Below, piece by piece: positions 1-64,000 of a DNA stretch of 64,000 nt. This stretch comes from Chroogloeocystis siderophila 5.2 s.c.1. Lineage in GTDB: Bacteria; Cyanobacteriota; Cyanobacteriia; Cyanobacteriales; Chroococcidiopsidaceae. The stretch's first letter is position 1; each line of letters begins with the position of its first letter. The position numbers were made by a program, and so were the translations under genes. A model generated the notes under the pieces. It did not search any database and was not told the origin of the DNA. It saw only the letters and a list, made by a program, of their open reading frames with translations. The stretch lies in NCBI RefSeq assembly GCF_001904655.1, contig NZ_MRCC01000019.1, forward strand, positions 1 through 64,000, in the 5' to 3' direction.

Positions 1-50
1 ACATGATTGAAGTAGAGTGAGCCATCTCTACTATCCTTACTTATTCAGGA

Positions 51-248
51 CTACCCTCTAAACTTGGCTTGGGCTATTAAATCAACTTCGCGACGTTCTC
101 CTGATGTCACATCACTGAAGAGTTCTTTATCGAGGAATGTAATTGAGTCGCGTTCGAGATAGGTGGTGACGGCGGGAAAGAAGAGAGAAATGAATTCCCA
201 AAAAAAGGTTGTCAGTAGTTCTTTGAACAGGTGATCGTGGTCTATCAT
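51..248 (-). pseudogene. Truncated Rpn-family nuclease (DUF4351-type), N-terminal fragment
   Basis: A 65-codon reading frame begins MIDHDHLFKELLTTFFWEF and reaches a block reading SGERREVDLIAQAKFRG. This is the typical start of cyanobacterial Rpn-family recombination-promoting nuclease/putative transposase proteins, in which the VDL...KF part belongs to the PD-(D/E)XK core. Family members usually run to about 250-320 residues. Here a TAG stops the frame just after the core strand, and I could not read a family-like continuation in the other two frames over the remaining 50 bases to the window edge. I therefore call it a degraded N-terminal remnant. The rest of the gene, if any, lies outside the window. 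Confidence 0.6.
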
Positions 249-377
249 GCATAGTAAGATGGGCTTTTGAACAATGTGTTGAGTAGAGCGATCGCGTCTC
301 TAGTTGAAATAATGCTGAATAGTACCACAATGAAAGCAGAGGTTGCTATCAAGCCTCAGCGAATCTCCTTGAATTAT

Positions 378-1202
378 TTACTTTGTTAGTAGGCTAGTAG
401 CTATATTTACATCAAAAGATTTTGTCTCTAAGTTTTGATGTTGATTCATCTCAGCTTCTATTAAGCGAATAGAGAGAAGGACTTCAGCTAAAGCACGTTG
501 AAAGGCGTAATACCAACCAGCCCATCCGTCTAGGATGCCTTTATTAAGGATTAAGCAGTAAAATAAAATTGCAAAAGGAGCTAAAATTTTTTGTTTCCGG
601 ATGCGATCGCCGAAGCTCAGTTCTTGAGTAGGAGTTTCTAGGAGTTTTTTTGCTTCAATGATCATATAGCGATCTTGTGCCCATAACCATCGACTTAAAG
701 GTTTGCGATCGTCATGATAAATATACGATGAAAGCACGGCAGATTTGCCATTTACCTGTAGTAACTGTGTATGTCCATCATCAATGTAAATAGCTTTCTC
801 TTTTTTAAAAAGAACTTCACGTGGTGGAAGTAGTGTACCTTGTAAAGGTTTGCCAAAAATGCAATACTTAAATTTGACAAAATAGCTATCTGCTAAGGAG
901 TCTTGTGCGAGAGTAGCAATCTCAGCAATGAAGTCTTCTGTAAGAACATAGTCTGCATCTAGTGATAATACCCATTCAGATTGTACCTGCTGTAAGGCAT
1001 AGTTCCACTGATTTGTATGAGTATCAAATGTTCTCTGAAATATTTGAACTTGAGGGTAGGAGCGCAGAATATCTAGAGTTGTATCAGAACTATAACTGTC
1101 AATAACTATTATTTGTTTTGCCCAAGTAAGACGCTGAAGTGTACGGTGGAGGTTGGCAGCTTCATTAAATGTCAGGATCAGGGGAGTTATTTGATCAAGC
1201 AT
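378..1202 (-). CDS. Family 2 glycosyltransferase (WaaE/KdtX-like)
   Basis: The 274-residue protein opens with the GT-A nucleotide-binding pattern (LTFNEAANL at about 10-18, then IVIDSYSSDTT at 32-42) and has an acidic DAD triad at 82-84, which would bind the metal and sugar nucleotide. Length and layout match GT2 enzymes such as the lipopolysaccharide core beta-glycosyltransferase WaaE. A hydrophobic stretch near residues 205-225 suggests membrane association. It is the last gene of the minus-strand polysaccharide operon, 39 bases after a GT4 gene. The donor and acceptor cannot be told from sequence. Confidence 0.85.
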   Translation of the reverse strand: MLDQITPLILTFNEAANLHRTLQRLTWAKQIIVIDSYSSDTTLDILRSYPQVQIFQRTFDTHTNQWNYALQQVQSEWVLSLDADYVLTEDFIAEIATLAQDSLADSYFVKFKYCIFGKPLQGTLLPPREVLFKKEKAIYIDDGHTQLLQVNGKSAVLSSYIYHDDRKPLSRWLWAQDRYMIIEAKKLLETPTQELSFGDRIRKQKILAPFAILFYCLILNKGILDGWAGWYYAFQRALAEVLLSIRLIEAEMNQHQNLETKSFDVNIATSLLTK

Positions 1203-1241
1203 TGATTGTAGTTATGACAATATCGTAATATTTGCAGATAT

Positions 1242-2426
1242 TTAATAAACAGCAGAAATCGGTTCTCTTTTACGAATGGACATATATATTTCGATCAATT
1301 GTGAGGCAACACGCTCCCAAGTATAGTTTTCAAAAACTAGCTGTCTAGCACGATTTCCCATCTGTTTTGCTTGTTGAGGATTTTGTAAACATTTCGTTAA
1401 AGCATCAGCAAGTTCTTCCGCATTAACGTTGACTACATAAGCAGCTTGGGCTGATGCTGCTTCAGAAAAATTGCAGCCAGTAGTAATCACGCATGGCAAC
1501 CCTGATGCCATACCTTCCAAAACAGACATACTAAATCCTTCAGAGTACGAAGGAGCAACGTAGATGTTTGCAGCAGCAAGAGCGCTGTGTTTGAGGGAGC
1601 CTGTCAGCATACCAGTGAAGGTAACTGCGTCTATGCATCCAGCTTGAGCAAAATAGTCCTTAACAACAGGTAAATAACCAATATTGTCTTGCCCTGCAAC
1701 GATTAAATGTGTATGAGGAAACAGGGTATGTATTTTAGCAAAAGCAGTAGAAAGTAAGTCTAATCCTTTTTTAGGGTCGATTCTACCAAGAAATAGAATT
1801 AGTGTTTTATTTCGAGTTTCTGGGAATTTTGAATAAAAATTTTCTGGCTCTGGTAAAGTTTCAAAATCTTGTTTGTGAACTCCATTAGGGACAACAAATA
1901 TAGGAGCTTTGAGATCAAGGATTTTAACACCTTCTGCTTCTTTTTTTGCTAGAGTTTGAATAGCACTAGCTTGCTGAAGAGCAGGTTTCTCAAATAAGTT
2001 GTAGTATAAACGCTTTTTCCAAGCTTTGTATGATAATGCCCAAGGCTCTAACATTCCACGAGGAGTTACAAGATAAGGAATCTTCTGTTGCTGACAAGCC
2101 CAATAAGCAGGCAAATTAGCATAAGAAAAAACAGCATTTGCATGTACTAGATCATAGTTGGATGCATTTTTAAATAACCAGTTCGTCAATGCGAGACTAA
2201 ATTTATAGCCTTTTAAATCCCAATAGGGGAAATATTGAAAGCGATAGGATGTTTCAGAGATCCAAGTTTGTAATGGAACGTTTAGTTTCTCAGAACCGTT
2301 AGCATTAGTTGTTATCAAATCAACTTCGATGCTGTGATGACCTAATGCTTGAGCTAGCTCTACAACACTTTTGGAAGGACCACCGTAGACAGTTCCAACA
2401 GCAGGAACAAGCATTAAAATTTTCAT
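1242..2426 (-). CDS. GT4 glycosyltransferase
   Basis: The 394-residue protein has the GT-B fold layout. The N-terminal half has a glycine-rich GGPSKSV loop at about 15-21 for acceptor binding. The C-terminal half has FLGRIDPKKGLDLL and the GT4 E-x7-E signature (SEGFSMSVLEGMASGLP, near residue 295), which contacts the nucleotide-sugar. The central segment TPRGMLEPW is also seen as THGMLDPW in the GT4 at 46975-48132, so these two enzymes look like members of one subfamily in opposite clusters. It probably adds one sugar to the lipid-linked repeat unit at the cytoplasmic face. The specific sugar is unknown. Confidence 0.88.
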   Translation of the reverse strand: MKILMLVPAVGTVYGGPSKSVVELAQALGHHSIEVDLITTNANGSEKLNVPLQTWISETSYRFQYFPYWDLKGYKFSLALTNWLFKNASNYDLVHANAVFSYANLPAYWACQQQKIPYLVTPRGMLEPWALSYKAWKKRLYYNLFEKPALQQASAIQTLAKKEAEGVKILDLKAPIFVVPNGVHKQDFETLPEPENFYSKFPETRNKTLILFLGRIDPKKGLDLLSTAFAKIHTLFPHTHLIVAGQDNIGYLPVVKDYFAQAGCIDAVTFTGMLTGSLKHSALAAANIYVAPSYSEGFSMSVLEGMASGLPCVITTGCNFSEAASAQAAYVVNVNAEELADALTKCLQNPQQAKQMGNRARQLVFENYTWERVASQLIEIYMSIRKREPISAVY

Positions 2427-2472
2427 AAAATCTGTTTAATACTTCAAATAAATCTCACAATCACATAATGAT

Positions 2473-3084
2473 TTAAGTCACTTCAAGACACTGCATTATA
2501 GATTCATTAGACTTTTTCTGGCGGTATTTTATAACCTTTGCAGGTACTCCTACGGCTACAGCAAAAGGCGGAATTGACTTAGTAACTACACTATTTGCAC
2601 CAATAACAGCACCATTACCAATTTCAACACCCTTACCAATGAAAACACCTCTACCAATCCAAACGTCAGAACCTATTTTGATCTTTGCTCCTTGAAAACC
2701 TTGATTTCTAATTAAAGTTTCTGGATCTGCATAAGCATGATCGTTATCGCGAATTGATACGAATTCTGCAATCCTTGAGTTATCACCAATTTCTACTCCA
2801 TACAAAGAAGAAATATATGTGTAATCGTTTAAGCTTACAAAGTTTCCAATATTTATATAGCCATCTGCTCCACAGTTCAGAAATATTCCTATTCCGAACG
2901 AGCAATTATTTCCAACTCTGATATCACGAAAAGCATATCCAAATCGAGGAAATCCTTGAAAACAACAATTTTTACCTAAAGCCCTAAACCATATCTGTGG
3001 AAAAAATAAACAGCTATTAGCTACTAAAGTAGATTTTAAAAAGTCAAAGCCTTTAAATACCTTTGACAAGAATAAGTAGAACAT
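2473..3084 (-). CDS. Left-handed beta-helix (hexapeptide) acyltransferase
   Basis: The 203-residue protein consists largely of hexapeptide repeats (for example IGDNSRIAEF, IGSDVWIGRGV, IGKGVEIGNGAVIGANSVV), which build a left-handed beta-helix. The run NDHAYADP contains the usual catalytic-loop histidine, and the VWIGRGVFIG segment is typical of maltose/NodL/WcaF-like O-acetyltransferases that use acetyl-CoA. The end AVGVPAKVIKYR is a family hallmark. It lies in the flippase-sulfotransferase-polymerase operon, so it probably O-acetylates (or otherwise acylates) a sugar of that polymer. Confidence 0.85.
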   Translation of the reverse strand: MFYLFLSKVFKGFDFLKSTLVANSCLFFPQIWFRALGKNCCFQGFPRFGYAFRDIRVGNNCSFGIGIFLNCGADGYINIGNFVSLNDYTYISSLYGVEIGDNSRIAEFVSIRDNDHAYADPETLIRNQGFQGAKIKIGSDVWIGRGVFIGKGVEIGNGAVIGANSVVTKSIPPFAVAVGVPAKVIKYRQKKSNESIMQCLEVT

Positions 3085-3157
3085 ATAAATCTGTGCTTAA
3101 TCTCTGATTGAACAGAAGCAGGAATTAAATGCATAAATTATAATTGTGTTATGGCAG

Positions 3158-4315
3158 TTAATTTTCTCTTTCTCTAAGTAATATACGTTTGTGCTGCTGT
3201 GCGGCTGAACCATACTTAGTCCAAAGTTCTAATCGTCTTTGTGCATTAGTTATATAACGTTCGCGTGTTTTTGTGTCAAATAGAATTGCAGCAATCGCTA
3301 CAGCTATTTGTTGTGGACTGTTTGGATCTATCAACATTATCTCCTCGTCAGTAAATTCTTTTGTAATACCACCTACTCGTGTAGCTATCACAGGTACTCC
3401 TTGACTTAATGCTTCATCTATTACACGAGGAACTCCTTCCGGATAAGAAGATGATGGTACAACTAATACATCTGTCTCTTGAAAAAAAGCAGACAATTTT
3501 TCTTTTGCATCAACCCAACCATGAAACTTGATGTATTCATTAAATTTCATATTTTGAACAAATATTTCAGTTGCTTGACGATCCGCACCATCACCAACCA
3601 CATCGAGTACAATTGTTACTTCTGGGTAATTGTGAACAACTAACTGCATTGCTAAAAACAAATCTTTTAATCCTTTGCGCCAGAGAACTTGACCTAGATA
3701 TAAAACTCGCTTTACACAACTAACTGAAGAATCTGGAGCGTATGTTTTACTACGTAGGTTTAGATGCCCAAGAGGAACAGTTTCAACCACGTTTTGATTG
3801 AATTTACGTACACGATCAGCTAAATATTTTCCTCTAGCAATTACTACACTTGCTATTTTTAATGTGTACTCAGTACTAAAACGATATAGAACTGACCAGC
3901 CTAACCATTTACCATTTGCTTGTAAAAGAGATTGTTCATAATCATTACCTAAATAAACCACCATGCCTCGTGATAATTGATGAATTAGTGGAAGAATTGG
4001 CACGAGAGATAGAAAAGCAGGAAAGTATAGTATTACATAGGGTCGGTGCCTTAGGTAAGCTATTAAGCGTAGCCAGTTGAAGAGTGCCTTTTGGTGCGAT
4101 TGTAGAGGAACAACTTTAACTAAATTTGAATTTATATTTCCTTGCAGTGAAGGCATTTCGCTAGATACATAGGTTATCCAAGTACATTCATCAAATTGCT
4201 GAGCTAATTCATTAATATATTCGGCAATTGATGTTTTAGTTATCCACGTATTGTTTGAAGTATGCTGTACAGATGATAATCCAACTATCAATATGTTTTT
4301 ACGTTGAATTTTCAT
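3158..4315 (-). CDS. GT4 glycosyltransferase
   Basis: This 385-residue GT-B enzyme shows VLYLGQVLWRKGLKDL at the start of its C-terminal Rossmann domain, which is the usual GT4 position for the donor phosphate site. It has an E-x7-E-like motif in SYPEGVPRVIDEALSQGVPVI. Its start lies one base after the stop of the polymerase gene, so the two are almost certainly co-transcribed and probably translationally coupled. A cytoplasmic role in repeat-unit assembly is inferred. Donor and linkage are not predictable. Confidence 0.86.
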   Translation of the reverse strand: MKIQRKNILIVGLSSVQHTSNNTWITKTSIAEYINELAQQFDECTWITYVSSEMPSLQGNINSNLVKVVPLQSHQKALFNWLRLIAYLRHRPYVILYFPAFLSLVPILPLIHQLSRGMVVYLGNDYEQSLLQANGKWLGWSVLYRFSTEYTLKIASVVIARGKYLADRVRKFNQNVVETVPLGHLNLRSKTYAPDSSVSCVKRVLYLGQVLWRKGLKDLFLAMQLVVHNYPEVTIVLDVVGDGADRQATEIFVQNMKFNEYIKFHGWVDAKEKLSAFFQETDVLVVPSSSYPEGVPRVIDEALSQGVPVIATRVGGITKEFTDEEIMLIDPNSPQQIAVAIAAILFDTKTRERYITNAQRRLELWTKYGSAAQQHKRILLREREN

Positions 4316-4316
4316 T

Positions 4317-5552
4317 TTAAAAACTTACCTTTTTATTTACTCTTAACGACTTTAAGTGAAAAGTAATACCAGCAAGAATCCAGGCAAACATTGTTGCTAT
4401 TGTAGTATGTGTTAATCCATACATGAAGAAACTAACAAGCGCAGCAAATAATGGAATTTCTATCTGTGGCTCGATAATATTAAAAGCTCTAACTAAAACT
4501 GGTAAAATGAAAAATGTAAATAGGAGAAGACCTAGTGGACCTCCTGCTCTTAAGATATCAATGATATTACTATGCGCATTTTTGCTATATACACGGCTAC
4601 CTACTTGGATTTCTGATTCAGTAAAGCCAAGACCAAATGGTGATTCTGATAAATCTTTTAATGTACTCTCAATCGCTCCAAAGCGTGCTGTATCAGATTT
4701 GCTACTTTGTATTGCTTCTAATTGAGTATCACTCAGTCGTTGTATTAATGCTGTATATTGCTTTGGTAAATAACTTTGAATCAGAAAAATACCTATTGCT
4801 AGTATCGTACTAGCAGCAACAAAGTTTCGCAACCAATACTTTACTCTTGTAATGTCTCCGCTAATGTAAAAGATGTACGTAATCACAATAGCAAAGCTTA
4901 TAAATAAGCCTCTTGAATAGGTAAGTATTGCTGCTAAGATAGTAGGAATCAATACCACAATCCATAAAAATTTTTGTTTTTTTTCAACTGATTGCGAAAA
5001 AATGAAAGCTATTGGGATGGGAAAAGCAAGGCATAAGTGAGCAGCCATTGGTGTTTGGCTGTAAAAGGGACCTAGTAAATTAGCAACTTCCAATCCACGA
5101 CTAGCTGAACGCTCATTAACTCTAGGTATATCAACTACATGAAAATAATCGATAAGACTTGTAATAGACATTAAGGCAGTAGATATAGCAAATACTGATA
5201 TTAACTGCAAAATTTCTTGTCTTTGTAGCTTTAACCCTGCGACAGAAAAAGCAAGCAAGAAATAGCCACCTACTAAAATTGTCATTTTTATAGCTTGTAT
5301 TGGTTCAGAAGCAAATAAAGATGCTGTGCCACTAAGAATCAGAAAAGCTACAAAAAACAAAGCATTTGGATAGCGCTTTATTGCAGCCATAGTTCTTCCA
5401 GAGAATACACTTAATCCAATTAGTAGTATTGCTAATCCTGTTGTTATGCCTATATTAGTTTCTCCCTTAGCAGTCTGTGCAAAGCGCATTAAATCTCCCC
5501 AGGGCGAAAAAGCTACACAAGATAATAAGAGTATGTATATGATATTTCTCAT
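4317..5552 (-). CDS. O-antigen ligase/polymerase family membrane protein (Wzy-like)
   Basis: The 411-residue protein is highly hydrophobic, with roughly ten to eleven predicted membrane spans. Between them lies a large loop (about residues 255-320) that carries SDTARFGAIESTL and GLGFTESEIQVGSR. This loop pattern, with an arginine and a histidine (KNAHSNI) just before a late membrane segment, is characteristic of the Wzy/WaaL superfamily. Such enzymes polymerise undecaprenyl-diphosphate-linked repeat units at the periplasmic face. It sits between the sulfotransferase and a GT4, in the same operon as a Wzx-like flippase. A ligase role is possible but less likely in this setting. Confidence 0.8.
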   Translation of the reverse strand: MRNIIYILLLSCVAFSPWGDLMRFAQTAKGETNIGITTGLAILLIGLSVFSGRTMAAIKRYPNALFFVAFLILSGTASLFASEPIQAIKMTILVGGYFLLAFSVAGLKLQRQEILQLISVFAISTALMSITSLIDYFHVVDIPRVNERSASRGLEVANLLGPFYSQTPMAAHLCLAFPIPIAFIFSQSVEKKQKFLWIVVLIPTILAAILTYSRGLFISFAIVITYIFYISGDITRVKYWLRNFVAASTILAIGIFLIQSYLPKQYTALIQRLSDTQLEAIQSSKSDTARFGAIESTLKDLSESPFGLGFTESEIQVGSRVYSKNAHSNIIDILRAGGPLGLLLFTFFILPVLVRAFNIIEPQIEIPLFAALVSFFMYGLTHTTIATMFAWILAGITFHLKSLRVNKKVSF

Positions 5553-5593
5553 CTTTTATTATTTAAAATTTAAAAAATGAACTCAACTAATAA

Positions 5594-6535
5594 TCAGTTT
5601 AATTTATAAATTTGCGATTTATAAAATCTCAGTCGATTTCTAATTTTGTTTAGCTGTTGAATATATATTTCTTGTAGGTAAAATTTGACCCTGTCAACTC
5701 TATGAATAGTTAGTCTTATTGAATGGGATTTTAAAGAATAATTAAGATGTTTAAGAAAGTCTCCAGTCAGAATCTCAAATATTTCAATCTCCTCAGAAGC
5801 TAGTTTTTTTTCCCAATCGTTTAATCGCGTTACATCTAAACGTTTTCCAATAAGATTATGCTGTGCAGAAGTATAAAATGGTACTTTGAATCCTGTAGCT
5901 TTAAGCATTAAGTGTTGATATTCAATATCTAGATAAGAGCAAAGGTTTTTTACAGTTTCTTCAGGTTCGCTGATTAAATCTTCGTACTTGATACGGATAA
6001 TTTTGTCCTTTCCAAGAAAAGATTCAGCAGCAAGACCATATGCCATATGTTCTACCCACCAACTAGCTGCTTTTGTTATTGTGTTTGGTCCCCAGTCTAG
6101 TGGCATAACTGAGGAAGCTACGGCTCTACCGTCTCTAACAATGTGTATAAATTTAGCTTGTGGGAAAACTTCTAGTAAAGTTTTAGCATACTTCATGTTT
6201 GTAGGAGTATGATCTATCCACAGCTTAGGAGATTTAGAGGAATTTATACTTTCTGCGTATTTCTTCACAAAAAAATCTACTGTATGAATAGCACTCTTAG
6301 CTAAATTTTCTTGTAAATTTTCCGCATCTACGCTAATTCTCCATATTTTGAAGCGCTTGTCTTTTAAAATTTCGTTTGTATATGTATGAAAATGAGCTTT
6401 ATGGTTGCAAGCTTGAATGATATTTAATTTGAATTGAAATTCTGGTATCGTTAGGCAATCGCTATGACTACCTAAAATTGCTCCTAGCAAAGTCGTTCCA
6501 CTTCTACCACATCCACCTATGAAAACGGGATTCAT
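5594..6535 (-). CDS. PAPS-dependent sulfotransferase family protein
   Basis: The protein starts with FIGGCGRSGTTLL, the 5'-phosphosulfate-binding loop of PAPS sulfotransferases. It later has FIHIVRDGRAVASS (about residues 130-144), the 3'-phosphate-binding strand-helix. The reading frame is open 13 codons further upstream, but I chose the ATG at 6535 because AAGGAGG lies six bases before it and the P-loop then begins at about residue 6, as in homologues (313 residues). It is flanked by Wzx-like and Wzy-like genes, so transfer of sulfate to a polysaccharide hydroxyl is the best guess. A sulfated lipid or another small acceptor cannot be excluded. Confidence 0.85.
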   Translation of the reverse strand: MNPVFIGGCGRSGTTLLGAILGSHSDCLTIPEFQFKLNIIQACNHKAHFHTYTNEILKDKRFKIWRISVDAENLQENLAKSAIHTVDFFVKKYAESINSSKSPKLWIDHTPTNMKYAKTLLEVFPQAKFIHIVRDGRAVASSVMPLDWGPNTITKAASWWVEHMAYGLAAESFLGKDKIIRIKYEDLISEPEETVKNLCSYLDIEYQHLMLKATGFKVPFYTSAQHNLIGKRLDVTRLNDWEKKLASEEIEIFEILTGDFLKHLNYSLKSHSIRLTIHRVDRVKFYLQEIYIQQLNKIRNRLRFYKSQIYKLN

Positions 6536-6588
6536 TGTTGCCTCCTTAAAGAATTTTTTAACAACTTTTACCAAAATTAATTATGGTT

Positions 6589-8082
6589 TTAATTTGAGGA
6601 ATGCTTTTGTAAAAACCGTTTATATGTATTAGCTATAGTATTAAATAACCATATTGCATCGACACCCCAAAAAGTTTGAGGAATAAGAAGAGATAATAAA
6701 AGAGAAAAAGCTAAAGTTATTGTTCCAGCTATGCTAATAATTGCTAAATTTGGTATAAACAAACTTCTCATAAATGTAGCTATTAACCAAACACTGACAT
6801 AGGTAATAACGGCAAAGCAACTAGCTGGTATATGTGCTGCAAATAAATCTCGCCAAGTAATAAATGTCAAACGCAAGCTAAGCTGAGCCATGAGAAGAAA
6901 GTTTATGCTAAGAGCAATCAGAACTCCGATCGCTACACCTGATATTCCCCAATAATGTCCTAGCCAAGCTCCTGCTAAAATGAGAGTTGCGTAAACTCCT
7001 TGTATCCAAGCTCGTTTGTAGACTGCACCTTTGGCTCTTGCTAGCGAATCACTAACTTTATAACTAGTACGAAACAGCATACCTATCGTCAGAATTTGGA
7101 AGGGAATGATCGCTCCAGTCCAAGCAGGTCCCAGTAACAAATGGATAATCTCAGGACTTAAAGCAAACAAAGCTGCACTAGTAGGTAATATTATTAACGC
7201 GATAAGTGTGATACTGCGTCTATAAGCTATTGCCAATCTTTTTGGTTCTTCTTGAACTTTTGCCATTGCTGGAAAAAGTACTTTATCTAAAGCTTGACCT
7301 AGCAGATTTGCAGGTAAAACCATAAGTTGATAAGCTCTTCCGTATAAGCCTAAAGCTTCTGCACCCAACCAGCGACCTACTACTAAGTAATCGCCCTGAG
7401 TTGCAATATAGTTAAAAATACGAGCAATTGTAAATCCACCACCAAAATGTATTAAATCGTCAAAAGCAGCGCGGTCAAACTGGGGTAATTTTGGATGAGG
7501 CTTAATAATGAGCAAAATTAGGCTGTTGGTAGCTGCCTGAGATAGCGTTGCTCCTACTAACGCCCATATCCCAAAGCTAGCAAGAGCAAGGCTGACTCCA
7601 ACAATACCGTATCCTACAATAAACGACGCAAGGTTAATACTCGTTAACCAACGAAATTGTAGTTCTCTTTGTAATAGCGATTCAGCAATAACTGATATAC
7701 TATGCAGAGGGAAAACCAACACGAGAACGCGAATAACTAATGTGAGTTCCTCCATCTGAAAGAAGTTTGCCAAGCTAGGACTAAATAGCCAGAGAAAACT
7801 TGCCATTAGTAACCCAAAAAATACAGAAACTGTAAAACCAGTACGCAGATGACTGTCTTCTAAATTTGGACGTTGTACAATTGCTGGACCAACACCTAGT
7901 AAAGAAAAAATTTCGGAAAAACCTATAACAATAGAGGCAGCATTAACAATCCCAAAATCTGCTGGAGTGAGAAGACGTGCCAAAATAATAAAGACTACTA
8001 ACCGCAGTATAGCTTGAAAACCCGCACCGGAAATTACCCAAAATAATCCATTTAATGTACTATGGGTTATACTCTTCTGCAT
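6589..8082 (-). CDS. Polysaccharide flippase (Wzx/WzxC-like, MOP superfamily)
   Basis: The 497-residue protein has about 12-14 hydrophobic segments throughout. Its N-terminal pattern (residues 9-60, including LNGLFWVISGAGFQAILR and LLTPADFGIVNAA) is typical of the MOP flippase subgroup that contains WzxC and TuaB. Such proteins move undecaprenyl-diphosphate-linked oligosaccharides to the periplasmic face. It is the promoter-proximal gene of the minus-strand operon and is followed after 53 bases by the sulfotransferase, then the polymerase. A second, unrelated-looking flippase lies at 34779-36059. Confidence 0.88.
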   Translation of the reverse strand: MQKSITHSTLNGLFWVISGAGFQAILRLVVFIILARLLTPADFGIVNAASIVIGFSEIFSLLGVGPAIVQRPNLEDSHLRTGFTVSVFFGLLMASFLWLFSPSLANFFQMEELTLVIRVLVLVFPLHSISVIAESLLQRELQFRWLTSINLASFIVGYGIVGVSLALASFGIWALVGATLSQAATNSLILLIIKPHPKLPQFDRAAFDDLIHFGGGFTIARIFNYIATQGDYLVVGRWLGAEALGLYGRAYQLMVLPANLLGQALDKVLFPAMAKVQEEPKRLAIAYRRSITLIALIILPTSAALFALSPEIIHLLLGPAWTGAIIPFQILTIGMLFRTSYKVSDSLARAKGAVYKRAWIQGVYATLILAGAWLGHYWGISGVAIGVLIALSINFLLMAQLSLRLTFITWRDLFAAHIPASCFAVITYVSVWLIATFMRSLFIPNLAIISIAGTITLAFSLLLSLLIPQTFWGVDAIWLFNTIANTYKRFLQKHSSN

Positions 8083-8707
8083 ACATGAATTAAAAATAGT
8101 AGATTTCGCTTGTTTATTTGGTTAGCAGATGTATGAAACACGTTTGTCAGCTAAATAGTAAAACCTAGGCTTGCAATCTTTTATTTTTTTGCCTTGCGTG
8201 AACTACAAAAAGAATTTAACCTGATTTACAAACAACTATGTATGGAGATCTCACGGAACTTTTGAGGTAATTCATAATATTCTATTATTTGCCTAAGTAG
8301 ATATACGGTATTTTGCCGCTGTGTTTTGTGCAGATAATCAAAAACTAATTAATTAGCTATGCGTTGAGAAAAAGGATTAAATTAATAATTGCAAATTAAA
8401 GTTCGCATATTTACGTATAAATTCAGCTTTACCTTGTAAGACGATAAGAAATTCTGCTCAAGCTCCAGTAATATTACTGATAAATTAATATGAGTTATGA
8501 TTGCTTCTGCGATTTGTCTATATCGCATCTTGATAAGTGGGATCGCCTAGCTTAGTAGGACCCGAACTCAACTTTTAGATAGCGTTTTTTATTTAAGTGC
8601 GATTGTGTCTAAATCAACAGTGCGATCGCCTACTTAGACAAACTCAGTAATTCTCCTCAAACATTGGGCTGGATGTCGCCTACGCGGGACGATCAGTATG
8701 AAATCAA
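8083..8707. other. Intergenic region without a recognised gene
   Basis: This 625-base stretch separates the flippase operon from the toxin-antitoxin remnant. The part nearest 8082 should hold the promoter and leader of the flippase operon, but I could not pick a -35/-10 pair with confidence. Two HIP1-like GCGATCGC/GCGATCGCC sites occur near its right end. No reading frame with a convincing start was seen. Confidence 0.4.
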
Positions 8708-9201
8708 CTACTCACCAGCAGCCTGTAGGATTGTTGCATATAACTGGCTACTTACTCGAAAATCCACCTGCTCAATCAAGTGATCCATTAGAGGCTTAAC
8801 AGACAAAATCAAACCATTCCGTTTAGCTTGTAATAAAACACCCAAAAGCCCAGTTACATTAAGTCCCAAATCTGCTGCCAATACTCTGCCGCGACGCTCA
8901 TCCATTAAAAGAAGATTCGCCTTCAGTTCCAGTGTTAAAATGATTGCTTCAGCTTCACCCAAGTCAATATTACTCTGTTTAGTTTGAGTATCTTTCACTC
9001 GTTGAGCGTCAGTAACGGTTTGAGTCTGAATCCAAGGTAGAGTTTTTACTTCGGCTGCACCAGGAACAATCTTACCCACATTCACCATTTCGTTGTAAAC
9101 GGCAGTAGGAATAATGATGACTCCATAAAGTTGCCGCAACAGATCTAACTGACCATCGCTGCTAAGTTTGTAATAGGTGAAGTATCACTGACAACAATCA
9201 C
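8708..9201 (-). pseudogene. Frameshifted DUF3368 PIN-domain toxin
   Basis: The start is the GTG at 9201, which overlaps the TGA of the upstream antitoxin (GTGA). It reads VIVVSDTSPITNLAAM, the standard opening of DUF3368 PIN-fold proteins with the first catalytic aspartate. It then hits a TAG within a few codons. One frame over, the protein resumes as GQLDLLRQLYGVIIIP and runs to 8708 with the acidic blocks DLGEAEAI and LLMDERRGR. The two halves join if one base is restored near 9152-9156. The gene is therefore a recent single-base frameshift (or a sequencing error). The family acts as a ribonuclease toxin. Confidence 0.75.
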
Positions 9202-9443
9202 AACAAGCCCATTGACTGCAATGTTGTCACATCAGACTGAAAATCTTCTACATCGTAGTTAATACAAAGTCCTCGTTTTGCTAATTCGTGTTGAAATTCA
9301 ATGACTGTTAGCCCAGTCCAAGCGCGAACTTTGCCACTGCTGATTTTTTCCTGCTTATACAGCATGATAGCAATTTCTAGCCGCAATTCATCCTCACTCA
9401 TCTTAGTTGCTTGCAGAATCTCATCAGGAATAACAACGCTCAT
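9198..9443 (-). CDS. UPF0175 family antitoxin-like protein
   Basis: The 81-residue protein reads VVIPDEILQATKMSEDEL, then IAIMLYKQEKISSGKVRAW and TVIEFQHELAKRGL. This is the standard order of UPF0175 proteins, which have a short helical DNA-binding region and a C-terminal antitoxin tail. Its stop overlaps the GTG start of the PIN-domain gene, the usual antitoxin-first arrangement of these cyanobacterial pairs. It would neutralise the toxin and probably repress its own promoter. Because the toxin is frameshifted, it may now be an orphan antitoxin. Confidence 0.8.
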   Translation of the reverse strand: MSVVIPDEILQATKMSEDELRLEIAIMLYKQEKISSGKVRAWTGLTVIEFQHELAKRGLCINYDVEDFQSDVTTLQSMGLL

Positions 9444-9540
9444 TGGTTTGTGTGGTAGAAAGTAAAGTTATCCTAATTCAAGGATAAGCAATTCTACACT
9501 GCTGATAACTTCCTCCACTCCAACAGTGCGATCGCATAAT

Positions 9541-9567
9541 AAAAAAAGAGGCACGTGATATGCCTCT
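9541..9567 (-). terminator. Rho-independent terminator after the 9593-10186 gene
   Basis: On the minus strand AGAGGCA is followed by seven bases and then TGCCTCT, with a run of seven Ts directly after the stem. It begins 26 bases past the stop of the exported protein gene, so it should end that transcript. Confidence 0.8.
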
Positions 9568-9592
9568 GTAAATTTAGCGATGCACAAGCATT

Positions 9593-10186
9593 TTATTGTG
9601 CGGCAGAAGTTGCACTCACTAGCGCGGTTAACACCGATTGCACTGCAACGAGTTCTGGTGATGGATTACTCAACGCCGAGCCACTCGCATCGATAACCGC
9701 ATTGTAGGCTTGCACTGCTGCTAACAAGTTGGCTGGAGATGCTGTAGTGTTATCGAACAATCCTTGGAGCGCCGCTACAAGTTCTGCTGCTAGTGCTGGA
9801 TCGTCAACTAAGGATGCGATCGCACTTTCGAGTGCAGTCGGATCTCCTGTTCCTGTAAGTACCGCTAATAGAGTTTGTTGTACTGTATTAGGAATACTTG
9901 CAATAGCGACTCCAGGAACGGCAACAGGTAATGTTCCTTGCGCTAATTGAGCGCTGATGATACTAATCGCTTGACGCAGCGCGAGTAATAGGGCTGCTTT
10001 GGAAATTCTTGTACCACTTCTTGTTAGGCTAGGAGCAAAAGCACCACCAGCAATATCACCTGTTGTAATGATTGCACCTGTAACGTCAGAAGCGTTTCCA
10101 GTTTGTGCTGGCGCGGGTATTGCAAAAACGAGTAAAGAAGTTCCTAGTGTTAAACCAATAGATAAACGTTTTAGAATGTTTTTCAT
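9593..10186 (-). CDS. Exported alanine-rich helical protein of unknown function
   Basis: The 197-residue protein starts with a clear signal peptide: a positive MKNILKR, then a hydrophobic core, then AIPAPAQ ending near residue 28. The mature part is rich in Ala, Leu, Val and Thr and reads as a series of amphipathic helices (for example LLLALRQAISIISAQLAQ and ALAAELVAALQGLF). I recognise no catalytic motif or named domain. It lies 50 bases downstream of the SLH-domain gene on the same strand and ends at a strong terminator, so the two may form a short surface-protein operon. Confidence 0.7.
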   Translation of the reverse strand: MKNILKRLSIGLTLGTSLLVFAIPAPAQTGNASDVTGAIITTGDIAGGAFAPSLTRSGTRISKAALLLALRQAISIISAQLAQGTLPVAVPGVAIASIPNTVQQTLLAVLTGTGDPTALESAIASLVDDPALAAELVAALQGLFDNTTASPANLLAAVQAYNAVIDASGSALSNPSPELVAVQSVLTALVSATSAAQ

Positions 10187-10236
10187 AATTTCAAATTTGA
10201 TTAAAACTTACAAATATCAGTTTGGAAGAATTTGCA

Positions 10237-11811
10237 TCAAAAGGAGATAGCATAACCGACACCGAGAATAAATCTCGCACCGTCACCTGCATTCCCTGTA
10301 ACATCAGCGATCGCCGGAGTAATAATTAGTGGGAAGTTGAAAGGAACAATCGAAGCACCCAAGTTTAAGTCTTGACCTGTCCAGTCGGCGATGAGTGAGA
10401 CGCGCTCTAAAGCTTGTATACCGATGCTACCAAAGACATTGACGGATTCGTTACCAGCTTCGACATCGCTTTCCGAACGGAAACGACCGCCACCTAGTCC
10501 TAAAGATAAAGTCAGCTTACTTAAAGGGTCAGCAGGGTCATCGCGCAAGGGAATAATCTTACTGACAACGCCATAAACACTGCTACCACCATCGGTAGAA
10601 CCCCAAGTCGTCGCATTCTCGACACCAACCGCAACGCCAAAGTTATTTGGTAATACGCGGTGCAGTTTCAAACTCACACCACCATCTTCAAATGTGTCAC
10701 CGATTAAATCGACAACCGAAACCGCAACCTCTAACCCAACAGCACGATCTGCGTCACCTAAACCAAAACCGAAGGAAACTCCGCCGTCCGAGCGACTCGT
10801 ATTTCGCGCCCGTGCTTGAAAGCTAGCACCTAAAAATGCATCACCCCAATCAGCACCAAACGCGGTAGGCGAACCGACACTCGATCCACCACCTGGTACT
10901 GTAGGTCTAATCGTATCGACGATTGTTGGTGGTTCAATTCGAAATTGCTCGCGTAACTGCGCGACTTCTTGTTCTGGAGGTGATGTAGGAGTAGGTTCTG
11001 GTGCGGTAGCAACGGTTTCGTAACCCACAATATACTGATTTGCTACATCGGTTGGTTCTAAAGGTGGTACTGTACCGTTACGGACTAAAGCTTGATAAAT
11101 AAACGCCGCGACATCCGCACGTGTAGCAATTTGATTTGGGCTGAGCGTTGCTAGATTAGGGTAGTTAACGACTATCCGATTTTCGGTTGCAGCAGCGATC
11201 GCCTTGCGCGCAAAATCAGGAATATCAGCAGCATCTTGGAAGTTATCTAGAATCGCGACATTACTTGCGTTTAAGTTCAGTCCACTTGCAAGGGAGACTA
11301 AAACTTGTGCGCGCGGAATGTTTTGCTCAGGAAGAAAGATGTTATTCGGATATCCTGCCAAAAACCCTGATTGGTACGCGGCTTGAATCGCATCACTTGC
11401 CCAGTAAAATGAAGGAACATCGTTAAAAGTGATTCCTTCCCGTTGCTGTGTTAGCGGAAACGCTTTACTAATCATCGCGGCAAACTGCGCGCGCGTCACG
11501 GGTGCATTAGGACGAAAAGTTCCATCGGGAAAACCACTAATAACATTCCGTGCAGCTAAAGCTTCAATAAAACTTTGCGCCCAGTTGTTTTGAATATCTG
11601 GAAACGTTGTTGCTTGCGCGACCTTGTAACTATCTACGTTTGTCGAATTGTTTTGTGCTGCTTGTTGCTGCAATAGATGCGCAGCGTTGGCCTTGAACAA
11701 AGTCGCGTTATCTTGCGAATTAAGATTTGCAGGGCTAGCATACGCTACCTGACCTAAGTTACTAATAGCTAACGCTGCTAAAATATAAATTGCAGGTTTC
11801 AAAATCAGCAT
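10237..11811 (-). CDS. SLH-domain surface protein with C-terminal barrel-like domain
   Basis: The 524-residue precursor has a signal peptide (residues 1-25, ending VAYA). Three S-layer homology units follow at about 67-118, 128-178 and 187-242; each carries a variant of FPDGTFRPN...TRAQFA. They would bind secondary cell-wall polymer or peptidoglycan. A proline-rich linker (about 250-310) leads to a glycine- and beta-rich C-terminal part. That part ends GVGYAISF, with a terminal phenylalanine and alternating hydrophobic residues as in outer-membrane beta-barrels. Unlike the common cyanobacterial SLH porins, I do not see an OprB-type domain. It probably links the cell wall to the outer membrane. 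Confidence 0.82.
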   Translation of the reverse strand: MLILKPAIYILAALAISNLGQVAYASPANLNSQDNATLFKANAAHLLQQQAAQNNSTNVDSYKVAQATTFPDIQNNWAQSFIEALAARNVISGFPDGTFRPNAPVTRAQFAAMISKAFPLTQQREGITFNDVPSFYWASDAIQAAYQSGFLAGYPNNIFLPEQNIPRAQVLVSLASGLNLNASNVAILDNFQDAADIPDFARKAIAAATENRIVVNYPNLATLSPNQIATRADVAAFIYQALVRNGTVPPLEPTDVANQYIVGYETVATAPEPTPTSPPEQEVAQLREQFRIEPPTIVDTIRPTVPGGGSSVGSPTAFGADWGDAFLGASFQARARNTSRSDGGVSFGFGLGDADRAVGLEVAVSVVDLIGDTFEDGGVSLKLHRVLPNNFGVAVGVENATTWGSTDGGSSVYGVVSKIIPLRDDPADPLSKLTLSLGLGGGRFRSESDVEAGNESVNVFGSIGIQALERVSLIADWTGQDLNLGASIVPFNFPLIITPAIADVTGNAGDGARFILGVGYAISF

Positions 11812-12479
11812 ACAAGTTGTTTTATTTAACAGTTATGTTGTGGGTTGAAATCAGTGCATTTTTGGAGATATTGTTTTGCTAGCGCACTAGCTTACAAAAA
11901 ATATGCAGACAGTATTGGCTCTTGAAGTCAACATCAAGAGGAATCAGATAAACAGCACCGTTTTCGCTGGGTTGAATACAGCTACAACCTACTTATAAGT
12001 GCGTGAAAATAAAGATCATTTCAGGGTTGGTTATTAGCAACAACAAGCCGTTAGTGATTAGCTATTGGCTTTTCTTAGGCTAAAGTCTTAACTGCAAGCG
12101 CGTGCTAAACACTTTTCCGCTATTTAACCCAAAAAAGGAGCAATTTCAATGTTTTTGGCATTTTTAGACAATAATAAGCGACGACAGCAATGTAACTTTG
12201 CTGTGTCATGCATTCAAGCGTGTTTTCACTTAAAAAAACAGAATAAATACGGAGGAGTAAAGTAGATTCAGTAATTTTACCGTATTACCAAATTTAGAGT
12301 TTTTGCTACAAATATTTTAACAACGTAGATGCGTTGAATCACGTTACTGTAAACTCTTTTTCACCGCTGAAGCTAAATTGAGACGAATCTTGAGGATGCA
12401 ATTACGTAATTGTGAAAATTTTGCACAAATCACAATGCTGTGATTAGACCTGCTTATAGAAATACGAACGGCTGATTCG
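11812..12479. other. Intergenic region upstream of the SLH gene
   Basis: About 670 bases. The left part should contain the SLH gene promoter on the minus strand. The middle holds a 38-codon plus-strand reading frame with a good ribosome binding site, listed separately. I see no RNA gene or mobile element in the rest. Confidence 0.4.
12149..12265 (+). CDS. Possible 38-residue protein
   Basis: An ATG at 12149 follows AAGGAG with eight bases of spacing, an unusually good ribosome binding site for this window. The frame runs 38 codons to TAG at 12263-12265. The product would start MFLAFLDNNKRRQQ, carries three cysteines and a basic tail, and has no membrane span. I recognise no family. It is on the strand opposite its neighbours and could be chance, so I keep confidence low. 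Confidence 0.3.
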   Translation: MFLAFLDNNKRRQQCNFAVSCIQACFHLKKQNKYGGVK

Positions 12480-13535
12480 TCACGCAGCAAGTAAGATATC
12501 AGCAATGCGTGTTGCTGCGTTACCTTCACCGTAGAGTCGTGGTGCATGAGTCGGTGTCGTAAAATGAGTTAAAGATTGATATAAGTTTTCGGGCTTGACG
12601 AGATGATTCCAACCAACTTCTACTGTTTCTTGCCATTCGGTTTCGTCTCTCAGTGTAAAGCAAGGACGTCCTAGGATATATGCTTCTTTTTGCATTCCTC
12701 CCGAATCAGTAAGCACAGATTGACAGTTTTTTTCTAAGATCAACATATCTAGGTAGCTCACTGGTGGAATAACTTGTATCGCTTCAAGATAAGGTAACAT
12801 TTCCTGCTGCTGTACTTTGGCTAAGGTACGCGGATGCATGGGAAAGACAACAGGATATTTGAGTTGCGTTAAATTTTCTAAGATATTTTGGAGGCGATCG
12901 CGGTTATCGGTGTTACTCGGTCGATGAATCGTTGCTAAATAAAATTTTTGGTCAACTAAATCAAGTTTCTCTAGAATTTGCGATGTCTGCTGGGCTTTGG
13001 CAAGATACGTTAGGATCGCGTCCATCATCACATCCCCGACGAGATGTACTCCTTGCAAGATTCCCTCCTTAGTGAGACACTGTACAGCTAGAGGTGTCGG
13101 TGCAAAGAGCAGCTGTGAAAGATGATCGGTAACAACGCGATTGACTTCTTCGGGCATTTCGCGATTAAAGCTGCGTAATCCTGCTTCAATATGGACAATA
13201 GGAATTTGTAGCTTCGCCGCAACTAAAGCGCCGGCGATCGTCGAGTTAGTATCACCATAAACGCAAACCCAATCGGGCTTAATTTGTAATAAGATTTCTT
13301 CTATCTTTTCCATCATGCGACCTGTCATCGCCCCATGATTTAGACTGTGGATATTTAAATGATATTTGGGTTGGGGTAAATCCAAATCTTGAAAGAAAAC
13401 ATCAGACATTACGCGGTCAAAATGCTGTCCGGTGTGGATAAGAATTTCTTCGATTTCAGCATTTTTCAAGGCAGAACTAACGACTGATGCTTTGATAAAT
13501 TGTGGTCTAGCACCTAGAATTGTGGCTAATTTCAT
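12480..13535 (-). CDS. wecB: UDP-N-acetylglucosamine 2-epimerase (non-hydrolysing)
   Basis: The 351-residue protein has the family blocks in order: ATILGARPQFIKA at the N-terminus, HTGQHFD (about 35-41), VYGDTNST, HIEAGLRSFNREMPEE with its conserved acidic residues, and LTDSGGMQKEA near residue 276 for UDP binding. Enzymes of this type turn UDP-GlcNAc into UDP-ManNAc; close relatives (WbpI) act on UDP-2,3-diacetamido-glucuronate. Because a WbpA/B/D/E-like set lies 11-15 kb upstream on the same strand, either substrate is possible. It ends the 18.4-12.5 kb gene block, 89 bases after the GT2 gene. Confidence 0.9.
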   Translation of the reverse strand: MKLATILGARPQFIKASVVSSALKNAEIEEILIHTGQHFDRVMSDVFFQDLDLPQPKYHLNIHSLNHGAMTGRMMEKIEEILLQIKPDWVCVYGDTNSTIAGALVAAKLQIPIVHIEAGLRSFNREMPEEVNRVVTDHLSQLLFAPTPLAVQCLTKEGILQGVHLVGDVMMDAILTYLAKAQQTSQILEKLDLVDQKFYLATIHRPSNTDNRDRLQNILENLTQLKYPVVFPMHPRTLAKVQQQEMLPYLEAIQVIPPVSYLDMLILEKNCQSVLTDSGGMQKEAYILGRPCFTLRDETEWQETVEVGWNHLVKPENLYQSLTHFTTPTHAPRLYGEGNAATRIADILLAA

Positions 13536-13624
13536 AAGTATAGAAATTCTAAATTAGTTATAAATTATAGGCATTTTTGGCAATCGGTAGTGGGTAATTG
13601 GTAATAGAGTTTTGTACAAGAAGT

Positions 13625-14416
13625 CTATTTGTAAACTAAAATTTTCTTTTGTTTGATGAATCTTTTTTTCATTAGCTGAGTTAAATATCGTAGGTGACTT
13701 AAAATGACTCTAGCAACACGTAGTTTTGACTGTCCATAAACTCGACTTTGAAGTTCAGCAGGATACTCTGCAACTTTGTAACCATGCAGCATAGCTTCGA
13801 CTAAAATTTCGACTAGACCAAGGAACCCAGGATATGTGATAGGTATTATTTCTAAAACTTCGCGACGATAAGCGCGAAACATACTCGTATAGGTGTAGAG
13901 TTTTTGCGGTAGAACTATTCGATAAATTTGCGATAGACCTTTACTCAAAAATAGCCGCCAAGGTGGAACATTTTTGACACTACCTTTTGGGTGGTATGGC
14001 GAAGCAGTAACGACGTCTGCACAATTCAGTAAGTTTAAGAGTGGAAGTAGATATTGTGGATCGTAGGTGCAATCGCTGTCGATTGTACAAATAATGTTGC
14101 CGCGTGAATGGATAAAGCCAGTGCGAATTGCAGCGCTGAGTCCTTTGTTTTTCGGATGGCGAACGATCTGTGCTTGTTCGCCAAAAAAATGTTGAATTTG
14201 CGCAAACGTATCATCAGTACTACCATCGTCAACGAAAATGAGTTCAGTTTTTCTAATTAAATTCAACTGCTGCCAAACTGGTAAGATTTTTGTACTTAGT
14301 GACTCGATTCCTTCCGATTCATTAAAGCAGGGAATAATAATGCTAACAGAACACGAGTCTGCGGTTGGGGAAATTGTATTAGGAATAATGTTTGTTTGGG
14401 AAAATTGTGTTTGCAT
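13625..14416 (-). CDS. Family 2 glycosyltransferase, polyprenyl-phosphate sugar synthase-like
   Basis: The 263-residue GT-A enzyme shows IIPCFNESEGIESL, LIFVDDGSTDDTF and TIDSDCTYDP, the nucleotide-binding and metal-binding motifs of dolichol-phosphate mannose synthase-like proteins. It lacks the C-terminal membrane helices found in GtrB/ArnC, so it resembles the soluble DPM1 type. The family transfers a sugar from a nucleotide donor to polyprenyl phosphate. A GT-C transferase and a pair of EamA half-transporters nearby would supply later steps. The sugar is not predictable. Confidence 0.85.
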   Translation of the reverse strand: MQTQFSQTNIIPNTISPTADSCSVSIIIPCFNESEGIESLSTKILPVWQQLNLIRKTELIFVDDGSTDDTFAQIQHFFGEQAQIVRHPKNKGLSAAIRTGFIHSRGNIICTIDSDCTYDPQYLLPLLNLLNCADVVTASPYHPKGSVKNVPPWRLFLSKGLSQIYRIVLPQKLYTYTSMFRAYRREVLEIIPITYPGFLGLVEILVEAMLHGYKVAEYPAELQSRVYGQSKLRVARVILSHLRYLTQLMKKRFIKQKKILVYK

Positions 14417-14440
14417 TTTATGAAATTGACGATAAATTGA

Positions 14441-15304
14441 TTAGCGAGTAAAAGTAATCTTCTGTACGGCAAATTTTCGTAGAAAGGTCATTTCTCCAGT
14501 TTGAATGTTGACTGAAAATAGAGAATTTGTACCTTCGTAAGTCGGGTCAGCCAGTGCAAATAATTGGTTGGAGGGGGATAATGCTAAGCTAGCTACGTCA
14601 TTAAATAAGGGTCGTTTATTATAAGTCAACTGCGCAATCGGTATAATTTTAGCTTTACCAGTCACGATGGAGCGGTTGGCAAAGTCGAACTGGACTAGAG
14701 TTGGACCACCGTCAGGACCAAGCAATGTACCGTATATGTTACCTTTAGGCGATTGGCTTAGATTGCTATATCGCCGATTAGGTCGTAAATCGATATCAGA
14801 TAAATAGGTGACTCTGCCAGATTGACGATCGACATTGGCAAAACGAAATGGCGGTGTTCCTTGATTGAGACTAACAATGCTAAGAAGTCTGTTGTCAGTA
14901 GTGTTGAGTATACTTTCAAATGCAGCATTTGCATCTAGCCCTTGAGGTTCGGGTAGATTTTGTGCAGATGAGGAAATTAAACGGCTGCGTCGTCCTACGC
15001 CTCTACCAGGCAATGACGTGGCAGGACCTGTTGCGATCGCAAATCTACCGTTGGGAAGTGAGGTAAAACCGCTAATGCGTTCGTTAGTTTCAAGTTTACG
15101 TTGGATGTTGGTTGGTAAGAGATTACCTGTGGCTAAATTCAGCGCTTGAATAATTAAGTTTGTGCCGGTAGAATCTACTGTTACACCATAAAGAATTGGT
15201 CCTGTTTGTGCCAGCGTTCGTTTAGCAAAGCTTCCTAAAGCCGTCGCAGCTGCGCTGGCGATCGCAATTTGTCCAAAGCGGCGGCGTCTGATTCTCAAAT
15301 TCAT
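14441..15304 (-). CDS. Tat-exported protein, possibly a beta-propeller; unknown function
   Basis: The 287-residue precursor begins MNLRIRRRRFGQIAIASAAA. The twin arginine with RFGQ followed by a hydrophobic stretch fits a Tat signal, and cleavage is likely near residue 32 (TLAQ). The mature part has repeated beta-strand patterns such as LTYNKRPLFNDVASLALSPSNQLFALAD and SGFTSLPNGRFAIATG, as in seven-bladed propeller or SMP-30-like proteins, but I cannot assign a family. It lies 32 bases after the DUF4082 gene, so both may act together outside the plasma membrane. Confidence 0.7.
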   Translation of the reverse strand: MNLRIRRRRFGQIAIASAAATALGSFAKRTLAQTGPILYGVTVDSTGTNLIIQALNLATGNLLPTNIQRKLETNERISGFTSLPNGRFAIATGPATSLPGRGVGRRSRLISSSAQNLPEPQGLDANAAFESILNTTDNRLLSIVSLNQGTPPFRFANVDRQSGRVTYLSDIDLRPNRRYSNLSQSPKGNIYGTLLGPDGGPTLVQFDFANRSIVTGKAKIIPIAQLTYNKRPLFNDVASLALSPSNQLFALADPTYEGTNSLFSVNIQTGEMTFLRKFAVQKITFTR

Positions 15305-15336
15305 CTTTGTATTCCTTAAGAAGAAATAGCGTTGAC

Positions 15337-18300
15337 TTAGGGAACAATAATGTCTGGATCAGGGGTCAAAGGTTTAGCTCCCATATCTGCCAAGATGTTC
15401 ACCGCAATTTGCTTAGCGCGAAGATCTTCACGCGGGGTAGATACACCATCGCTATCTAGTCCCCACATCCATTGAATCGAACCAGTTGCAAAAACTTTTG
15501 CTTTGCTAGCAGCAACATAGCGAACTGCGTGTGATACTCGAGGATTCGTTCCAGCAGGAAATCCTTCTAATTCTACGTTGTCAGGAACCTGCGGGGATTG
15601 CGATTCGGCCAGAATTTCTAGCCCATTAGGAGAAGCATTTGGATTAATTGCATCCCATTCAAACCCCACTAATTGGCTGAGGCGATCGCCGTTGCTAAGA
15701 CCTGTATTAGCATAGTAAGGATGGTTGCTGTTTTTGATAACAAAATCAAAGCCTCCATAAACAATATCTATGTCACCAACGTACATGACTCCTAGCAAAG
15801 CACTTTCTGGCTTATTATTCTGCGGGCTGCGAAATTTATTGGTTGCAGCACTCGAGTTTTGTGCAGCGACTGGATCTAGATTCCATGCGTCTTTGTAACA
15901 TGCCATAACACGGTCAGCAACTCCACTTGTGCTGTTCTCAAACCTGACTCGCCAATAACAGGTATTAGCAGAGAAAAATCCTAAGTTAACTCCACTGTTA
16001 CGGGCTTGCTCAACATGATTGCGTTCTTCTAATGACCAGTATTCATCATGACCAACTGACAGAAAAACTTGATGTTGCTGTAGAAGCTGGGAATTATTCT
16101 GTACATCCATGTTGGTGATGTAAGACACATCATAGCTTTGAGACTCCAACCACCGTACCATGTTGTACTCCCATCGAAAAATATTATTGAATTCACCGAA
16201 TCCAACACCAGTTTGTGAGAAGGGACAGTCGTATGAAATTTTAAATCCTCTTTGTCCACCAATACTATTGAAACTATATAAGCTATAGCCGCCAGTATTG
16301 CTATATGCAAGAAATGTTGTAAAGCTACTTTGGAATAGTATTTTAGAGTTACTACTATCGTCACGCACGACAAACCATATTTGGCTTTGCTTACCTGTTC
16401 GTTGGTCAGTCAGCTTAGCTATGTACAAACCACTTGTCCAATTAGCACCAACGGCGATCGCGTAGGATGTTGACCAGTTACATTCAAACAAACGGGTAGT
16501 ACTATTTAAAGTCCCTGCTGGTTGGGTAATTCCGTTCAACAAACCACTACTAGCGACTAAGCGACCACCCCTACCTCCGTAGTATCCTAAACGGTACACA
16601 TCTACTGTAAATTGTCCAGACTGTGCCAGAGAAACTTTAATGGGGAGCGAACCACCTTTGTTAACGCTTGTTGCTGTTGCATAACCAGCAATCTCATTAA
16701 AAGCTTGATTAGTGATTTTCCAGTTTGTCGTACCTTGTTGTAGATTCTCTAAATAGATTGCGTTAGGGTTTTCTGGAATAGCTTTCGCCGTAAAGATAAC
16801 ACTACCAATTCCACTGGCTGTAGCAGTTACAACGACAGCGTTGTTGGGTCCACTCGGTATCGAACCTAATGTCAGCGATGTACTAGCTAGACCACTACTA
16901 TTAGTGACAGCAATATTCGGTGAAACTGAACCTCCGCCACTGTCAACCGTAAAGCTAACTGTAACGCCAGCTTGAGGATTGCCAGCACTGTTCTTAACTC
17001 GTATTACCAAGGGGTTAGGTAATGTCGAACCCACCGTACCACTTTGGTTATCACCGCTTACTTTATTAACAGTACTGCTAACAATAAATACTATGTCGCG
17101 GAAATAGTTGCTATTTTGGTAAGAACTCGTGGGAAAAGAGTTAAAACTACCGTAAACTCCATTATTGCCATCAGAAACCGTTCTCAGCGATCCATTGACT
17201 ACTGAGTTTGCCAATTGGTTGTAGGTCAGTGCAAAATGACTGTTACAGTTGACGGAAACTACATATGTAGTATTAGGGTCTATATAAACTGGGGTGCTAA
17301 GCTCCTGCTGTTGCCAACCTGAAGCTGACTCGTTCGTGAAGTTAACGGTTGCTAAGACTTGACCGCCTGCTGTCCAAATTTTACCAACATGCGTACCTGT
17401 TTCGCTGGGTGCTTTCCAATAGCGAATTGCAGTAATTTGACCTCCAGCAGAGCTTTGGAACTTCGTTCCTAGTTCATAAGCAACACCATCACTAGCATTC
17501 GAGATACCAGGAACTTGGTTTGTGAATAAAGTCTGAGTGGTAGGATTGCCTGTAGGATTAGCTGTAGCACTAAAAGTTACACTACCTATCCCAGACGCTG
17601 TTGCACTCACGGTATTAATCACTGGCTCGATTGCACCTGGGGCTGATCCTAAGGTAAGGACAGTGCTAGCCTGTCCGTTAGTATCAGTTACTGCACTAGT
17701 AGGAGAGACTGAGCCACCGCCACTATCAATTGTAAAATTGATCGTGACTCCTGATTGTGGATTACCAGCAGCGTCTTTCACTTGAGCGACTAATGGTGCT
17801 GATAATGTTGTTCCTGCTGTACCAGTTTGATTGTCTCCACTGACCTTCGTAATTGTTTGACTGCTAGTAACAACGAATACAACATCGCGGAAGTAGTTGC
17901 TGTTCTGATACGAACTACTTGGGAAAGAACCTTGAGAAGCAAACACTCCATTATTACCATCAGCTACTGAACTGAGATCTCCATTGGTTACAGTAGTTCC
18001 TAATCCGTTATACGTAATCGGAAAATGGCTATTAGCGTTGACAGAAACTACATATGTTGTGTTTGCAGCAATCGATTGTGGTGTATTAAGTGTTTGCTGT
18101 TGCCAGCCTGAAGTACTTTCATTCGTAAAGGTTACGCTACTCAGAAGTGTACCTGTTGCTGTCCAGATTTTACCGACATGGGTTCCTGTTTCGTTAGCTG
18201 CTTTCCAGTAACGAATCGCAGTGATTTCTCCAGCTTTTGCGCTTCTGAACTTCATTCCAAGCTCATAGGGTACACCGTCAGAAGCATTTTGAATACTAGG

Positions 18301-18381
18301 AGTTTGAGTTGTAAATATAGTTTGGTTTGTTTGTACTTGTGCTATTAAAAATTCCTCATGGGAATCTGCTGTGTAACTCAT
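15337..18381 (-). CDS. DUF4082 / Ig-like / N,N-dimethylformamidase-like multidomain protein
   Basis: The 1014-residue protein has a duplicated front. A DUF4082 domain at about 20-170 and an Ig-like (Big_1/invasin-type) domain at about 175-275 are repeated at about 283-435 and 437-540. Both DUF4082 copies contain ETGTHVGKIW and SGWQQQ. From about residue 545 to the end it matches the large-subunit fold of N,N-dimethylformamidase, with YRLGYYGG, GHDEYWS and NTCYWRVRFE. The first domains look extracellular and carbohydrate-binding, yet no classical signal peptide is visible at the chosen start (MSYTADSHEEF), so export is unexplained. It lies within the polysaccharide region. The reaction is unknown; an amidase or polymer-processing role is only a guess. 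Confidence 0.8.
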   Translation of the reverse strand: MSYTADSHEEFLIAQVQTNQTIFTTQTPSIQNASDGVPYELGMKFRSAKAGEITAIRYWKAANETGTHVGKIWTATGTLLSSVTFTNESTSGWQQQTLNTPQSIAANTTYVVSVNANSHFPITYNGLGTTVTNGDLSSVADGNNGVFASQGSFPSSSYQNSNYFRDVVFVVTSSQTITKVSGDNQTGTAGTTLSAPLVAQVKDAAGNPQSGVTINFTIDSGGGSVSPTSAVTDTNGQASTVLTLGSAPGAIEPVINTVSATASGIGSVTFSATANPTGNPTTQTLFTNQVPGISNASDGVAYELGTKFQSSAGGQITAIRYWKAPSETGTHVGKIWTAGGQVLATVNFTNESASGWQQQELSTPVYIDPNTTYVVSVNCNSHFALTYNQLANSVVNGSLRTVSDGNNGVYGSFNSFPTSSYQNSNYFRDIVFIVSSTVNKVSGDNQSGTVGSTLPNPLVIRVKNSAGNPQAGVTVSFTVDSGGGSVSPNIAVTNSSGLASTSLTLGSIPSGPNNAVVVTATASGIGSVIFTAKAIPENPNAIYLENLQQGTTNWKITNQAFNEIAGYATATSVNKGGSLPIKVSLAQSGQFTVDVYRLGYYGGRGGRLVASSGLLNGITQPAGTLNSTTRLFECNWSTSYAIAVGANWTSGLYIAKLTDQRTGKQSQIWFVVRDDSSNSKILFQSSFTTFLAYSNTGGYSLYSFNSIGGQRGFKISYDCPFSQTGVGFGEFNNIFRWEYNMVRWLESQSYDVSYITNMDVQNNSQLLQQHQVFLSVGHDEYWSLEERNHVEQARNSGVNLGFFSANTCYWRVRFENSTSGVADRVMACYKDAWNLDPVAAQNSSAATNKFRSPQNNKPESALLGVMYVGDIDIVYGGFDFVIKNSNHPYYANTGLSNGDRLSQLVGFEWDAINPNASPNGLEILAESQSPQVPDNVELEGFPAGTNPRVSHAVRYVAASKAKVFATGSIQWMWGLDSDGVSTPREDLRAKQIAVNILADMGAKPLTPDPDIIVP

Positions 18382-18913
18382 TGTATTTCTATATGATTTA
18401 CTTGATGGGTGTACTTGTTAGCACGACGTAGCACTTTATTACTTAGCTATTACGATCTTTAACTTCTGATGCTAATAACTAAAGTTTAATTAATGAATAG
18501 AACAGCTTACTTTGATGTAAAGATCTGCACATCAATAATTAGACAGCAAAGCTGTATGATATTGCTCAAACATATGGCAACAGTGCAGTGATTAAATTAA
18601 GCCATGACTAAATTTGAATCAGTGTTGTTATTTCAAACTGATATAAATGAAATATGACACAAATTAGTAGAAATTGCTATATATTAGTCTTAATAGAAGC
18701 TTAGCTTACCTCCTATAATTTTTATTGAAAGTAATTTTAATCTTTATAAAGAAAGTTCAGACTTCTATGTATAATACAACGATAAAGCATTTCCCAATGT
18801 AAACGCAACATTTTTTTAGAAATTTTTAGAACATTGACACTTCTTGTGATTTTGCCTTAAAGAAAGTGTGTCGTGATATTAAATTTGAAAAACTTAGGAG
18901 AGCTAAATTTAAT
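18382..18913. other. Divergent intergenic region
   Basis: About 530 bases between the divergent DUF4082 gene and the GT-C gene. It should hold promoters for both directions. It is AT-rich and contains several short A/T runs, but I see no clear operator, RNA gene or coding frame. Confidence 0.4.
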
Positions 18914-20677
18914 ATGAGAAATTCGGCTGAGTTTCAGGGAAGACGTCTTGGTAAAGAGCAAATCATAAAAAATTGGTTACGGCTTGATTTGTGGCTGGGG
19001 ATTGTATTGGTTTGTTTTGCTGCGATCGCCGCATTAAGCTGGGGTAAACTAGACGGTGCGGTTATCGATATTGGGCGTGAAGTAGAAATCCCAGCGCGTT
19101 TACTTACAGGACAAGTACTCTATCGCGATATTGTGACGTATTATGGTCCGCTTGCGTATTACGTAAATGCTTTAGCACTGTTTATTTTTGGACACCGTTT
19201 GGAAGTCTTTTATATACTAGGTTTTCTTTTATCATTGACTGCTACAGTTTTAGTTTATCAGTTAGCTAAGACGCTGACTAATGCAAGTTGGGCTGCTTTA
19301 TGTACAGTGTGCATAATGATTTACTGCATTTTGGGTTCAGGAATATTTAATTTTGTAGTGCCTTATAGCTATGCAGCCGTATATGCAACAGTATTATGTT
19401 TAATGGCGATTAGTTGTGTACATTATTACGAACAGTCATCCTATAAAATGAAATGGCTGATAGCTGCTGCGATCGCTTGTGGGCTAGCGGGTTTATCAAA
19501 ACAGGAATATGGAGTTGCTGCAATAGCAGGGGTGTTAGCTGCAATCAATCTCTCTGGAGTGCAAAAGTTCAAAATCAAAATACATCGTAGCTTGTTAGTA
19601 ATATTGATTGCTAGCCTTTGGGCGTTCATTCCATTAGCTTTACTTGCGCAGCAAGCTTCTTGGGAAAATATTCATACTTCGTTATTTCCGATTGCTAAAG
19701 CTGATGTTTTAAATCGTAGTCAATTGTTTCAAACTTCACCGATTAAAACTTTACAAGTATGGTGGCTATCGCTTAAGGTTTTTTTGACTACTTCGGTAGT
19801 CATTGTCTTAGCCATGGTAGCAGCACATTGGTTAGTTAAATCAAAGAGCAACAGTTCACAAAATATAAGGAATGTCACTGAGTTTTTGATTAGTTTTACT
19901 TTCGCCAGCGCTGGCATTATTGTGCTAAGTAAAGTAATTCTCCGTAGTCAGTTTATGGCAGTAGCTTACCCTTTAGGAGAGCTATCGTGGTTTATACCTG
20001 TGATCGCTGGATGGTTACTTATCTTATTTACAAAGCGTCACAAGTTTAGTCAAGTAGGTTTGCTAGGAGCATTGTTAGTATTTTCACTAGTCCTTAATTC
20101 TCGCTGGCTATTTTATATTAATTTTTATGGCTTATACGCTACAACAGTTATTATATTATTTTTTACCTTGCTTTATTATTTAGCACAAAAAAACCGCAAA
20201 ATTGTTTGGCATTACTTACTGATTTGCCTATTAATTGGCGCTAGCTTTAAAGCTGGAAATCTGATTCGCAATTACAATTATGCTGTTAGCTCAGATTACG
20301 GAACTTTTTATTTGACAGATGCTAAAACAGCGCGAGTCTTTAATCAAACAATAGACGTTATTGATGCTTCTGGTGCTACTTCAGTTCTAGTTTTACCCGA
20401 AGGTAATATCCTAAATTTTCTCACAGCAACCCACTCACCTAGTAAAGAACTTACTTTTCTTCCGGTAGCTTTACCAACAGCACAAGATGAAGAAAACTTT
20501 CTTACCCGAATGCGGGCTAATCCCCCTGAACTTATTGTTTATGTAGAACGCGAATTTACTGAGTGGGGATATAATACGTACGCAGACTTTAACCCTATAG
20601 TGGCGCGTTGGATTGTGGATCAGTACCAGCTGATTCATTCGTTTGACGATCTGATTCAGATCTATGCTCAAAAATAA
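18914..20677 (+). CDS. GT-C membrane glycosyltransferase (family 39/ArnT-like)
   Basis: The protein (587 residues from the ATG at 18914) has about 11-13 membrane spans and a soluble C-terminal part. The first large loop contains DGAVIDIGREVEIPARLL followed by GQVLYRDIVTYYGPLAYYVNAL, the acidic-loop pattern of GT-C enzymes that use polyprenyl-phosphate sugars. The frame is open 16 codons upstream from a GTG, but AGGAG lies about 12 bases before the ATG chosen here. Such enzymes add a sugar to lipids, glycans or proteins at the outer face of the plasma membrane. It is the only plus-strand gene between two minus-strand blocks. Confidence 0.78.
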   Translation: MRNSAEFQGRRLGKEQIIKNWLRLDLWLGIVLVCFAAIAALSWGKLDGAVIDIGREVEIPARLLTGQVLYRDIVTYYGPLAYYVNALALFIFGHRLEVFYILGFLLSLTATVLVYQLAKTLTNASWAALCTVCIMIYCILGSGIFNFVVPYSYAAVYATVLCLMAISCVHYYEQSSYKMKWLIAAAIACGLAGLSKQEYGVAAIAGVLAAINLSGVQKFKIKIHRSLLVILIASLWAFIPLALLAQQASWENIHTSLFPIAKADVLNRSQLFQTSPIKTLQVWWLSLKVFLTTSVVIVLAMVAAHWLVKSKSNSSQNIRNVTEFLISFTFASAGIIVLSKVILRSQFMAVAYPLGELSWFIPVIAGWLLILFTKRHKFSQVGLLGALLVFSLVLNSRWLFYINFYGLYATTVIILFFTLLYYLAQKNRKIVWHYLLICLLIGASFKAGNLIRNYNYAVSSDYGTFYLTDAKTARVFNQTIDVIDASGATSVLVLPEGNILNFLTATHSPSKELTFLPVALPTAQDEENFLTRMRANPPELIVYVEREFTEWGYNTYADFNPIVARWIVDQYQLIHSFDDLIQIYAQK

Positions 20678-20685
20678 ATAATAGT

Positions 20686-20736
20686 AAATGGGAACAAAGT
20701 TTTAGCAAAAATTACTAAAATATTTTGTACCCATTT
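20686..20736. terminator. Bidirectional terminator between convergent genes
   Basis: AAATGGG at 20686-20692 pairs with CCCATTT at 20730-20736. The interior continues with ACAAA/TTTGT and TTTTAG/CTAAAA, giving a long hairpin with A and T runs on both sides. It lies midway between the ends of the GT-C gene and the converging oxidoreductase gene. Confidence 0.75.
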
Positions 20737-20771
20737 ATTTCAGTTTATCAACTTCGGTTAATACAGAAACT

Positions 20772-22085
20772 TTACGAGTGATTCCATACTGTTAAACGTT
20801 CATTTTTAAGAAATTCCTCAACATGGCGTACGACTGTATTATTGTTGAGTGTATCGTTTACAAATTGGGAAGTATTGAGAACTAAGAAATCTTTGTGACT
20901 AGTGGTAGCTTGTGGTGCTTTGCGCGAGTAGTTAAGAATCTGTAAAGGTTGAACGTGCTTGGCACGATTAATATGAGTGGTGACAATATCATTTTCACTT
21001 AAATGGGGAAACATATAACGAAGACCTGATACAAATAGTTGACGCAATTCTGCATCAGTTTTTTGCAACAGAGGATCGCTTGATAGGATATATTTTGGTA
21101 GATAGGTTAAATGTAATCCAGCAGTTTCTTGAAGCGATACAAGATTAGTCATACCGATCGCTCCAGTAAAAGGAACTCGACTATCAGCAATATTGACGAT
21201 GTAGTGAGGAACTAAAGGTTTACGGGTAACTAATGCCATGCAGATGACACCGAGATATTCAATTGAAGTGCGATCACCACTCATTTGAACAAGACTAGGC
21301 GGTGCAACGTCTTGTAAAATTTCCACAGGTGCGGTAAAAATAACCTTATCAAAATGCTCTTTTTTACTTTTGTACTCAACCCACAAACCATCTACAGAAT
21401 CAGGAATAATTCTGTTAATTGCTACACCGGTACAAATACAGCTACCCGCAGTATAAATCAACTTTTCAAGACGATCAAAAACTGTTTTATATCCTCCTAC
21501 AACATAGCCTAATTTTTCTTTATTTAGAGAAGAATCACGCGCTGAGAACAAACGTTTAATATAAGACCATATAAAAACCGCAGAAACTTTTTTATAGTTT
21601 TCTCCAAGCTTCGCTAGTAGTAACGGTAGCCAAAATTTTTGATAAGTCTTCCTACCGCTAACTTTAACTAACCAATCCTCAACAGATATTCTTTCTAAAG
21701 GTTGCCAATTTTTAATGCGGGAGCCATATATTAAAGTAAAAGCTAGCCGAAACTTTGCCCACCAACTAAGAGGCGGAAAGCGTAAAAATTCTAATGTGTT
21801 ACTAATTGAATATAATTTTTTATCGACATAGTAGCCTGTACCTGTACTGCGCCAACGTAACTGCTCACCTAAGCCAATATCATGTAAATATCTAATTAAA
21901 TGCGTATCCGAAGGCAAGATAACATGATAGAAGCGATCCCACACAAAAGAACCGTAATCGTGATAAGTTGCAAGTCCACCTAGTTGATGATTACGTTCAA
22001 AAACAGTCACTATATGTCCTTGCTGCGAGAGACGATGAGCTAAAACTAGCCCCATCAAGCCACCACCAATCACTGCAATGTTCAT
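20772..22085 (-). CDS. FAD-dependent oxidoreductase (amine oxidase/UDP-galactopyranose mutase-like fold)
   Basis: The 437-residue protein starts AVIGGGLMGLVLAHRLSQQG, the GxGxxG dinucleotide site for FAD, followed by the acidic FERN strand end and LGGLATYHDYG. This is the pattern of NAD(P)/FAD-dependent oxidoreductases of the protoporphyrinogen oxidase, phytoene desaturase and UDP-galactopyranose mutase group. It does not look close enough to classical Glf to claim mutase activity. It is 155 bases downstream of the epimerase and half-transporter genes. A role in making or modifying a lipid-linked sugar is inferred from context only. Confidence 0.78.
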   Translation of the reverse strand: MNIAVIGGGLMGLVLAHRLSQQGHIVTVFERNHQLGGLATYHDYGSFVWDRFYHVILPSDTHLIRYLHDIGLGEQLRWRSTGTGYYVDKKLYSISNTLEFLRFPPLSWWAKFRLAFTLIYGSRIKNWQPLERISVEDWLVKVSGRKTYQKFWLPLLLAKLGENYKKVSAVFIWSYIKRLFSARDSSLNKEKLGYVVGGYKTVFDRLEKLIYTAGSCICTGVAINRIIPDSVDGLWVEYKSKKEHFDKVIFTAPVEILQDVAPPSLVQMSGDRTSIEYLGVICMALVTRKPLVPHYIVNIADSRVPFTGAIGMTNLVSLQETAGLHLTYLPKYILSSDPLLQKTDAELRQLFVSGLRYMFPHLSENDIVTTHINRAKHVQPLQILNYSRKAPQATTSHKDFLVLNTSQFVNDTLNNNTVVRHVEEFLKNERLTVWNHS

Positions 22086-22193
22086 ATGAATTTTATAATA
22101 AATAAAGCAATTCTAAGTTATTCCTCTTATGTCTATCTTATGGAAAGACTACGTTATGTGATTTGTCAAATATAGGCGTCAACTTGTAACTTA

Positions 22194-22223
22194 GGTAATA
22201 GGTAATATCAATTACCCATTACC
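22194..22223. repeat. GGTAAT-type inverted repeat
   Basis: The sequence has GGTAATAGGTAAT (22194-22206), the loop ATCA, then ATTACCCATTACC, a 13-base inverted repeat with one mismatch. More ACCAATTACC copies follow to about 22232. Similar GGTAATTGGTAAT units occur near 13588-13605. It sits between two minus-strand genes and could act as a weak terminator or be a dispersed short repeat. Confidence 0.65.
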
Positions 22224-22240
22224 AATTACCAATCTATTTC

Positions 22241-23254
22241 TCAACTCAGCACAAGTAGACTTGAGTCCTCTTGTGATTTTAGACTGCGATGCCAAGCAAT
22301 TGTTCTTAATAGTCCTTCTTCTAGAGAAACTGCCGCTTTGATACCAAGAATTTGCTCGCAACGTCTACTATCGGGAACTCTACGCCGCACATCTTCATAC
22401 TTCTTCCCAGTAAATGATTCGTAAGGAACAAATCTAAGCTTAAGATTACCAGGTGTATCACTTAATATTTTAATAGTTTTAGCCAAGTTCAATATTGAAA
22501 TTTCGCGATCGCTTCCTATATTAAAAATCTCGCCGTTGGCTTCAGGTTTGATAATTGCTGCGTAAATTCCAGCTATAGTATCACTGATATAAGTAAAACT
22601 ACGTGTTTGTAAGCCATCTCCATGAATTTGAATTTCGCGATCGCTCAAAACTTGTTCAATAAAAACCGATTGTGGTCCACCCCACCAAGATAAGTGATGT
22701 CGCGGTCCATAGGAACCAAAAAAGCGTAAAATGACAACAGGAAATCCGTAACTTTCTTGATAAGCGAAGGCTAAATGTTCATCAAAAAGTTTAGAAACAG
22801 CATAACTCCAGCGGGCTACCTTTGACGAACCTAAAACGGAATCATCATCTTCGTTAAATGGTAATTTAGGATTGCGACCATAAACATCAGAAGTCGAAGC
22901 TAGAACGCATTTACAGTTACGCGATCGCGCAAACTCTAAAACATTTTCTGTTCCCTGATAATTAATTTTTAGCGTATCAATTGCTTTACCATAACGGGGA
23001 ATTTTAAATGCTGCTAAGTGAACCAAACAGTCAAAGTCTTCTAAATCCGCAAATGTCGATGCTTCAGTGATATCCCGTTGTAGAAACTTAAACGCTGGAT
23101 TATCTAGATGATGTGCTATGTTTTCTAGTTTTCCCATGCACAGGTTATCAACACCAACAACTTGATGACCTGCTGCTATAAGTTTATCTAGTAAATGAGA
23201 ACCAATAAAGCCCGCAACTCCTGTAACTAATACTTTTCTTGGTAATATCATCAT
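22241..23254 (-). CDS. NAD-dependent epimerase/dehydratase (extended SDR)
   Basis: The 337-residue protein has the cofactor loop GVAGFIGSH at 12-20, a catalytic triad of STS near 120-122 with YAVSK (Tyr151, Lys155), and an IFNIGSDREISILNLA block. These are typical of UDP-glucose 4-epimerase-like and UDP-glucuronate decarboxylase-like SDRs. The NAD loop and residue order are intact, so activity is likely. It lies 22 bases after the half-transporter pair, which points to a sugar handled as a polyprenyl-phosphate intermediate. The exact reaction (4-epimerase, decarboxylase or reductase) is not resolved. Confidence 0.88.
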   Translation of the reverse strand: MMILPRKVLVTGVAGFIGSHLLDKLIAAGHQVVGVDNLCMGKLENIAHHLDNPAFKFLQRDITEASTFADLEDFDCLVHLAAFKIPRYGKAIDTLKINYQGTENVLEFARSRNCKCVLASTSDVYGRNPKLPFNEDDDSVLGSSKVARWSYAVSKLFDEHLAFAYQESYGFPVVILRFFGSYGPRHHLSWWGGPQSVFIEQVLSDREIQIHGDGLQTRSFTYISDTIAGIYAAIIKPEANGEIFNIGSDREISILNLAKTIKILSDTPGNLKLRFVPYESFTGKKYEDVRRRVPDSRRCEQILGIKAAVSLEEGLLRTIAWHRSLKSQEDSSLLVLS

Positions 23255-23276
23255 TCTATTTTCCTTATTTTAAAAA

Positions 23277-23615
23277 TTACATTTGTACAACTAAACAAAC
23301 TCCAGTGATGATGATTGCAATTCCTATCCATTGGCCAAAAACAATCTTTTCTTTAAGAATTTGATGTGAAGCCAAGGGAACTAAAGCAAACGTCAATCCA
23401 AGGGCAGGAAAAGCTTGGCTCAACGGAATTGTGCGTAAAACAACGAGCCATAATAGCGTAACAATTACATAACAAATAGACCAAATCCAAAAATAGTATG
23501 AATTAAAAATTTTCGGTGCCGAGGCATTATTATAGAGTGCGTATTTGAGAGATACTTGCCCAACAGTACCGAGAACTACGACAAGTAATAAAAATATCCA
23601 AGGAAGAACATTCAT
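23277..23615 (-). CDS. EamA/SMR-like half-transporter, second subunit (ArnE/ArnF-like)
   Basis: The 112-residue protein has four hydrophobic spans and the pattern GTVGQVSLKYAL in the first helix, followed by PLSQAFPALGLTFALVPLAS in the third. This is the layout of small multidrug resistance-like and EamA half-size proteins. Its ATG overlaps the stop of the neighbouring 130-residue half-transporter (ATGA), so the two probably form a heterodimer. ArnE/ArnF pairs of this size flip undecaprenyl-phosphate-linked sugars. Confidence 0.82.
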   Translation of the reverse strand: MNVLPWIFLLLVVVLGTVGQVSLKYALYNNASAPKIFNSYYFWIWSICYVIVTLLWLVVLRTIPLSQAFPALGLTFALVPLASHQILKEKIVFGQWIGIAIIITGVCLVVQM

Positions 23616-24004
23616 TTCGATATGAGTTGGCGATCGCTTTGAGATAAGGCGACAAATAGAACTCCGGTAAAGATGAGTAATACTCCTAGAATTCGTGTAA
23701 AGGTGATCGTCTCATTAAAGAAGTAGTACGAACCGAATAAGATTCCCACATAATTCAAACTACTTAAAGGATAAGCAACACTAAGTTTGACAACCCGTAG
23801 CGCTAAAACCCAATTTGCTACTCCAATCGTATAAGTCGCCAGTGCTAAACTTAATTGCACAACAAACGATAACGTAAATAGTTCTGTAGCAGCAATACTC
23901 ATTGTATGCTTCATGAGCAGTTGTCCAGTAATACCAAAAAGTATACTAAGTGATAGCTTAAGGTAAGCACGTGGTTTAGCTCGAACCGTGGAAATTTGAG
24001 ACAT
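23612..24004 (-). CDS. EamA/SMR-like half-transporter, first subunit (ArnE/ArnF-like)
   Basis: The 130-residue protein has four membrane spans with ITGQLLMKHTM in helix 1 and LSVAYPLSSLNYVGILFGSYYFF in helix 3, mirroring its partner gene at 23277-23615. Two distinct four-helix subunits encoded with a four-base overlap suggest an antiparallel heterodimer. A flippase role for a polyprenyl-phosphate sugar fits the nearby polyprenyl-phosphate-sugar synthase-like GT2 and GT-C genes. A drug or metabolite exporter is the alternative. Confidence 0.82.
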   Translation of the reverse strand: MSQISTVRAKPRAYLKLSLSILFGITGQLLMKHTMSIAATELFTLSFVVQLSLALATYTIGVANWVLALRVVKLSVAYPLSSLNYVGILFGSYYFFNETITFTRILGVLLIFTGVLFVALSQSDRQLISK

Positions 24005-24072
24005 AAAAATCGGAATTAGCTATTTTTTTACATTCATTTCTCTACACAAATTACGAAATTAGCAAATGAGTA

Positions 24073-25209
24073 TTATACGTATTCATGGATACAGGATAAA
24101 TTTGCTGAAGCTTGACTGATTGCTTCGACAGTGATTTGTTGCTCGAATAAACTTAACTCAGGAAACATTGGTAATGATAAAACTTCAGTACTTAATTTTT
24201 CACTATTGGGTAGCGAACCCAAAGGATAATTCAAGTGACTATGTACTTTCTGCAAATGTAAAGGAATTGGGTAATAAACCATTGTGCTAATTCCTTTTTG
24301 ATTTAGCTGTTGCTGGAGGCGATCGCGTTGTCCGTCCAAAACCCGAATCGTGAACTGATTCCAAACAGATGTACCGTTAGCAACAACGCTTGGCAGTACA
24401 ATCCCTGCAACAGAAGCGAGTTGTTCTAAATAGTAATAGGCGATCGCCTTTCTAGCGGTGTTCCATTGTTCGAGATAGGGTAGCTTAACAGATAAAATCG
24501 CTGCTTGCAGTGTATCTAAACGGCTATTTAAGCCCAATTCTTCATGTTGATACTTAATTTTTCCCCCGTGTCGGCGCAGATACTCAACGCGATCTGCAAT
24601 TTCAGGATCGTTTGTGGCGATCGCACCGCCGTCACCAAAACAGCCTAAGTTTTTTGTTGGGAAAAAGCTAAAACAACCAACATCACCAATCGTTCCGACT
24701 TTTTGTCCTTGCCAAACTGCGCCTGTTGCTTGCGCGCAATCTTCAATGACTTTGAGATTATATTTGCGTGCGATCGCCATGATCGTAGACATATCGCACG
24801 GACGACCGTAAAGATGCACAGGTAATATCGCCTTAGTACGTTCGGTAATCTTGCTTTCGATTTGCTGGGGATCGATATTGTAAGTTTCTAAATCGACGTC
24901 TACAAACACAGGAGTCGCACCCACAATCCCAATCGCTTCGGTAGTTGCGATAAACGTAAACGGCGTAGTGATTACTTCGTCTCCAACACCAATATTTAAG
25001 GCGCGTAAAGCTAAGTGTAAAGCATCAGTACCAGAATTGCATGAGATCGTAGAAGCACAATCAAGGTAGCTAGCAAACTGCATTTCAAAGCATTTCACTT
25101 GTGGACCCATAATATAGCGCCCATCAGCCATCACGGAACTAACGACATTGATTAACTCAGGCGCAAGTAGATGATATTGACTCTTGGCATCAAAACTTGG
25201 AATTTTCAT
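24073..25209 (-). CDS. DegT/DnrJ/EryC1-type sugar aminotransferase (WbpE-like)
   Basis: The 378-residue PLP enzyme has [16 protein letters not shown] (about 56-71), [22 protein letters not shown]-like [10 protein letters not shown] (155-164) and [16 protein letters not shown]. Lys186 in the last block is the Schiff-base lysine. Family members transfer an amino group from glutamate to a keto-sugar nucleotide. It lies 14 bases downstream of the acetyltransferase and close to a Gfo/Idh 3-dehydrogenase gene. This gives the WbpB/WbpE/WbpD order of reactions that produce a 3-acetamido sugar. The sugar position (C3) is inferred from the neighbours. Confidence 0.9.
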
Positions 25210-25223
25210 ATTCTAAATTGATT

Positions 25224-25856
25224 TCATTTTATTATTTGAATTTGGTGCGGGTTAGTATACTGATATTGGCGATCGCACTCGTTGCAAACGTGGATTTTAT
25301 CTAGACTGACAAGCTTCGCGCCACACTCGCACATCCAACCGCGTTGTCTTGCAGGATTACCGTAGACAAGAGCATAATCAGGAACATCTTTCGTTACTGT
25401 AGAACCTGCACCTATGAACGCATGATGACCAATCGTTACACCACAAACGATTGTGGCATTTGCACCAATTGTTGCCCCACGTTTCACTAAAGTCACTAAA
25501 TAATCACTAGCGGTGTTGCGTGGAATCGCTGATCGCGGATTTCTGATGTTTGTAAATACGCAACTTGGTCCGCAAAAAACATCATCTTCTAAAATGACGC
25601 CTGCATAAACCGAAACATTGTTTTGAATTTTAACGTTACGACCAATTTTCACCCCAGCCGCGACAAAGACATTTTGACCAAGCTTACAATTTTCGCCAAT
25701 CTCAACATTGGGCATAACATGGCTAAAATGCCAAATTTGCGTTCCTGTACCAATCGTACAAGGAGAATCGACATAGGCTGATTCATGAACAAAGTAATTG
25801 GTAGCGGGTGGCTGTAATTTAACTGACAAAGCACTTCTCCCGAATATCAATTTCAA
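25224..25856 (-). CDS. Hexapeptide N-acetyltransferase (WbpD/WlbB-like)
   Basis: The 210-residue protein has left-handed beta-helix repeats (IGTGTQIWHFSHV, IGENCKLGQNVFV, IGRNVKIQNNVSVY and others) and ends in a small segment with CECGAK and HVCNEC, a Cys-rich tail seen in WbpD/WlbB-type UDP-amino-sugar N-acetyltransferases. The product acetylates the amine placed by the neighbouring aminotransferase. The ATG at 25856 overlaps the 3' end of the dehydrogenase gene. A TTG at 25829 with GGGAG six bases upstream would begin MSVKLQPPATNYFVH and could be the true start. Confidence 0.87.
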   Translation of the reverse strand: MKLIFGRSALSVKLQPPATNYFVHESAYVDSPCTIGTGTQIWHFSHVMPNVEIGENCKLGQNVFVAAGVKIGRNVKIQNNVSVYAGVILEDDVFCGPSCVFTNIRNPRSAIPRNTASDYLVTLVKRGATIGANATIVCGVTIGHHAFIGAGSTVTKDVPDYALVYGNPARQRGWMCECGAKLVSLDKIHVCNECDRQYQYTNPHQIQIIK

Positions 25857-26829
25857 TTATTGTGCCGTGAGTTGTTAAGGATGCTTGCGCTGATTCTAAA
25901 ACGGTTAAAACATCAATCCCATTTTTGATTCCGGTGACGGGTTGTTGACGGTTTTGGACGCAATGCAGAAAATGCTGACATTCCAAAAGTAAAGGTTCGG
26001 CTTGCGGTAGCGGAATAATTTGTTTTGCATCTTTGTGCAAGATTGGCAAATGACCTTGAAATTCGACGCGCTGCGGGTAAAGGCAAAGTTTAGCATCCGT
26101 TGAGACATCATCAAAAACTGCCATTGCGCGATCGCCCACAACAACTAGCCGATGTTCTTTAAACGGATGCAGCCAACTTACGAAAATATGCGCTTTGATA
26201 TTGTCAGCAAATTCTAAATTGATCGTACAAAAGTCTTCAACCGTATTAAGACTGCTACCAAATGCTTGAATGCGGCGCGGAAGTTCGCCTGTAAATCCGA
26301 GAATATTGCAAATATCGTGCGGCGCGAAACTCCATAACACGTTTTCTTCGGTGCGAACTTTGCCAAAACTTAAGCGATTTGAGTAAAGGTATTGCAGTTT
26401 GCCAAGTTTGCCATCAGCGACGAGTTGACGTAGTGTTACTAATGCAGGATGATATTCAAGCAAATGCCCAACCATTAGTAGGCGATCGCTTTTGTTTGCT
26501 AGCGTTTGAATTGCTAAAGCATTGCCTAAAGTCAACGCCAGCGGCTTTTCAACAAAAACATCTTTACCCGCAGCTAAAGCTTGCATGACGAGATCTGCGT
26601 GTGTTGTTGCAGGCGTTGCAATCACAACAGCTTGCACCTCTGGTAGTGATAATACCTGTTGAAAGTCTGTCACGCAAGGAACGTCAAATTGTTCGCTGAG
26701 TAACTTGACTGTCGTATAGCTAGCATCGCAAATAACTCTTAAGACACCAAGTTGGGCAAAGCTGCGGACAAGATTTTTACCCCAATAACCACACCCAACA
26801 ACTGCTATATATTTGTTTTGACAATACAT
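25819..26829 (-). CDS. Gfo/Idh/MocA sugar dehydrogenase (WbpB/WlbA-like)
   Basis: The 336-residue protein starts with a Rossmann loop VVGCGYWGKN (10-19) and has ATPATTHADL and FVEKPLAL (Lys95), the conserved active-site region of the family. LEYHPALVTLRQLV and APHDICNILG carry the usual substrate-side histidine. WbpB-type members oxidise C3 of UDP-GlcNAcA so that an aminotransferase can act. Its 3' end overlaps the acetyltransferase gene, and it follows the 6-dehydrogenase gene by 109 bases, all on one strand. Confidence 0.87.
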   Translation of the reverse strand: MYCQNKYIAVVGCGYWGKNLVRSFAQLGVLRVICDASYTTVKLLSEQFDVPCVTDFQQVLSLPEVQAVVIATPATTHADLVMQALAAGKDVFVEKPLALTLGNALAIQTLANKSDRLLMVGHLLEYHPALVTLRQLVADGKLGKLQYLYSNRLSFGKVRTEENVLWSFAPHDICNILGFTGELPRRIQAFGSSLNTVEDFCTINLEFADNIKAHIFVSWLHPFKEHRLVVVGDRAMAVFDDVSTDAKLCLYPQRVEFQGHLPILHKDAKQIIPLPQAEPLLLECQHFLHCVQNRQQPVTGIKNGIDVLTVLESAQASLTTHGTIIEIDIREKCFVS

Positions 26830-26938
26830 AATTTTCCAAAAATATACTTTCAGGAGTATGATGCGCCCCAGAATTCAAGGGAACCAAGCCTTTCAAAGTA
26901 CCCCACATATAAAATTAGGGGGCTGTCAACACCTACTT

Positions 26939-28252
26939 TTATGCACTTACAGTGTTAGCAGTTCTCAAGCCTTTTGTTGCCAAAACGTTTCTCGTATCAA
27001 TAATTAAAGATGAGTAGTCAGCAATTAGTTTGTAATCTACATCATCATGATCTGTAGCAATAATAACCGCATCAAATGTTGCTAAATTTTCTTTTGTTAA
27101 TGCTGTGGATTGTAAATTAATTTCTGGAAAATGTCGATGATTTGTACACGTTGGTGCATAAGGATCGTGATAAGACACGTTTGCGCCTTGTTGTTGCAGT
27201 AGCTGAATGATTTTTAGCGCGGGGCTTTCGCGTTGATCGTCTACATTTTTCTTATAAGCGACGCCTAAAATCAAAACTTCAGAATTTTTTAATGGTTTTC
27301 CACAATTATTCAGTGCAGACACTAAACGGCTGACAACATAGCTTGGCATTAAAGTATTGACTTCACCAGCTAGTTCAATAAAGCGTAAAGAAAGGTCATA
27401 CTCGCGGGCTTTCCATGTTAAGTAAAACGGATCTATAGGAATACAATGTCCGCCCCAACCAGGACCTGGATAAAATGCTTGAAATCCAAAAGGCTTAGTT
27501 TTTGCGGCTTCGATGACTTCCCACACATCGATGTCCATTTTATGAAAGAGAATTTTTAACTCATTAACGAGTGCAATATTCACTGAGCGGTAAATATTCT
27601 CTAAAATTTTACTCGCTTCAGCGGTGCGAGTTGAAGAAACGGATACAGTTTGCGTAATAATCTGGTTATACAACGTTTGTGCTAAATCGAGACACGTTGG
27701 GGTTACTCCACCAATCACTTTTGGCACATTAAATATTGAGTAGTCAGCATTAGCAGGATCTTCGCGTTCAGGTGAATACGCTAAAGCAAATTCTTCACCA
27801 ACAACTAAGCCAGTTCCCGCCAGAATTGGTAATACGACTTCTTCGGTTGTTCCAGGATAGGTTGTACTTTGCAATACAACGAGTTGTCCCATTCTTAGAT
27901 AATGTGCGATTTCGTAGGCTGTTTGAGTGACATAACTCAAATCCGGTTCGCGATGAATACTTAATGGTGTCGGAACACAAATGATGATGACATCGGGTTC
28001 TTTTAACCGACTCATATCACTTGTAGCGGAAATCAGCTTATTTTGTAGCTGTTCCCCTGGAATGTGTTTAATATAGGAGCGACCTTGCTCGATTTGATGA
28101 ATTTTATTTTGGTCAATATCAAAGCCAATCACAGAAAAACCTTTTTCCGCAAAAGCTACGAGTAGCGGTAAACCAACATAGCCCAAGCCAATCACACCGA
28201 TTGTTGCTTGTTTACTGGCAAGTTGCCCTTTGAGTTCTTTTAAGAAGTACAT
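26939..28252 (-). CDS. UDP-N-acetyl-hexosamine 6-dehydrogenase (WbpA/WecC family)
   Basis: The 437-residue nucleotide-sugar dehydrogenase has GVIGLGYVGLPL (19-30) for NAD, VPTPL and LQSTTYPGTTEE in the middle, YRSVNIALVNEL in the dimer helix, and GPGWGGHCIPIDPFYL with catalytic Cys270. It oxidises the C6 alcohol of a UDP-N-acetyl sugar to a carboxylate in two NAD-linked steps. The sequence looks closer to WbpA/WecC/TuaD-like Nac-sugar enzymes than to UDP-glucose dehydrogenases, but I cannot fix the substrate. It is the first gene of the block, so the promoter should lie above 28252. Confidence 0.9.
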   Translation of the reverse strand: MYFLKELKGQLASKQATIGVIGLGYVGLPLLVAFAEKGFSVIGFDIDQNKIHQIEQGRSYIKHIPGEQLQNKLISATSDMSRLKEPDVIIICVPTPLSIHREPDLSYVTQTAYEIAHYLRMGQLVVLQSTTYPGTTEEVVLPILAGTGLVVGEEFALAYSPEREDPANADYSIFNVPKVIGGVTPTCLDLAQTLYNQIITQTVSVSSTRTAEASKILENIYRSVNIALVNELKILFHKMDIDVWEVIEAAKTKPFGFQAFYPGPGWGGHCIPIDPFYLTWKAREYDLSLRFIELAGEVNTLMPSYVVSRLVSALNNCGKPLKNSEVLILGVAYKKNVDDQRESPALKIIQLLQQQGANVSYHDPYAPTCTNHRHFPEINLQSTALTKENLATFDAVIIATDHDDVDYKLIADYSSLIIDTRNVLATKGLRTANTVSA

Positions 28253-29153
28253 ATTTTAGCACCATAAAAATGAAAGTAGCGGATGTAAGTTGTTGCTAAG
28301 AAGAATTGCATCATTGCTAATAGTTAGCCATGCTTGATATCAAGCATTTGCTTTTGTCAATTATTAATACTAGCCGCGATGCTCCTGAGTTACCTTTTAT
28401 GTAAATTCTGAATAAACGAGTTACCTGCTACGGCGTTGCTGAATCCAGTATGATATTGTCCCCCAACCCCCCAATCCTGGGGGCTAAGAACCACTTAAAG
28501 TCCCCAAGGGAAGACCACTGCGGTGCGGAGGTGTCCGCGCCCCATAGCAAGTGGCGTGGATTTAGGGGCAGCAAACGGTTGATGATTTCAAAAATTCATT
28601 CCTCAGTCAGCAATACCCCTGCTACAGCACTGCTTCCCCAAGCTATTGTAGCGACTTGAATAAATTGTTAGTAACATTACAGTCACTATAGCCATTTACT
28701 TTGAAGTAGCATAACAAGTTGCATTGTTCCTTAAATCCACATCAGTTGCACTCAACGAGGACACCTGACCGGCGGACTATCTCCCCATACATGAGAGACT
28801 TTAAGGCTCTATTTCCCATAACGTTTGTTCACCGAGTCGAGAAGCAAATCCAGAAGTTCAAAGTGATACAAATGTGTATACACTGTAAAAGGAAATCGAG
28901 AGGGAAGTAAAACTCCTCAGAATATTTAATTTAGGTTCATTATTTGCACCTAAGTTAGAGATAATATACGACCAGCTACGCCTATCAGTTATTGCATCGT
29001 GTTACAAACATAGCAATTTCTTGATGAGTGCGTAAGGCGGACTAACTTACACTACTTGTGTTTACTATGTACCACTACTACTCGTAAGAAAGCAAGTGAT
29101 TACGCAATATTTTAACAATTGTTATTGTTTTCAGACAAGTAGCTCGTTACTAG
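28253..29153. other. Intergenic region with a C-rich repeat
   Basis: About 900 bases between the 6-dehydrogenase gene and the end of the DUF3102 gene. It includes the G/C hairpin described separately and the surrounding text CCCCCAACCCCCC, a sequence type common as a dispersed repeat in cyanobacteria. Short frames here overlap the repeat and have no family resemblance. A weak GTAGCT...AGCTAC hairpin at 29139-29157 lies at the end of the DUF3102 gene. Confidence 0.5.
28468..28483. repeat. C-rich dispersed repeat hairpin
   Basis: CCCCCA at 28468-28473 and TGGGGG at 28478-28483 form a six-base G/C-rich hairpin with the loop ATCC. It is embedded in a C-rich stretch and followed by CTAAGAACCACTTAAAG. 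Elements with this look occur in many copies between genes in cyanobacterial genomes. It has no poly-T tail, so I do not call it a terminator. Confidence 0.6.
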
Positions 29154-30119
29154 CTACAAAATATTGACTCTTTCTGCCTTTAAACCTGATTCAGCGATCG
29201 CCTGCTGTAGCGCGGCGGTATTGCTATCTCCGGTATAGACAAGCCGTTGTAAATTGTGGACAGCCGCAATGATTTCCCCACTCGGTAAAATCGGAAAAAT
29301 AATTGAGTCTCCAGGTTGCGAGAACATCGTAATCAGTCGTTGTACCAACTTAACGTCTACTGCTGCTAGCTGTAAGATGAGTACAGCACTAGCTTTATCG
29401 AGTAACCAATCGTGCTGCCATTCTCCATCCGTTAACCCCAACGCTAAGGGAATCGAGGGCGGAAGTCGATTGATAAATTGCGGCGATCGCGTATTTCCAT
29501 AAAATAATAAATGCTTTCTACCCAGCAAATACCAGTATGACAGTTGTTGAGATACAGGGGTGTCTTTTAGCTTTTTAGTTGCCGGTTCGACCCCTGGTGG
29601 CATAATCGAGACAACTTGCGGTTTAGCAACAATTTCTAGTGTTTCCGCTTGTGTTTCTTCTTGAACAACAGGCTTTGATTGTGGCTGATTGCGGTGTTCG
29701 AGTGCTTTGCGGATATCTTTGTGTGTGACTTTTTGCCCTGTTTGGGCTACTTCAATAAACTGATCTTTGATATCCTGAGGTGTCGAGGGCGAGGCTAATA
29801 GATAAAGCGCTGACGTCGCGATATTAAAGTGTGCAAATTTTGCACGCTCGTTAAAAGTTTCATAAACGTTGATAAAATTGTAAGCCGTACGGCGGCTCCA
29901 TCCAAATTCAGCTTTCAACCAATTATCAAATTGTCCATGTTTGAGTCTTGAACGGACTTCAGCTAATTTTTGTCCGATTTCCCAAATATCTTGGGCTGTT
30001 CTTTGCAGTCTTTCTTTGAGTTCTTGCGTATGTTGCTGGATAAGGAGGCGATTTTCTGGATTCAACTGCGTATAATCAAATTCACCCTGAGAACGCTGGT
30101 TTCCTGGAAGGTCATTCAT
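29154..30119 (-). CDS. DUF3102 protein with a degenerate methyltransferase-like tail
   Basis: I use the ATG at 30119 (321 residues); a TTG four codons upstream is also open. Residues about 20-145 match DUF3102, with IWEIGQKLAEVRSRLKHGQF and GWSRRTAYNFINVYE, a ParB/KorB-like helix-turn-helix region. The C-terminal 120 residues have GRKHLLFYGNTRSP, GDSIIFPILPSGEIIAA and RLVYTGDSN. These align in order with GRHRLLCGDS, the glycine motif and the YGIE-type strand of ParB-linked DNA methylases, but without the NPPY or DPPY catalytic motif. I infer a DNA-binding protein with an inactive methylase fold. It is a single gene with no operon partner. Confidence 0.7.
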   Translation of the reverse strand: MNDLPGNQRSQGEFDYTQLNPENRLLIQQHTQELKERLQRTAQDIWEIGQKLAEVRSRLKHGQFDNWLKAEFGWSRRTAYNFINVYETFNERAKFAHFNIATSALYLLASPSTPQDIKDQFIEVAQTGQKVTHKDIRKALEHRNQPQSKPVVQEETQAETLEIVAKPQVVSIMPPGVEPATKKLKDTPVSQQLSYWYLLGRKHLLFYGNTRSPQFINRLPPSIPLALGLTDGEWQHDWLLDKASAVLILQLAAVDVKLVQRLITMFSQPGDSIIFPILPSGEIIAAVHNLQRLVYTGDSNTAALQQAIAESGLKAERVNIL

Positions 30120-31598
30120 ACTCACTTTCAATCACGCTTTTGGACTACTGTTAGCACTCGCAATCACGATTCTCCGCATCCAACACCTTATGATTAGTTA
30201 TTTTTACTTAACTAAGTATGGTGGCAATCTTGATAAGTAGATCAAATAAGTTTTGCATATGAAATCAAGTACTTATGGTGAACGCTATTTAGGCATAACC
30301 AAATGTCCCAACATCAGTACTTTACCGTTGATAACAGATGCTTGGTTCTATCCTGTGAGGGAAACTTTTTTTTATTTAGTCAGAATTTATTTTATCTACT
30401 CTTTGCAATTTATACTAATGGTTTTTATTTTTTTTTACAAGAACAAATTATTTATCACATATTACAATTTATGTAGTTTATTGCTTCATTACTGACTAAG
30501 CCTTTGCTCTGACAAGTTGTCTGATGTTAATAGCTTTTACACTTTGCACATTAATAGAAGTTACACAGCTATCCCTACGTTTTAAATTTTAGTATATAAA
30601 GAGCTACCCCTCTAGAGGTAAAGTCAGAAGTCATATCTATTTTTTTAAAAATACATACTTTTTCAGTATCTTTCCTGTTCTTCCTCAGCAATACCACTTA
30701 CCCTTAATACAAAATTCACAACATACAGCAGTAACAACAGAATACTGAGCGCGACGAAAGCAAAAACTATATAGATCAGCATATTGATTACAAATAACTA
30801 TTATCTGTTAGGCAAGATGGCTAATGATAAACAGTATTAGCTGTCTGCAATCTATTATATCTTGATGGTCGAATAATATGTCAATCTTAAGATATGTTAG
30901 TAGTAGCAAGCGTTCTACTTACTATTTACTAGGATTTGAACGAAGTAAGCTACTAGTTGAACTTCATAAGAGGAGTACGCGTAGACTAGCTAACTTAATC
31001 AAGAAATGAGCAATCAATTTTGACTAATAACTTTTCTCATTCAACGATGAGACTTTTAACAAAAAGCATTTCTCAATAAATTTATAACGTACCAGGATAT
31101 CAGAGTGCAGCCATTAGTAGTTATGCAAATAATTAATTGTATTTCACAGTATGTACACTTTTACTCATGAAGCGCTTAAACGGTTTATTGAATGCAATCC
31201 GATTTGCACCTGACTTTTGCATAACTTTGTTCTGATCTCTCGTGCTAGCCAAATTGAATCAAAACCGATAAAGTTACTGGTAATGCGGAACTAACACACT
31301 ACTGACATATTTTTAATAAAGCAAAGTTATGTTTCTTACAAAATCAAAGCTATGAGTCAAAGGTAATAACTTACAAAATCTAAATTATTTTTGTATTTTG
31401 GATAACAATTAGCTACATAGCATACGAGTGTAAGTACTTAAATTAGTTTAACGATGCGATCGCTCGTCATGTGGTCTGTATACGGTACACTAAGCCGTTT
31501 TTGAGCATTGATGTTTGAGGCTTGCACGCAATTTAACTAAATTGAGCCAAGTGAAGTGTTATCGGTAGCTTGAGTTTATAAGAATTAAGAATAAAGAC
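30120..31598. other. Long divergent intergenic region
   Basis: About 1.5 kb between the divergent DUF3102 gene and the first gene of the plus-strand polysaccharide block. It is AT-rich, with one HIP1-like site near 31457. It probably contains the promoter and a long leader for the 31.6-50.4 kb block. One short membrane-protein frame (30663-30782) is listed separately. An 80-codon plus-strand frame at 30253-30495 has low-complexity content and I do not support it. Confidence 0.45.
30663..30782 (-). CDS. Possible 39-residue single-span membrane protein
   Basis: The frame begins MLIYIVFAFVALSILLLLLY and gives one strong membrane helix (about residues 3-26), then a basic RV and an acidic tail GIAEEEQERY. 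That topology resembles small regulatory or photosynthetic subunits, but I recognise no named one. No good ribosome binding site is visible before the ATG at 30782. Composition and clean domain layout make it a reasonable candidate despite the short length. Confidence 0.4.
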   Translation of the reverse strand: MLIYIVFAFVALSILLLLLYVVNFVLRVSGIAEEEQERY

Positions 31599-32516
31599 AT
31601 GCTCAAATATAAAGCCGTAGATAGTAAGTTATCTATTTTAAATCAGCCTAGGCGAATTCAACTTAATTCTCCGCGCCGTCAATCACAATCAGTTCAAGGA
31701 CAATTGACAATCGAGCAATTTCAAGAGTTTTCTCTACCAGCATCCGAAATTAGGCAGTACATTGTAGAATCCCTAGAAGGTTCGGCGGTAAAAAAAGTAT
31801 GCCTGAATCCACAAATCGGTGAAGCGCAACTAGAGTTATGGGCAGATGCAGCCGCGCAAGCACGAAAGCCTGTATTTCTACGTATAGCCGTGATGGAGGC
31901 GTTGTATAAACATGACAACTCATTTCCTTGGCTGTGCAAGCGCCTTGCTGATTTTAGTGCGGCGGCGTTGTTGTTGATGCTACTAAGTCCTTTGCTATTA
32001 GTACTCATGTTGCTAGTGCGGCTTTATTCGCCTGGACCAATTTTCTTTCAGCAGTGGCGTGTCGGGCAAAGTGGTAAGTTATTCCGCATCTTTAAATTTC
32101 GCACGATGGTTGCGGATGCTGAAACGCAACATCATCAAGTTATGAAAAATCAGCAGGGATTACACAAGCTGAAGCACGATCCTCGCATTACACCCATGGG
32201 GCGTTGGATGCGCAAACTAAGCTTAGATGAATTACCGCAACTCATTAACGTATTACGGGGAGAAATGAGTTTGGTAGGACCGCGCCCGTGGGCGTTATAT
32301 GATGCACTGCGCTTGAGTCCTGACGGGCAAAAGCGACTCAATGCTTTACCAGGAATCACCGGAGAATGGCAAGTTCGCGCGCGATCGCACCTTTTAGAGT
32401 TAGATGTTGTCAATGAGATCGATCTAGAGTACTTACGCAATTGGAGTCTTTACCGAGACCTCAAAATTCTCCTGCTTACGATTCCTCGAGTGATCTTCGG
32501 CGTTGGTGCTTGTTAG
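31599..32516 (+). CDS. Polyprenyl glycosylphosphotransferase (WbaP/WcaJ-type, HepC-like)
   Basis: The 305-residue protein has a soluble N-terminal part (about 1-105), one hydrophobic helix (about 113-137, LADFSAAALLLMLL) and the C-terminal catalytic domain of bacterial sugar transferases. The latter contains GPIFFQQWRVGQSGKLFRIFKFRTM, KLSLDELPQLINVLRGEMSLVGPRP and LPGITGEWQVRAR. The enzyme would move a hexose-1-phosphate onto undecaprenyl phosphate, the first step of repeat-unit assembly. Its short N-terminus, without the four extra helices of WbaP, resembles the cyanobacterial HepC form used in envelope polysaccharide. It is the only priming enzyme in the window and heads the plus-strand block. 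Confidence 0.88.
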   Translation: MLKYKAVDSKLSILNQPRRIQLNSPRRQSQSVQGQLTIEQFQEFSLPASEIRQYIVESLEGSAVKKVCLNPQIGEAQLELWADAAAQARKPVFLRIAVMEALYKHDNSFPWLCKRLADFSAAALLLMLLSPLLLVLMLLVRLYSPGPIFFQQWRVGQSGKLFRIFKFRTMVADAETQHHQVMKNQQGLHKLKHDPRITPMGRWMRKLSLDELPQLINVLRGEMSLVGPRPWALYDALRLSPDGQKRLNALPGITGEWQVRARSHLLELDVVNEIDLEYLRNWSLYRDLKILLLTIPRVIFGVGAC

Positions 32517-32571
32517 CAACATTGGATTTGGGAGCGTAAAAAGCAACTGCAACTATCATTTTAGCTGATAA

Positions 32572-34770
32572 ATGGAAGTAACAGAACTCGACCTTCATAA
32601 ATACTGGTACATTCTCAAACGTCGTTGGCTTCCTGCTGTTGCTGCGTTTGGCACTGTTATGGGTATTACTTATCTGCATACGTTATCAAGGGTGCCTATT
32701 TATCAAGCACAAGGAGAGCTACTCTTTAGACAAGATCGAAGCTCATCATTGATTGGCTTGCAGTCGGCGACGCAAGCCAATCCAACAACTCAGAACGACA
32801 CATCACTAGCAACCGAAGCAAAAGTCATCCGTTCTATACCAATCTTGCAACAAGCTTTAGAGCAGATCAACGAAGCTTCCCAAAACACAACCTTGAGCTT
32901 AGAAAGTTTGCGACAAGGCTTAGATATCGTTGCTGTTGAAGGAACGGAGATTCTGCAAGTTGTGTATCGAGGTGAAGAACCTGAGCAAGCGGCTTTGATT
33001 GTTAACCAATTAATGAACGTTTATGTGAGCAAAAATTTATTAAATAATCGTGCAGCTGCAATTTCAGCAGGTAACTTCATTACAGCACAGCTTCCGAAAG
33101 TCAAGGCAAATTTGCAACGTGCCGATTTAGCTGTACGCAACTTTAAGGAAAAAAACCAACTTACGAATATTGAGCAATCGCAAACAGCACTAGCAGCAAA
33201 CATCGAACGTGTTGGATCGCAGATTGATGCTGTGGAAGCACAACTTGTCGATTTAAATTCACGCACGCAAAGTCTTCAGCGCCAACTGGGAATGAATCCC
33301 CAGCAAGCAATGACGATCGCAACAATTAGCCAGTCATCAGCAATCCAAGGAGTATTAGCCGAATTACAAACTGTCCAGCGCCAGATTGCAGATGCGCGAT
33401 CGCGTTATCGAGACGATCATCCGATTCTTGATTCGCTACAAGAGCGAGAAGCACGATTTCAACAACTACTACAAACGCAAACTAATCAAGTTTTGCAAGG
33501 TCAAACGCCTAATGGTAACAATCAATTACAAGTAGGACAAATTCAGCAAGACCTGATTTCTGATTTAATCGCAGCCGAAATTGAGCGCCAAGGCTTAATT
33601 TCGCAACAAGCTACCTTAACTCAGCAACAAAAAGCTTATCTGCAAAAAGCGACTAATTTACCTCGGCTGGAACAGCAGCAACGTGAATTAGAACGCGAGT
33701 TATCTGCTGCGCAATCAACTTACGAAGCTCTCCTGAGAAGTTTACAAGAAATTAAAGTTATCGAAAACCGGACAGTTGGTAATGTCCAAATTATTGAATA
33801 TGCTCAAGTTCCTTCAGGAGCTATCAATGCTAGTAACACATCAGCATTAGCCGCTGGAAGCTTAGCAGGACTGATGATTGCTGGAGGTATTGTCTATCTT
33901 TTAGAGCTTACCGATAAAAAGATTAAAACGGCTAAAGAAGCTCGTGAAATTTTTGAATATAAATTACTTGGCACAATTCCACTTTTCCATAATGAATCTC
34001 AGACAGAACGTGAACAATGGCGAGTTCCCGTACTAGCTGAACCGCGATCGTTTATCACTGAAAGCTATCGAATGCTGCTAGCTAATCTTAAATTCCCTCC
34101 TTCGTTGGATCGCTCGTCTAGAGTCATTTTAGTAACAAGTTCTATCCCCAAAGAGGGTAAATCTACTACTTGTGCGAATTTAGCAGCAGTGATGGCATTG
34201 CTTAATTATAAGGTGTTAATTATCGATGCTGATTTACGTCATCCGTCTCAGCACCAGATCTGGGAGATTGCTAATCACATCGGGTTGATGAATACGATCA
34301 CCAAACGTGTTGGAGTTAATAAGAAGGCTATTCAGCCAGTTGCAAAAAATATAGACGTGCTCACAACAGGTACTTCTGAATCAGACTTAGGTATTTTAAT
34401 TGATTCTCGAAGTATGTCTACCTTAATTACGCAATATGCAAAACAATATGATTATCTCATCATTGATACTCCACCTTTAAGCATTGCTGCTGATGCCTCT
34501 ATTTTAAGTAAGGTTGTTGATGGTGTAATTTTAGTCACTCGACCAGGCATTGCAGACATCAGTAGTTCTAGGTTTGCTAAAGAATATCTTGACCAATCTG
34601 GACAAAATATTTTAGGTATTGTAGTTAATGGTATTCCTCTCGACAACACTCTTCATAGTTACTATAGGCATGTCGAAAACAATACTGATGCAGGATCAGA
34701 TTTTAAGCCATCAGACTTTATAAAAATCAAAGATTGGAGAAATACCTTGAGATTCTTTAGAAGACCATAA
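32572..34770 (+). CDS. wzc: Polysaccharide co-polymerase/tyrosine autokinase (Wzc)
   Basis: The 732-residue protein has an N-terminal Wzz domain with membrane helix 1 near residues 18-36, a long periplasmic coiled coil (about 170-390), membrane helix 2 near 425-447 and a cytoplasmic BY-kinase. Kinase motifs are Walker A IPKEGKSTT (about 524-532), Walker A' LIIDADLRHP (550-559) and Walker B YLIIDTPP (628-635). It would set chain length and drive export. The C-terminal tail has only the pair YY in LHSYYRHVE and no tyrosine cluster, unlike classical Wzc. It follows the priming enzyme by 55 bases and precedes a flippase by 8. Confidence 0.92.
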   Translation: MEVTELDLHKYWYILKRRWLPAVAAFGTVMGITYLHTLSRVPIYQAQGELLFRQDRSSSLIGLQSATQANPTTQNDTSLATEAKVIRSIPILQQALEQINEASQNTTLSLESLRQGLDIVAVEGTEILQVVYRGEEPEQAALIVNQLMNVYVSKNLLNNRAAAISAGNFITAQLPKVKANLQRADLAVRNFKEKNQLTNIEQSQTALAANIERVGSQIDAVEAQLVDLNSRTQSLQRQLGMNPQQAMTIATISQSSAIQGVLAELQTVQRQIADARSRYRDDHPILDSLQEREARFQQLLQTQTNQVLQGQTPNGNNQLQVGQIQQDLISDLIAAEIERQGLISQQATLTQQQKAYLQKATNLPRLEQQQRELERELSAAQSTYEALLRSLQEIKVIENRTVGNVQIIEYAQVPSGAINASNTSALAAGSLAGLMIAGGIVYLLELTDKKIKTAKEAREIFEYKLLGTIPLFHNESQTEREQWRVPVLAEPRSFITESYRMLLANLKFPPSLDRSSRVILVTSSIPKEGKSTTCANLAAVMALLNYKVLIIDADLRHPSQHQIWEIANHIGLMNTITKRVGVNKKAIQPVAKNIDVLTTGTSESDLGILIDSRSMSTLITQYAKQYDYLIIDTPPLSIAADASILSKVVDGVILVTRPGIADISSSRFAKEYLDQSGQNILGIVVNGIPLDNTLHSYYRHVENNTDAGSDFKPSDFIKIKDWRNTLRFFRRP

Positions 34771-34778
34771 TACTGAAT

Positions 34779-36059
34779 ATGCGAATGTTACAATTTTCTC
34801 CTAAAGCTATTTATTGGTGTAAAACCCTGAGTAAATTTGTTTCTGTACAATTAATCATTCAGGGGTTAGGTTTTATTAGTGGTCTTCTAATAGTTCGTAC
34901 TCTAGATAAGCAGCAGTACGCCTACTTTACGATTGCTAACACCATGCAAGGGTCTATGACTGTGTTATCGGATAGCGGTATTACTGCTGGTCTTTCAGCT
35001 ATTGGTGGTAGAGTTTGGCAAAATCGGGATCAGTTCAGTCAGTTGATCAATACTGCGCTGCAACTGAGAATATACTTATCTATTATCTCTGTTGTTGCTG
35101 TTACACCCATAACACTTTGGTTATTAATTAGTAATGGCGCATCAATTTTATCTGCAATTCTAATAGTAATCGTAATTATTCTAGGGTTAAATGCTCAGTT
35201 AACAATAGGAGTATTAGAAATTGTCCCCAGGCTTTACTCCCAAATCAATCGAATTCAAACTATAGAATTAGTACCTTCTGTTTCTCGCCTTGTCCTGTTA
35301 CTCTGCGCTTATTTTACATCTTTAAATGCCCTAATAGCTGTTTTCATCTCATCACTTTCACTGCTGCTCAAACGTTCTGTTCTTATTAAATGGGTTACTC
35401 AAAATATAGATAGCGAAGCAAAAACTAATCAAGACTACTACCATGAAATATTAGCAGTTATTAAATCTTTATCACCAAATACTATCTTTTATTGCATACA
35501 AGGACAAATTACAGTTTGGTTGATTAGTTTTTTCGGCAATACACAAAATATTGCAGAGGTTGGAGCTTTAAGTAGACTGGCTGTTATATTTTCTATCATT
35601 AATTCAGTAATAGCAGGTATAATCTCTCCCAGTTTTGCTCGTTGCCATTCAGTAACTTTGTTACACCGTAAATATTGGCAAATTGTAGGCATTTCTTGTT
35701 TTCTTGGTTTCTGTATATTAGTATTTATAGCTATTTTCCCTGTGCAGATACTTTGGCTCTTGGGCGAACAATACGCGCATTTACAGAATGAGTTATTTTT
35801 GATTGCATTAAGTACAATTTTTAGTCACGTAGTGGGAGTTATGTGGTCTTTAAATTGCTCAAAGGCATGGGTTTCTTATTCGTGGTTTTCAATTCCAAGT
35901 ACACTTACTACTCAGATTGCTTTACTCTTCTTAATAAATTTATCTACTATTGAAGGAGTAATTATGTTTGGAATTCTTTCTAATATCCCCTCTTTGGCTT
36001 TGAATATAGTATTGATGTACAAAGGTTTAGCTTCTTACAAAGCTTTGGATTTTGAATAG
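34779..36059 (+). CDS. Polysaccharide flippase (Wzx-like), second copy
   Basis: The 426-residue protein has about 12 membrane spans and an N-terminal pattern (FVSVQLIIQGLGFISGLLIVRTL, then YAYFTIANTMQG) of MOP-superfamily O-antigen flippases. It is shorter than the 497-residue flippase at 6589-8082 and does not look like a recent duplicate of it. Eight bases separate it from wzc, so it is probably translated as part of the same operon. It would flip a lipid-linked repeat unit made by the following glycosyltransferases. Confidence 0.82.
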   Translation: MRMLQFSPKAIYWCKTLSKFVSVQLIIQGLGFISGLLIVRTLDKQQYAYFTIANTMQGSMTVLSDSGITAGLSAIGGRVWQNRDQFSQLINTALQLRIYLSIISVVAVTPITLWLLISNGASILSAILIVIVIILGLNAQLTIGVLEIVPRLYSQINRIQTIELVPSVSRLVLLLCAYFTSLNALIAVFISSLSLLLKRSVLIKWVTQNIDSEAKTNQDYYHEILAVIKSLSPNTIFYCIQGQITVWLISFFGNTQNIAEVGALSRLAVIFSIINSVIAGIISPSFARCHSVTLLHRKYWQIVGISCFLGFCILVFIAIFPVQILWLLGEQYAHLQNELFLIALSTIFSHVVGVMWSLNCSKAWVSYSWFSIPSTLTTQIALLFLINLSTIEGVIMFGILSNIPSLALNIVLMYKGLASYKALDFE

Positions 36060-36116
36060 TTTTACTAAAAATAGCAAGGTTTATTTAGCACTATCGTATA
36101 AATTGTCTTAGGGATC

Positions 36117-37007
36117 ATGAACGTGTTGGAGATACAGATAAGTGTCGCGTTGGTTACTCGAAATCGCCCTGAGTCGCTAAATCGTTGCTTGAAAAGTTTG
36201 CGATCGCAGAGCGTTCAACCTTTTGAAGTTATAGTGTCAGACGATTCTGATTTAGAATATGCTACAGCAACAGAGGCGATCGCCAAACAGTGGGACTGCC
36301 AATACATTAAAGGACCTAAACGTGGACTATACGCCAATCGCAATCATGCTGCACAAGCTTGCAAAGGGACTCATGTGCGAACCATGGATGACGATCACGA
36401 GTTTCCTGAAGACCATTTTCAAATACTTGAAGCTGTAGTTAAAGCAGATCCTCTTAGTATTTGGATTCTGGGTGAAAGCCATTACGATCAAATAGATTCT
36501 ACAACAGGAATAGCATATTTACCTGGAGAAATTCAACCTAGAGGATTTAGTCAACTTCCTCGCAATCTTGATGATACTTGTGCTATTAGTGATGGAGCGA
36601 CGATTTATCCACGAGCTATTTTCTCTTCTCACCATTACTTAGAGTTATTTAAATTTGGTAATCTTTATTTAGAGTTTGGAGCACGATTGAAAGCCTTGGG
36701 ATATCGGATTCGTTATTGCCCAAAAACATACATCATTCATCATTACATTCATGATAAACGTTCTTTCAATGATCAGAAAATGCAGCAGCAAACTGCTTTT
36801 TTAGCTGCACTTTTAACTTATGGTTGTTATTTACCTAACTTTTTTAAGTATGTAGAATGCTTAAGTTATTTTAGTTTGATAGGATTAATAAGTACCTTGA
36901 AAATCAAAGATTATCACTTTAATATTTTTGATTTGTGGAGATTGTGGATAGTAGGCAGAAAATACCAGGAGCTTTTTAACAAGCAAAACTATGCTCAAAT
37001 TATTTAA
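36117..37007 (+). CDS. Family 2 glycosyltransferase
   Basis: The 296-residue GT-A enzyme has VALVTRNRPESLNRCLKSL at the start, VIVSDDSD (about 38-45), an NRNHAAQACKG acceptor-side block and the metal-binding MDDDHEFP near residue 90. The second half holds HHYIHDKRSF, where family members place a substrate-contacting histidine. It sits between the flippase and a Uma2 gene in the plus-strand block. The donor sugar is unknown. Confidence 0.86.
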   Translation: MNVLEIQISVALVTRNRPESLNRCLKSLRSQSVQPFEVIVSDDSDLEYATATEAIAKQWDCQYIKGPKRGLYANRNHAAQACKGTHVRTMDDDHEFPEDHFQILEAVVKADPLSIWILGESHYDQIDSTTGIAYLPGEIQPRGFSQLPRNLDDTCAISDGATIYPRAIFSSHHYLELFKFGNLYLEFGARLKALGYRIRYCPKTYIIHHYIHDKRSFNDQKMQQQTAFLAALLTYGCYLPNFFKYVECLSYFSLIGLISTLKIKDYHFNIFDLWRLWIVGRKYQELFNKQNYAQII

Positions 37008-37114
37008 AAACTAAAGTAGAGTTTACATATTTGAAATATGATAATTTTTAAAATCTACCAGCGAATGAGCGCGATCGCTACAATAGATAATACTCCCATT
37101 GCTACTGGTGTCTT

Positions 37115-37843
37115 ATGTTCCTCACAGTCGAACAACTAGAAGCACAGCTACCCGATGCAACTCAGCTACTGAGTGACGAGCCAGAAATGGAAAGTTCTCT
37201 ACATTATCTGCAACTATTGTTGTTGGTTACGTGCTTAGAATGGCTGTGGCGCGAGCGAAACGATTACTTTATCGGTGCTAACTTGACAATTTACTACAGC
37301 AGGCAGCAACTACGCAATCGCGATTTTCGAGGACCAGACTTTTTTCTAGTACAACCCACAGAGAAACGTCCGCGTAAATCGTGGGTGGTTTGGGAAGAAG
37401 AAGGCAAATACCCTAACTTAATTATTGAGTTACTTTCTGATTCTACGGCTGGAGTAGATCGCACGCTCAAAAAGGAGCTTTACCAAAATCAGTTTCGCAC
37501 TCCAGAATACTTTTGGTTTTCCCCAGATACTTTAGAATTCCAAGGTTTTCGTCTTAGTGGTCAACACTATCAAGAAATCATGCCCAACGATGCAGGATGG
37601 CGTTGGAGCGAAGTGCTAAATCTGTATATAGGTATTGCTGAAGGTAAATTACGCTACTTTACATCGGATGGAAGCATAGTACCAACTCCTGAAGAAGCAG
37701 CTATACAGATACAACAACAAGCACAGCAGGCGCAACAACGTGCTGAGCAAGCAGAATCACAATTAGAGCAAGAGCAAGCGCGAGCAGAACGATTAGCTAA
37801 TCAACTGAAAGCTTTAGGAATTGAGCCAGATTTAGATAGTTGA
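37115..37843 (+). CDS. Uma2 family endonuclease-like protein
   Basis: The 242-residue protein has the cyanobacterial DUF820/Uma2 core, with RGPDFFLV, PNLIIELLSDST and FRTPEYFWFSPDT carrying the PD-(D/E)XK-type acidic and lysine positions. A glutamine- and glutamate-rich coiled coil (about 190-235) ends the protein. Members are numerous in cyanobacteria and their role is unclear; a DNA-cleaving or defence function is suspected from the fold. It interrupts the polysaccharide genes and has longer spacers on each side (about 107 and 305 bases). Confidence 0.85.
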   Translation: MFLTVEQLEAQLPDATQLLSDEPEMESSLHYLQLLLLVTCLEWLWRERNDYFIGANLTIYYSRQQLRNRDFRGPDFFLVQPTEKRPRKSWVVWEEEGKYPNLIIELLSDSTAGVDRTLKKELYQNQFRTPEYFWFSPDTLEFQGFRLSGQHYQEIMPNDAGWRWSEVLNLYIGIAEGKLRYFTSDGSIVPTPEEAAIQIQQQAQQAQQRAEQAESQLEQEQARAERLANQLKALGIEPDLDS

Positions 37844-38148
37844 CGTCAATCTAATTTAGCGCTTCATCACTCATCTAGTAAGTCGTTGTCTAAGTCATAT
37901 CAGTTAGCCAAAGCGATGCGATCGCCTTATCTAAACTAAGCTACTAACAAGTTTGAAAGCTTATGATTATTAGCTAACTTGTAACTGACTTTCTTACGAT
38001 ATTAGCTATTGTAAAAATTAAGGCATTCAGATAAATTTGAAACAATATATTTGAGCTTGCGTAGAGCATATCTTCCGTATGCGCAAGTCAAAATTATTAG
38101 TATTGCAATTTTAGTTATCAAGCTTCAGCAATAGTTAAGCTTAAGTTC
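37844..38148. other. Intergenic gap after the Uma2 gene
   Basis: About 305 bases with no reading frame or repeat that I can support. It may hold a separate promoter for the glycosyltransferase genes beginning at 38149. Confidence 0.35.
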
Positions 38149-39273
38149 ATGCAGAAGTTACTTATAGTATCAACTCCTCTACCTCCACATCCGTGCGGGC
38201 AGGGAAATTACACAGCGATGATCCGTCGGCACTGGCCGGATGAAAAAACAAAAGTTATCCATTTGGTTACAAGCGGAGCCATTGAATCAAGAAAGCATTT
38301 GGGTATAGATGATATTTATGATTTTCACAATAATTATGCTTCTTTTATGGCTCTGCTAGAGCGTTTTCCTGATGCAAATATTCTCTTACAGTATGCAGGC
38401 AGAGGATATCACAAATACGGCTGTCCTTATTGGTTGCCCTTAGCACTTAAGCAGTGGCGCAAAAAGCATCCTTCACAGTCGCTTTTAGTTATGTTCCACG
38501 AATTATGGGCTTCTTTACCTATATGGAAAAAGCATTTTTTAACTGAAACTTTAAATAGCAAAATCACCAAGGAGTTGATTAGCTTAGCAGATGCGGTTGG
38601 TTGCCTGACACTGCATCAAGCTGAGCGGCTTAGAGCGCTTGTTCCTAGTGCCAAAATTTCTTGGATTCCTGTTGGTACAAATATTATACCAACTGAATTT
38701 GTAGATGCTAGTTTTACTCAGCGATCGCCAAAAGAGTTTTTAATATTTGGGCTACAGTATACGCGGCTATTGACATTACAAGAATTATCAGATTCACTGA
38801 AAAAATTATATAGCAGAGGATTACTTGAGCAACTGCATTTAATTGGTCCATTAGAAACGCGATGGGACTCAGAAGAAAAACAGCTTTTAGCAGAAATACT
38901 TCCTACGCACGCCGTTAAATTTCACGGCGTCATTCCTCCAGAAAAAGTCTCTCAATTCCTGCATCGTGTTGGCTTTAGTATTATTGGTCAGCCGCCAGAA
39001 AATCTAACAAAATCAAGTACTTTCATGGCTTTTGCAAGTCATGCGTGCAATGTGATATCGCCCTATGCTGCTACCACTGCGGTAGAACCAGTTTGTTATT
39101 TAACCCACCCGCAAGAGTTGTTACAAAACAAATTTAGTGATGTTGAAAACGATTTAGCTGCGCGGGGACATAATTTATGGAACTGGTACAAAATTAACGC
39201 CGATTGGCAAACCAATACGAACAAAATAGCAAAAATGTTGCATAATGAGGATTTTTTAGCGATCGCTAGCTGA
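38149..39273 (+). CDS. Glycosyltransferase-like protein, tandem paralogue 1
   Basis: The 374-residue protein has a GT-B-like layout. The front reads STPLPPHPCGQGNYTAMI, with IQYAG-like LLQYAGRGYHKYGCPYWLPLAL and FHELWASLP in the middle, and VGTNIIP near the domain junction. At the place where GT4 enzymes have E-x7-E it has NLTKSSTFMAFASHACNVISPYA, lacking the usual acidic pair. It is clearly related to the next gene (39298-40434). I infer a divergent glycosyltransferase acting on the repeat unit. Confidence 0.7.
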   Translation: MQKLLIVSTPLPPHPCGQGNYTAMIRRHWPDEKTKVIHLVTSGAIESRKHLGIDDIYDFHNNYASFMALLERFPDANILLQYAGRGYHKYGCPYWLPLALKQWRKKHPSQSLLVMFHELWASLPIWKKHFLTETLNSKITKELISLADAVGCLTLHQAERLRALVPSAKISWIPVGTNIIPTEFVDASFTQRSPKEFLIFGLQYTRLLTLQELSDSLKKLYSRGLLEQLHLIGPLETRWDSEEKQLLAEILPTHAVKFHGVIPPEKVSQFLHRVGFSIIGQPPENLTKSSTFMAFASHACNVISPYAATTAVEPVCYLTHPQELLQNKFSDVENDLAARGHNLWNWYKINADWQTNTNKIAKMLHNEDFLAIAS

Positions 39274-39297
39274 TTTCAAGATGTTTATATACTCGTA

Positions 39298-40434
39298 GTG
39301 AATTTAATGACATCAGTTATTTCTCATAACTCTAGCCAGCATTCATCGCCAATTACAATTGTATTACCTCAGTTACCGCCTACAATTTGTGGTGTAGGTG
39401 ATTACACTTTTAATCTTGTTACAGCTTGGTCAAATATTTCAGAATTTAATTATTTAGTTGTTAGAGGTTTAGACGAATCAAAAGCTCAATATCCCCAACT
39501 CGCTGTCCATCAGCTTGAATGCAATAAAGAATTATTTGTATCTCAACTCAAAAAGCTAGCACCTCAACAGCTTCTAATTCAATATAGCGGTTATGGGTTT
39601 CATTCTTTAGGATGTCCAGTATGGTTATCAAAAGCATTAACTCAATGGCGAAAAGATAATGATGGAAAACTTGTCATTATCTTTCATGAACTTTGGCATA
39701 AATCTCCCTGGTGGAATAAACATTTTCTGCTACAAGAAGGATTACATCGTTGGAGTATCAAGCGCTTAGCAAGCATTGCTGACAGTATTTTTACGACGAC
39801 TTCAGACTATGTAGAATGGTTGAAAAGTTTTTCTCCTCAAGCCGCAGTTAAGTTGCTACCTGTTGGCTCCAACATTGTACCTAATCAGCAGCGATCGCAT
39901 TGCGCTACGCAACCTGGTGTTTTTGTGTTGTTCGGGATGCAAGGAAACCGTATTAATACGCTTCAGCAAGTGCAAAGCGAAATCAAAAAACTATACAATT
40001 CTGGGCGCTTGAAGAAACTATTATTAATTGGGGGAGGTAACAGCGAAGAGTTGGAAATAGTAGAGAAAGAACTCTTAGAAAAAACTCTTCCTCACAATAC
40101 TTACTCTTGTATAGGAATTGCTTCTAACCAAACAATTTCAACAATTTTATCACAAGCTGAATTTGGAATTTCTACTCAAAGCCCGCAGAGTTTTACAAAG
40201 TCTGGCACGTTCATGGCATATGCTGCACATGGTCTGAATATCCTTTCGCCATATGCCTCAAAACAAAGCCAAAAACCTTTCTGCTGGTTAACACATCCCA
40301 GCGAATTTGAGCAGCATTCAGATTTTTTAAATAACTCTTTAAAAGAGCGATCGCGTAACTTACAGCTTTGGTACAACGACACCTGCAATTGGTCTGTAAT
40401 TGCCCAAGAAATTAAAGATGCATTTACTTCATAA
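39298..40434 (+). CDS. Glycosyltransferase-like protein, tandem paralogue 2
   Basis: The 378-residue protein shares with its neighbour the blocks QYSGYGFHSLGCPVWLSKAL, FHELWHKSPWW, VGSNIVP, SFTKSGTFMAYAAHG and CWLTHP. The E-x7-E position again reads as KSGTFMA. The pair lies 24 bases apart, which suggests duplication followed by divergence to handle two different sugars or two steps. The last 17 bases overlap the next gene. Confidence 0.7.
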   Translation: MNLMTSVISHNSSQHSSPITIVLPQLPPTICGVGDYTFNLVTAWSNISEFNYLVVRGLDESKAQYPQLAVHQLECNKELFVSQLKKLAPQQLLIQYSGYGFHSLGCPVWLSKALTQWRKDNDGKLVIIFHELWHKSPWWNKHFLLQEGLHRWSIKRLASIADSIFTTTSDYVEWLKSFSPQAAVKLLPVGSNIVPNQQRSHCATQPGVFVLFGMQGNRINTLQQVQSEIKKLYNSGRLKKLLLIGGGNSEELEIVEKELLEKTLPHNTYSCIGIASNQTISTILSQAEFGISTQSPQSFTKSGTFMAYAAHGLNILSPYASKQSQKPFCWLTHPSEFEQHSDFLNNSLKERSRNLQLWYNDTCNWSVIAQEIKDAFTS

Positions 40435-41515
40435 AAATCAAGCGGAAACTGTAGATTCCCAGAATAGAAAAAAGATAAAAGTTTTGATAGTGAGTCCATG
40501 CCAAGGTATTTATGGAGGCATGGAAGCTTTTGTTCTTACTCTAGCTCAATCTCTTAGTCAAAATCTCGCTTTAGAAGTAAGACTTTGCTTTAAGCGCGTT
40601 AAAGGATTTGCACTACAGGATAATCTGCAAGTTATGTGCCAAAAAAGCCAAGTACCTTTCTCCTTTGTAGACAAGGGAAGTATAGCTTTAATTCAACAAA
40701 TAGCTTGGGCAGATATTGTACACGGACAGAATACATCTCCAGATGTCATTTTATTGGCGCGACTTTTGGGTAAACGTGTAGTATTAACAATTCATAACTA
40801 TTGGTGTAAACGAGGTTGGGGTATTTATTCTGCAATTTGGAAAGTTGTAGCCAATTTTGCCCATCTGCGGCTATATAACTCTAACTTTGTTTGGCAAACT
40901 TGGGAGCCACACGTCAAGTCACATAAAAGTAGTAGAGTCCCTACTGTTTCTCAGCTTCCCGAAGGGAGATTAGCAATTAACCAACGTAACGGATTTGTCT
41001 TTCTAGCGCGTTGGATTCAAAACAAAGGTATTGAAGTATTAGTCAAAGCATATGCTCAAGCCAACCTAGATCGACGGAAGTGGTCTTTAAAACTAATGGG
41101 AGATGGGCCACTACGCGCTGATATAGAAAATTACATAAAACAGCAGAAAATTGATGGAATAGAAATTTTAGGATTTGTCAATGATGAAAAAAAAGCAGAA
41201 GTCATTCGTTCTTCTCGCTGGATAGTTATACCACCCCATACAAAAGAAGATTTTGGATTGACAGCACTTGAAGCAAGAAATGTTGGTGTTCCTTGTATTA
41301 TCACTCGTGACGGTGGTTTACCAGAAGCCGCAGGACGCTATTCCTTAAGTTGTGAACCTAATAATGTTGAGCAGCTAGCGCACCTCCTTGAAGTCGCAGC
41401 AAATATGTCAGAGGAGGAATATAAAACATTAGCAAACGCTTCGTATCAAGAATTAAAAATGTATCTAAAACCAATTTCATTTTATGTAGAAAAATATGAA
41501 TCTCTTCTTGCCTAA
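40418..41515 (+). CDS. GT4 glycosyltransferase
   Basis: From the ATG at 40418 the protein has 365 residues; a TTG at 40400 is also open but offers no better ribosome binding site. It has VLIVSPCQGIYGGMEAFVLTLA at the front, FLARWIQNKGIEVLVKAYAQ at the start of the C-terminal Rossmann domain, and the E-x7-E motif in KEDFGLTALEARNVGVPCI. The start overlaps the end of the tandem paralogue by 17 bases, so translation is probably coupled. It is a cytoplasmic repeat-unit glycosyltransferase of unknown donor. Confidence 0.86.
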   Translation: MHLLHKNQAETVDSQNRKKIKVLIVSPCQGIYGGMEAFVLTLAQSLSQNLALEVRLCFKRVKGFALQDNLQVMCQKSQVPFSFVDKGSIALIQQIAWADIVHGQNTSPDVILLARLLGKRVVLTIHNYWCKRGWGIYSAIWKVVANFAHLRLYNSNFVWQTWEPHVKSHKSSRVPTVSQLPEGRLAINQRNGFVFLARWIQNKGIEVLVKAYAQANLDRRKWSLKLMGDGPLRADIENYIKQQKIDGIEILGFVNDEKKAEVIRSSRWIVIPPHTKEDFGLTALEARNVGVPCIITRDGGLPEAAGRYSLSCEPNNVEQLAHLLEVAANMSEEEYKTLANASYQELKMYLKPISFYVEKYESLLA

Positions 41516-42584
41516 GATGAATTGCTTCAATACTTATTCTCTATTTATCAAAACTATGAAGGAAATGAATACTTTCTCAACAAACAAACAGTCAGTTTTA
41601 ATTACCGGAGCAGCAGGATTTTTAGGAACGTATTTAGCTCAAGTATGTGTTGATGCTGGTTATCAAATATATGGAATAGATCATAAGTTACCGAAGAACC
41701 TTGAACTTTGGACTAATTTTGTTCAAAGCTCTACTTCTCAAGTCGATTTTAAGGCTTTTCTACACAATGTTGAACTAGCTGTATGTTTCCATTTAGCAGG
41801 TTCAGCCTTAGTTGCTTACTCGATTCAAGAACCTTTTCAAGACTTTAATAAACTTCTACCTGGAACTGCAAAGCTACTTGAATACATTGTACGTAATCAG
41901 CCGCAGTGTCATTTTATTTTGTTTTCAAGTGCAGCAGTCTACGGGAATCCCAAGGTTTTGCCAATTTCAGAAACTGAGTTACCGGCTCCCATTTCACCGT
42001 ATGGAGTTCATAAACAACTTGCTGAAAGCCTTCTCCAAAGCTATTCTGCGATTTATGGAATTACGTGTTCCATTTTAAGAATCTTCTCAGCTTACGGAGT
42101 TGGTCTTAGAAAACAGCTATTTTGGGATATTTTATCTAAGTACTACGAACAAGCACCACAGGAGCAGCAAAGTATTACTCTGTTTGGCACCGGTAACGAA
42201 TCTCGTGATTTTATTCATGGGTTTGATATTGCTAGAGCAGCAATTTTAGTCAATCAAAATCCCCAACCCAAACAAGTTCAAATTATCAATATTGCTAACG
42301 GACAAGAAGTTACTATCAAAGATGCGGCATTTAATTTGTTCAAATCGTTTCCTGAAGAAGTAAAAATTCATTTTAATAATCAAGTTCGTCCAGGAGATCC
42401 ATCTCGATGGGTCGCAGATATTTCTAAATTAACAGCAATGAATTACAAACCAACTATTAAATTAAGCAACGGATTAGGAGAATATGCACTTTGGTACAGA
42501 AATCAAAGATATCAAGAATTTGTGTCTGTTCCGCAAAAGCTTGTTCAGCATGCTGCACCTGTAGAACTTTCTTCTCGAAAATAA
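41496..42584 (+). CDS. NAD-dependent epimerase/dehydratase (extended SDR)
   Basis: The 362-residue frame starts at ATG 41496, overlapping the previous gene by 20 bases; later ATGs at 41556 and 41565 would start closer to the fold and are also possible. It has GAAGFLGTY (38-46) for NAD, SSAAVYG, and YGVHK with Tyr169 and Lys173. Members epimerise or dehydrate nucleotide sugars. In this block it probably supplies one precursor of the polymer. It is distinct from the SDR at 22241-23254. Confidence 0.85.
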   Translation: MNLFLPKMNCFNTYSLFIKTMKEMNTFSTNKQSVLITGAAGFLGTYLAQVCVDAGYQIYGIDHKLPKNLELWTNFVQSSTSQVDFKAFLHNVELAVCFHLAGSALVAYSIQEPFQDFNKLLPGTAKLLEYIVRNQPQCHFILFSSAAVYGNPKVLPISETELPAPISPYGVHKQLAESLLQSYSAIYGITCSILRIFSAYGVGLRKQLFWDILSKYYEQAPQEQQSITLFGTGNESRDFIHGFDIARAAILVNQNPQPKQVQIINIANGQEVTIKDAAFNLFKSFPEEVKIHFNNQVRPGDPSRWVADISKLTAMNYKPTIKLSNGLGEYALWYRNQRYQEFVSVPQKLVQHAAPVELSSRK

Positions 42585-42605
42585 ATTAAGGACACTACTA
42601 ACTTC

Positions 42606-43841
42606 ATGCTATTACTGTCTCACCCTACTGGAAATGCAAATGTTCGCGGTGCTATTTCCGCTTTAGAACAAGCAGAAAAGCTATCTTTGTATCAAACTAC
42701 AGTAGCAGTACATCAGTCAGACTGGTATTTTAAATTACTACCAACTGCTGTTAAGCAAGAACTTCTTAGGCGCACTTATCCGCTTCCGAGATGTAAGATT
42801 AATCAACATCCATTTCGGGAATTAGCTAGATTAGTATCGCTGAAAATAGGCTTGCAGTTCCTCATTACTCATGAAACAGGATGGGCATCGATTGACTCGG
42901 TTTATGGTAGTTTAGATAGAATTTTAGCAAAGCAACTTACAACTTACTATAAGAAATATCAAATTGCTGGTGTTTACTGTTATGAGGACGCAGCAATTTA
43001 TACTTTTAAAGCGGCTAAAAAGCTAGGGTTAACTTGTTTTTACGATCTACCAATTGGCTATTGGAAAATGGGACAGATCATTCAGCAAGAAGAAGCTGAA
43101 TTAAACCCAGAGTGGTCGTCTACCCTACAAGCTAACTTTGATAGTGCTGATAAATTAGCACGCAAAGATATAGAATTACAGATGTCAGATGTTGTCTTAG
43201 TTGCTAGTAGTTTTACTCGTCAGACATTACAGTTAGCGCCAGATTTCAAAGCACCTGTAGTTTGCATTCCTTATGGAGCGCCTTGTAGCTATACTGAAGT
43301 TGTAAATCGCCATAAACTTAATGAAAATAAATTAAAAGTTTTATTCGTTGGAAGTTTGAGTCAGCGTAAAGGTATTTCTTATCTTTTAGATGCAGTTGAA
43401 CAGTTAGGCGATCGCGCTGAGTTAACTTTAATTGGTAGATTCAATCAGTTGTGTTCTCCTTTAGAACAAGCCTTAGTAACGCATCGTTGGATTGCGTCAC
43501 TTCCGCATCAGCAAGTTTTACAAGAAATGAGTCATCATGATGTCTTTGTCTTTCCGTCACTCTTTGAAGGGTTTGGGTTAGTCATTCTCGAAGCAATGGC
43601 GCAGGGTTTACCTGTCATTACCACACCGCACACCGCTGGTCCCGATATCATTACTGATGGTGAAGATGGCTTTATTGTCCCAATTCGCTCAGCAGAAGCG
43701 ATCGCGCAAAAACTTAACCTTTTAGCATCCAACCGCAAACGACTTCTAGAAATGAGCCAAGCCGCTTTACAAAAAGCATCACAATATACTTGGAAACGCT
43801 ATGGAGAATGTTTAGTTAAAACTATTCAAAACTATGTATAA
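42606..43841 (+). CDS. GT4 glycosyltransferase
   Basis: The 411-residue GT-B protein carries VLFVGSLSQRKGISYLLDAV, the donor-domain start, and the strong GT4 signature FEGFGLVILEAMAQGLPVITT. A long N-terminal domain with HPTGNANVRGAISAL and FYDLPIGYWKMG would bind the acceptor. It lies 21 bases after the epimerase and 14 bases before the polymerase gene. Its role is addition of one sugar to the lipid-linked unit. Confidence 0.88.
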   Translation: MLLLSHPTGNANVRGAISALEQAEKLSLYQTTVAVHQSDWYFKLLPTAVKQELLRRTYPLPRCKINQHPFRELARLVSLKIGLQFLITHETGWASIDSVYGSLDRILAKQLTTYYKKYQIAGVYCYEDAAIYTFKAAKKLGLTCFYDLPIGYWKMGQIIQQEEAELNPEWSSTLQANFDSADKLARKDIELQMSDVVLVASSFTRQTLQLAPDFKAPVVCIPYGAPCSYTEVVNRHKLNENKLKVLFVGSLSQRKGISYLLDAVEQLGDRAELTLIGRFNQLCSPLEQALVTHRWIASLPHQQVLQEMSHHDVFVFPSLFEGFGLVILEAMAQGLPVITTPHTAGPDIITDGEDGFIVPIRSAEAIAQKLNLLASNRKRLLEMSQAALQKASQYTWKRYGECLVKTIQNYV

Positions 43842-43855
43842 ACTATCAACATACT

Positions 43856-45172
43856 ATGCTTTATAATTCTCCTGCTTTAGCTTCTAAAGTGAATACCAAT
43901 ATAAAATATATTAAATATTTCATCTGGCTATACTTAGTATTATTAATATTTGAAGGTGCTTTAAGAAAATGGATCGCACCACAACTATCTGCACCTTTAT
44001 TAGTTATTAGAGATCCTCTCATTATTGGAATTTTTCTTCTAGCTTATAAAAATAATTTATTTCCTAAAGACATATTCACTCGCTCAATTATTTTATTAGG
44101 GTTTGTTTCTTTTTTAGGAGGTTTATTTACTGTAATTACTGCGGACAGTAGCTTAACAGTCACTTTGTTTGGACTGCGGACTAACTTTTTACATTTACCC
44201 TTAATCTTCCTGATCCCCAAAGTCTTTAATATTGAAGATGTCAAAAAGATAGGTTGGTGGCTTCTTGTTTTGGCTATTCCTATGACTATTTTGATGGTTA
44301 TACAGTTCAATTCCCCATCCGATGCTTTTATTAATACGGTTGCAGGTGGAGAGGGTAAACAAATCGATTCTGCAATGGGAAAGATTCGCCCACCAGGGAC
44401 GTTTTCCTTTATTACAGGTGCTGTTCAGTATTTCGCTTTAGTGACTTCCTTTGTTTTGTATGGACTTATCCAGAGTAAAACATATCCTACCTGGCTATTA
44501 ACTGCTACAGGATTAAGTTTAGTTGTCGCTGTTGTGAGTTCAGGAAGTCGTAGCGCGATCGCTTCGATCGCAACAGTAATCATATCGCTATTCGTTGCTA
44601 TGTTAAGTAGACCGCAATTAGCTATTAAGTCTTATCGATTGCTTGTTGTTATTATCATCGTCAGCGTCGGCTTAAGATTTGTGCCTTCTTTTAACGAAGC
44701 AGTTGAGATTCTGGATACGAGAATTGACAGCGCCAACACAGCTGAAGCAAGAAGTGGAGGTCCTTTAGGAAGATTTTTGGCAAGCTTTTCAGAACCTTTT
44801 CAGAACTTAGACGCAGTTCCTTTTTTGGGTCATGGACTCGGTATGGGGACAAATGCCGGATCGGCTTTGATCATAGGAAAAGCTGAATTTTTACTTGCGG
44901 AAGGAGAATGGGCAAGAATCATTCTTGAAAGTGGTTTCTTGTTAGGCTTACTATTTATTGTGTGGAGAATTGCCCTAATGTGCTGGATGGGTAAGGTTTG
45001 CGTAGAATGCGCTGCTAAGGGAAATATTTTACCTTTACTACTTTTTGGTTCTTCTGCCTTATTGATACTAAATGGGCAATTTGGTCAGCCTACAACTTTG
45101 GGATTTACAGTTTTTGGCAGTGGTATTTGTTTGGCAGCTTGCCGTACTAACATACCAAAATATGCGAAATGA
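43856..45172 (+). CDS. O-antigen polymerase-like membrane protein (Wzy), second copy
   Basis: The 438-residue protein has about ten to eleven membrane spans. Between two late helices is a loop with NTAEARSGGPLGRFLASFSEPF, and upstream GKIRPPGTFSFITG. These are the periplasmic arginine-rich loops of Wzy-type polymerases. Together with the flippase at 34779-36059 and wzc it completes a Wzx/Wzy route on the plus strand, separate from the polymerase at 4317-5552. It overlaps the following GT4 by four bases. Confidence 0.78.
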   Translation: MLYNSPALASKVNTNIKYIKYFIWLYLVLLIFEGALRKWIAPQLSAPLLVIRDPLIIGIFLLAYKNNLFPKDIFTRSIILLGFVSFLGGLFTVITADSSLTVTLFGLRTNFLHLPLIFLIPKVFNIEDVKKIGWWLLVLAIPMTILMVIQFNSPSDAFINTVAGGEGKQIDSAMGKIRPPGTFSFITGAVQYFALVTSFVLYGLIQSKTYPTWLLTATGLSLVVAVVSSGSRSAIASIATVIISLFVAMLSRPQLAIKSYRLLVVIIIVSVGLRFVPSFNEAVEILDTRIDSANTAEARSGGPLGRFLASFSEPFQNLDAVPFLGHGLGMGTNAGSALIIGKAEFLLAEGEWARIILESGFLLGLLFIVWRIALMCWMGKVCVECAAKGNILPLLLFGSSALLILNGQFGQPTTLGFTVFGSGICLAACRTNIPKYAK

Positions 45173-46296
45173 AGATTTTACTACTTGGCAATTATTTACC
45201 AGATCGACAAGAAAGTATGCTGCGATTTGCGCAGATCCTGCAAACGGGTTTGACTCAGCGAGGTCATGAAGTTCGTTTAGTTCAACCACAACCTATTTTT
45301 GGTAAATTAAAACTATCAAGTTTCGGATTAGTAAAATGGCTTGGTTATATAGATAAATTTTTACTATTTCCTCAACAACTGTGTCAAGCGATCGCATGGG
45401 CGGATGTTGTCCATATCTGCGACCACTCTAATGCTATGTACGCCAAATATTTGGAGAACGTACCGCATCTAGTAACGTGTCACGATTTACTTGCCGTACG
45501 CGGCGCATTAGGTGACGATACCGATTGTCCAGCATCAATGACAGGAAAAGTTTTACAAAATTGGATTCTTAAAAGTTTGCAAAAAAGCCAAATGGTTGTT
45601 TGTGTTTCTTCATCGACAAAACACGATCTTGAAAAGCTGATCGAGAATTCCTTGTTTACTAAAAAAATTCGTTTAGTATTGAACGGACTAAATTATAGCT
45701 ACAAGCAAATTTATCGAGACGAAGTTGATTCTAGACTAGCAAATATAATTGAATTAGATTTATCCAAGCCTTTTATTCTTAATGTTGGTTCAAGCCTTAA
45801 GCGGAAAAATCGCGATGGAATTATGAGAATTTTCTCTAAAATTAAGGAACAATGGGATGGGCAATTAATTTTTGCTGGCGAAGCTTTGACCACTGAGCAA
45901 ATTCAACTTGCTGAGCAACTCAATATTAAAGAGCAAATTATCCAAATTATCAAACCTGATAACAATTTACTAGAGGCACTTTATAATCGGGCATTTGTAT
46001 TTCTATTTCCTTCAAAATGCGAAGGTTTTGGCTGGCCTGTGATTGAGGCGCAGGCTTGTGGTTGCCCTGTTATTTGTAGCGATCGCACTTCTCTTCCCGA
46101 AGTCGTGGGCGACTCAGCTTTAATGAGATCTATAGAAGATGAATCTGGATTTGCAGAAGATATTTTACGTTTAGTAGATCCCGTAGAACGTCATCTTTGG
46201 ATTCAAAAAGGTTTGAATAATATCAAACGTTTTACTTTAGATGAAATGATTGATCAATATAACCAACTTTACATTGAGTTAGTTAAATATAAATGA
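45169..46296 (+). CDS. GT4 glycosyltransferase
   Basis: The 375-residue protein has LLLGNYLPDRQESMLRFA at the start, FILNVGSSLKRKNRDGI at the donor domain and CEGFGWPVIEAQACGCPVIC as the E-x7-E site. It begins inside the end of the polymerase gene (ATGA overlap) and ends with a four-base overlap into the acyltransferase gene, so three genes are translationally coupled. The sugar is unknown. Confidence 0.88.
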   Translation: MKILLLGNYLPDRQESMLRFAQILQTGLTQRGHEVRLVQPQPIFGKLKLSSFGLVKWLGYIDKFLLFPQQLCQAIAWADVVHICDHSNAMYAKYLENVPHLVTCHDLLAVRGALGDDTDCPASMTGKVLQNWILKSLQKSQMVVCVSSSTKHDLEKLIENSLFTKKIRLVLNGLNYSYKQIYRDEVDSRLANIIELDLSKPFILNVGSSLKRKNRDGIMRIFSKIKEQWDGQLIFAGEALTTEQIQLAEQLNIKEQIIQIIKPDNNLLEALYNRAFVFLFPSKCEGFGWPVIEAQACGCPVICSDRTSLPEVVGDSALMRSIEDESGFAEDILRLVDPVERHLWIQKGLNNIKRFTLDEMIDQYNQLYIELVKYK

Positions 46297-46958
46297 AACA
46301 GCTTTTCATGTTGCTGAGCTTATTTCTACCATGGTTGATTCGGCGTTGGCTATTAGAAATAGCTTTCGGCTATCAAATTCATCCAACGAGTAGAATTGGC
46401 TTTGCTTGGGTTTTTCCTCAATACTTAATTATGGAAGCTCATTCGAGTATTGGACACTTTACCGTGTGCAAAAGTGTAGATTCTGTGCATCTCAAGCAAT
46501 CTGCTGCCATAGGTAAAGGTAATTGGATTACAGGCTTTCCGCTAAATTCTAAAATTCATTTTATACATGAAATAGACCGCAAGCCGCAACTGGTTCTAGG
46601 CGAACATTCCGCAATTACTAATCGCCATTTAATTGATTGTACAAATTCAGTTATTATTGGCAATTTTTCAACTTTTGCTGGCTTCCAATCACAGATTTTA
46701 TCTCATAGTATTGACCTTGAATCATGCCGACAATCATCTGCGCCTATTAGCATTGGTAATTATTGCTTTATTGGCACAAACTGCGTACTATTAGGAAATA
46801 GTTCGTTACCTGACTATTCCGTGCTTGGAGCCAAATCTTTACTCAACAAAAAATACACAGATTCTTATTACTTATACGCTGGAGTGCCAGCAAAACCTAT
46901 TAAGCAGTTATCCAAGCAACTATTATATTTTTCTCGTCCGGTTGGTTTTGTTAATTAG
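46293..46958 (+). CDS. Hexapeptide acyltransferase
   Basis: The 221-residue protein has the beta-helix pattern (for example IGHFTVCKSV, IGKGNWITGF, IGNYCFIGTNCVLLGNSSL) and ends with AGVPAKPIKQL. Repeats are interrupted by an insertion around residues 85-105 (HFIHEIDRKPQLVL). The N-terminal 30 residues are hydrophobic. It lies in a run of coupled genes and probably acetylates a sugar of the plus-strand polymer. The acceptor cannot be defined. Confidence 0.8.
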   Translation: MKQLFMLLSLFLPWLIRRWLLEIAFGYQIHPTSRIGFAWVFPQYLIMEAHSSIGHFTVCKSVDSVHLKQSAAIGKGNWITGFPLNSKIHFIHEIDRKPQLVLGEHSAITNRHLIDCTNSVIIGNFSTFAGFQSQILSHSIDLESCRQSSAPISIGNYCFIGTNCVLLGNSSLPDYSVLGAKSLLNKKYTDSYYLYAGVPAKPIKQLSKQLLYFSRPVGFVN

Positions 46959-46974
46959 TACTAAGAACTAGAAT

Positions 46975-48132
46975 ATGCGAATTCTTTGGACGATCGCATC
47001 GGTTGATCCTGCTAGTGGGGGACCGATTGAAGCAGTAAAGCAAATGAGTGAATTACTAAACAGCCGAGGCTGCATAAGTGAAGTCGCGTGTCTTGATTCG
47101 CCAAATGCACCGTGGTTGAAAACATTTCCGTTGAAAGTTCATGCATTAGGACCTGGAATCACAGGTTATGGGTACTCAGCCAATTTTGTACCTTGGTTAA
47201 AACACAACGCGCGTAATTATGACTGTGCGATCGCTAACGGAATTTGGCAATATTCTAGTTTTGGAACGTGGTTGGCTTTACGCAATACCAACACGCCTTA
47301 TTTTGTCTTTACTCACGGAATGCTCGATCCTTGGTTCAAACGCACTTATCCCCTCAAACATTTAAAAAAATGGCTTTATTGGCCCTGGGCAGACTATCAA
47401 GTATTGCGCGACGCACGCGCCGTTTTTTTTACTTGCGAAGAAGAACGCCTGTTAGCCCGTCAATCGTTTTGGTTATACAAATGCCATGAAGTTGTTGTCA
47501 ACTTTGGTACAGCAGCACCTCAAGGAAACCCAACGCTACAACGGCAACAATTTCTCCTTCAGTTTCCTCAACTATCGCATAAACGCCTATTCTTATTTCT
47601 CAGTAGAATTCATATCAAAAAAGGTTGCGATCTTCTCATTCAAGCATTTGCCAAAGTCGCAAGCCTTGATGATTCGCTACATCTTGTCATAGCAGGTCCC
47701 GATCAAACTGGTTGGCAAGCCGAACTACAACAGCAAGCAGAAAAATTAGGTATAAGTCAGAAAATTACTTGGACAGGAATGTTGTCAGGTAATGTAAAGT
47801 GGGGTGCATTTCACGCGGCGGAAGTTCTTGTACTACCTTCGCATCAAGAAAACTTTGGTATTGTCGTAGCTGAAGCTATGGCGTGTGGAACCCCAGTTTT
47901 AATTTCTAATAAAGTGAATATTTGGCGGGAAATTTTAGCAGCTAAAGCAGGGTTAGTGGCTAGCGACGATTTAAATGGCACTACACAAGTATTACACACA
48001 TGGTTAACGATGTCGCCTCAAGAACAACAGCGTATGCGACAAAATGCTAAATACTGTTTTACACAAACATTTGAGATTCACCAAGCAGCCGAAAGTTTAT
48101 TAAATGCCATTAATACAAACAGCATGAGGTAG
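46975..48132 (+). CDS. GT4 glycosyltransferase
   Basis: The 385-residue GT-B enzyme reads SGGPIEAVKQMSELL at the N-terminus, THGMLDPW in the first domain, FLFLSRIHIKKGCDLLIQAF at the donor domain, and ENFGIVVAEAMACGTPVLIS as the E-x7-E motif. It resembles the minus-strand GT4 at 1242-2426 in these blocks. This hints at a shared sugar or linkage in the two clusters. It is 16 bases after the acyltransferase. Confidence 0.88.
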   Translation: MRILWTIASVDPASGGPIEAVKQMSELLNSRGCISEVACLDSPNAPWLKTFPLKVHALGPGITGYGYSANFVPWLKHNARNYDCAIANGIWQYSSFGTWLALRNTNTPYFVFTHGMLDPWFKRTYPLKHLKKWLYWPWADYQVLRDARAVFFTCEEERLLARQSFWLYKCHEVVVNFGTAAPQGNPTLQRQQFLLQFPQLSHKRLFLFLSRIHIKKGCDLLIQAFAKVASLDDSLHLVIAGPDQTGWQAELQQQAEKLGISQKITWTGMLSGNVKWGAFHAAEVLVLPSHQENFGIVVAEAMACGTPVLISNKVNIWREILAAKAGLVASDDLNGTTQVLHTWLTMSPQEQQRMRQNAKYCFTQTFEIHQAAESLLNAINTNSMR

Positions 48133-48209
48133 ATTAATCTTTTAAATTAAACGTGCTAATTCAACGAAAAATTGAATAAGTCAATGAAGCTTTATCGAAC
48201 TTTAAGTTT

Positions 48210-48788
48210 ATGGATTATCAGATACAAAATCTCAAAGAATTTAGATTACCACACAATTTTCGGGGCAAACCAGGATGGTATGTACAACTTTGGTGGTTAG
48301 TCCAGTCTACTTTATTTGGTTTATCGCCACAGTTTATGTATGCTTGGCGACGATGGCTACTCAAAGCTTTTGGTGCAACTGTTGGGCAAAAAGTGTTAAT
48401 TCGACCTACCGCGAGAATTACTTATCCTTGGAAAGTTCAGATTGGCGATTATAGTTGGATTGGTGACGATGTAGTTTTGTATAGTTTGGGTGACATAGCG
48501 ATCGGCAATAATGTTGTCATTTCTCAACGTTCGTATCTTTGTGCTGCGAGTCATGATTACAATTCTTCGTCTTTTGATATCTTTGCTAAGCCAGTACGCA
48601 TTGAGGATGAAGTTTGGCTAGCGACAAATGTGTTTGTGGCACCTGGAGTTACCATCGGGAAAGGCGCAGTAGTAGGCGCGTGTAGTAGCGTTTTTCGCTC
48701 GCTTCCTTCAATGATGATTTGTACTGGATGTCCTGCCCAGCCTTTACGTAGAAGGGAAAAGCAAACTGTGGTTTTGACAAGTAACTAA
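48210..48788 (+). CDS. wcaF: WcaF-like O-acetyltransferase
   Basis: The 192-residue protein has the family front KPGWYVQLWWLVQSTLFGLSP, a short helix region, and beta-helix repeats IGDYSWIGDDVVLYSLGDIAIGNNVVISQ followed by AASHDYNS, which holds the catalytic histidine. WcaF-type enzymes add acetyl groups to colanic-acid-like repeat units. Size (about 190 residues) is normal for the family. It is the last acyltransferase of the plus-strand block and is separated from wcaI-like 49095-50420 by about 306 bases. Confidence 0.85.
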   Translation: MDYQIQNLKEFRLPHNFRGKPGWYVQLWWLVQSTLFGLSPQFMYAWRRWLLKAFGATVGQKVLIRPTARITYPWKVQIGDYSWIGDDVVLYSLGDIAIGNNVVISQRSYLCAASHDYNSSSFDIFAKPVRIEDEVWLATNVFVAPGVTIGKGAVVGACSSVFRSLPSMMICTGCPAQPLRRREKQTVVLTSN

Positions 48789-49094
48789 AACTTAAGCAAG
48801 CCTTGCAATAGACATAGGGAACGCGGATGATTTACATCTGATTTTCCTATGATTTAATAATGAGATTACCTACTTGTAGAAATAGCTAAAGCGAAATAAG
48901 CTTTTTTAGAATCCTCAAAATAGTTCTTTTGTCTAATTGCTTAGCGATCGCTGTTACCTCAATCTGGCTTGCTTTTTGAGCAAAATTTAATACGAAACCC
49001 CGCAGGGTCATCAAATACTCCGCAAAACAAAGCTTTTACTTCTTCATTAACAGAACCAGCACTTAAGCAGATAGTTACTGCTCAAAGATGATTT
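48789..49094. other. Intergenic gap before the WcaI-like gene
   Basis: About 306 bases. One GCGATCGC site lies near 48944. No coding frame or convincing terminator is seen, although a promoter for the last gene of the block is possible. Confidence 0.35.
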
Positions 49095-50420
49095 ATGCAA
49101 ATTTTCACAAATCGAGCTAAACGCAATATGCGCATACTTGTATATGGACTTAACTATACTCCTGAACTAACTGGCATTGGTAAATATACAGGCGAGATGA
49201 CCGAGTGGCTAGCGGCGCAAGGACACGAAGTGCGAGTCGTCACAGCCTTACCCTATTACCCAGCGTGGCGAGTAGACGCGGGTTTCTCCCCTTGGCGTTA
49301 CTGTACTGAATTTTTAAAAGGTGTTAAAGTCTGGCGCTGTCCGTTATGGGTTCCACACAAACCAAGCGGATTGAAACGCATTTTACATCTAGCTTCATTT
49401 GCGATCGCCAGCTTTCCTGTCGTGTTATGGCAAGGGTTAAACTGGCAACCGGATGTTGTGTTTGTCGTTGAACCAGCATTTTTCTGTGTTGTGGGGGCTT
49501 TGGTAACAAGTCGCGTAAGTGGTGCTAAAGCGTGGCTACATATTCAAGATTTTGAAATTGATGCAGGATTTGATTTAGGACTTTTGCCGTCTTCAGGAAT
49601 TGTTCGTTCTTTAATATCGACAATCGAACGTTGGCTGACAAATCGCTTTGATCGTGTCTCAACAATTTCAGAAAAAATGTTAGAACGACTCAAGCTCAAA
49701 GGAGTACTAATATATAAATGTGTCTATTTCCCTAACTGGGTAGATACCAAAACAATTTATCCCTTGCAACATACGAGCGCCTTGCGTACAGAATTGGGGA
49801 TTGCACCAGATACTTTTGTTGCGTTGTATTCCGGTAGTATGGGAGAAAAGCAAGGACTTGAGGTAATACTTGCTGCTGCACAAATGCTCGCCATTGATTA
49901 TCCCAATATACTCTTTGTTCTATGTGGCGAAGGCTCTGCGAGAAAGCACCTGCAAAAGTTGGCAAAAAAAATGCTGAATGTGCGCTTTCTCAATTTGCAA
50001 CCCGTACACCGATTGAATGATTTATTAAATCTTGCAAATGTTCACTTACTTCCGCAGTTACCCACCGCAGCCGATTTAGTTATGCCTTCTAAACTACAAG
50101 GTATGTGTGCTTCAGGAAGACCTGCGATTGCCACTGTACACCCAGATACTCAAATTGCCCAAGTTCTACAAAGTTGTGGAATAACCGTTATTCCAGGAGA
50201 TATTATAGCTTTAACCAAAGCACTTGTGATTTTAGCAAATCATCCAGAGCAATGCATTGAATTAGGTAAAGCTGCACGTCAATTTACCCTCAACAACTGG
50301 CAACAAGAGAAGGTTTTACAGCAACTCGAACAAAAATTTTATCAGCTATGCTTTACACCAAACGTATCAAATAAGCGGATAGATACTGCACTAGAGCAGC
50401 CCTTAGAATCAGATTCATGA
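49095..50420 (+). CDS. wcaI: WcaI family glycosyltransferase (GT4)
   Basis: The 441-residue protein has the family opening MRILVYGLNYTPELTGIGKYTGEM (beginning at residue 12 of the frame, ATG at 49128, a likely alternative start). It continues with HIQDFEIDAGFDLG, WVDTKTIYPL and VALYSGSMGEKQGLEVIL. WcaI proteins add a sugar in colanic-acid-type assembly. The E-x7-E site is replaced by the form LVMPSKLQGMCASGRP common in this subfamily. It converges on the dioxygenase gene with two bases between the stops and ends the plus-strand block. Confidence 0.85.
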   Translation: MQIFTNRAKRNMRILVYGLNYTPELTGIGKYTGEMTEWLAAQGHEVRVVTALPYYPAWRVDAGFSPWRYCTEFLKGVKVWRCPLWVPHKPSGLKRILHLASFAIASFPVVLWQGLNWQPDVVFVVEPAFFCVVGALVTSRVSGAKAWLHIQDFEIDAGFDLGLLPSSGIVRSLISTIERWLTNRFDRVSTISEKMLERLKLKGVLIYKCVYFPNWVDTKTIYPLQHTSALRTELGIAPDTFVALYSGSMGEKQGLEVILAAAQMLAIDYPNILFVLCGEGSARKHLQKLAKKMLNVRFLNLQPVHRLNDLLNLANVHLLPQLPTAADLVMPSKLQGMCASGRPAIATVHPDTQIAQVLQSCGITVIPGDIIALTKALVILANHPEQCIELGKAARQFTLNNWQQEKVLQQLEQKFYQLCFTPNVSNKRIDTALEQPLESDS

Positions 50421-50422
50421 TT

Positions 50423-51379
50423 TTAGTTGTGTTTGATTTTCCACATCATTCTTTTAGCAGCAATAATCACTCTATAAGATACAAGTGCAATAACCATTTT
50501 TTTGGGAATTGCTTTAAATAAAGTAAGCAACAACTGCTTTTGCAACGCCACAAGCTCCCTATTTGATATCGTAGATACAGAACTATAAGGATAAGTTGGA
50601 TAATTTCGCGGGCGACCAAATCCTAAATACTCTACGACTGCGGGGCTAAGATTCTCTAAATATTCTGTATTAATCAAATTTGGTTCCCCATGTCCTACAT
50701 TCTCCACATCATCACCAACTTCATCAACTTGAAATAGCAATGTCTTTCTCACATAATTCTTATTGTCAAGAGGTTCTGCTCGATGAATAACATGGGTATT
50801 ACAAATAATTAAACTTCCTTGCGGCATTTGTAAAGTAACAATATCTTTCTCGAATTTCTTGATAAAACTCTCGCTTAAATAAATCTCGTGGTTATAGTTG
50901 TCCGCCCAATGATGTGACTTTCTAACAATCTGAAAAGCATTTTTTGTGACATCTGAAAGATAAAAAAGAAAAAGCAATCCTGGCATATTGTGTTTTTCAG
51001 AAAGTTGATAACCAACTTGCCGATTATTATCAGTGTGCCACGGCATATAATGCGAGGCTTTAGTTTGATAAATCCGATGGTTTACTAATAAGAATTTATG
51101 CAAAAAGTATTTGTTGCAGATATCTAAAACTTTACTGGATGTAATAACATTATATACTTTCTTAGATTTAGCCAGACAATGCGTCAAGAATTGTTGCGAA
51201 CCGCTGAAAACGACTCCTACATCATTTGTATTAACTAAAACTTTTTCAAAATCTACTTCTTGTAGAATAGATTCTACATATTCTTTGGTAAGAGCTTCCT
51301 CAAATACGAAGTAACCATTCTCTCTAATTGCTTTTATAATCTTTTCATTCTCAACAGCTAAAAATTTTCTTGTATACAT
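50423..51379 (-). CDS. Phytanoyl-CoA dioxygenase-like Fe(II)/2-oxoglutarate oxygenase
   Basis: The 318-residue protein has the metal-binding HxD in YMPWHTDNN (His115, Asp117) and the distal histidine in NTHVIHRAE (His199, with His196 nearby). The spacing fits the PhyH family. These enzymes hydroxylate small molecules, lipids or amino acids using Fe(II) and 2-oxoglutarate. The N-terminal 100 residues are helical with a short basic end, and the last 50 residues are basic. Its substrate is unknown. It converges head-on with the WcaI-like gene, so a link to polysaccharide is not supported by orientation. Confidence 0.82.
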   Translation of the reverse strand: MYTRKFLAVENEKIIKAIRENGYFVFEEALTKEYVESILQEVDFEKVLVNTNDVGVVFSGSQQFLTHCLAKSKKVYNVITSSKVLDICNKYFLHKFLLVNHRIYQTKASHYMPWHTDNNRQVGYQLSEKHNMPGLLFLFYLSDVTKNAFQIVRKSHHWADNYNHEIYLSESFIKKFEKDIVTLQMPQGSLIICNTHVIHRAEPLDNKNYVRKTLLFQVDEVGDDVENVGHGEPNLINTEYLENLSPAVVEYLGFGRPRNYPTYPYSSVSTISNRELVALQKQLLLTLFKAIPKKMVIALVSYRVIIAAKRMMWKIKHN

Positions 51380-51690
51380 ACTCGCTGAAAGTTCTATGGA
51401 ATAGTTAATAAAGCTATAAAATTAAATAATTTTTATAAATACTAGCTCTAATCTCAAAAAATACCTATACGGTAATTACTGATAATTACCAGAGCAATCA
51501 ATACACAGTCAAGAAAATGAGTTGTTGGCAAGTTGGATTAAAGTAAGCAAAGATAAATGTGAACTAACAAAAAACCTGATCTGGTTATCTAACCAAAAAC
51601 GACTTTAATATAACAAAATATAGGCTGGAAAGTTTCCCAACCTACTTTTCTCCCTCATGCAGGTGAAACAAAAGACAGCTTTACAGCGCT
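51380..51690. other. Intergenic gap between the dioxygenase and the STAND gene
   Basis: About 310 AT-rich bases on the promoter side of the dioxygenase gene and the 3' side of the NTPase gene. Apart from the terminator-like hairpin listed below I see no feature. Confidence 0.4.
51621..51644 (-). terminator. Probable terminator of the STAND NTPase gene
   Basis: On the minus strand TAGGTTGG and CCAGCCTA pair with one mismatch around a short loop, followed by TATTTTGTTA. It starts 47 bases past the stop at 51691, the usual place for an intrinsic terminator. Confidence 0.5.
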
Positions 51691-53106
51691 CTAACCTTGC
51701 TTTTTACTAAGTGTAGGCACCTGACTTAATTCTGATGATGGACTTGTAAATTTAAGAATACTAAATTCACTTTTGTAGTGCGTTACTTCTTTGATGTACT
51801 CTAAGATCATGTAATGCTGAGTAAAGCAAAACGAATCATTTTTGATGAGCGATCGCTGTTGTAACGATTGCAAAGCTTCTAACACGTTTCTGATAGATAA
51901 TCCAGGCAAGTCATTTTCATTGATGTGTAGCAATTGTGGATCTTGATTTGTTAACCACAGCATCACTTGCTTCTCGCGATTCGATAAACGATTGAATTGT
52001 TGCTCTAACAGATCCCAAATTTCTCCAAAGACAATTCGATCTTGCGATAAGAACTTGGATACATTTTTTTTGTATAAAGATTGAATTGATGTAGCAGCAA
52101 TCTTTAAAGCCAGTGGATTACCCGAATAACGCTCAACCAACTCTTGTGCTTCTTTGTTAGTAAAAACTAAACCTTTCGCCGCCAAAATCTCACAGGCAGT
52201 TTCTGGTGATAAACCGGTTAATTGTAGCGATCGCACAGGTAAATTATCACCAGCTTTGACATTTAAACTAATAGGTAACTCTCTTGTTGTTAGTAACAAG
52301 CAGCTTTGATGTCGTTCATCCGCAACTTGCCGCAACAATTGTCCATAACCTTCATAATTATCGCGGTAACGTCCAGCTTTTCCGCCACTTTGTAAAACTG
52401 ACTCGTAGTTATCTAAAACTAATAAACAGCGATGCTGCCTTAAATACTTCATCAAACAGGCGAGTAAGCCATCAATTGTTTGCGGTAGTTCTATTTTTGG
52501 CTGCTGCCCTAAGAATACAATGATCTCTGCTAACAGTTCTTTAATCGGCTGAGCATTACGCACATTATACCAAATGACATACTCAAACTCATGTTGTATG
52601 TGTTCGGCACAAACTGCGGCTAAAGACGTTTTGCCAATTCCTGGCATTCCACTCAGCGATACAACGCGACAGCGATCGCTGACAATCCATTCTTCTAAAT
52701 TAGCTAGTTCAATTGTACGACCAAAGAACTTAGAAACATCAATTATCTCTTTCCACTCTTGCTTATAGTTTACTGTGCTTTGTTGCAGAGTCAGTAAACT
52801 ATAAGCACTTGCAGGAGACGCTTGGTGTTTCTCTGTCGGATACGATGCAGCTAATTGATATTGATTAATAATTCGCTGAAAATTTGTTTTTGTGATTCTT
52901 TGACCGAAAGCTTTTGAAAGAGATTGCCACAGCTTATGGCCAACGTCTCGAATATAACCTAATTGATAGCCAGAGCTTCTTGCAATCTCTTGGTAAGATC
53001 TCCCTTCCCAACATTGCCGAAATACAATTTCTTGAACTTTACTTAAACCACCTTGGTGAGTTACTTTTTCCACTATTTCTAGTGCTTCTTCTATTGATAT
53101 TTTCAT
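51691..53106 (-). CDS. STAND NTPase with N-terminal HTH and NB-ARC domain
   Basis: The 471-residue protein begins with a vWA-MoxR-associated-type helix-turn-helix (about 1-85, EIVFRQCWEGRSYQEIARSSGY). An NB-ARC ATPase follows: Walker A GMPGIGKTS (153-161), Walker B CLLVLDN (227-233), LLTTREL (270-277) and GNPLALK near 330. A winged-helix part ends about residue 440. Most relatives continue with WD40, TPR or other sensor repeats; this one stops with a short tail. Proteins of this class act as signalling or conflict-system switches. It may be a naturally short form or a truncated one. Confidence 0.82.
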   Translation of the reverse strand: MKISIEEALEIVEKVTHQGGLSKVQEIVFRQCWEGRSYQEIARSSGYQLGYIRDVGHKLWQSLSKAFGQRITKTNFQRIINQYQLAASYPTEKHQASPASAYSLLTLQQSTVNYKQEWKEIIDVSKFFGRTIELANLEEWIVSDRCRVVSLSGMPGIGKTSLAAVCAEHIQHEFEYVIWYNVRNAQPIKELLAEIIVFLGQQPKIELPQTIDGLLACLMKYLRQHRCLLVLDNYESVLQSGGKAGRYRDNYEGYGQLLRQVADERHQSCLLLTTRELPISLNVKAGDNLPVRSLQLTGLSPETACEILAAKGLVFTNKEAQELVERYSGNPLALKIAATSIQSLYKKNVSKFLSQDRIVFGEIWDLLEQQFNRLSNREKQVMLWLTNQDPQLLHINENDLPGLSIRNVLEALQSLQQRSLIKNDSFCFTQHYMILEYIKEVTHYKSEFSILKFTSPSSELSQVPTLSKKQG

Positions 53107-55382
53107 TTTGTTCAGATTTATTTTATAAGTTGTCAGGTCTTTTTATTAAAAATTTTCAAGATTCACCAAATATAAATAATTTTAATCTTTTTATTTTCCA
53201 GCCCTGGTTGCACGTATCTAAATTAAAAACTGCCAAATCAAATATAGTTTGTTGGTATTTTTGATTCCAGTAGCTTTATTCATCAACTCAATTGGCTCTA
53301 CTAGCTTTTTGACAATCACATTTCTTAACTAACTGAGTATTGCCAACCTTAGCTGATTTACAAATCTTATTGATTGAATAGATAATTTACAGCCTGTAAT
53401 CCGTTGTCAAGTTAGTATAAAAGCCACTATTTTCAACTCCCCCTATTATATAAGTCTTTTCTATATCTCTTATAAAAGAAACTTGCTTCATAGCTACAAT
53501 TGTGTAGTATCTATGCTACTTTTGATTATTCGCTATGTGTTCAAAAAAATAAGTTTATTTAATTACATTGTGCTTTTTAACTACATTTTTAGTATGTTTT
53601 ATACTTTGTCTTTACCACATATGAAGGTATGTTGTCAAACATCCTACCTCAAAGATTACATAACAATATTTAAAGAGCGCTGTATTACAAAGTACTAAAA
53701 CTACGATGGCTGTGATAGTCCCAAATATGCTTTTTTTAGCAAGTACTGTGTTATCTATGTATATTAAAGTACTACTTAACTCATTTGGACGAAACTTTAT
53801 CTCAAGAATATCGTAGCTAAGCTATGCACTAATAGTGATAGAAAGCAGCTTTTTTATACCTCTTCAAAGACGCCCCTATGATTGAGTAGTCGATATGCTA
53901 TAAAGTTTTATTCAGTCTATGTATCCTTGAGCAGTTATTGCTAAAACAATTAATCTATTAAGTAAAAATATTTGACAATTTTTAATATATATCGAACCCA
54001 TATGATAGCATAAAATAGTTATTGACCATTAGTTAAGCGTAGCACAGCAACTCAATTAAATAATACTCTTATTATTTGACCTCGTGCAGTGGAGCTTAAA
54101 TTATTATTCGTGTAATAGTTAATGATCATCAACCTAAGTCAGCTATCTCTAAAGAATATACTATATTTAAGATAATATTGCTTGTAAGCATAACCTTCTT
54201 TATAAGTCATGAGTGTTATTTAAACTCAAATAAATTGATAGTTTGATTTAACTACAATCATCAATAAAGCCCGTGCCATCTAGACTGAGAGCCATCGTAT
54301 TTTATCCCAGCTTAATAATTTATTTGTAATGATTATCAAAATCAAAACTACTTAACTAAATAAGCAGCTAATTTGAATCGTCTTAAAGTATCTAAAAAAT
54401 TATATTTACAGATGTAGTGATACTAAAATAGCACTAATATTAACAGTTGTTATATTGTGATAAGAATTCGCTTCACAAAATATCCTCTAAATAAGATTGA
54501 AACAATAATTTTAGGTTAAGGATATGGCTTTCTTTTTATCAAAATTGCAGTATCCACTTTTTTATAAAAATCTTTACAAAAACTGAAAAATTCACGTCGT
54601 TATTGCATCATTGCATCTAATATATTTCATCTTTTTATTTTAATTTAGCTGTAAAAAGTTTAATTATTTAAATAAATAAAGCTTAATGTATTATTTTTAA
54701 ATGATTTGAATGAACCCATGATTGAGTAAGCTTGTCAACTAAATTCAATATTGAAACTAAATTGAGTTCTATTTGGAAGAGGTAAAACATATATGCAAAT
54801 TAGTTATTCATTGTTTTGAAATTTGAATGTAGTCTTCGGTAATTGTAACACTTAGTGTTCTTTTTATTTTTATGTATAAAGGTGACAAATACAAAAATGG
54901 CGCTCAAGAATACGAACTCTATATGACTTTTGTATGACCTTTATGTGATTTTGAATTGAAAGCAAAATACCAACTAAGCTAAATTTCAGCATCAACAAAG
55001 ATACGCGATGAGTAAGCCCTTAGCCATATTGAGAATAAAATCAATTAAGCAATTCTTATCATATTGGTAATCTACGCCAAGGTTTTATGTGTTTGAGGTA
55101 CGATTACGCAGTCGTTAACCCGTTATAACACCAACTAAATGAACCCTTGAGTAGTTCAATAACCGAACGTTTGAGCAGAAAGACACGCCTTTAACTATTA
55201 CACTAAGGTGCAACGTCTTAGCGCTACCAATTTTCGATAACACTTCAGTGCAACCTGATAAAGTTTGGTTAATGATCGCTGCTTGCACGCATCTATTGCT
55301 AGAGTTTGTTGATTTCTCTGTTGCCCAGTTTCATATAGTGCAAAAATATAAGCGCAAGTGAAGATCGGCTGTAGTTGCTTCT
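53107..55382. other. 2.3 kb AT-rich region without convincing genes
   Basis: I read both strands. The largest frames are about 70 codons, low in complexity and without a family pattern. The region is very AT-rich, with many T and A runs and a few short perfect palindromes (for example AAATAATA/TATTATTT at 54058-54077). No tRNA, rRNA or insertion sequence is visible. It could hold non-coding RNA genes or decayed mobile DNA. The last 250 bases should carry the murT promoter. Confidence 0.5.
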
Positions 55383-56753
55383 ATGCATGTAGTGGGTGAA
55401 ATGGCAAAAATTCAGATCAAGGATAGACTACAACTAGCTTTAGCAGTCTTAACCGCAAAAACAGTCACATTCGGAGTGCGATCGCTTAAACTTGGTGCAG
55501 CAAGTGTCCTACCGGGCGAAATTGCCCGTCGCTTACAACCGCAGCTACTACAACTACTCAGTCGCCAAGTTAAGCAGGGAGTGATTCTCATCGCCGGAAC
55601 TAATGGCAAAACGACAACATCGCTACTGTTGCGCACGATGCTAGAACGTCAAGGGAAGCGCGTTGCGCACAATGCAACTGGTGCAAATTTGGAAAATGGG
55701 TTAATGAGTGCCTTACTTGCAAATACCAACTTGGTAGGTACACTCGATGTCGATTACGCGATTTTAGAAGTTGATGAAAACGTTGTTCCTAAAGTTTTAG
55801 CAGCAATTCAGCCAAAGTTAATTTTGTGCTTAAACTTGTTTCGCGACCAACTTGATCGCTACGGTGAAGTAGACACGATTAGTCAGCGCTGGGGTAAAGC
55901 GATCGCCGTACTCCCACCAGATACGATTATTATTCCAAATGCCGATGACCCAACACTTTCTTACATGGGTCAACAACTACCACAAAAAGTCCTTTTCTTT
56001 GGTTTAAGCGAACCCGAACAGTATCTTGAAGAGATTCCCCACGCTGTAGACTCGATTTACTGTCCCAACTGCGGACATTCACTTGATTATGAAGGTGTCT
56101 ACCTATCACATTTAGGAGACTTTCACTGTCCTAATTGTGGCTTTCACAAAGCACCAGTGGCAATTAATAGCCAAGAATACCCTCAGATCTTAATTGGATT
56201 ATATAACAAGTACAACACTTTAGCAGCAGTTTTAGCCGCGCAACAACTGGGAGTTGATGAAACTACAATCCGTGATACAATCAGCAATTTTCAAGCAGCC
56301 TTTGGACGCGCTGAAGAGTTAAACGTCAACGGTAAACACGTACGTATTCTATTATCCAAAAATCCTGTAGGAATGAACGAAACGATTCGCGCAGTAAACC
56401 AAGTACGGCAAAAAACGCATTCTTCGCAACTTGCACCAGTGTTGTTTGTATTAAACGATCGCATTCCCGATGGGACAGATGTCTCGTGGATTTGGGATGT
56501 CGATACCGAAAAACTCGTCGCCCAAGGCGGAACATTCGTTGTCAGCGGTGATCGCGTCTATGATATGGCGCTGCGATTGCGCTACTCGCACTCAGAGGAT
56601 AACGACTTGCAACTCATCGTTAAGGAAGATTTACGCGAAGCGATCGCCACGGCATTAGAACATACCCCACAAAATCAAACCTTACACATTCTCCCTACCT
56701 ACTCAGCAATGCTTGAAGTTCGCGAAGTCCTCACAGGGCGTAAGATTCTCTAA
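55383..56753 (+). CDS. murT: MurT-like lipid II isoglutaminyl synthase subunit
   Basis: The 456-residue Mur ligase-fold protein has the ATP loop AGTNGKTTTS (71-80), YAILEVDE, a zinc ribbon with Cys227, Cys230, Cys249 and Cys252 in an insertion, and the DUF1727 C-terminal part (HILPTYSAMLEVREVL). With GatD it amidates the D-glutamate of lipid II in Gram-positive bacteria. The two genes are adjacent here (47 bases), as expected for a complex. An alternative ATG at 55401 exists. A role in cyanobacterial peptidoglycan is likely but untested from sequence. Confidence 0.88.
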   Translation: MHVVGEMAKIQIKDRLQLALAVLTAKTVTFGVRSLKLGAASVLPGEIARRLQPQLLQLLSRQVKQGVILIAGTNGKTTTSLLLRTMLERQGKRVAHNATGANLENGLMSALLANTNLVGTLDVDYAILEVDENVVPKVLAAIQPKLILCLNLFRDQLDRYGEVDTISQRWGKAIAVLPPDTIIIPNADDPTLSYMGQQLPQKVLFFGLSEPEQYLEEIPHAVDSIYCPNCGHSLDYEGVYLSHLGDFHCPNCGFHKAPVAINSQEYPQILIGLYNKYNTLAAVLAAQQLGVDETTIRDTISNFQAAFGRAEELNVNGKHVRILLSKNPVGMNETIRAVNQVRQKTHSSQLAPVLFVLNDRIPDGTDVSWIWDVDTEKLVAQGGTFVVSGDRVYDMALRLRYSHSEDNDLQLIVKEDLREAIATALEHTPQNQTLHILPTYSAMLEVREVLTGRKIL

Positions 56754-56799
56754 ATATACTATTTCACCAATTACTATCCCACAACTTAGCCTTAATTTT

Positions 56800-57603
56800 A
56801 TGAACCAAGAACAAATCGAACTGACAATCGGCTGGTTGTATCCCACGTTGATGAGCACTTACGGTGATCGCGGAAACGTGATTTGTCTGCAAAAACGCTG
56901 TGAGTGGCGCGGGTACACTGTGAAGATCTTACCCCTCGATCAAAATGCGACAGATGCAGACTTTCACAACGTTGATATGATTGTTGGTGGTGGTGCGCAA
57001 GACCGACAACAAGAAATTGTCATGCGCGACTTACGCGGTACGAAAGCCGCAGCACTCCGCGAAAGAATTGATAATGGAACTCCTGGCGTATTTACCTGCG
57101 GTGCGCCGCAATTACTCGGACACTACTACGAACCTGCATTAGGACAGCGCATTGAAGGCTTAGGCCTGTTAGATTTTGTGTCTGTGCATCCAGGTGCAAA
57201 CGCCCGCCGTTGTATTGGTAATCTTGTCGTTGAAGTCACTGCTAAACTTTTAGCACAAGAACTCGCAGTGTTTTGCGGTTCTCCTACTTACCTGATTGGC
57301 TTTGAAAATCACGGGGGACGCACCAAGCTAGGACAAGTCGAACCCCTAGGGCGTGTCGTCCAAGGTTTAGGTAATAACGGCGAAGACGGAACAGAAGGTG
57401 CATTTTACCAAAATGCGATCGCCACTTATTCGCACGGTCCATTATTACCCAAAAACCCCTTTGTCGCCGACTGGTTGATTCAAACTGCATTGCGGCAAAA
57501 ATATCAAGTTCCGATCACGCTTACACCCCTCGAAGATCCTCTTGCTATACAAGCAAGACAAGCGATGTTCCAACGCTTACGTGTTAATGTTCCTACTGGA
57601 TAA
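56800..57603 (+). CDS. gatD: GatD-like glutamine amidotransferase subunit
   Basis: From the ATG at 56800 the protein has 267 residues. The frame is open upstream into murT, but the family start LTIGWLYPTLMSTYGDRGN lies right after this ATG. It has a class I amidotransferase (CobB/CobQ-like) fold, with nucleophile Cys100 in GVFTCGAPQLLG and the catalytic histidine in TYSHGPLLPKNP (about His212). It supplies ammonia from glutamine to MurT. Size and motif order agree with S. aureus GatD-type proteins. Confidence 0.88.
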   Translation: MNQEQIELTIGWLYPTLMSTYGDRGNVICLQKRCEWRGYTVKILPLDQNATDADFHNVDMIVGGGAQDRQQEIVMRDLRGTKAAALRERIDNGTPGVFTCGAPQLLGHYYEPALGQRIEGLGLLDFVSVHPGANARRCIGNLVVEVTAKLLAQELAVFCGSPTYLIGFENHGGRTKLGQVEPLGRVVQGLGNNGEDGTEGAFYQNAIATYSHGPLLPKNPFVADWLIQTALRQKYQVPITLTPLEDPLAIQARQAMFQRLRVNVPTG

Positions 57604-57900
57604 AGAGAGGACGCTTCGCAGATTTACGGTTTAGAGGTCGGCAAAGTTCTTACTCGGTCAAGGTATGACAAAAATGAAAATCTCAGCAACGAAAGATTGC
57701 CTTCCTTGGGAAACGAAAAATAACCTAAGTTAGAGCCTAAAAGCGTTTTTAGTGCTTCCCAGACTTACGAATGAGTTAAACTCAACACTCAAAACTTAAA
57801 ACTCTCAAGATGACAATGTACAAAGTGTCACCTTCACTCATCTTTCTCATAATTAGAAATCCTAGACTTAATTGTGTGAGGAGTGAACTGGATTGAAAAG
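57604..57900. other. Intergenic region with no recognised gene
   Basis: About 300 bases past the gatD stop. It contains several short C/T-rich, direct-repeat-like phrases such as CAAAACTTAAAACTCTCAAG, but no reading frame or RNA gene that I can support. Confidence 0.4.
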
Positions 57901-57936
57901 GCTCTTGGGATCGAAACACGGAAAGTTCCCAAGAGC
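57901..57936 (-). terminator. Perfect ten-base hairpin, terminator-like
   Basis: GCTCTTGGGA (57901-57910) and TCCCAAGAGC (57927-57936) form a perfect ten-base stem with a 16-base loop. On the minus strand it is followed by CTTTTC and starts 14 bases past the stop of the rhodanese remnant, so it would be that gene's terminator. The plus strand has a weaker T-rich continuation. Confidence 0.75.
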
Positions 57937-57949
57937 TTACTCTTTTGTT

Positions 57950-58208
57950 TTATGCAGGTGCTTCTACGGGTAATTCTGCGGCTTTCCACGCTATCCATGA
58001 CCCAGGAACATTCGTCACTTTCTCAAATCCATGCTTTTTGAGCAGACTCGCAGCGATCGCAGCACAAAAGCCGCTACCGCAGCATGTTGCTATATTCTTA
58101 GAGCGCTCTAGCTCGTGTAAATGTTCCTCGCTCCTGGGATAGCACCCTTTTGATATTCATCATCGCCACGGACATCTAGTACCAAAACATTAGGATCGTC
58201 TAGTTGTC
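57950..58208 (-). pseudogene. Rhodanese-domain remnant (frameshifted, truncated)
   Basis: The minus strand reads QLDDPNVLVLDVRGDDEYQKGAIPGARN, the front of a rhodanese domain, then meets TAG at 58108-58110. In another frame it resumes as KNIATCCGSGFCAAIAASLLKKHG and ends VPGSWIAWKAAELPVEAPA. The first half lacks the usual start and the N-terminal strand. The sequence breaks off near 58208, where a plus-strand metallo-hydrolase fragment begins. I read this as a rearranged and frameshifted gene, not an active enzyme. The rhodanese family transfers sulfane sulfur. Confidence 0.78.
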
Positions 58209-58503
58209 CCCGAAAACGCAAATGCAGCGTGTGCAAATTGCTTCATTCGCAACGGAGAAACATTGCAAATTGGCAATGTCAACATTAAGGCGATCGCGAC
58301 TCCTGGACATACCGATAGCCACGTCACATATCTTGTCAACGACACGCATTTATTAACCGGCGATGCATTGTTTATTTGCGGCTGTGGACGGACAGATTTT
58401 CAAATTGGTAACACAGCGACTTTTTACTTTACCAGACGACACGTTAGTTTATCCAGGACACGATTATCGAGGACACACAGTATCCACTATTAAGGAACAA
58501 AAG
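58209..58503 (+). pseudogene. Persulfide dioxygenase-like (MBL-fold, ETHE1-type) remnant
   Basis: The plus strand from 58209 reads PENANAACANCFIRNGETLQIG, then IKAIATPGHTDSHVTYL, LLTGDALFICGCGRTDFQ, and in the next frame VTQRLFTLPDDTLVYPGHDYRGHTVSTI. These are the metal-binding HxH-type and CGRTDFQ blocks of ETHE1/Blh persulfide dioxygenases. About ten residues between DFQ and VTQRLF are missing, with a frame change. No N-terminal half exists before 58209. The gene is therefore broken at both ends. Confidence 0.78.
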
Positions 58504-58647
58504 ATGCGACAAGTTCAAATCGTTGCAGGATCGCTAGTCTTACTTGGCACTTTACTGGGTGCATTTGTTTCTCCCTGGTTTTTGATTCTGAGTGGCCTTG
58601 TTGGTGCAGAATTAAATTTGCGGGAATCACAGGAAACTGAACGCTAG
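58504..58647 (+). pseudogene. DUF2892 membrane-tail remnant of a rhodanese membrane protein
   Basis: The frame reads MRQVQIVAGSLVLLGTLLG followed by a second hydrophobic span and GLVGAEL, which matches the two-helix DUF2892 tail of YgaP-like rhodanese membrane proteins. After GAEL the expected FAGITG appears only in another frame, so the end is frameshifted. It directly follows the metallo-hydrolase remnant without a break and lacks its own rhodanese front. Confidence 0.72.
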
Positions 58648-58885
58648 CAATGCTCCTTAGCAAACTTCCTTACAACCGTAACTAGGGTTAATACTCATGC
58701 TCTGGATAATCGGGTACCTTCTTACAGTTCGTATCGGGCTGAGTTTGGGCTTAATTGGTAGTAGCTCAGTCTTGCGGCTCTTGTCTTAATCTACGTGATG
58801 GATGTGCCAACAAAAACAGCATTAGTGATTTGATTCAACGCTAAGTAAGTTCTCTACTGAGTGGCTCATTAGCTAGCTTTTAACC

Positions 58886-58912
58886 CTGACCTCTGACCTC
58901 CGACCTTGACTC
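58886..58912. repeat. Short tandem heptamer-like repeat
   Basis: The text ACCCTGACCTCTGACCTCCG, continuing with ACCTTGACTCC, contains imperfect copies of a seven-base unit (CTGACCT). Short tandem repeats of this kind are common in cyanobacterial spacers and can vary in copy number. No coding or terminator role is evident here. Confidence 0.5.
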
Positions 58913-58923
58913 CTACTATCAAA

Positions 58924-59589
58924 TTAAACCTCAACCCACTTACGAAGCAAGTTCGCATGCGATTTACAAACAAGATCGAATTCTGGTGTTTTACCGTATT
59001 TTTCATACATAACTTGTTTGACCGTATTCAACTCAAATAAAATCTCGCGTTCGCCAGGATCGCGGATGAAGCTTTGTATCCAGGTTACCGCAGCCAGTCG
59101 AATTCCAGTTTTCACAACTTCAACGCGATGTAAAGTTGTAGAAGGATAAGCGATCGCTGAACCGGCAGCCAGTTTAAAAGCCTGTTCGCCTAATGAAGTT
59201 TCAATGACAAGTTCGCCACCCTCATAGGTATCTGGAGGATTCAGAAATAGAGTTAACGATACATCTGAACGCATTGACGGTGTTCCCATCAATGCATTAT
59301 CAATGTGATAACCGTAGTACATCCCTGACTCGTAGCAACTAAATAATACGGGACGTATTGCTTTTGGATGTACCGCAGCTTGAAACAGCTGATTGCGTTG
59401 TAGTGCTTGCTCGACGATTGACCGTAAATCCTGTGTTATTGCGGATTTTCCTGAAATTTGAGTATTATTTTTTACTTCTTTGGCATGCCATCCCGCTGTG
59501 AGTTTACCATCAATAAACTCAGCATCTTTCAGTTTGGCGTTGATTAGTGCAAGTTCTTCAGGAGTAAGAATATCGATACATAAAATCAT
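58924..59589 (-). CDS. PKHD-type Fe(II)/2-oxoglutarate hydroxylase (PiuC/YbiX-like)
   Basis: I start at the ATG at 59589 (221 residues) because family members begin with a short strand like MILCIDILTPEELALI; the frame is open 27 codons upstream but that part is not conserved-looking. The iron site is His95 and Asp97 in YHIDNA with His154 in TTLHRVE, and Arg164 would bind 2-oxoglutarate. PiuC proteins are linked to iron or siderophore uptake, but no such genes are next to it. A clean stand-alone gene. Confidence 0.88.
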   Translation of the reverse strand: MILCIDILTPEELALINAKLKDAEFIDGKLTAGWHAKEVKNNTQISGKSAITQDLRSIVEQALQRNQLFQAAVHPKAIRPVLFSCYESGMYYGYHIDNALMGTPSMRSDVSLTLFLNPPDTYEGGELVIETSLGEQAFKLAAGSAIAYPSTTLHRVEVVKTGIRLAAVTWIQSFIRDPGEREILFELNTVKQVMYEKYGKTPEFDLVCKSHANLLRKWVEV

Positions 59590-59636
59590 AGTGAATTCAA
59601 CGTGCGATCGCGTGTTGAATAATTTTAATTTTAAAA

Positions 59637-59678
59637 GCAGGACAAGGTATAAATCACGATTATGTGCCATCGTCCTGC
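59637..59678 (-). terminator. Probable terminator after the small lipoprotein gene
   Basis: On the minus strand GCAGGAC (59672-59678) and GTCCTGC (59637-59643) pair around a 28-base loop and are followed by TTTTAAAATT. It lies 20 bases beyond the stop of the gene at 59698. Confidence 0.55.
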
Positions 59679-59697
59679 ATTAGCAACTTACTTTTGG

Positions 59698-59880
59698 TTA
59701 GTTTTCGCCACCTTCACCAGCTTCACCCGCTTCACCAGCCTCTCCACCAGGAGTTGGTTGTGTTTGTGTTGGTTGCGGTGTTCCTACTTCACCAGCTTCA
59801 CCCGCTTCACCACCAGGAGTCGTTGTCGTACCACCGTTACAAGCTGAAACAGTAGCAGCAAGACCTAGTGCAAGAAACAT
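59698..59880 (-). CDS. Small GEAGEAGE-repeat lipoprotein
   Basis: The 60-residue precursor has a hydrophobic front MFLALGLAATVSAC with the lipobox-like VSAC; Cys14 would carry the lipid. The remainder is a low-complexity acidic repeat of GEAGE units with a TQPTP spacer. AGGG lies nine bases before the ATG, and a stop codon upstream prevents extension. The signal has no positive charge, which is unusual. The function is unknown. It is on the same strand as PiuC, 108 bases upstream. Confidence 0.7.
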   Translation of the reverse strand: MFLALGLAATVSACNGGTTTTPGGEAGEAGEVGTPQPTQTQPTPGGEAGEAGEAGEGGEN

Positions 59881-60412
59881 TTCAATTGCCCTGGAACGCG
59901 CGATCGATGCTCCTCAAGTTCAAAACTACTTGCTTTATTATCCTAGTGGGGTGCGAGTTTTTAACAATGTTGCACAATAAACAATAAATACGATAGCAGA
60001 ACCTACGTTGACCGCATTTTGTTGTGGATTGGAGATAATCTCTTTATCTCTTCAATAGACTGGCTATATGAATACTTAGCGCATAAATTCGCTACTAGAT
60101 ATGCCTTGTTCACTGTTGTGTACTTCCTCATCTCTACGGTAGGACAAGCATCGCGAGTTCGGGAACAGGAACCTATCGCATCTGAAAAACCGATCCCTTT
60201 CACTTTTTCAAAGTTTTACTATTGATTGGTAGACGCTGGTATTTAATGATGGCGCTTTTCCAATATTATTTTTTTGTCATCGGATGCTGCGTTGATATCA
60301 AGAGTTGACACAATTTTAAATAACCTACATTTTTCTGCATAAAAATCGGGTAGGTGTGACCGAATCAAGTTCAATAAAATTCATCACATGAATTTTAAGG
60401 AGGTTACTAACG
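59881..60412. other. Intergenic region upstream of dnaK
   Basis: About 530 bases between the divergent lipoprotein and dnaK genes. I looked for the TTAGCACTC-N9-GAGTGCTAA operator (CIRCE) and did not find it. Apart from the inverted repeat next to the dnaK ribosome binding site, no feature is clear. Frames here are short and have no family pattern. Confidence 0.45.
60375..60397 (+). promoter_or_regulatory. Perfect inverted repeat touching the dnaK ribosome binding site
   Basis: TAAAATTCAT (60375-60384), the loop CAC, then ATGAATTTTA (60388-60397) form a perfect ten-base inverted repeat. The last A is also the first A of the strong AAGGAGGT at 60397-60404, eight bases before the dnaK ATG. It could be an operator or an AU-rich hairpin that affects ribosome access. 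Its sequence differs from the CIRCE element. Confidence 0.6.
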
Positions 60413-62284
60413 ATGGCCAAAGTCGTTGGAATCGACTTAGGAACAACAAATTCTTGCGTTGCCGTCATGGAAGGCGGACAACCCGTTGTGATTGCTAACG
60501 CTGAAGGTAGCCGTACGACTCCATCAGTAGTTGCATATACCAAAACGGGTGATAAGCTGGTGGGACAAATTGCCAAACGGCAAGCCGTGATGAACCCTGA
60601 AAACACGTTTTATTCAGTGAAGCGGTTCATAGGGCGTAAGTATGATGAAGTCACAGGCGAGTCCAAACAAGTTTCTTACAAAGTGATGCGCGATAGCAAC
60701 GGCAATGTCAAACTTGACTGCCCAATTCTCAAAAAACAGTTTGCTCCCGAAGAAATCTCGGCAGAGGTACTGCGAAAACTAGTAGATGATGCGAGCAAAT
60801 ATCTAGGCGAACCCGTCAAGCAAGCCGTAATTACTGTTCCCGCATACTTCAACGACTCACAGCGGCAAGCTACCAAAGATGCCGGACGCATCGCGGGAAT
60901 TGAAGTATTACGAATCATCAACGAGCCGACTGCCGCTGCGCTTGCCTATGGGCTCGATAAAAAGAGCAACGAGACTATTTTAGTCTTCGACTTAGGGGGC
61001 GGTACTTTTGACGTATCCATCCTAGAAGTGGGTGATGGTGTATTTGAGGTGAAATCCACAAGTGGCGATACCCACTTAGGTGGCGATGACTTCGACAAAA
61101 AAATCGTCGATTGGCTAGCAACAGAATTTCAGCGCAACGAAGGTGTCGACCTGCGCAAAGATAAACAAGCTTTGCAACGCCTCACCGAAGCTGCCGAAAA
61201 AGCCAAGATTGAACTGTCAGGAGCAACACAAACAAACATTAACTTGCCTTTCATTACAGCAACGCAAGAAGGTCCTAAACATCTAGACACGACACTGACG
61301 CGATCGCAGTTCGAGCAAATGTGCAGTGACTTGCTCGATCGCTGCCGGATACCCGTCAATCAGGCTCTGCGCGATGCTAACCTCACAGCTGCTGACATTG
61401 ATGAAGTCGTATTAGTTGGTGGTTCAACGCGCATTCCGGCTGTACAGCAATTGGTACGGCAAATCACAAACAAAGAACCGTGCCAGGGTGTGAACCCAGA
61501 TGAAGTCGTTGCAGTAGGTGCAGCGATTCAAGCAGGAGTACTGGCAGGCGATGTGAAAGACATCTTGCTGTTAGATGTGACGCCCCTATCGCTGGGTGTA
61601 GAAACCTTGGGCGGCGTGATGACCAAAATCATTTCCCGCAACACCACGATTCCCGTTAAAAAATCCGAAATCTTCTCCACCGCAGCCGATGGGCAAACTA
61701 ACGTGGAAATTCACGTTTTGCAAGGAGAGCGGGAAATGGCTGTCGACAACAAGAGTCTGGGCACCTTCCGGCTCGATGGCATTCCTCCGGCACCGCGCGG
61801 TATCCCGCAAATTGAGGTGACGTTTGACATTGATGCCAATGGCATTTTGTCGGTGTCTGCAAAAGATAAAGCCAGTGGTAAAGAGCAATCAATTACCATC
61901 ACAGGTGCATCAACGCTCGATAAAGCTGAGGTTGAGCGCATGGTCAAAGATGCAGAACGCAATGCCGCAGAAGACCGCAGACGACGCGATCGCGTAGATA
62001 CAAAGAACACCGCAGATTCTGTTGCCTACCAAGCCGAGAAGCAACTCAAAGACTTGGGCGACAAGGTGCCAAGTCCTGACAAAACTCGTTTAGAAGGTAT
62101 GATCCAAGACCTGCGGCAGGCGATAACGCAAGAAAACTACGATCGCATGAAATCCCTCACTAACGACATCCAACAAGCCCTCATGCAAATTGGCAGCGCC
62201 GTTTACGCCCAAGCAAGTAGCAGTTCCACCGATGGCAAAGACGGTGAGGATGTGATCGATGCCGACTTTGTTGAACACACGTAA
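60413..62284 (+). CDS. dnaK: Molecular chaperone DnaK (Hsp70)
   Basis: The 623-residue protein has all Hsp70 blocks: [15 protein letters not shown] at the front, [44 protein letters not shown] and [11 protein letters not shown] in the ATPase domain, then [16 protein letters not shown] in the peptide-binding domain and a helical lid ending [11 protein letters not shown]. It has a very strong ribosome binding site. Cyanobacteria carry several dnaK genes; the length and sequence fit the main DnaK2-like type, but I cannot fix the paralogue. No dnaJ or grpE gene is adjacent in the window. Confidence 0.97.
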
Positions 62285-62295
62285 GTTGTTCAACA
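62269..62295 (+). terminator. Hairpin across the dnaK stop codon
   Basis: TGTTGAACA (62269-62277) and TGTTCAACA (62287-62295) form a perfect nine-base stem around the stop codon, followed by TTTAAGTTGTTAG. This could be a terminator or a 3' stability element of the dnaK message. The T tract is short, so I keep it tentative. Confidence 0.4.
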
Positions 62296-62727
62296 TTTAA
62301 GTTGTTAGTTTAGAATGCACAGAAGCGAGCACAGCTGCACAAAAACAGGTCTTTGCGTGTTTTAGCTTAAAGCCATAGATGTCGCAGAAGCACAGAGATC
62401 GCACATCTTTAGTGTTGTGTCCGACAGCGATCTCTGTAGCTAAGATTTTTCAAAACTAAAAAGTTTGAATCGTTATATGGCAGTAGTACCTTTGAGGTAA
62501 AAACTGTTGTCGTTATCGGCAAGTAGAATTGATCTTTCAACACGGGTGGCTGATATGGCAAGACGCATTCAGGTGAGGACAAGTATATTGAGTAAATGTA
62601 TTGCTCTATAAAGCTTTGAGAAAAGCTAATAGCTAACAGCCAATTGCTAACCGCTATACTGACGACCTCCCCTAGCAGTTGCTTGTCAACACGAAATCAA
62701 GTTTTATCAGCTAACTATGCTGACCCT
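62285..62727. other. Intergenic gap between convergent dnaK and the HtrA-type gene
   Basis: About 440 bases between converging genes. It has a strong inverted repeat at 62392-62437 (see the separate entry) and phrases such as AGCTAATAGCTAACAGCCAA. No coding frame is supported. Confidence 0.45.
62392..62437. repeat. Eleven-base perfect inverted repeat
   Basis: ACAGAGATCGC (62392-62402) pairs perfectly with GCGATCTCTGT (62427-62437) across a 24-base loop, and is followed by a T-rich segment (AAGATTTTTC). It lies about 110 bases past the dnaK stop. It may terminate dnaK transcription or be a mobile or structural repeat. Confidence 0.55.
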
Positions 62728-63942
62728 TTACAGACGACGTGCATCCTGTAATTCTCCTGAGCGCACAGTTAATTGCAAGATTTGTTCGCCCCGCTGCACT
62801 CTAAACCGCAACGGTTGACCAATACGGCTGTTTTCCACTGCCACTTGTAACTGTTCGGCCGTAGTAACTGCTTTGCCATCTATTTCTACGATGACATCCC
62901 CTCGGCGCAAGCCTGCGTCAGCAGCCGGACTTGAAGGCATGACTTGTACCACAAGCACTCCATTAATTTCTGGTACGGTGAATGGCGTATTTGGGTCGCG
63001 ATTTGACTGTTTCGCTAACTCTGGAGTGAGAGTGAGCATCCGAATACCAATGTAAGGATGGGAGATTTTTTCGCCGCGAGCCAGTGCGTCTTTAATTGCC
63101 TTGGCTTTGTCAATCGGAATCGCAAACCCAATTCCTTGAGCTTCAGCGCGAATCGCGGTGTTGATGCCAATCACTTCACCACGAGCATTCAAAAGTGGAC
63201 CGCCAGAGTTACCAGGATTGATCGCGGCATCAGTTTGAATGAAGTCTAGACGTTTGTCAGGAATGCCTACCTGAGCGCTGGAACGGTTGAGGGTACTGAT
63301 AATTCCTAGAGTTACAGTATTATCCAAACCTAAGGGGTTGCCGACGGCGATCGCCCAATCCCCTACCTGTACTGAATCCGAGTTTCCCAAGAAAGCTGTG
63401 GGTAGGTTTTGTCCGTCAATTTTAACGACGGCTAAGTCTGAAGGTTCGTCAATTCCCCGCACATCTCCTCTAAAGCTGCGCCCATCCTTGAGCGTGACTT
63501 TCACTGTGTCAGCACCGCTGACGACATGAGCATTGGTAAGGATCATACCGTTGCGGTCAATAATGAAGCCTGAACCCTGCCCCCGCAGATGATACTCTTG
63601 CGGCAGTCTAGGAAAAATATCCTCGCCAAAAAAACGGCGAAAGAAAGGATCATCAAAGAAAGGGTCGGGGTAATTTGTTGCAATCGTGCGCTCAGTGTCG
63701 ATTCGCACTACAGCTGATCCAACTCGATTGACGGCGGCAGTCACAAAGCTGCGGCTATCATTATCAAATTGCACCTCAGACGCAACTGCTTGAACCTCAG
63801 GAGTATTGACGAGATAGTTGGAAATTAATTGTGTGGGAAATGCCCGTACTACAAGCAAGGTCGAGGCAATACTCAAAATAGCAGTAAAAACATAGCTAGC
63901 AATCTGACGCAGTGGTGGAAAGCTTTGTTTAGAGGCTGACAT
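62728..63942 (-). CDS. HhoA/HtrA (Deg) family serine protease
   Basis: The 404-residue precursor has a membrane anchor or signal segment (about 12-35), a trypsin-like domain with His139 (LTNAHVV), Asp169 (SDLAVVKI) and Ser246 (NPGNSGGPL), and one PDZ domain (about 300-395). Cyanobacteria have three such proteins (HhoA, HhoB, HtrA), which degrade damaged proteins in the periplasm or thylakoid lumen; I cannot tell which this is. GGAGGT lies about a dozen bases before the ATG. It converges with dnaK, and both serve stress protein quality control. Confidence 0.93.
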
Positions 63943-64000
63943 AAAAAAGCGACCTCCGATTTACAGAGTCTTTAGCAGATAGTGCCATGACCGCGTTTGT

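Follow-up and report, generated by a model that had tools for sequence, protein, structure and literature searches.

Organization of the locus

The window is a stretch of 64,000 nucleotides from Chroogloeocystis siderophila 5.2 s.c.1 (contig NZ_MRCC01000019.1, positions 1 to 64,000). It contains an exopolysaccharide gene cluster in which two neighboring genes, here called A and B, encode putative GT-B glycosyltransferases of a type named HE/KS after a His-Glu and a Lys-Ser pair (Table 1). The initial annotation had described tandem glycosyltransferase paralogues at 38149-40434, and exactly these coordinates contain two open reading frames (ORFs), one of 374 aa and one of 378 aa, whose nearly full-length pairwise alignment (37% identity over 360 positions, E 1e-76) is far beyond chance. 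An alternative start for B at the ATG at 39307 would give 375 aa, and the GTG at 39298 may not be the true start. Among the sequence blocks quoted as shared, FHELW is common to both proteins, GYGFHSLGCPVW is the version of B and GRGYHKYGCPYW that of A, and TKSGTFMA occurs in B only, A having TKSSTFMA. The genome of the window has only these two copies (of four matches with E no higher than 1, the remaining two have E 0.05 and 0.25). Patterns near the pair that resemble promoters or terminators were within the range of shuffled sequences.

Table 1. Genes of the cluster and residues discussed in A and B, by position in the window
Feature	Position	Strand	Basis or remark
HepC-like initiating sugar-phosphate transferase	31599..32516	+	NF045514 above cut-off; PF02397
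Wzc-like chain-length/export protein	32572..34770	+	GNVR and AAA_31 domains
Wzx-like membrane protein (putative)	34779..36059	+	no Pfam match; homologue upstream of A in L002
GT2 glycosyltransferase	36117..37007	+	Pfam
Uma2-type putative nuclease gene	37115-37843	+ (strand of A)	PF05685; between GT2 and A
Gene A, HE/KS-type GT-B glycosyltransferase (putative)	38149..39273	+	374 aa; ORF call, A/B alignment, model
A H117-E118, 'HE' of FHELW, GT4 histidine column	38497..38502	+	invariant in 9 A/B rows; MAFFT column
A R206, conserved basic residue past first C-domain strand	38764..38766	+	A/B rows
A K288-S289, K-S at ExFG position	39010..39015	+	MAFFT alignment, A/B rows
Gene B, HE/KS-type GT-B glycosyltransferase (putative)	39298..40434	+	378 aa from GTG; ORF call, A/B alignment, model
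B H130-E131, 'HE' of FHELW	39685..39690	+	family counts, MAFFT column, A/B rows
B R218, conserved basic residue	39949..39951	+	family counts; A/B rows
B K301-S302, K-S at ExFG position	40198..40203	+	family counts; MAFFT
GT4a, GT4 with E-x7-E	40418..41515	+	probable ATG 40418; longest frame from TTG 40400; analysed from 40454
NAD-dependent sugar epimerase/dehydratase	41496..42584	+	domain matches
GT4b	42606..43841	+	Pfam, homologue comparison
Wzy-like polymerase (putative)	43856..45172	+	PF04932 under cut-off
GT4c	45169..46296	+	Pfam, homologue comparison
Hexapeptide-type acyltransferase 1	46293..46958	+	just under Pfam cut-off
GT4d	46975..48132	+	nearest NCBIfam model HpsP, under cut-off
Hexapeptide acyltransferase 2	48210..48788	+	Pfam, homologue comparison
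GT4-type protein, last collinear cassette gene	49095..50420	+	Pfam, homologue comparison

In the test for a Wzx/Wzy cluster, the initiating transferase and the Wzc-like protein were clear, the Wzy match fell below the cut-off and the Wzx candidate had no Pfam match; the names Wzx and Wzy are putative here. GT4a, as a reading frame, shares positions 40400-40434 with the end of B, suggesting translational coupling, and GT4a also follows B directly in two contigs of Chthoniobacterales (L001 and L002). The initiating transferase (31599-32516) passes the NCBIfam model HepC, which refers to heterocyst development, despite lying in a general exopolysaccharide cluster. Two plasmid records, from Planctomyces and Paludisphaera, match its gene over half of the query. 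The Uma2-type gene holds the same place in G002, a genome of the same genus, and 10 of the 10 plasmid records that match it belong to genera which are presumably cyanobacterial.

Much of the cluster recurs in another phylum. A genome of Verrucomicrobiota (G512, stretches L087 and L088) contains ten of its genes in the same order, on one strand and with 35-54% identity, namely A, B, GT4a, GT4b, Wzy, GT4c, the first acyltransferase, GT4d, the second acyltransferase and the last GT4-type gene. Genes for FkbM-type methyltransferases are inserted there before GT4a and GT4b, and one for another methyltransferase before Wzy. No homologues of the window's Wzc, Wzx and GT2 were found in the two G512 stretches, and none of its epimerase in these stretches or in L001. 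The whole cassette is present in G002. A cassette common to two phyla has most likely spread horizontally; among the open-access papers that a search brought up, no title or opening of an abstract indicated a study of exopolysaccharide gene transfer between these two phyla.

Predicted fold and database matches

The initial annotation had proposed fold prediction as a check, and the fold of A and B, as modelled, is GT-B of the GT4 type. The AlphaFold2 models, each based on an alignment of 5 sequences, were of fairly high confidence, with pLDDT 82.1 and pTM 0.84 for A and pLDDT 81.2 and pTM 0.82 for B. By Foldseek, GlgM was the top match of the B model (E 1.8e-13), followed by PimB'. By VIA-align, the top match of both models was the mannosyltransferase ManT (7qsg), which we take to belong to GT4 (Z 24.0, rmsd 3.7 and 319 residues aligned for A; Z 23.4, rmsd 3.4 and 318 aligned for B). 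The next matches include GlgM, PimA, BshA, MshA and Anabaena HepE, and BaBshA (2jjm), which is titled as GT4, gave Z 22.1 with the A model and 20.9 with the B model. PimB', GlgM, BshA, MshA and HepE are presumably also GT-B enzymes of the GT4 kind. A and B resemble these five and ManT in their GT-B fold (about 295-341 residues aligned), their N-domain His and their helix register. They differ in having no Glu at either position of the E-x7-E pair, which is treated as the donor-binding signature of GT4, and no match to PF00534 (Glycos_transf_1) or PF13692 (Glyco_trans_1_4) in the Pfam scan; identity in the listed structural alignments is 7-17%.

Sequence searches placed the proteins less closely. 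PF13439 scored 15.8 bits on A and 12.7 bits on B, under its cut-off of 28.5, and matched 13 of the 36 family members scanned at E up to 0.1. NCBIfam gave no match for A and a single chance-looking one for B, a PHROGs search gave nothing useful, and among solved structures the chains listed were chance-looking matches only, both with A and B (phmmer) and with a profile of 36 relatives. No relative of B was found among phages and viral contigs, and one distant relative was found among plasmids, in Halotia branconii. When the family was compared with five GT4 proteins, profile against profile, the probability was 0.3%.

Residues at the donor site

The donor motif of ordinary GT4-type proteins was tabulated in a control set of 40 distinct ORFs. 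The window's own genome has 41 PF00534 places, and the ORFs come from the surroundings of all but one of them (49782-50282 in the window). At least one acid is kept in all 40 of them, the two E-x7-E positions being E/E in 30, D/E in 3, T/E in 2 and E/L, E/Q, E/G, A/D and F/E in one each. Thirty-five of these ORFs (300-460 aa) were combined with 12 hand-picked HE/KS rows, that is, the A/B pair and ten other relatives, in an unconstrained MAFFT alignment, and the same rows were used for the branch tree described below.

The absence of the E-x7-E pair from A and B, as claimed in the initial annotation, is confirmed by this alignment: the column of the first Glu holds F299 in B and L in A, and that of the second holds A307 in B and A294 in A. 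Throughout the 12 HE/KS rows the first Glu is replaced by L or F, bridging relatives having T, S, C or I instead, and the second by Ala, Ser or Thr. The K-S pair (R-N in L048) is aligned with the 'FG' of ExFG, which lies between the acidic positions, and is thus no one-for-one stand-in for the acids.

Residue frequencies were obtained with an HMM built from a 36-row alignment whose members, A and B included, are among the ORFs counted; before counting, 71 hits were reduced to 70 distinct ORFs, 69 of which have at least 20 bits and were used. Among the 46 distinct ORFs with at least 200 bits (A and B included), the position of K301 in B is K in 45 and R in one, and that of S302 is S in all 46. 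H130 is H in 45 with one gap, E131 is E in 44, D in one and a gap in one, and R218 is R in 41. In the set of 69, K301 is K in 63, R in three and a gap in three, and the residues of B are kept in 64 ORFs at S302, 67 at H130, 66 at E131 and 44 at R218. Comparison of the two sets marks R218 as a trait of the close family, and HE and K-S as traits of the wide family. The substituted motif had originally been given as KSxTFMA; its K-S is indeed fixed, but its TFMA part is not, since T304 is T in 9/46 ORFs and M306 is M in 9/46. H, E, R, K and S are invariant in nine A/B rows, two of which are those of the window, and only four positions are fixed differently in A and B, differences so few that the alignment does not reveal the sugars handled. 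The F-G of the C-domain, otherwise conserved, is altered in the A copy of G512.

The His of the HE pair lies in a column shared with GT4, where 26 of the 35 GT4-type rows also have His, and H117 of A and H130 of B may lie in the donor/acceptor cleft. The following residue is Glu in 12/12 HE/KS rows versus one of the 26 GT4-type rows having His. That single own-genome row, a GT4-type ORF with 'WHEP' (L127:613-1893), has Ala/Asp at E-x7-E, whereas each of the other 39 tabulated ORFs has Glu at one position or both, a single hint, not proof, that gain of HE and loss of the acids are coupled. Because the HE/KS rows form one branch, such a coupled change may be one event.

Position of the HE/KS branch

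In a tree with the motif columns kept, many long branches and a bootstrap correlation of 0.989 (0.99 wanted), the 12 HE/KS proteins form one branch (96/94) versus the 35 own-genome GT4-type ORFs. The HE/KS character requires one change on this tree, and none of 500 shuffles was as low. Both this tree and the orthologue tree of A and B (below) were midpoint-rooted, for drawing only. Three bridging proteins, L083 (E 2.3e-19), L086 (E 2.2e-16) and L043 (E 5.4e-13), pass the cut-off of PF00534 and carry HE and K-S; their acid columns contain Ala together with Thr (L083, L086) or Gly/Cys (L043). The occurrence of the same K-S in GT4-type proteins that Pfam recognises indicates that the branch is linked to GT4 and does not stand alone. 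These proteins also settle the register of K-S: as the profile-profile link is weak, the register rests on MAFFT with the bridges and on hmmalign of the bridges, hmmalign leaving the window's A/B pair unaligned in this region. A search of structures with L083 and L043 (phmmer) returned canonical GT4 enzymes and CapJ, K-S being absent from the alignments of 4 of the 9 chains listed.

A longer family with K-S (L083, L084, L085, L086 and L031) was observed in relatives of the window's genome. Its members are GT4-type proteins with the pattern TLKS[GS]SLL...HGLPV, which resemble A and B in having K-S and no acids, and L083, L084 and L086 share HE as well. They differ from A and B in their longer frames (416-439 aa), and L083 and L086, the two that were scanned, pass PF00534, unlike A and B.

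The divergent GT-B branch suspected from the outset is thus supported by the GT-B fold in both models, the sub-threshold Pfam matches and the separate tree branch. A and B are sister enzymes that probably transfer sugars, and their branch, part of a common family, has no name. With both acids lost and the HE/KS set fixed, it was not assigned by any of the Pfam and NCBIfam models applied. No description of it was found in the accessible portions of the open-access literature on E-x7-E, GT4 and inverting GT-B enzymes, on heterocyst polysaccharide clusters and on alr2834-alr2839, a silence that is a weak sign of novelty.

Distribution, age and constraint of the pair

Relatives at E up to 1e-5 occur in 21 of 100 related genomes and in 22 of 386 genomes of a phylum sample, two samples that overlap and whose counts each include the window's own genome. 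The adjacent pair was found in these samples only in G000 and in G002, of the same genus. G001, also of the same genus, has no match to B at E 1e-5 and one weak profile match. A single-copy relative in G013 (L024, G013:C1:5523637-5524550) is split over two open frames of 146 and 248 aa and looks broken.

Outside this phylum, a scan of 84,980 species (one genome each) with degenerate patterns for short B peptides, which gives a lower bound, led to at least two confirmed contigs of Chthoniobacterales: L002, with A and B, and L001, with B and the last part of an A-like gene, truncated where the contig stops. In a sample of 288 Verrucomicrobiota genomes, 19 genomes matched the profile, some of them falsely, and the A/B pair was present in G446 (the genome of L002) and in G512. 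A candidate tandem pair in G480 was rejected, both ORFs being ordinary GT4s, and the 19 matching genomes of the 288 therefore include false relatives.

In the orthologue tree, which has one long branch (the A copy of L002) and three rows of odd make-up, the A copies group across phyla (100/94) and so do the B copies (95/86). Since A and B each have their own Verrucomicrobiota orthologues, the duplication predates the spread of the cassette and, judged from these sequences, is old. The tandem pair itself is real, but the initial statement that it was duplicated in place is misleading if taken as recent; a recent local duplication runs against the orthologue tree. The initial interpretation is partly supported, being right on the branch, too narrow on the motif and misleading on the duplication. 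Relative to G002, dN is 0.055 and dS 0.43 for A, and dN is 0.035 and dS 0.26 for B. The lower dN in both cases indicates purifying selection on A and B, and decay of one copy was rejected with a dN/dS of about 0.13 in both.

Possible functions of A and B

A and B are probably two active, non-redundant glycosyltransferases that have a rebuilt donor site and assemble the repeat unit of an exopolysaccharide of the Wzx/Wzy type. This is supported by the GT-B/GT4 fold of both models, the retention of HE and K-S across the family, the K-S register given by the bridges, the single branch, purifying selection, the tandem pair and cassette in Verrucomicrobiota and the neighbors, which are probable parts of a Wzx/Wzy-type pathway. 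Catalysis and the role of each residue are what we infer: each protein would extend the lipid-linked repeat unit by one sugar. In the rebuilt site, the C-domain lacks the E-x7-E acids, K-S stands where the helix begins that in other GT4 proteins bears the second acid, and a Glu lies beside the conserved N-domain His. K-S and the conserved Arg might hold the donor diphosphate, and the HE pair might orient or activate the sugar or the acceptor. Points against this reading are the low profile-profile probability, the models from 5 sequences and the F-G change in the A copy of G512; no member of the HE/KS family with known activity was found. The branch offers a clean system for how donor choice or stereochemistry shifts within one fold, and in a conserved cassette with an old pair, polysaccharide linkage analysis could assign both enzymes.

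Studies of GT4 enzymes, a family described as ranking among the best characterised of glycosyltransferases and also among the most heterogeneous (PMC13104830), provide a frame for this reading. GnaT, a GT4 enzyme, is reported to lose nearly all activity when its first Glu is replaced by Ala and to be less active when the second is changed (PMC12856342), so the loss of both in A and B could mean no catalysis. The first Glu is described as near the anomeric carbon and the second as contacting ribose in a model of GumH (PMC13104830); with neither Glu present, the HE/KS family must hold ribose and sugar differently. The GT4-type rhamnosyltransferase WsaF is reported to have Pro for the first Glu, and its second Glu, E333, binds 2-deoxyribose (PMC3898925). 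WsaF, which like A and B has lost the first Glu, is a precedent for a GT4 enzyme that works without it, and it differs from them in keeping the second after a Pro-rich stretch (PHPSYPPLE), where A and B have the K-S stretch and Ala (PMC3898925).

A switch of mechanism, with the Glu of HE serving as catalytic base, may be considered tentatively; A and B would then be GT-B enzymes that invert, in contrast to the retaining GT4s. The presence of this Glu beside the N-domain His in every HE/KS row and in a single GT4-type row having His would fit such a switch. However, HE may merely position the donor, the nearest folds are those of GT4-type enzymes, which we take to be retaining, and with the HE/KS rows in one branch the coupling may be a single event. 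The loss of both C-domain Glu, one of which lies near the anomeric carbon in the GumH model, also favors a switch, and the xanthan pathway is described as having the retaining GT4 enzyme GumH alongside the inverting GT-B enzyme GumI (PMC13104830). GumI (GT94) is similar to A and B in being a GT-B enzyme that is not part of GT4 and acts in an exopolysaccharide pathway with undecaprenyl-linked intermediates (PMC13104830). Compared by description only, its modelled diphosphate contacts include Lys165, Ser241 and Thr243, and no adjacent K-S is among those given (PMC13104830). In a wider and rather doubtful proposal, HE/KS would be a distinct glycosyltransferase family in which the key acid has left E-x7-E in the C-domain for HE in the N-domain, the diphosphate is bound by the helix-start K-S and stereochemistry or donor class has changed relative to GT4, with an old A/B pair in a two-phylum cassette.

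It is unlikely that one or both proteins are non-catalytic pseudo-glycosyltransferases that scaffold or regulate GT4a. Both acids are lost, A and B are adjacent, and GT4a comes next in the window, G002, L002 and L001 (A tail only) and one gene further on in G512; however, H, E, R, K and S are kept in 9/9 A/B rows, and HE/KS relatives without an adjacent partner exist. That A and B are ordinary GT4 enzymes with a drifted donor motif and a functionally meaningless K-S is very improbable: GT4 is heterogeneous, 10 of the 40 own-genome ORFs are not E/E and WsaF is reported to have Pro at the first Glu (PMC3898925), but K-S is fixed across distant relatives and every one of the 40 own-genome ORFs keeps at least one acid.
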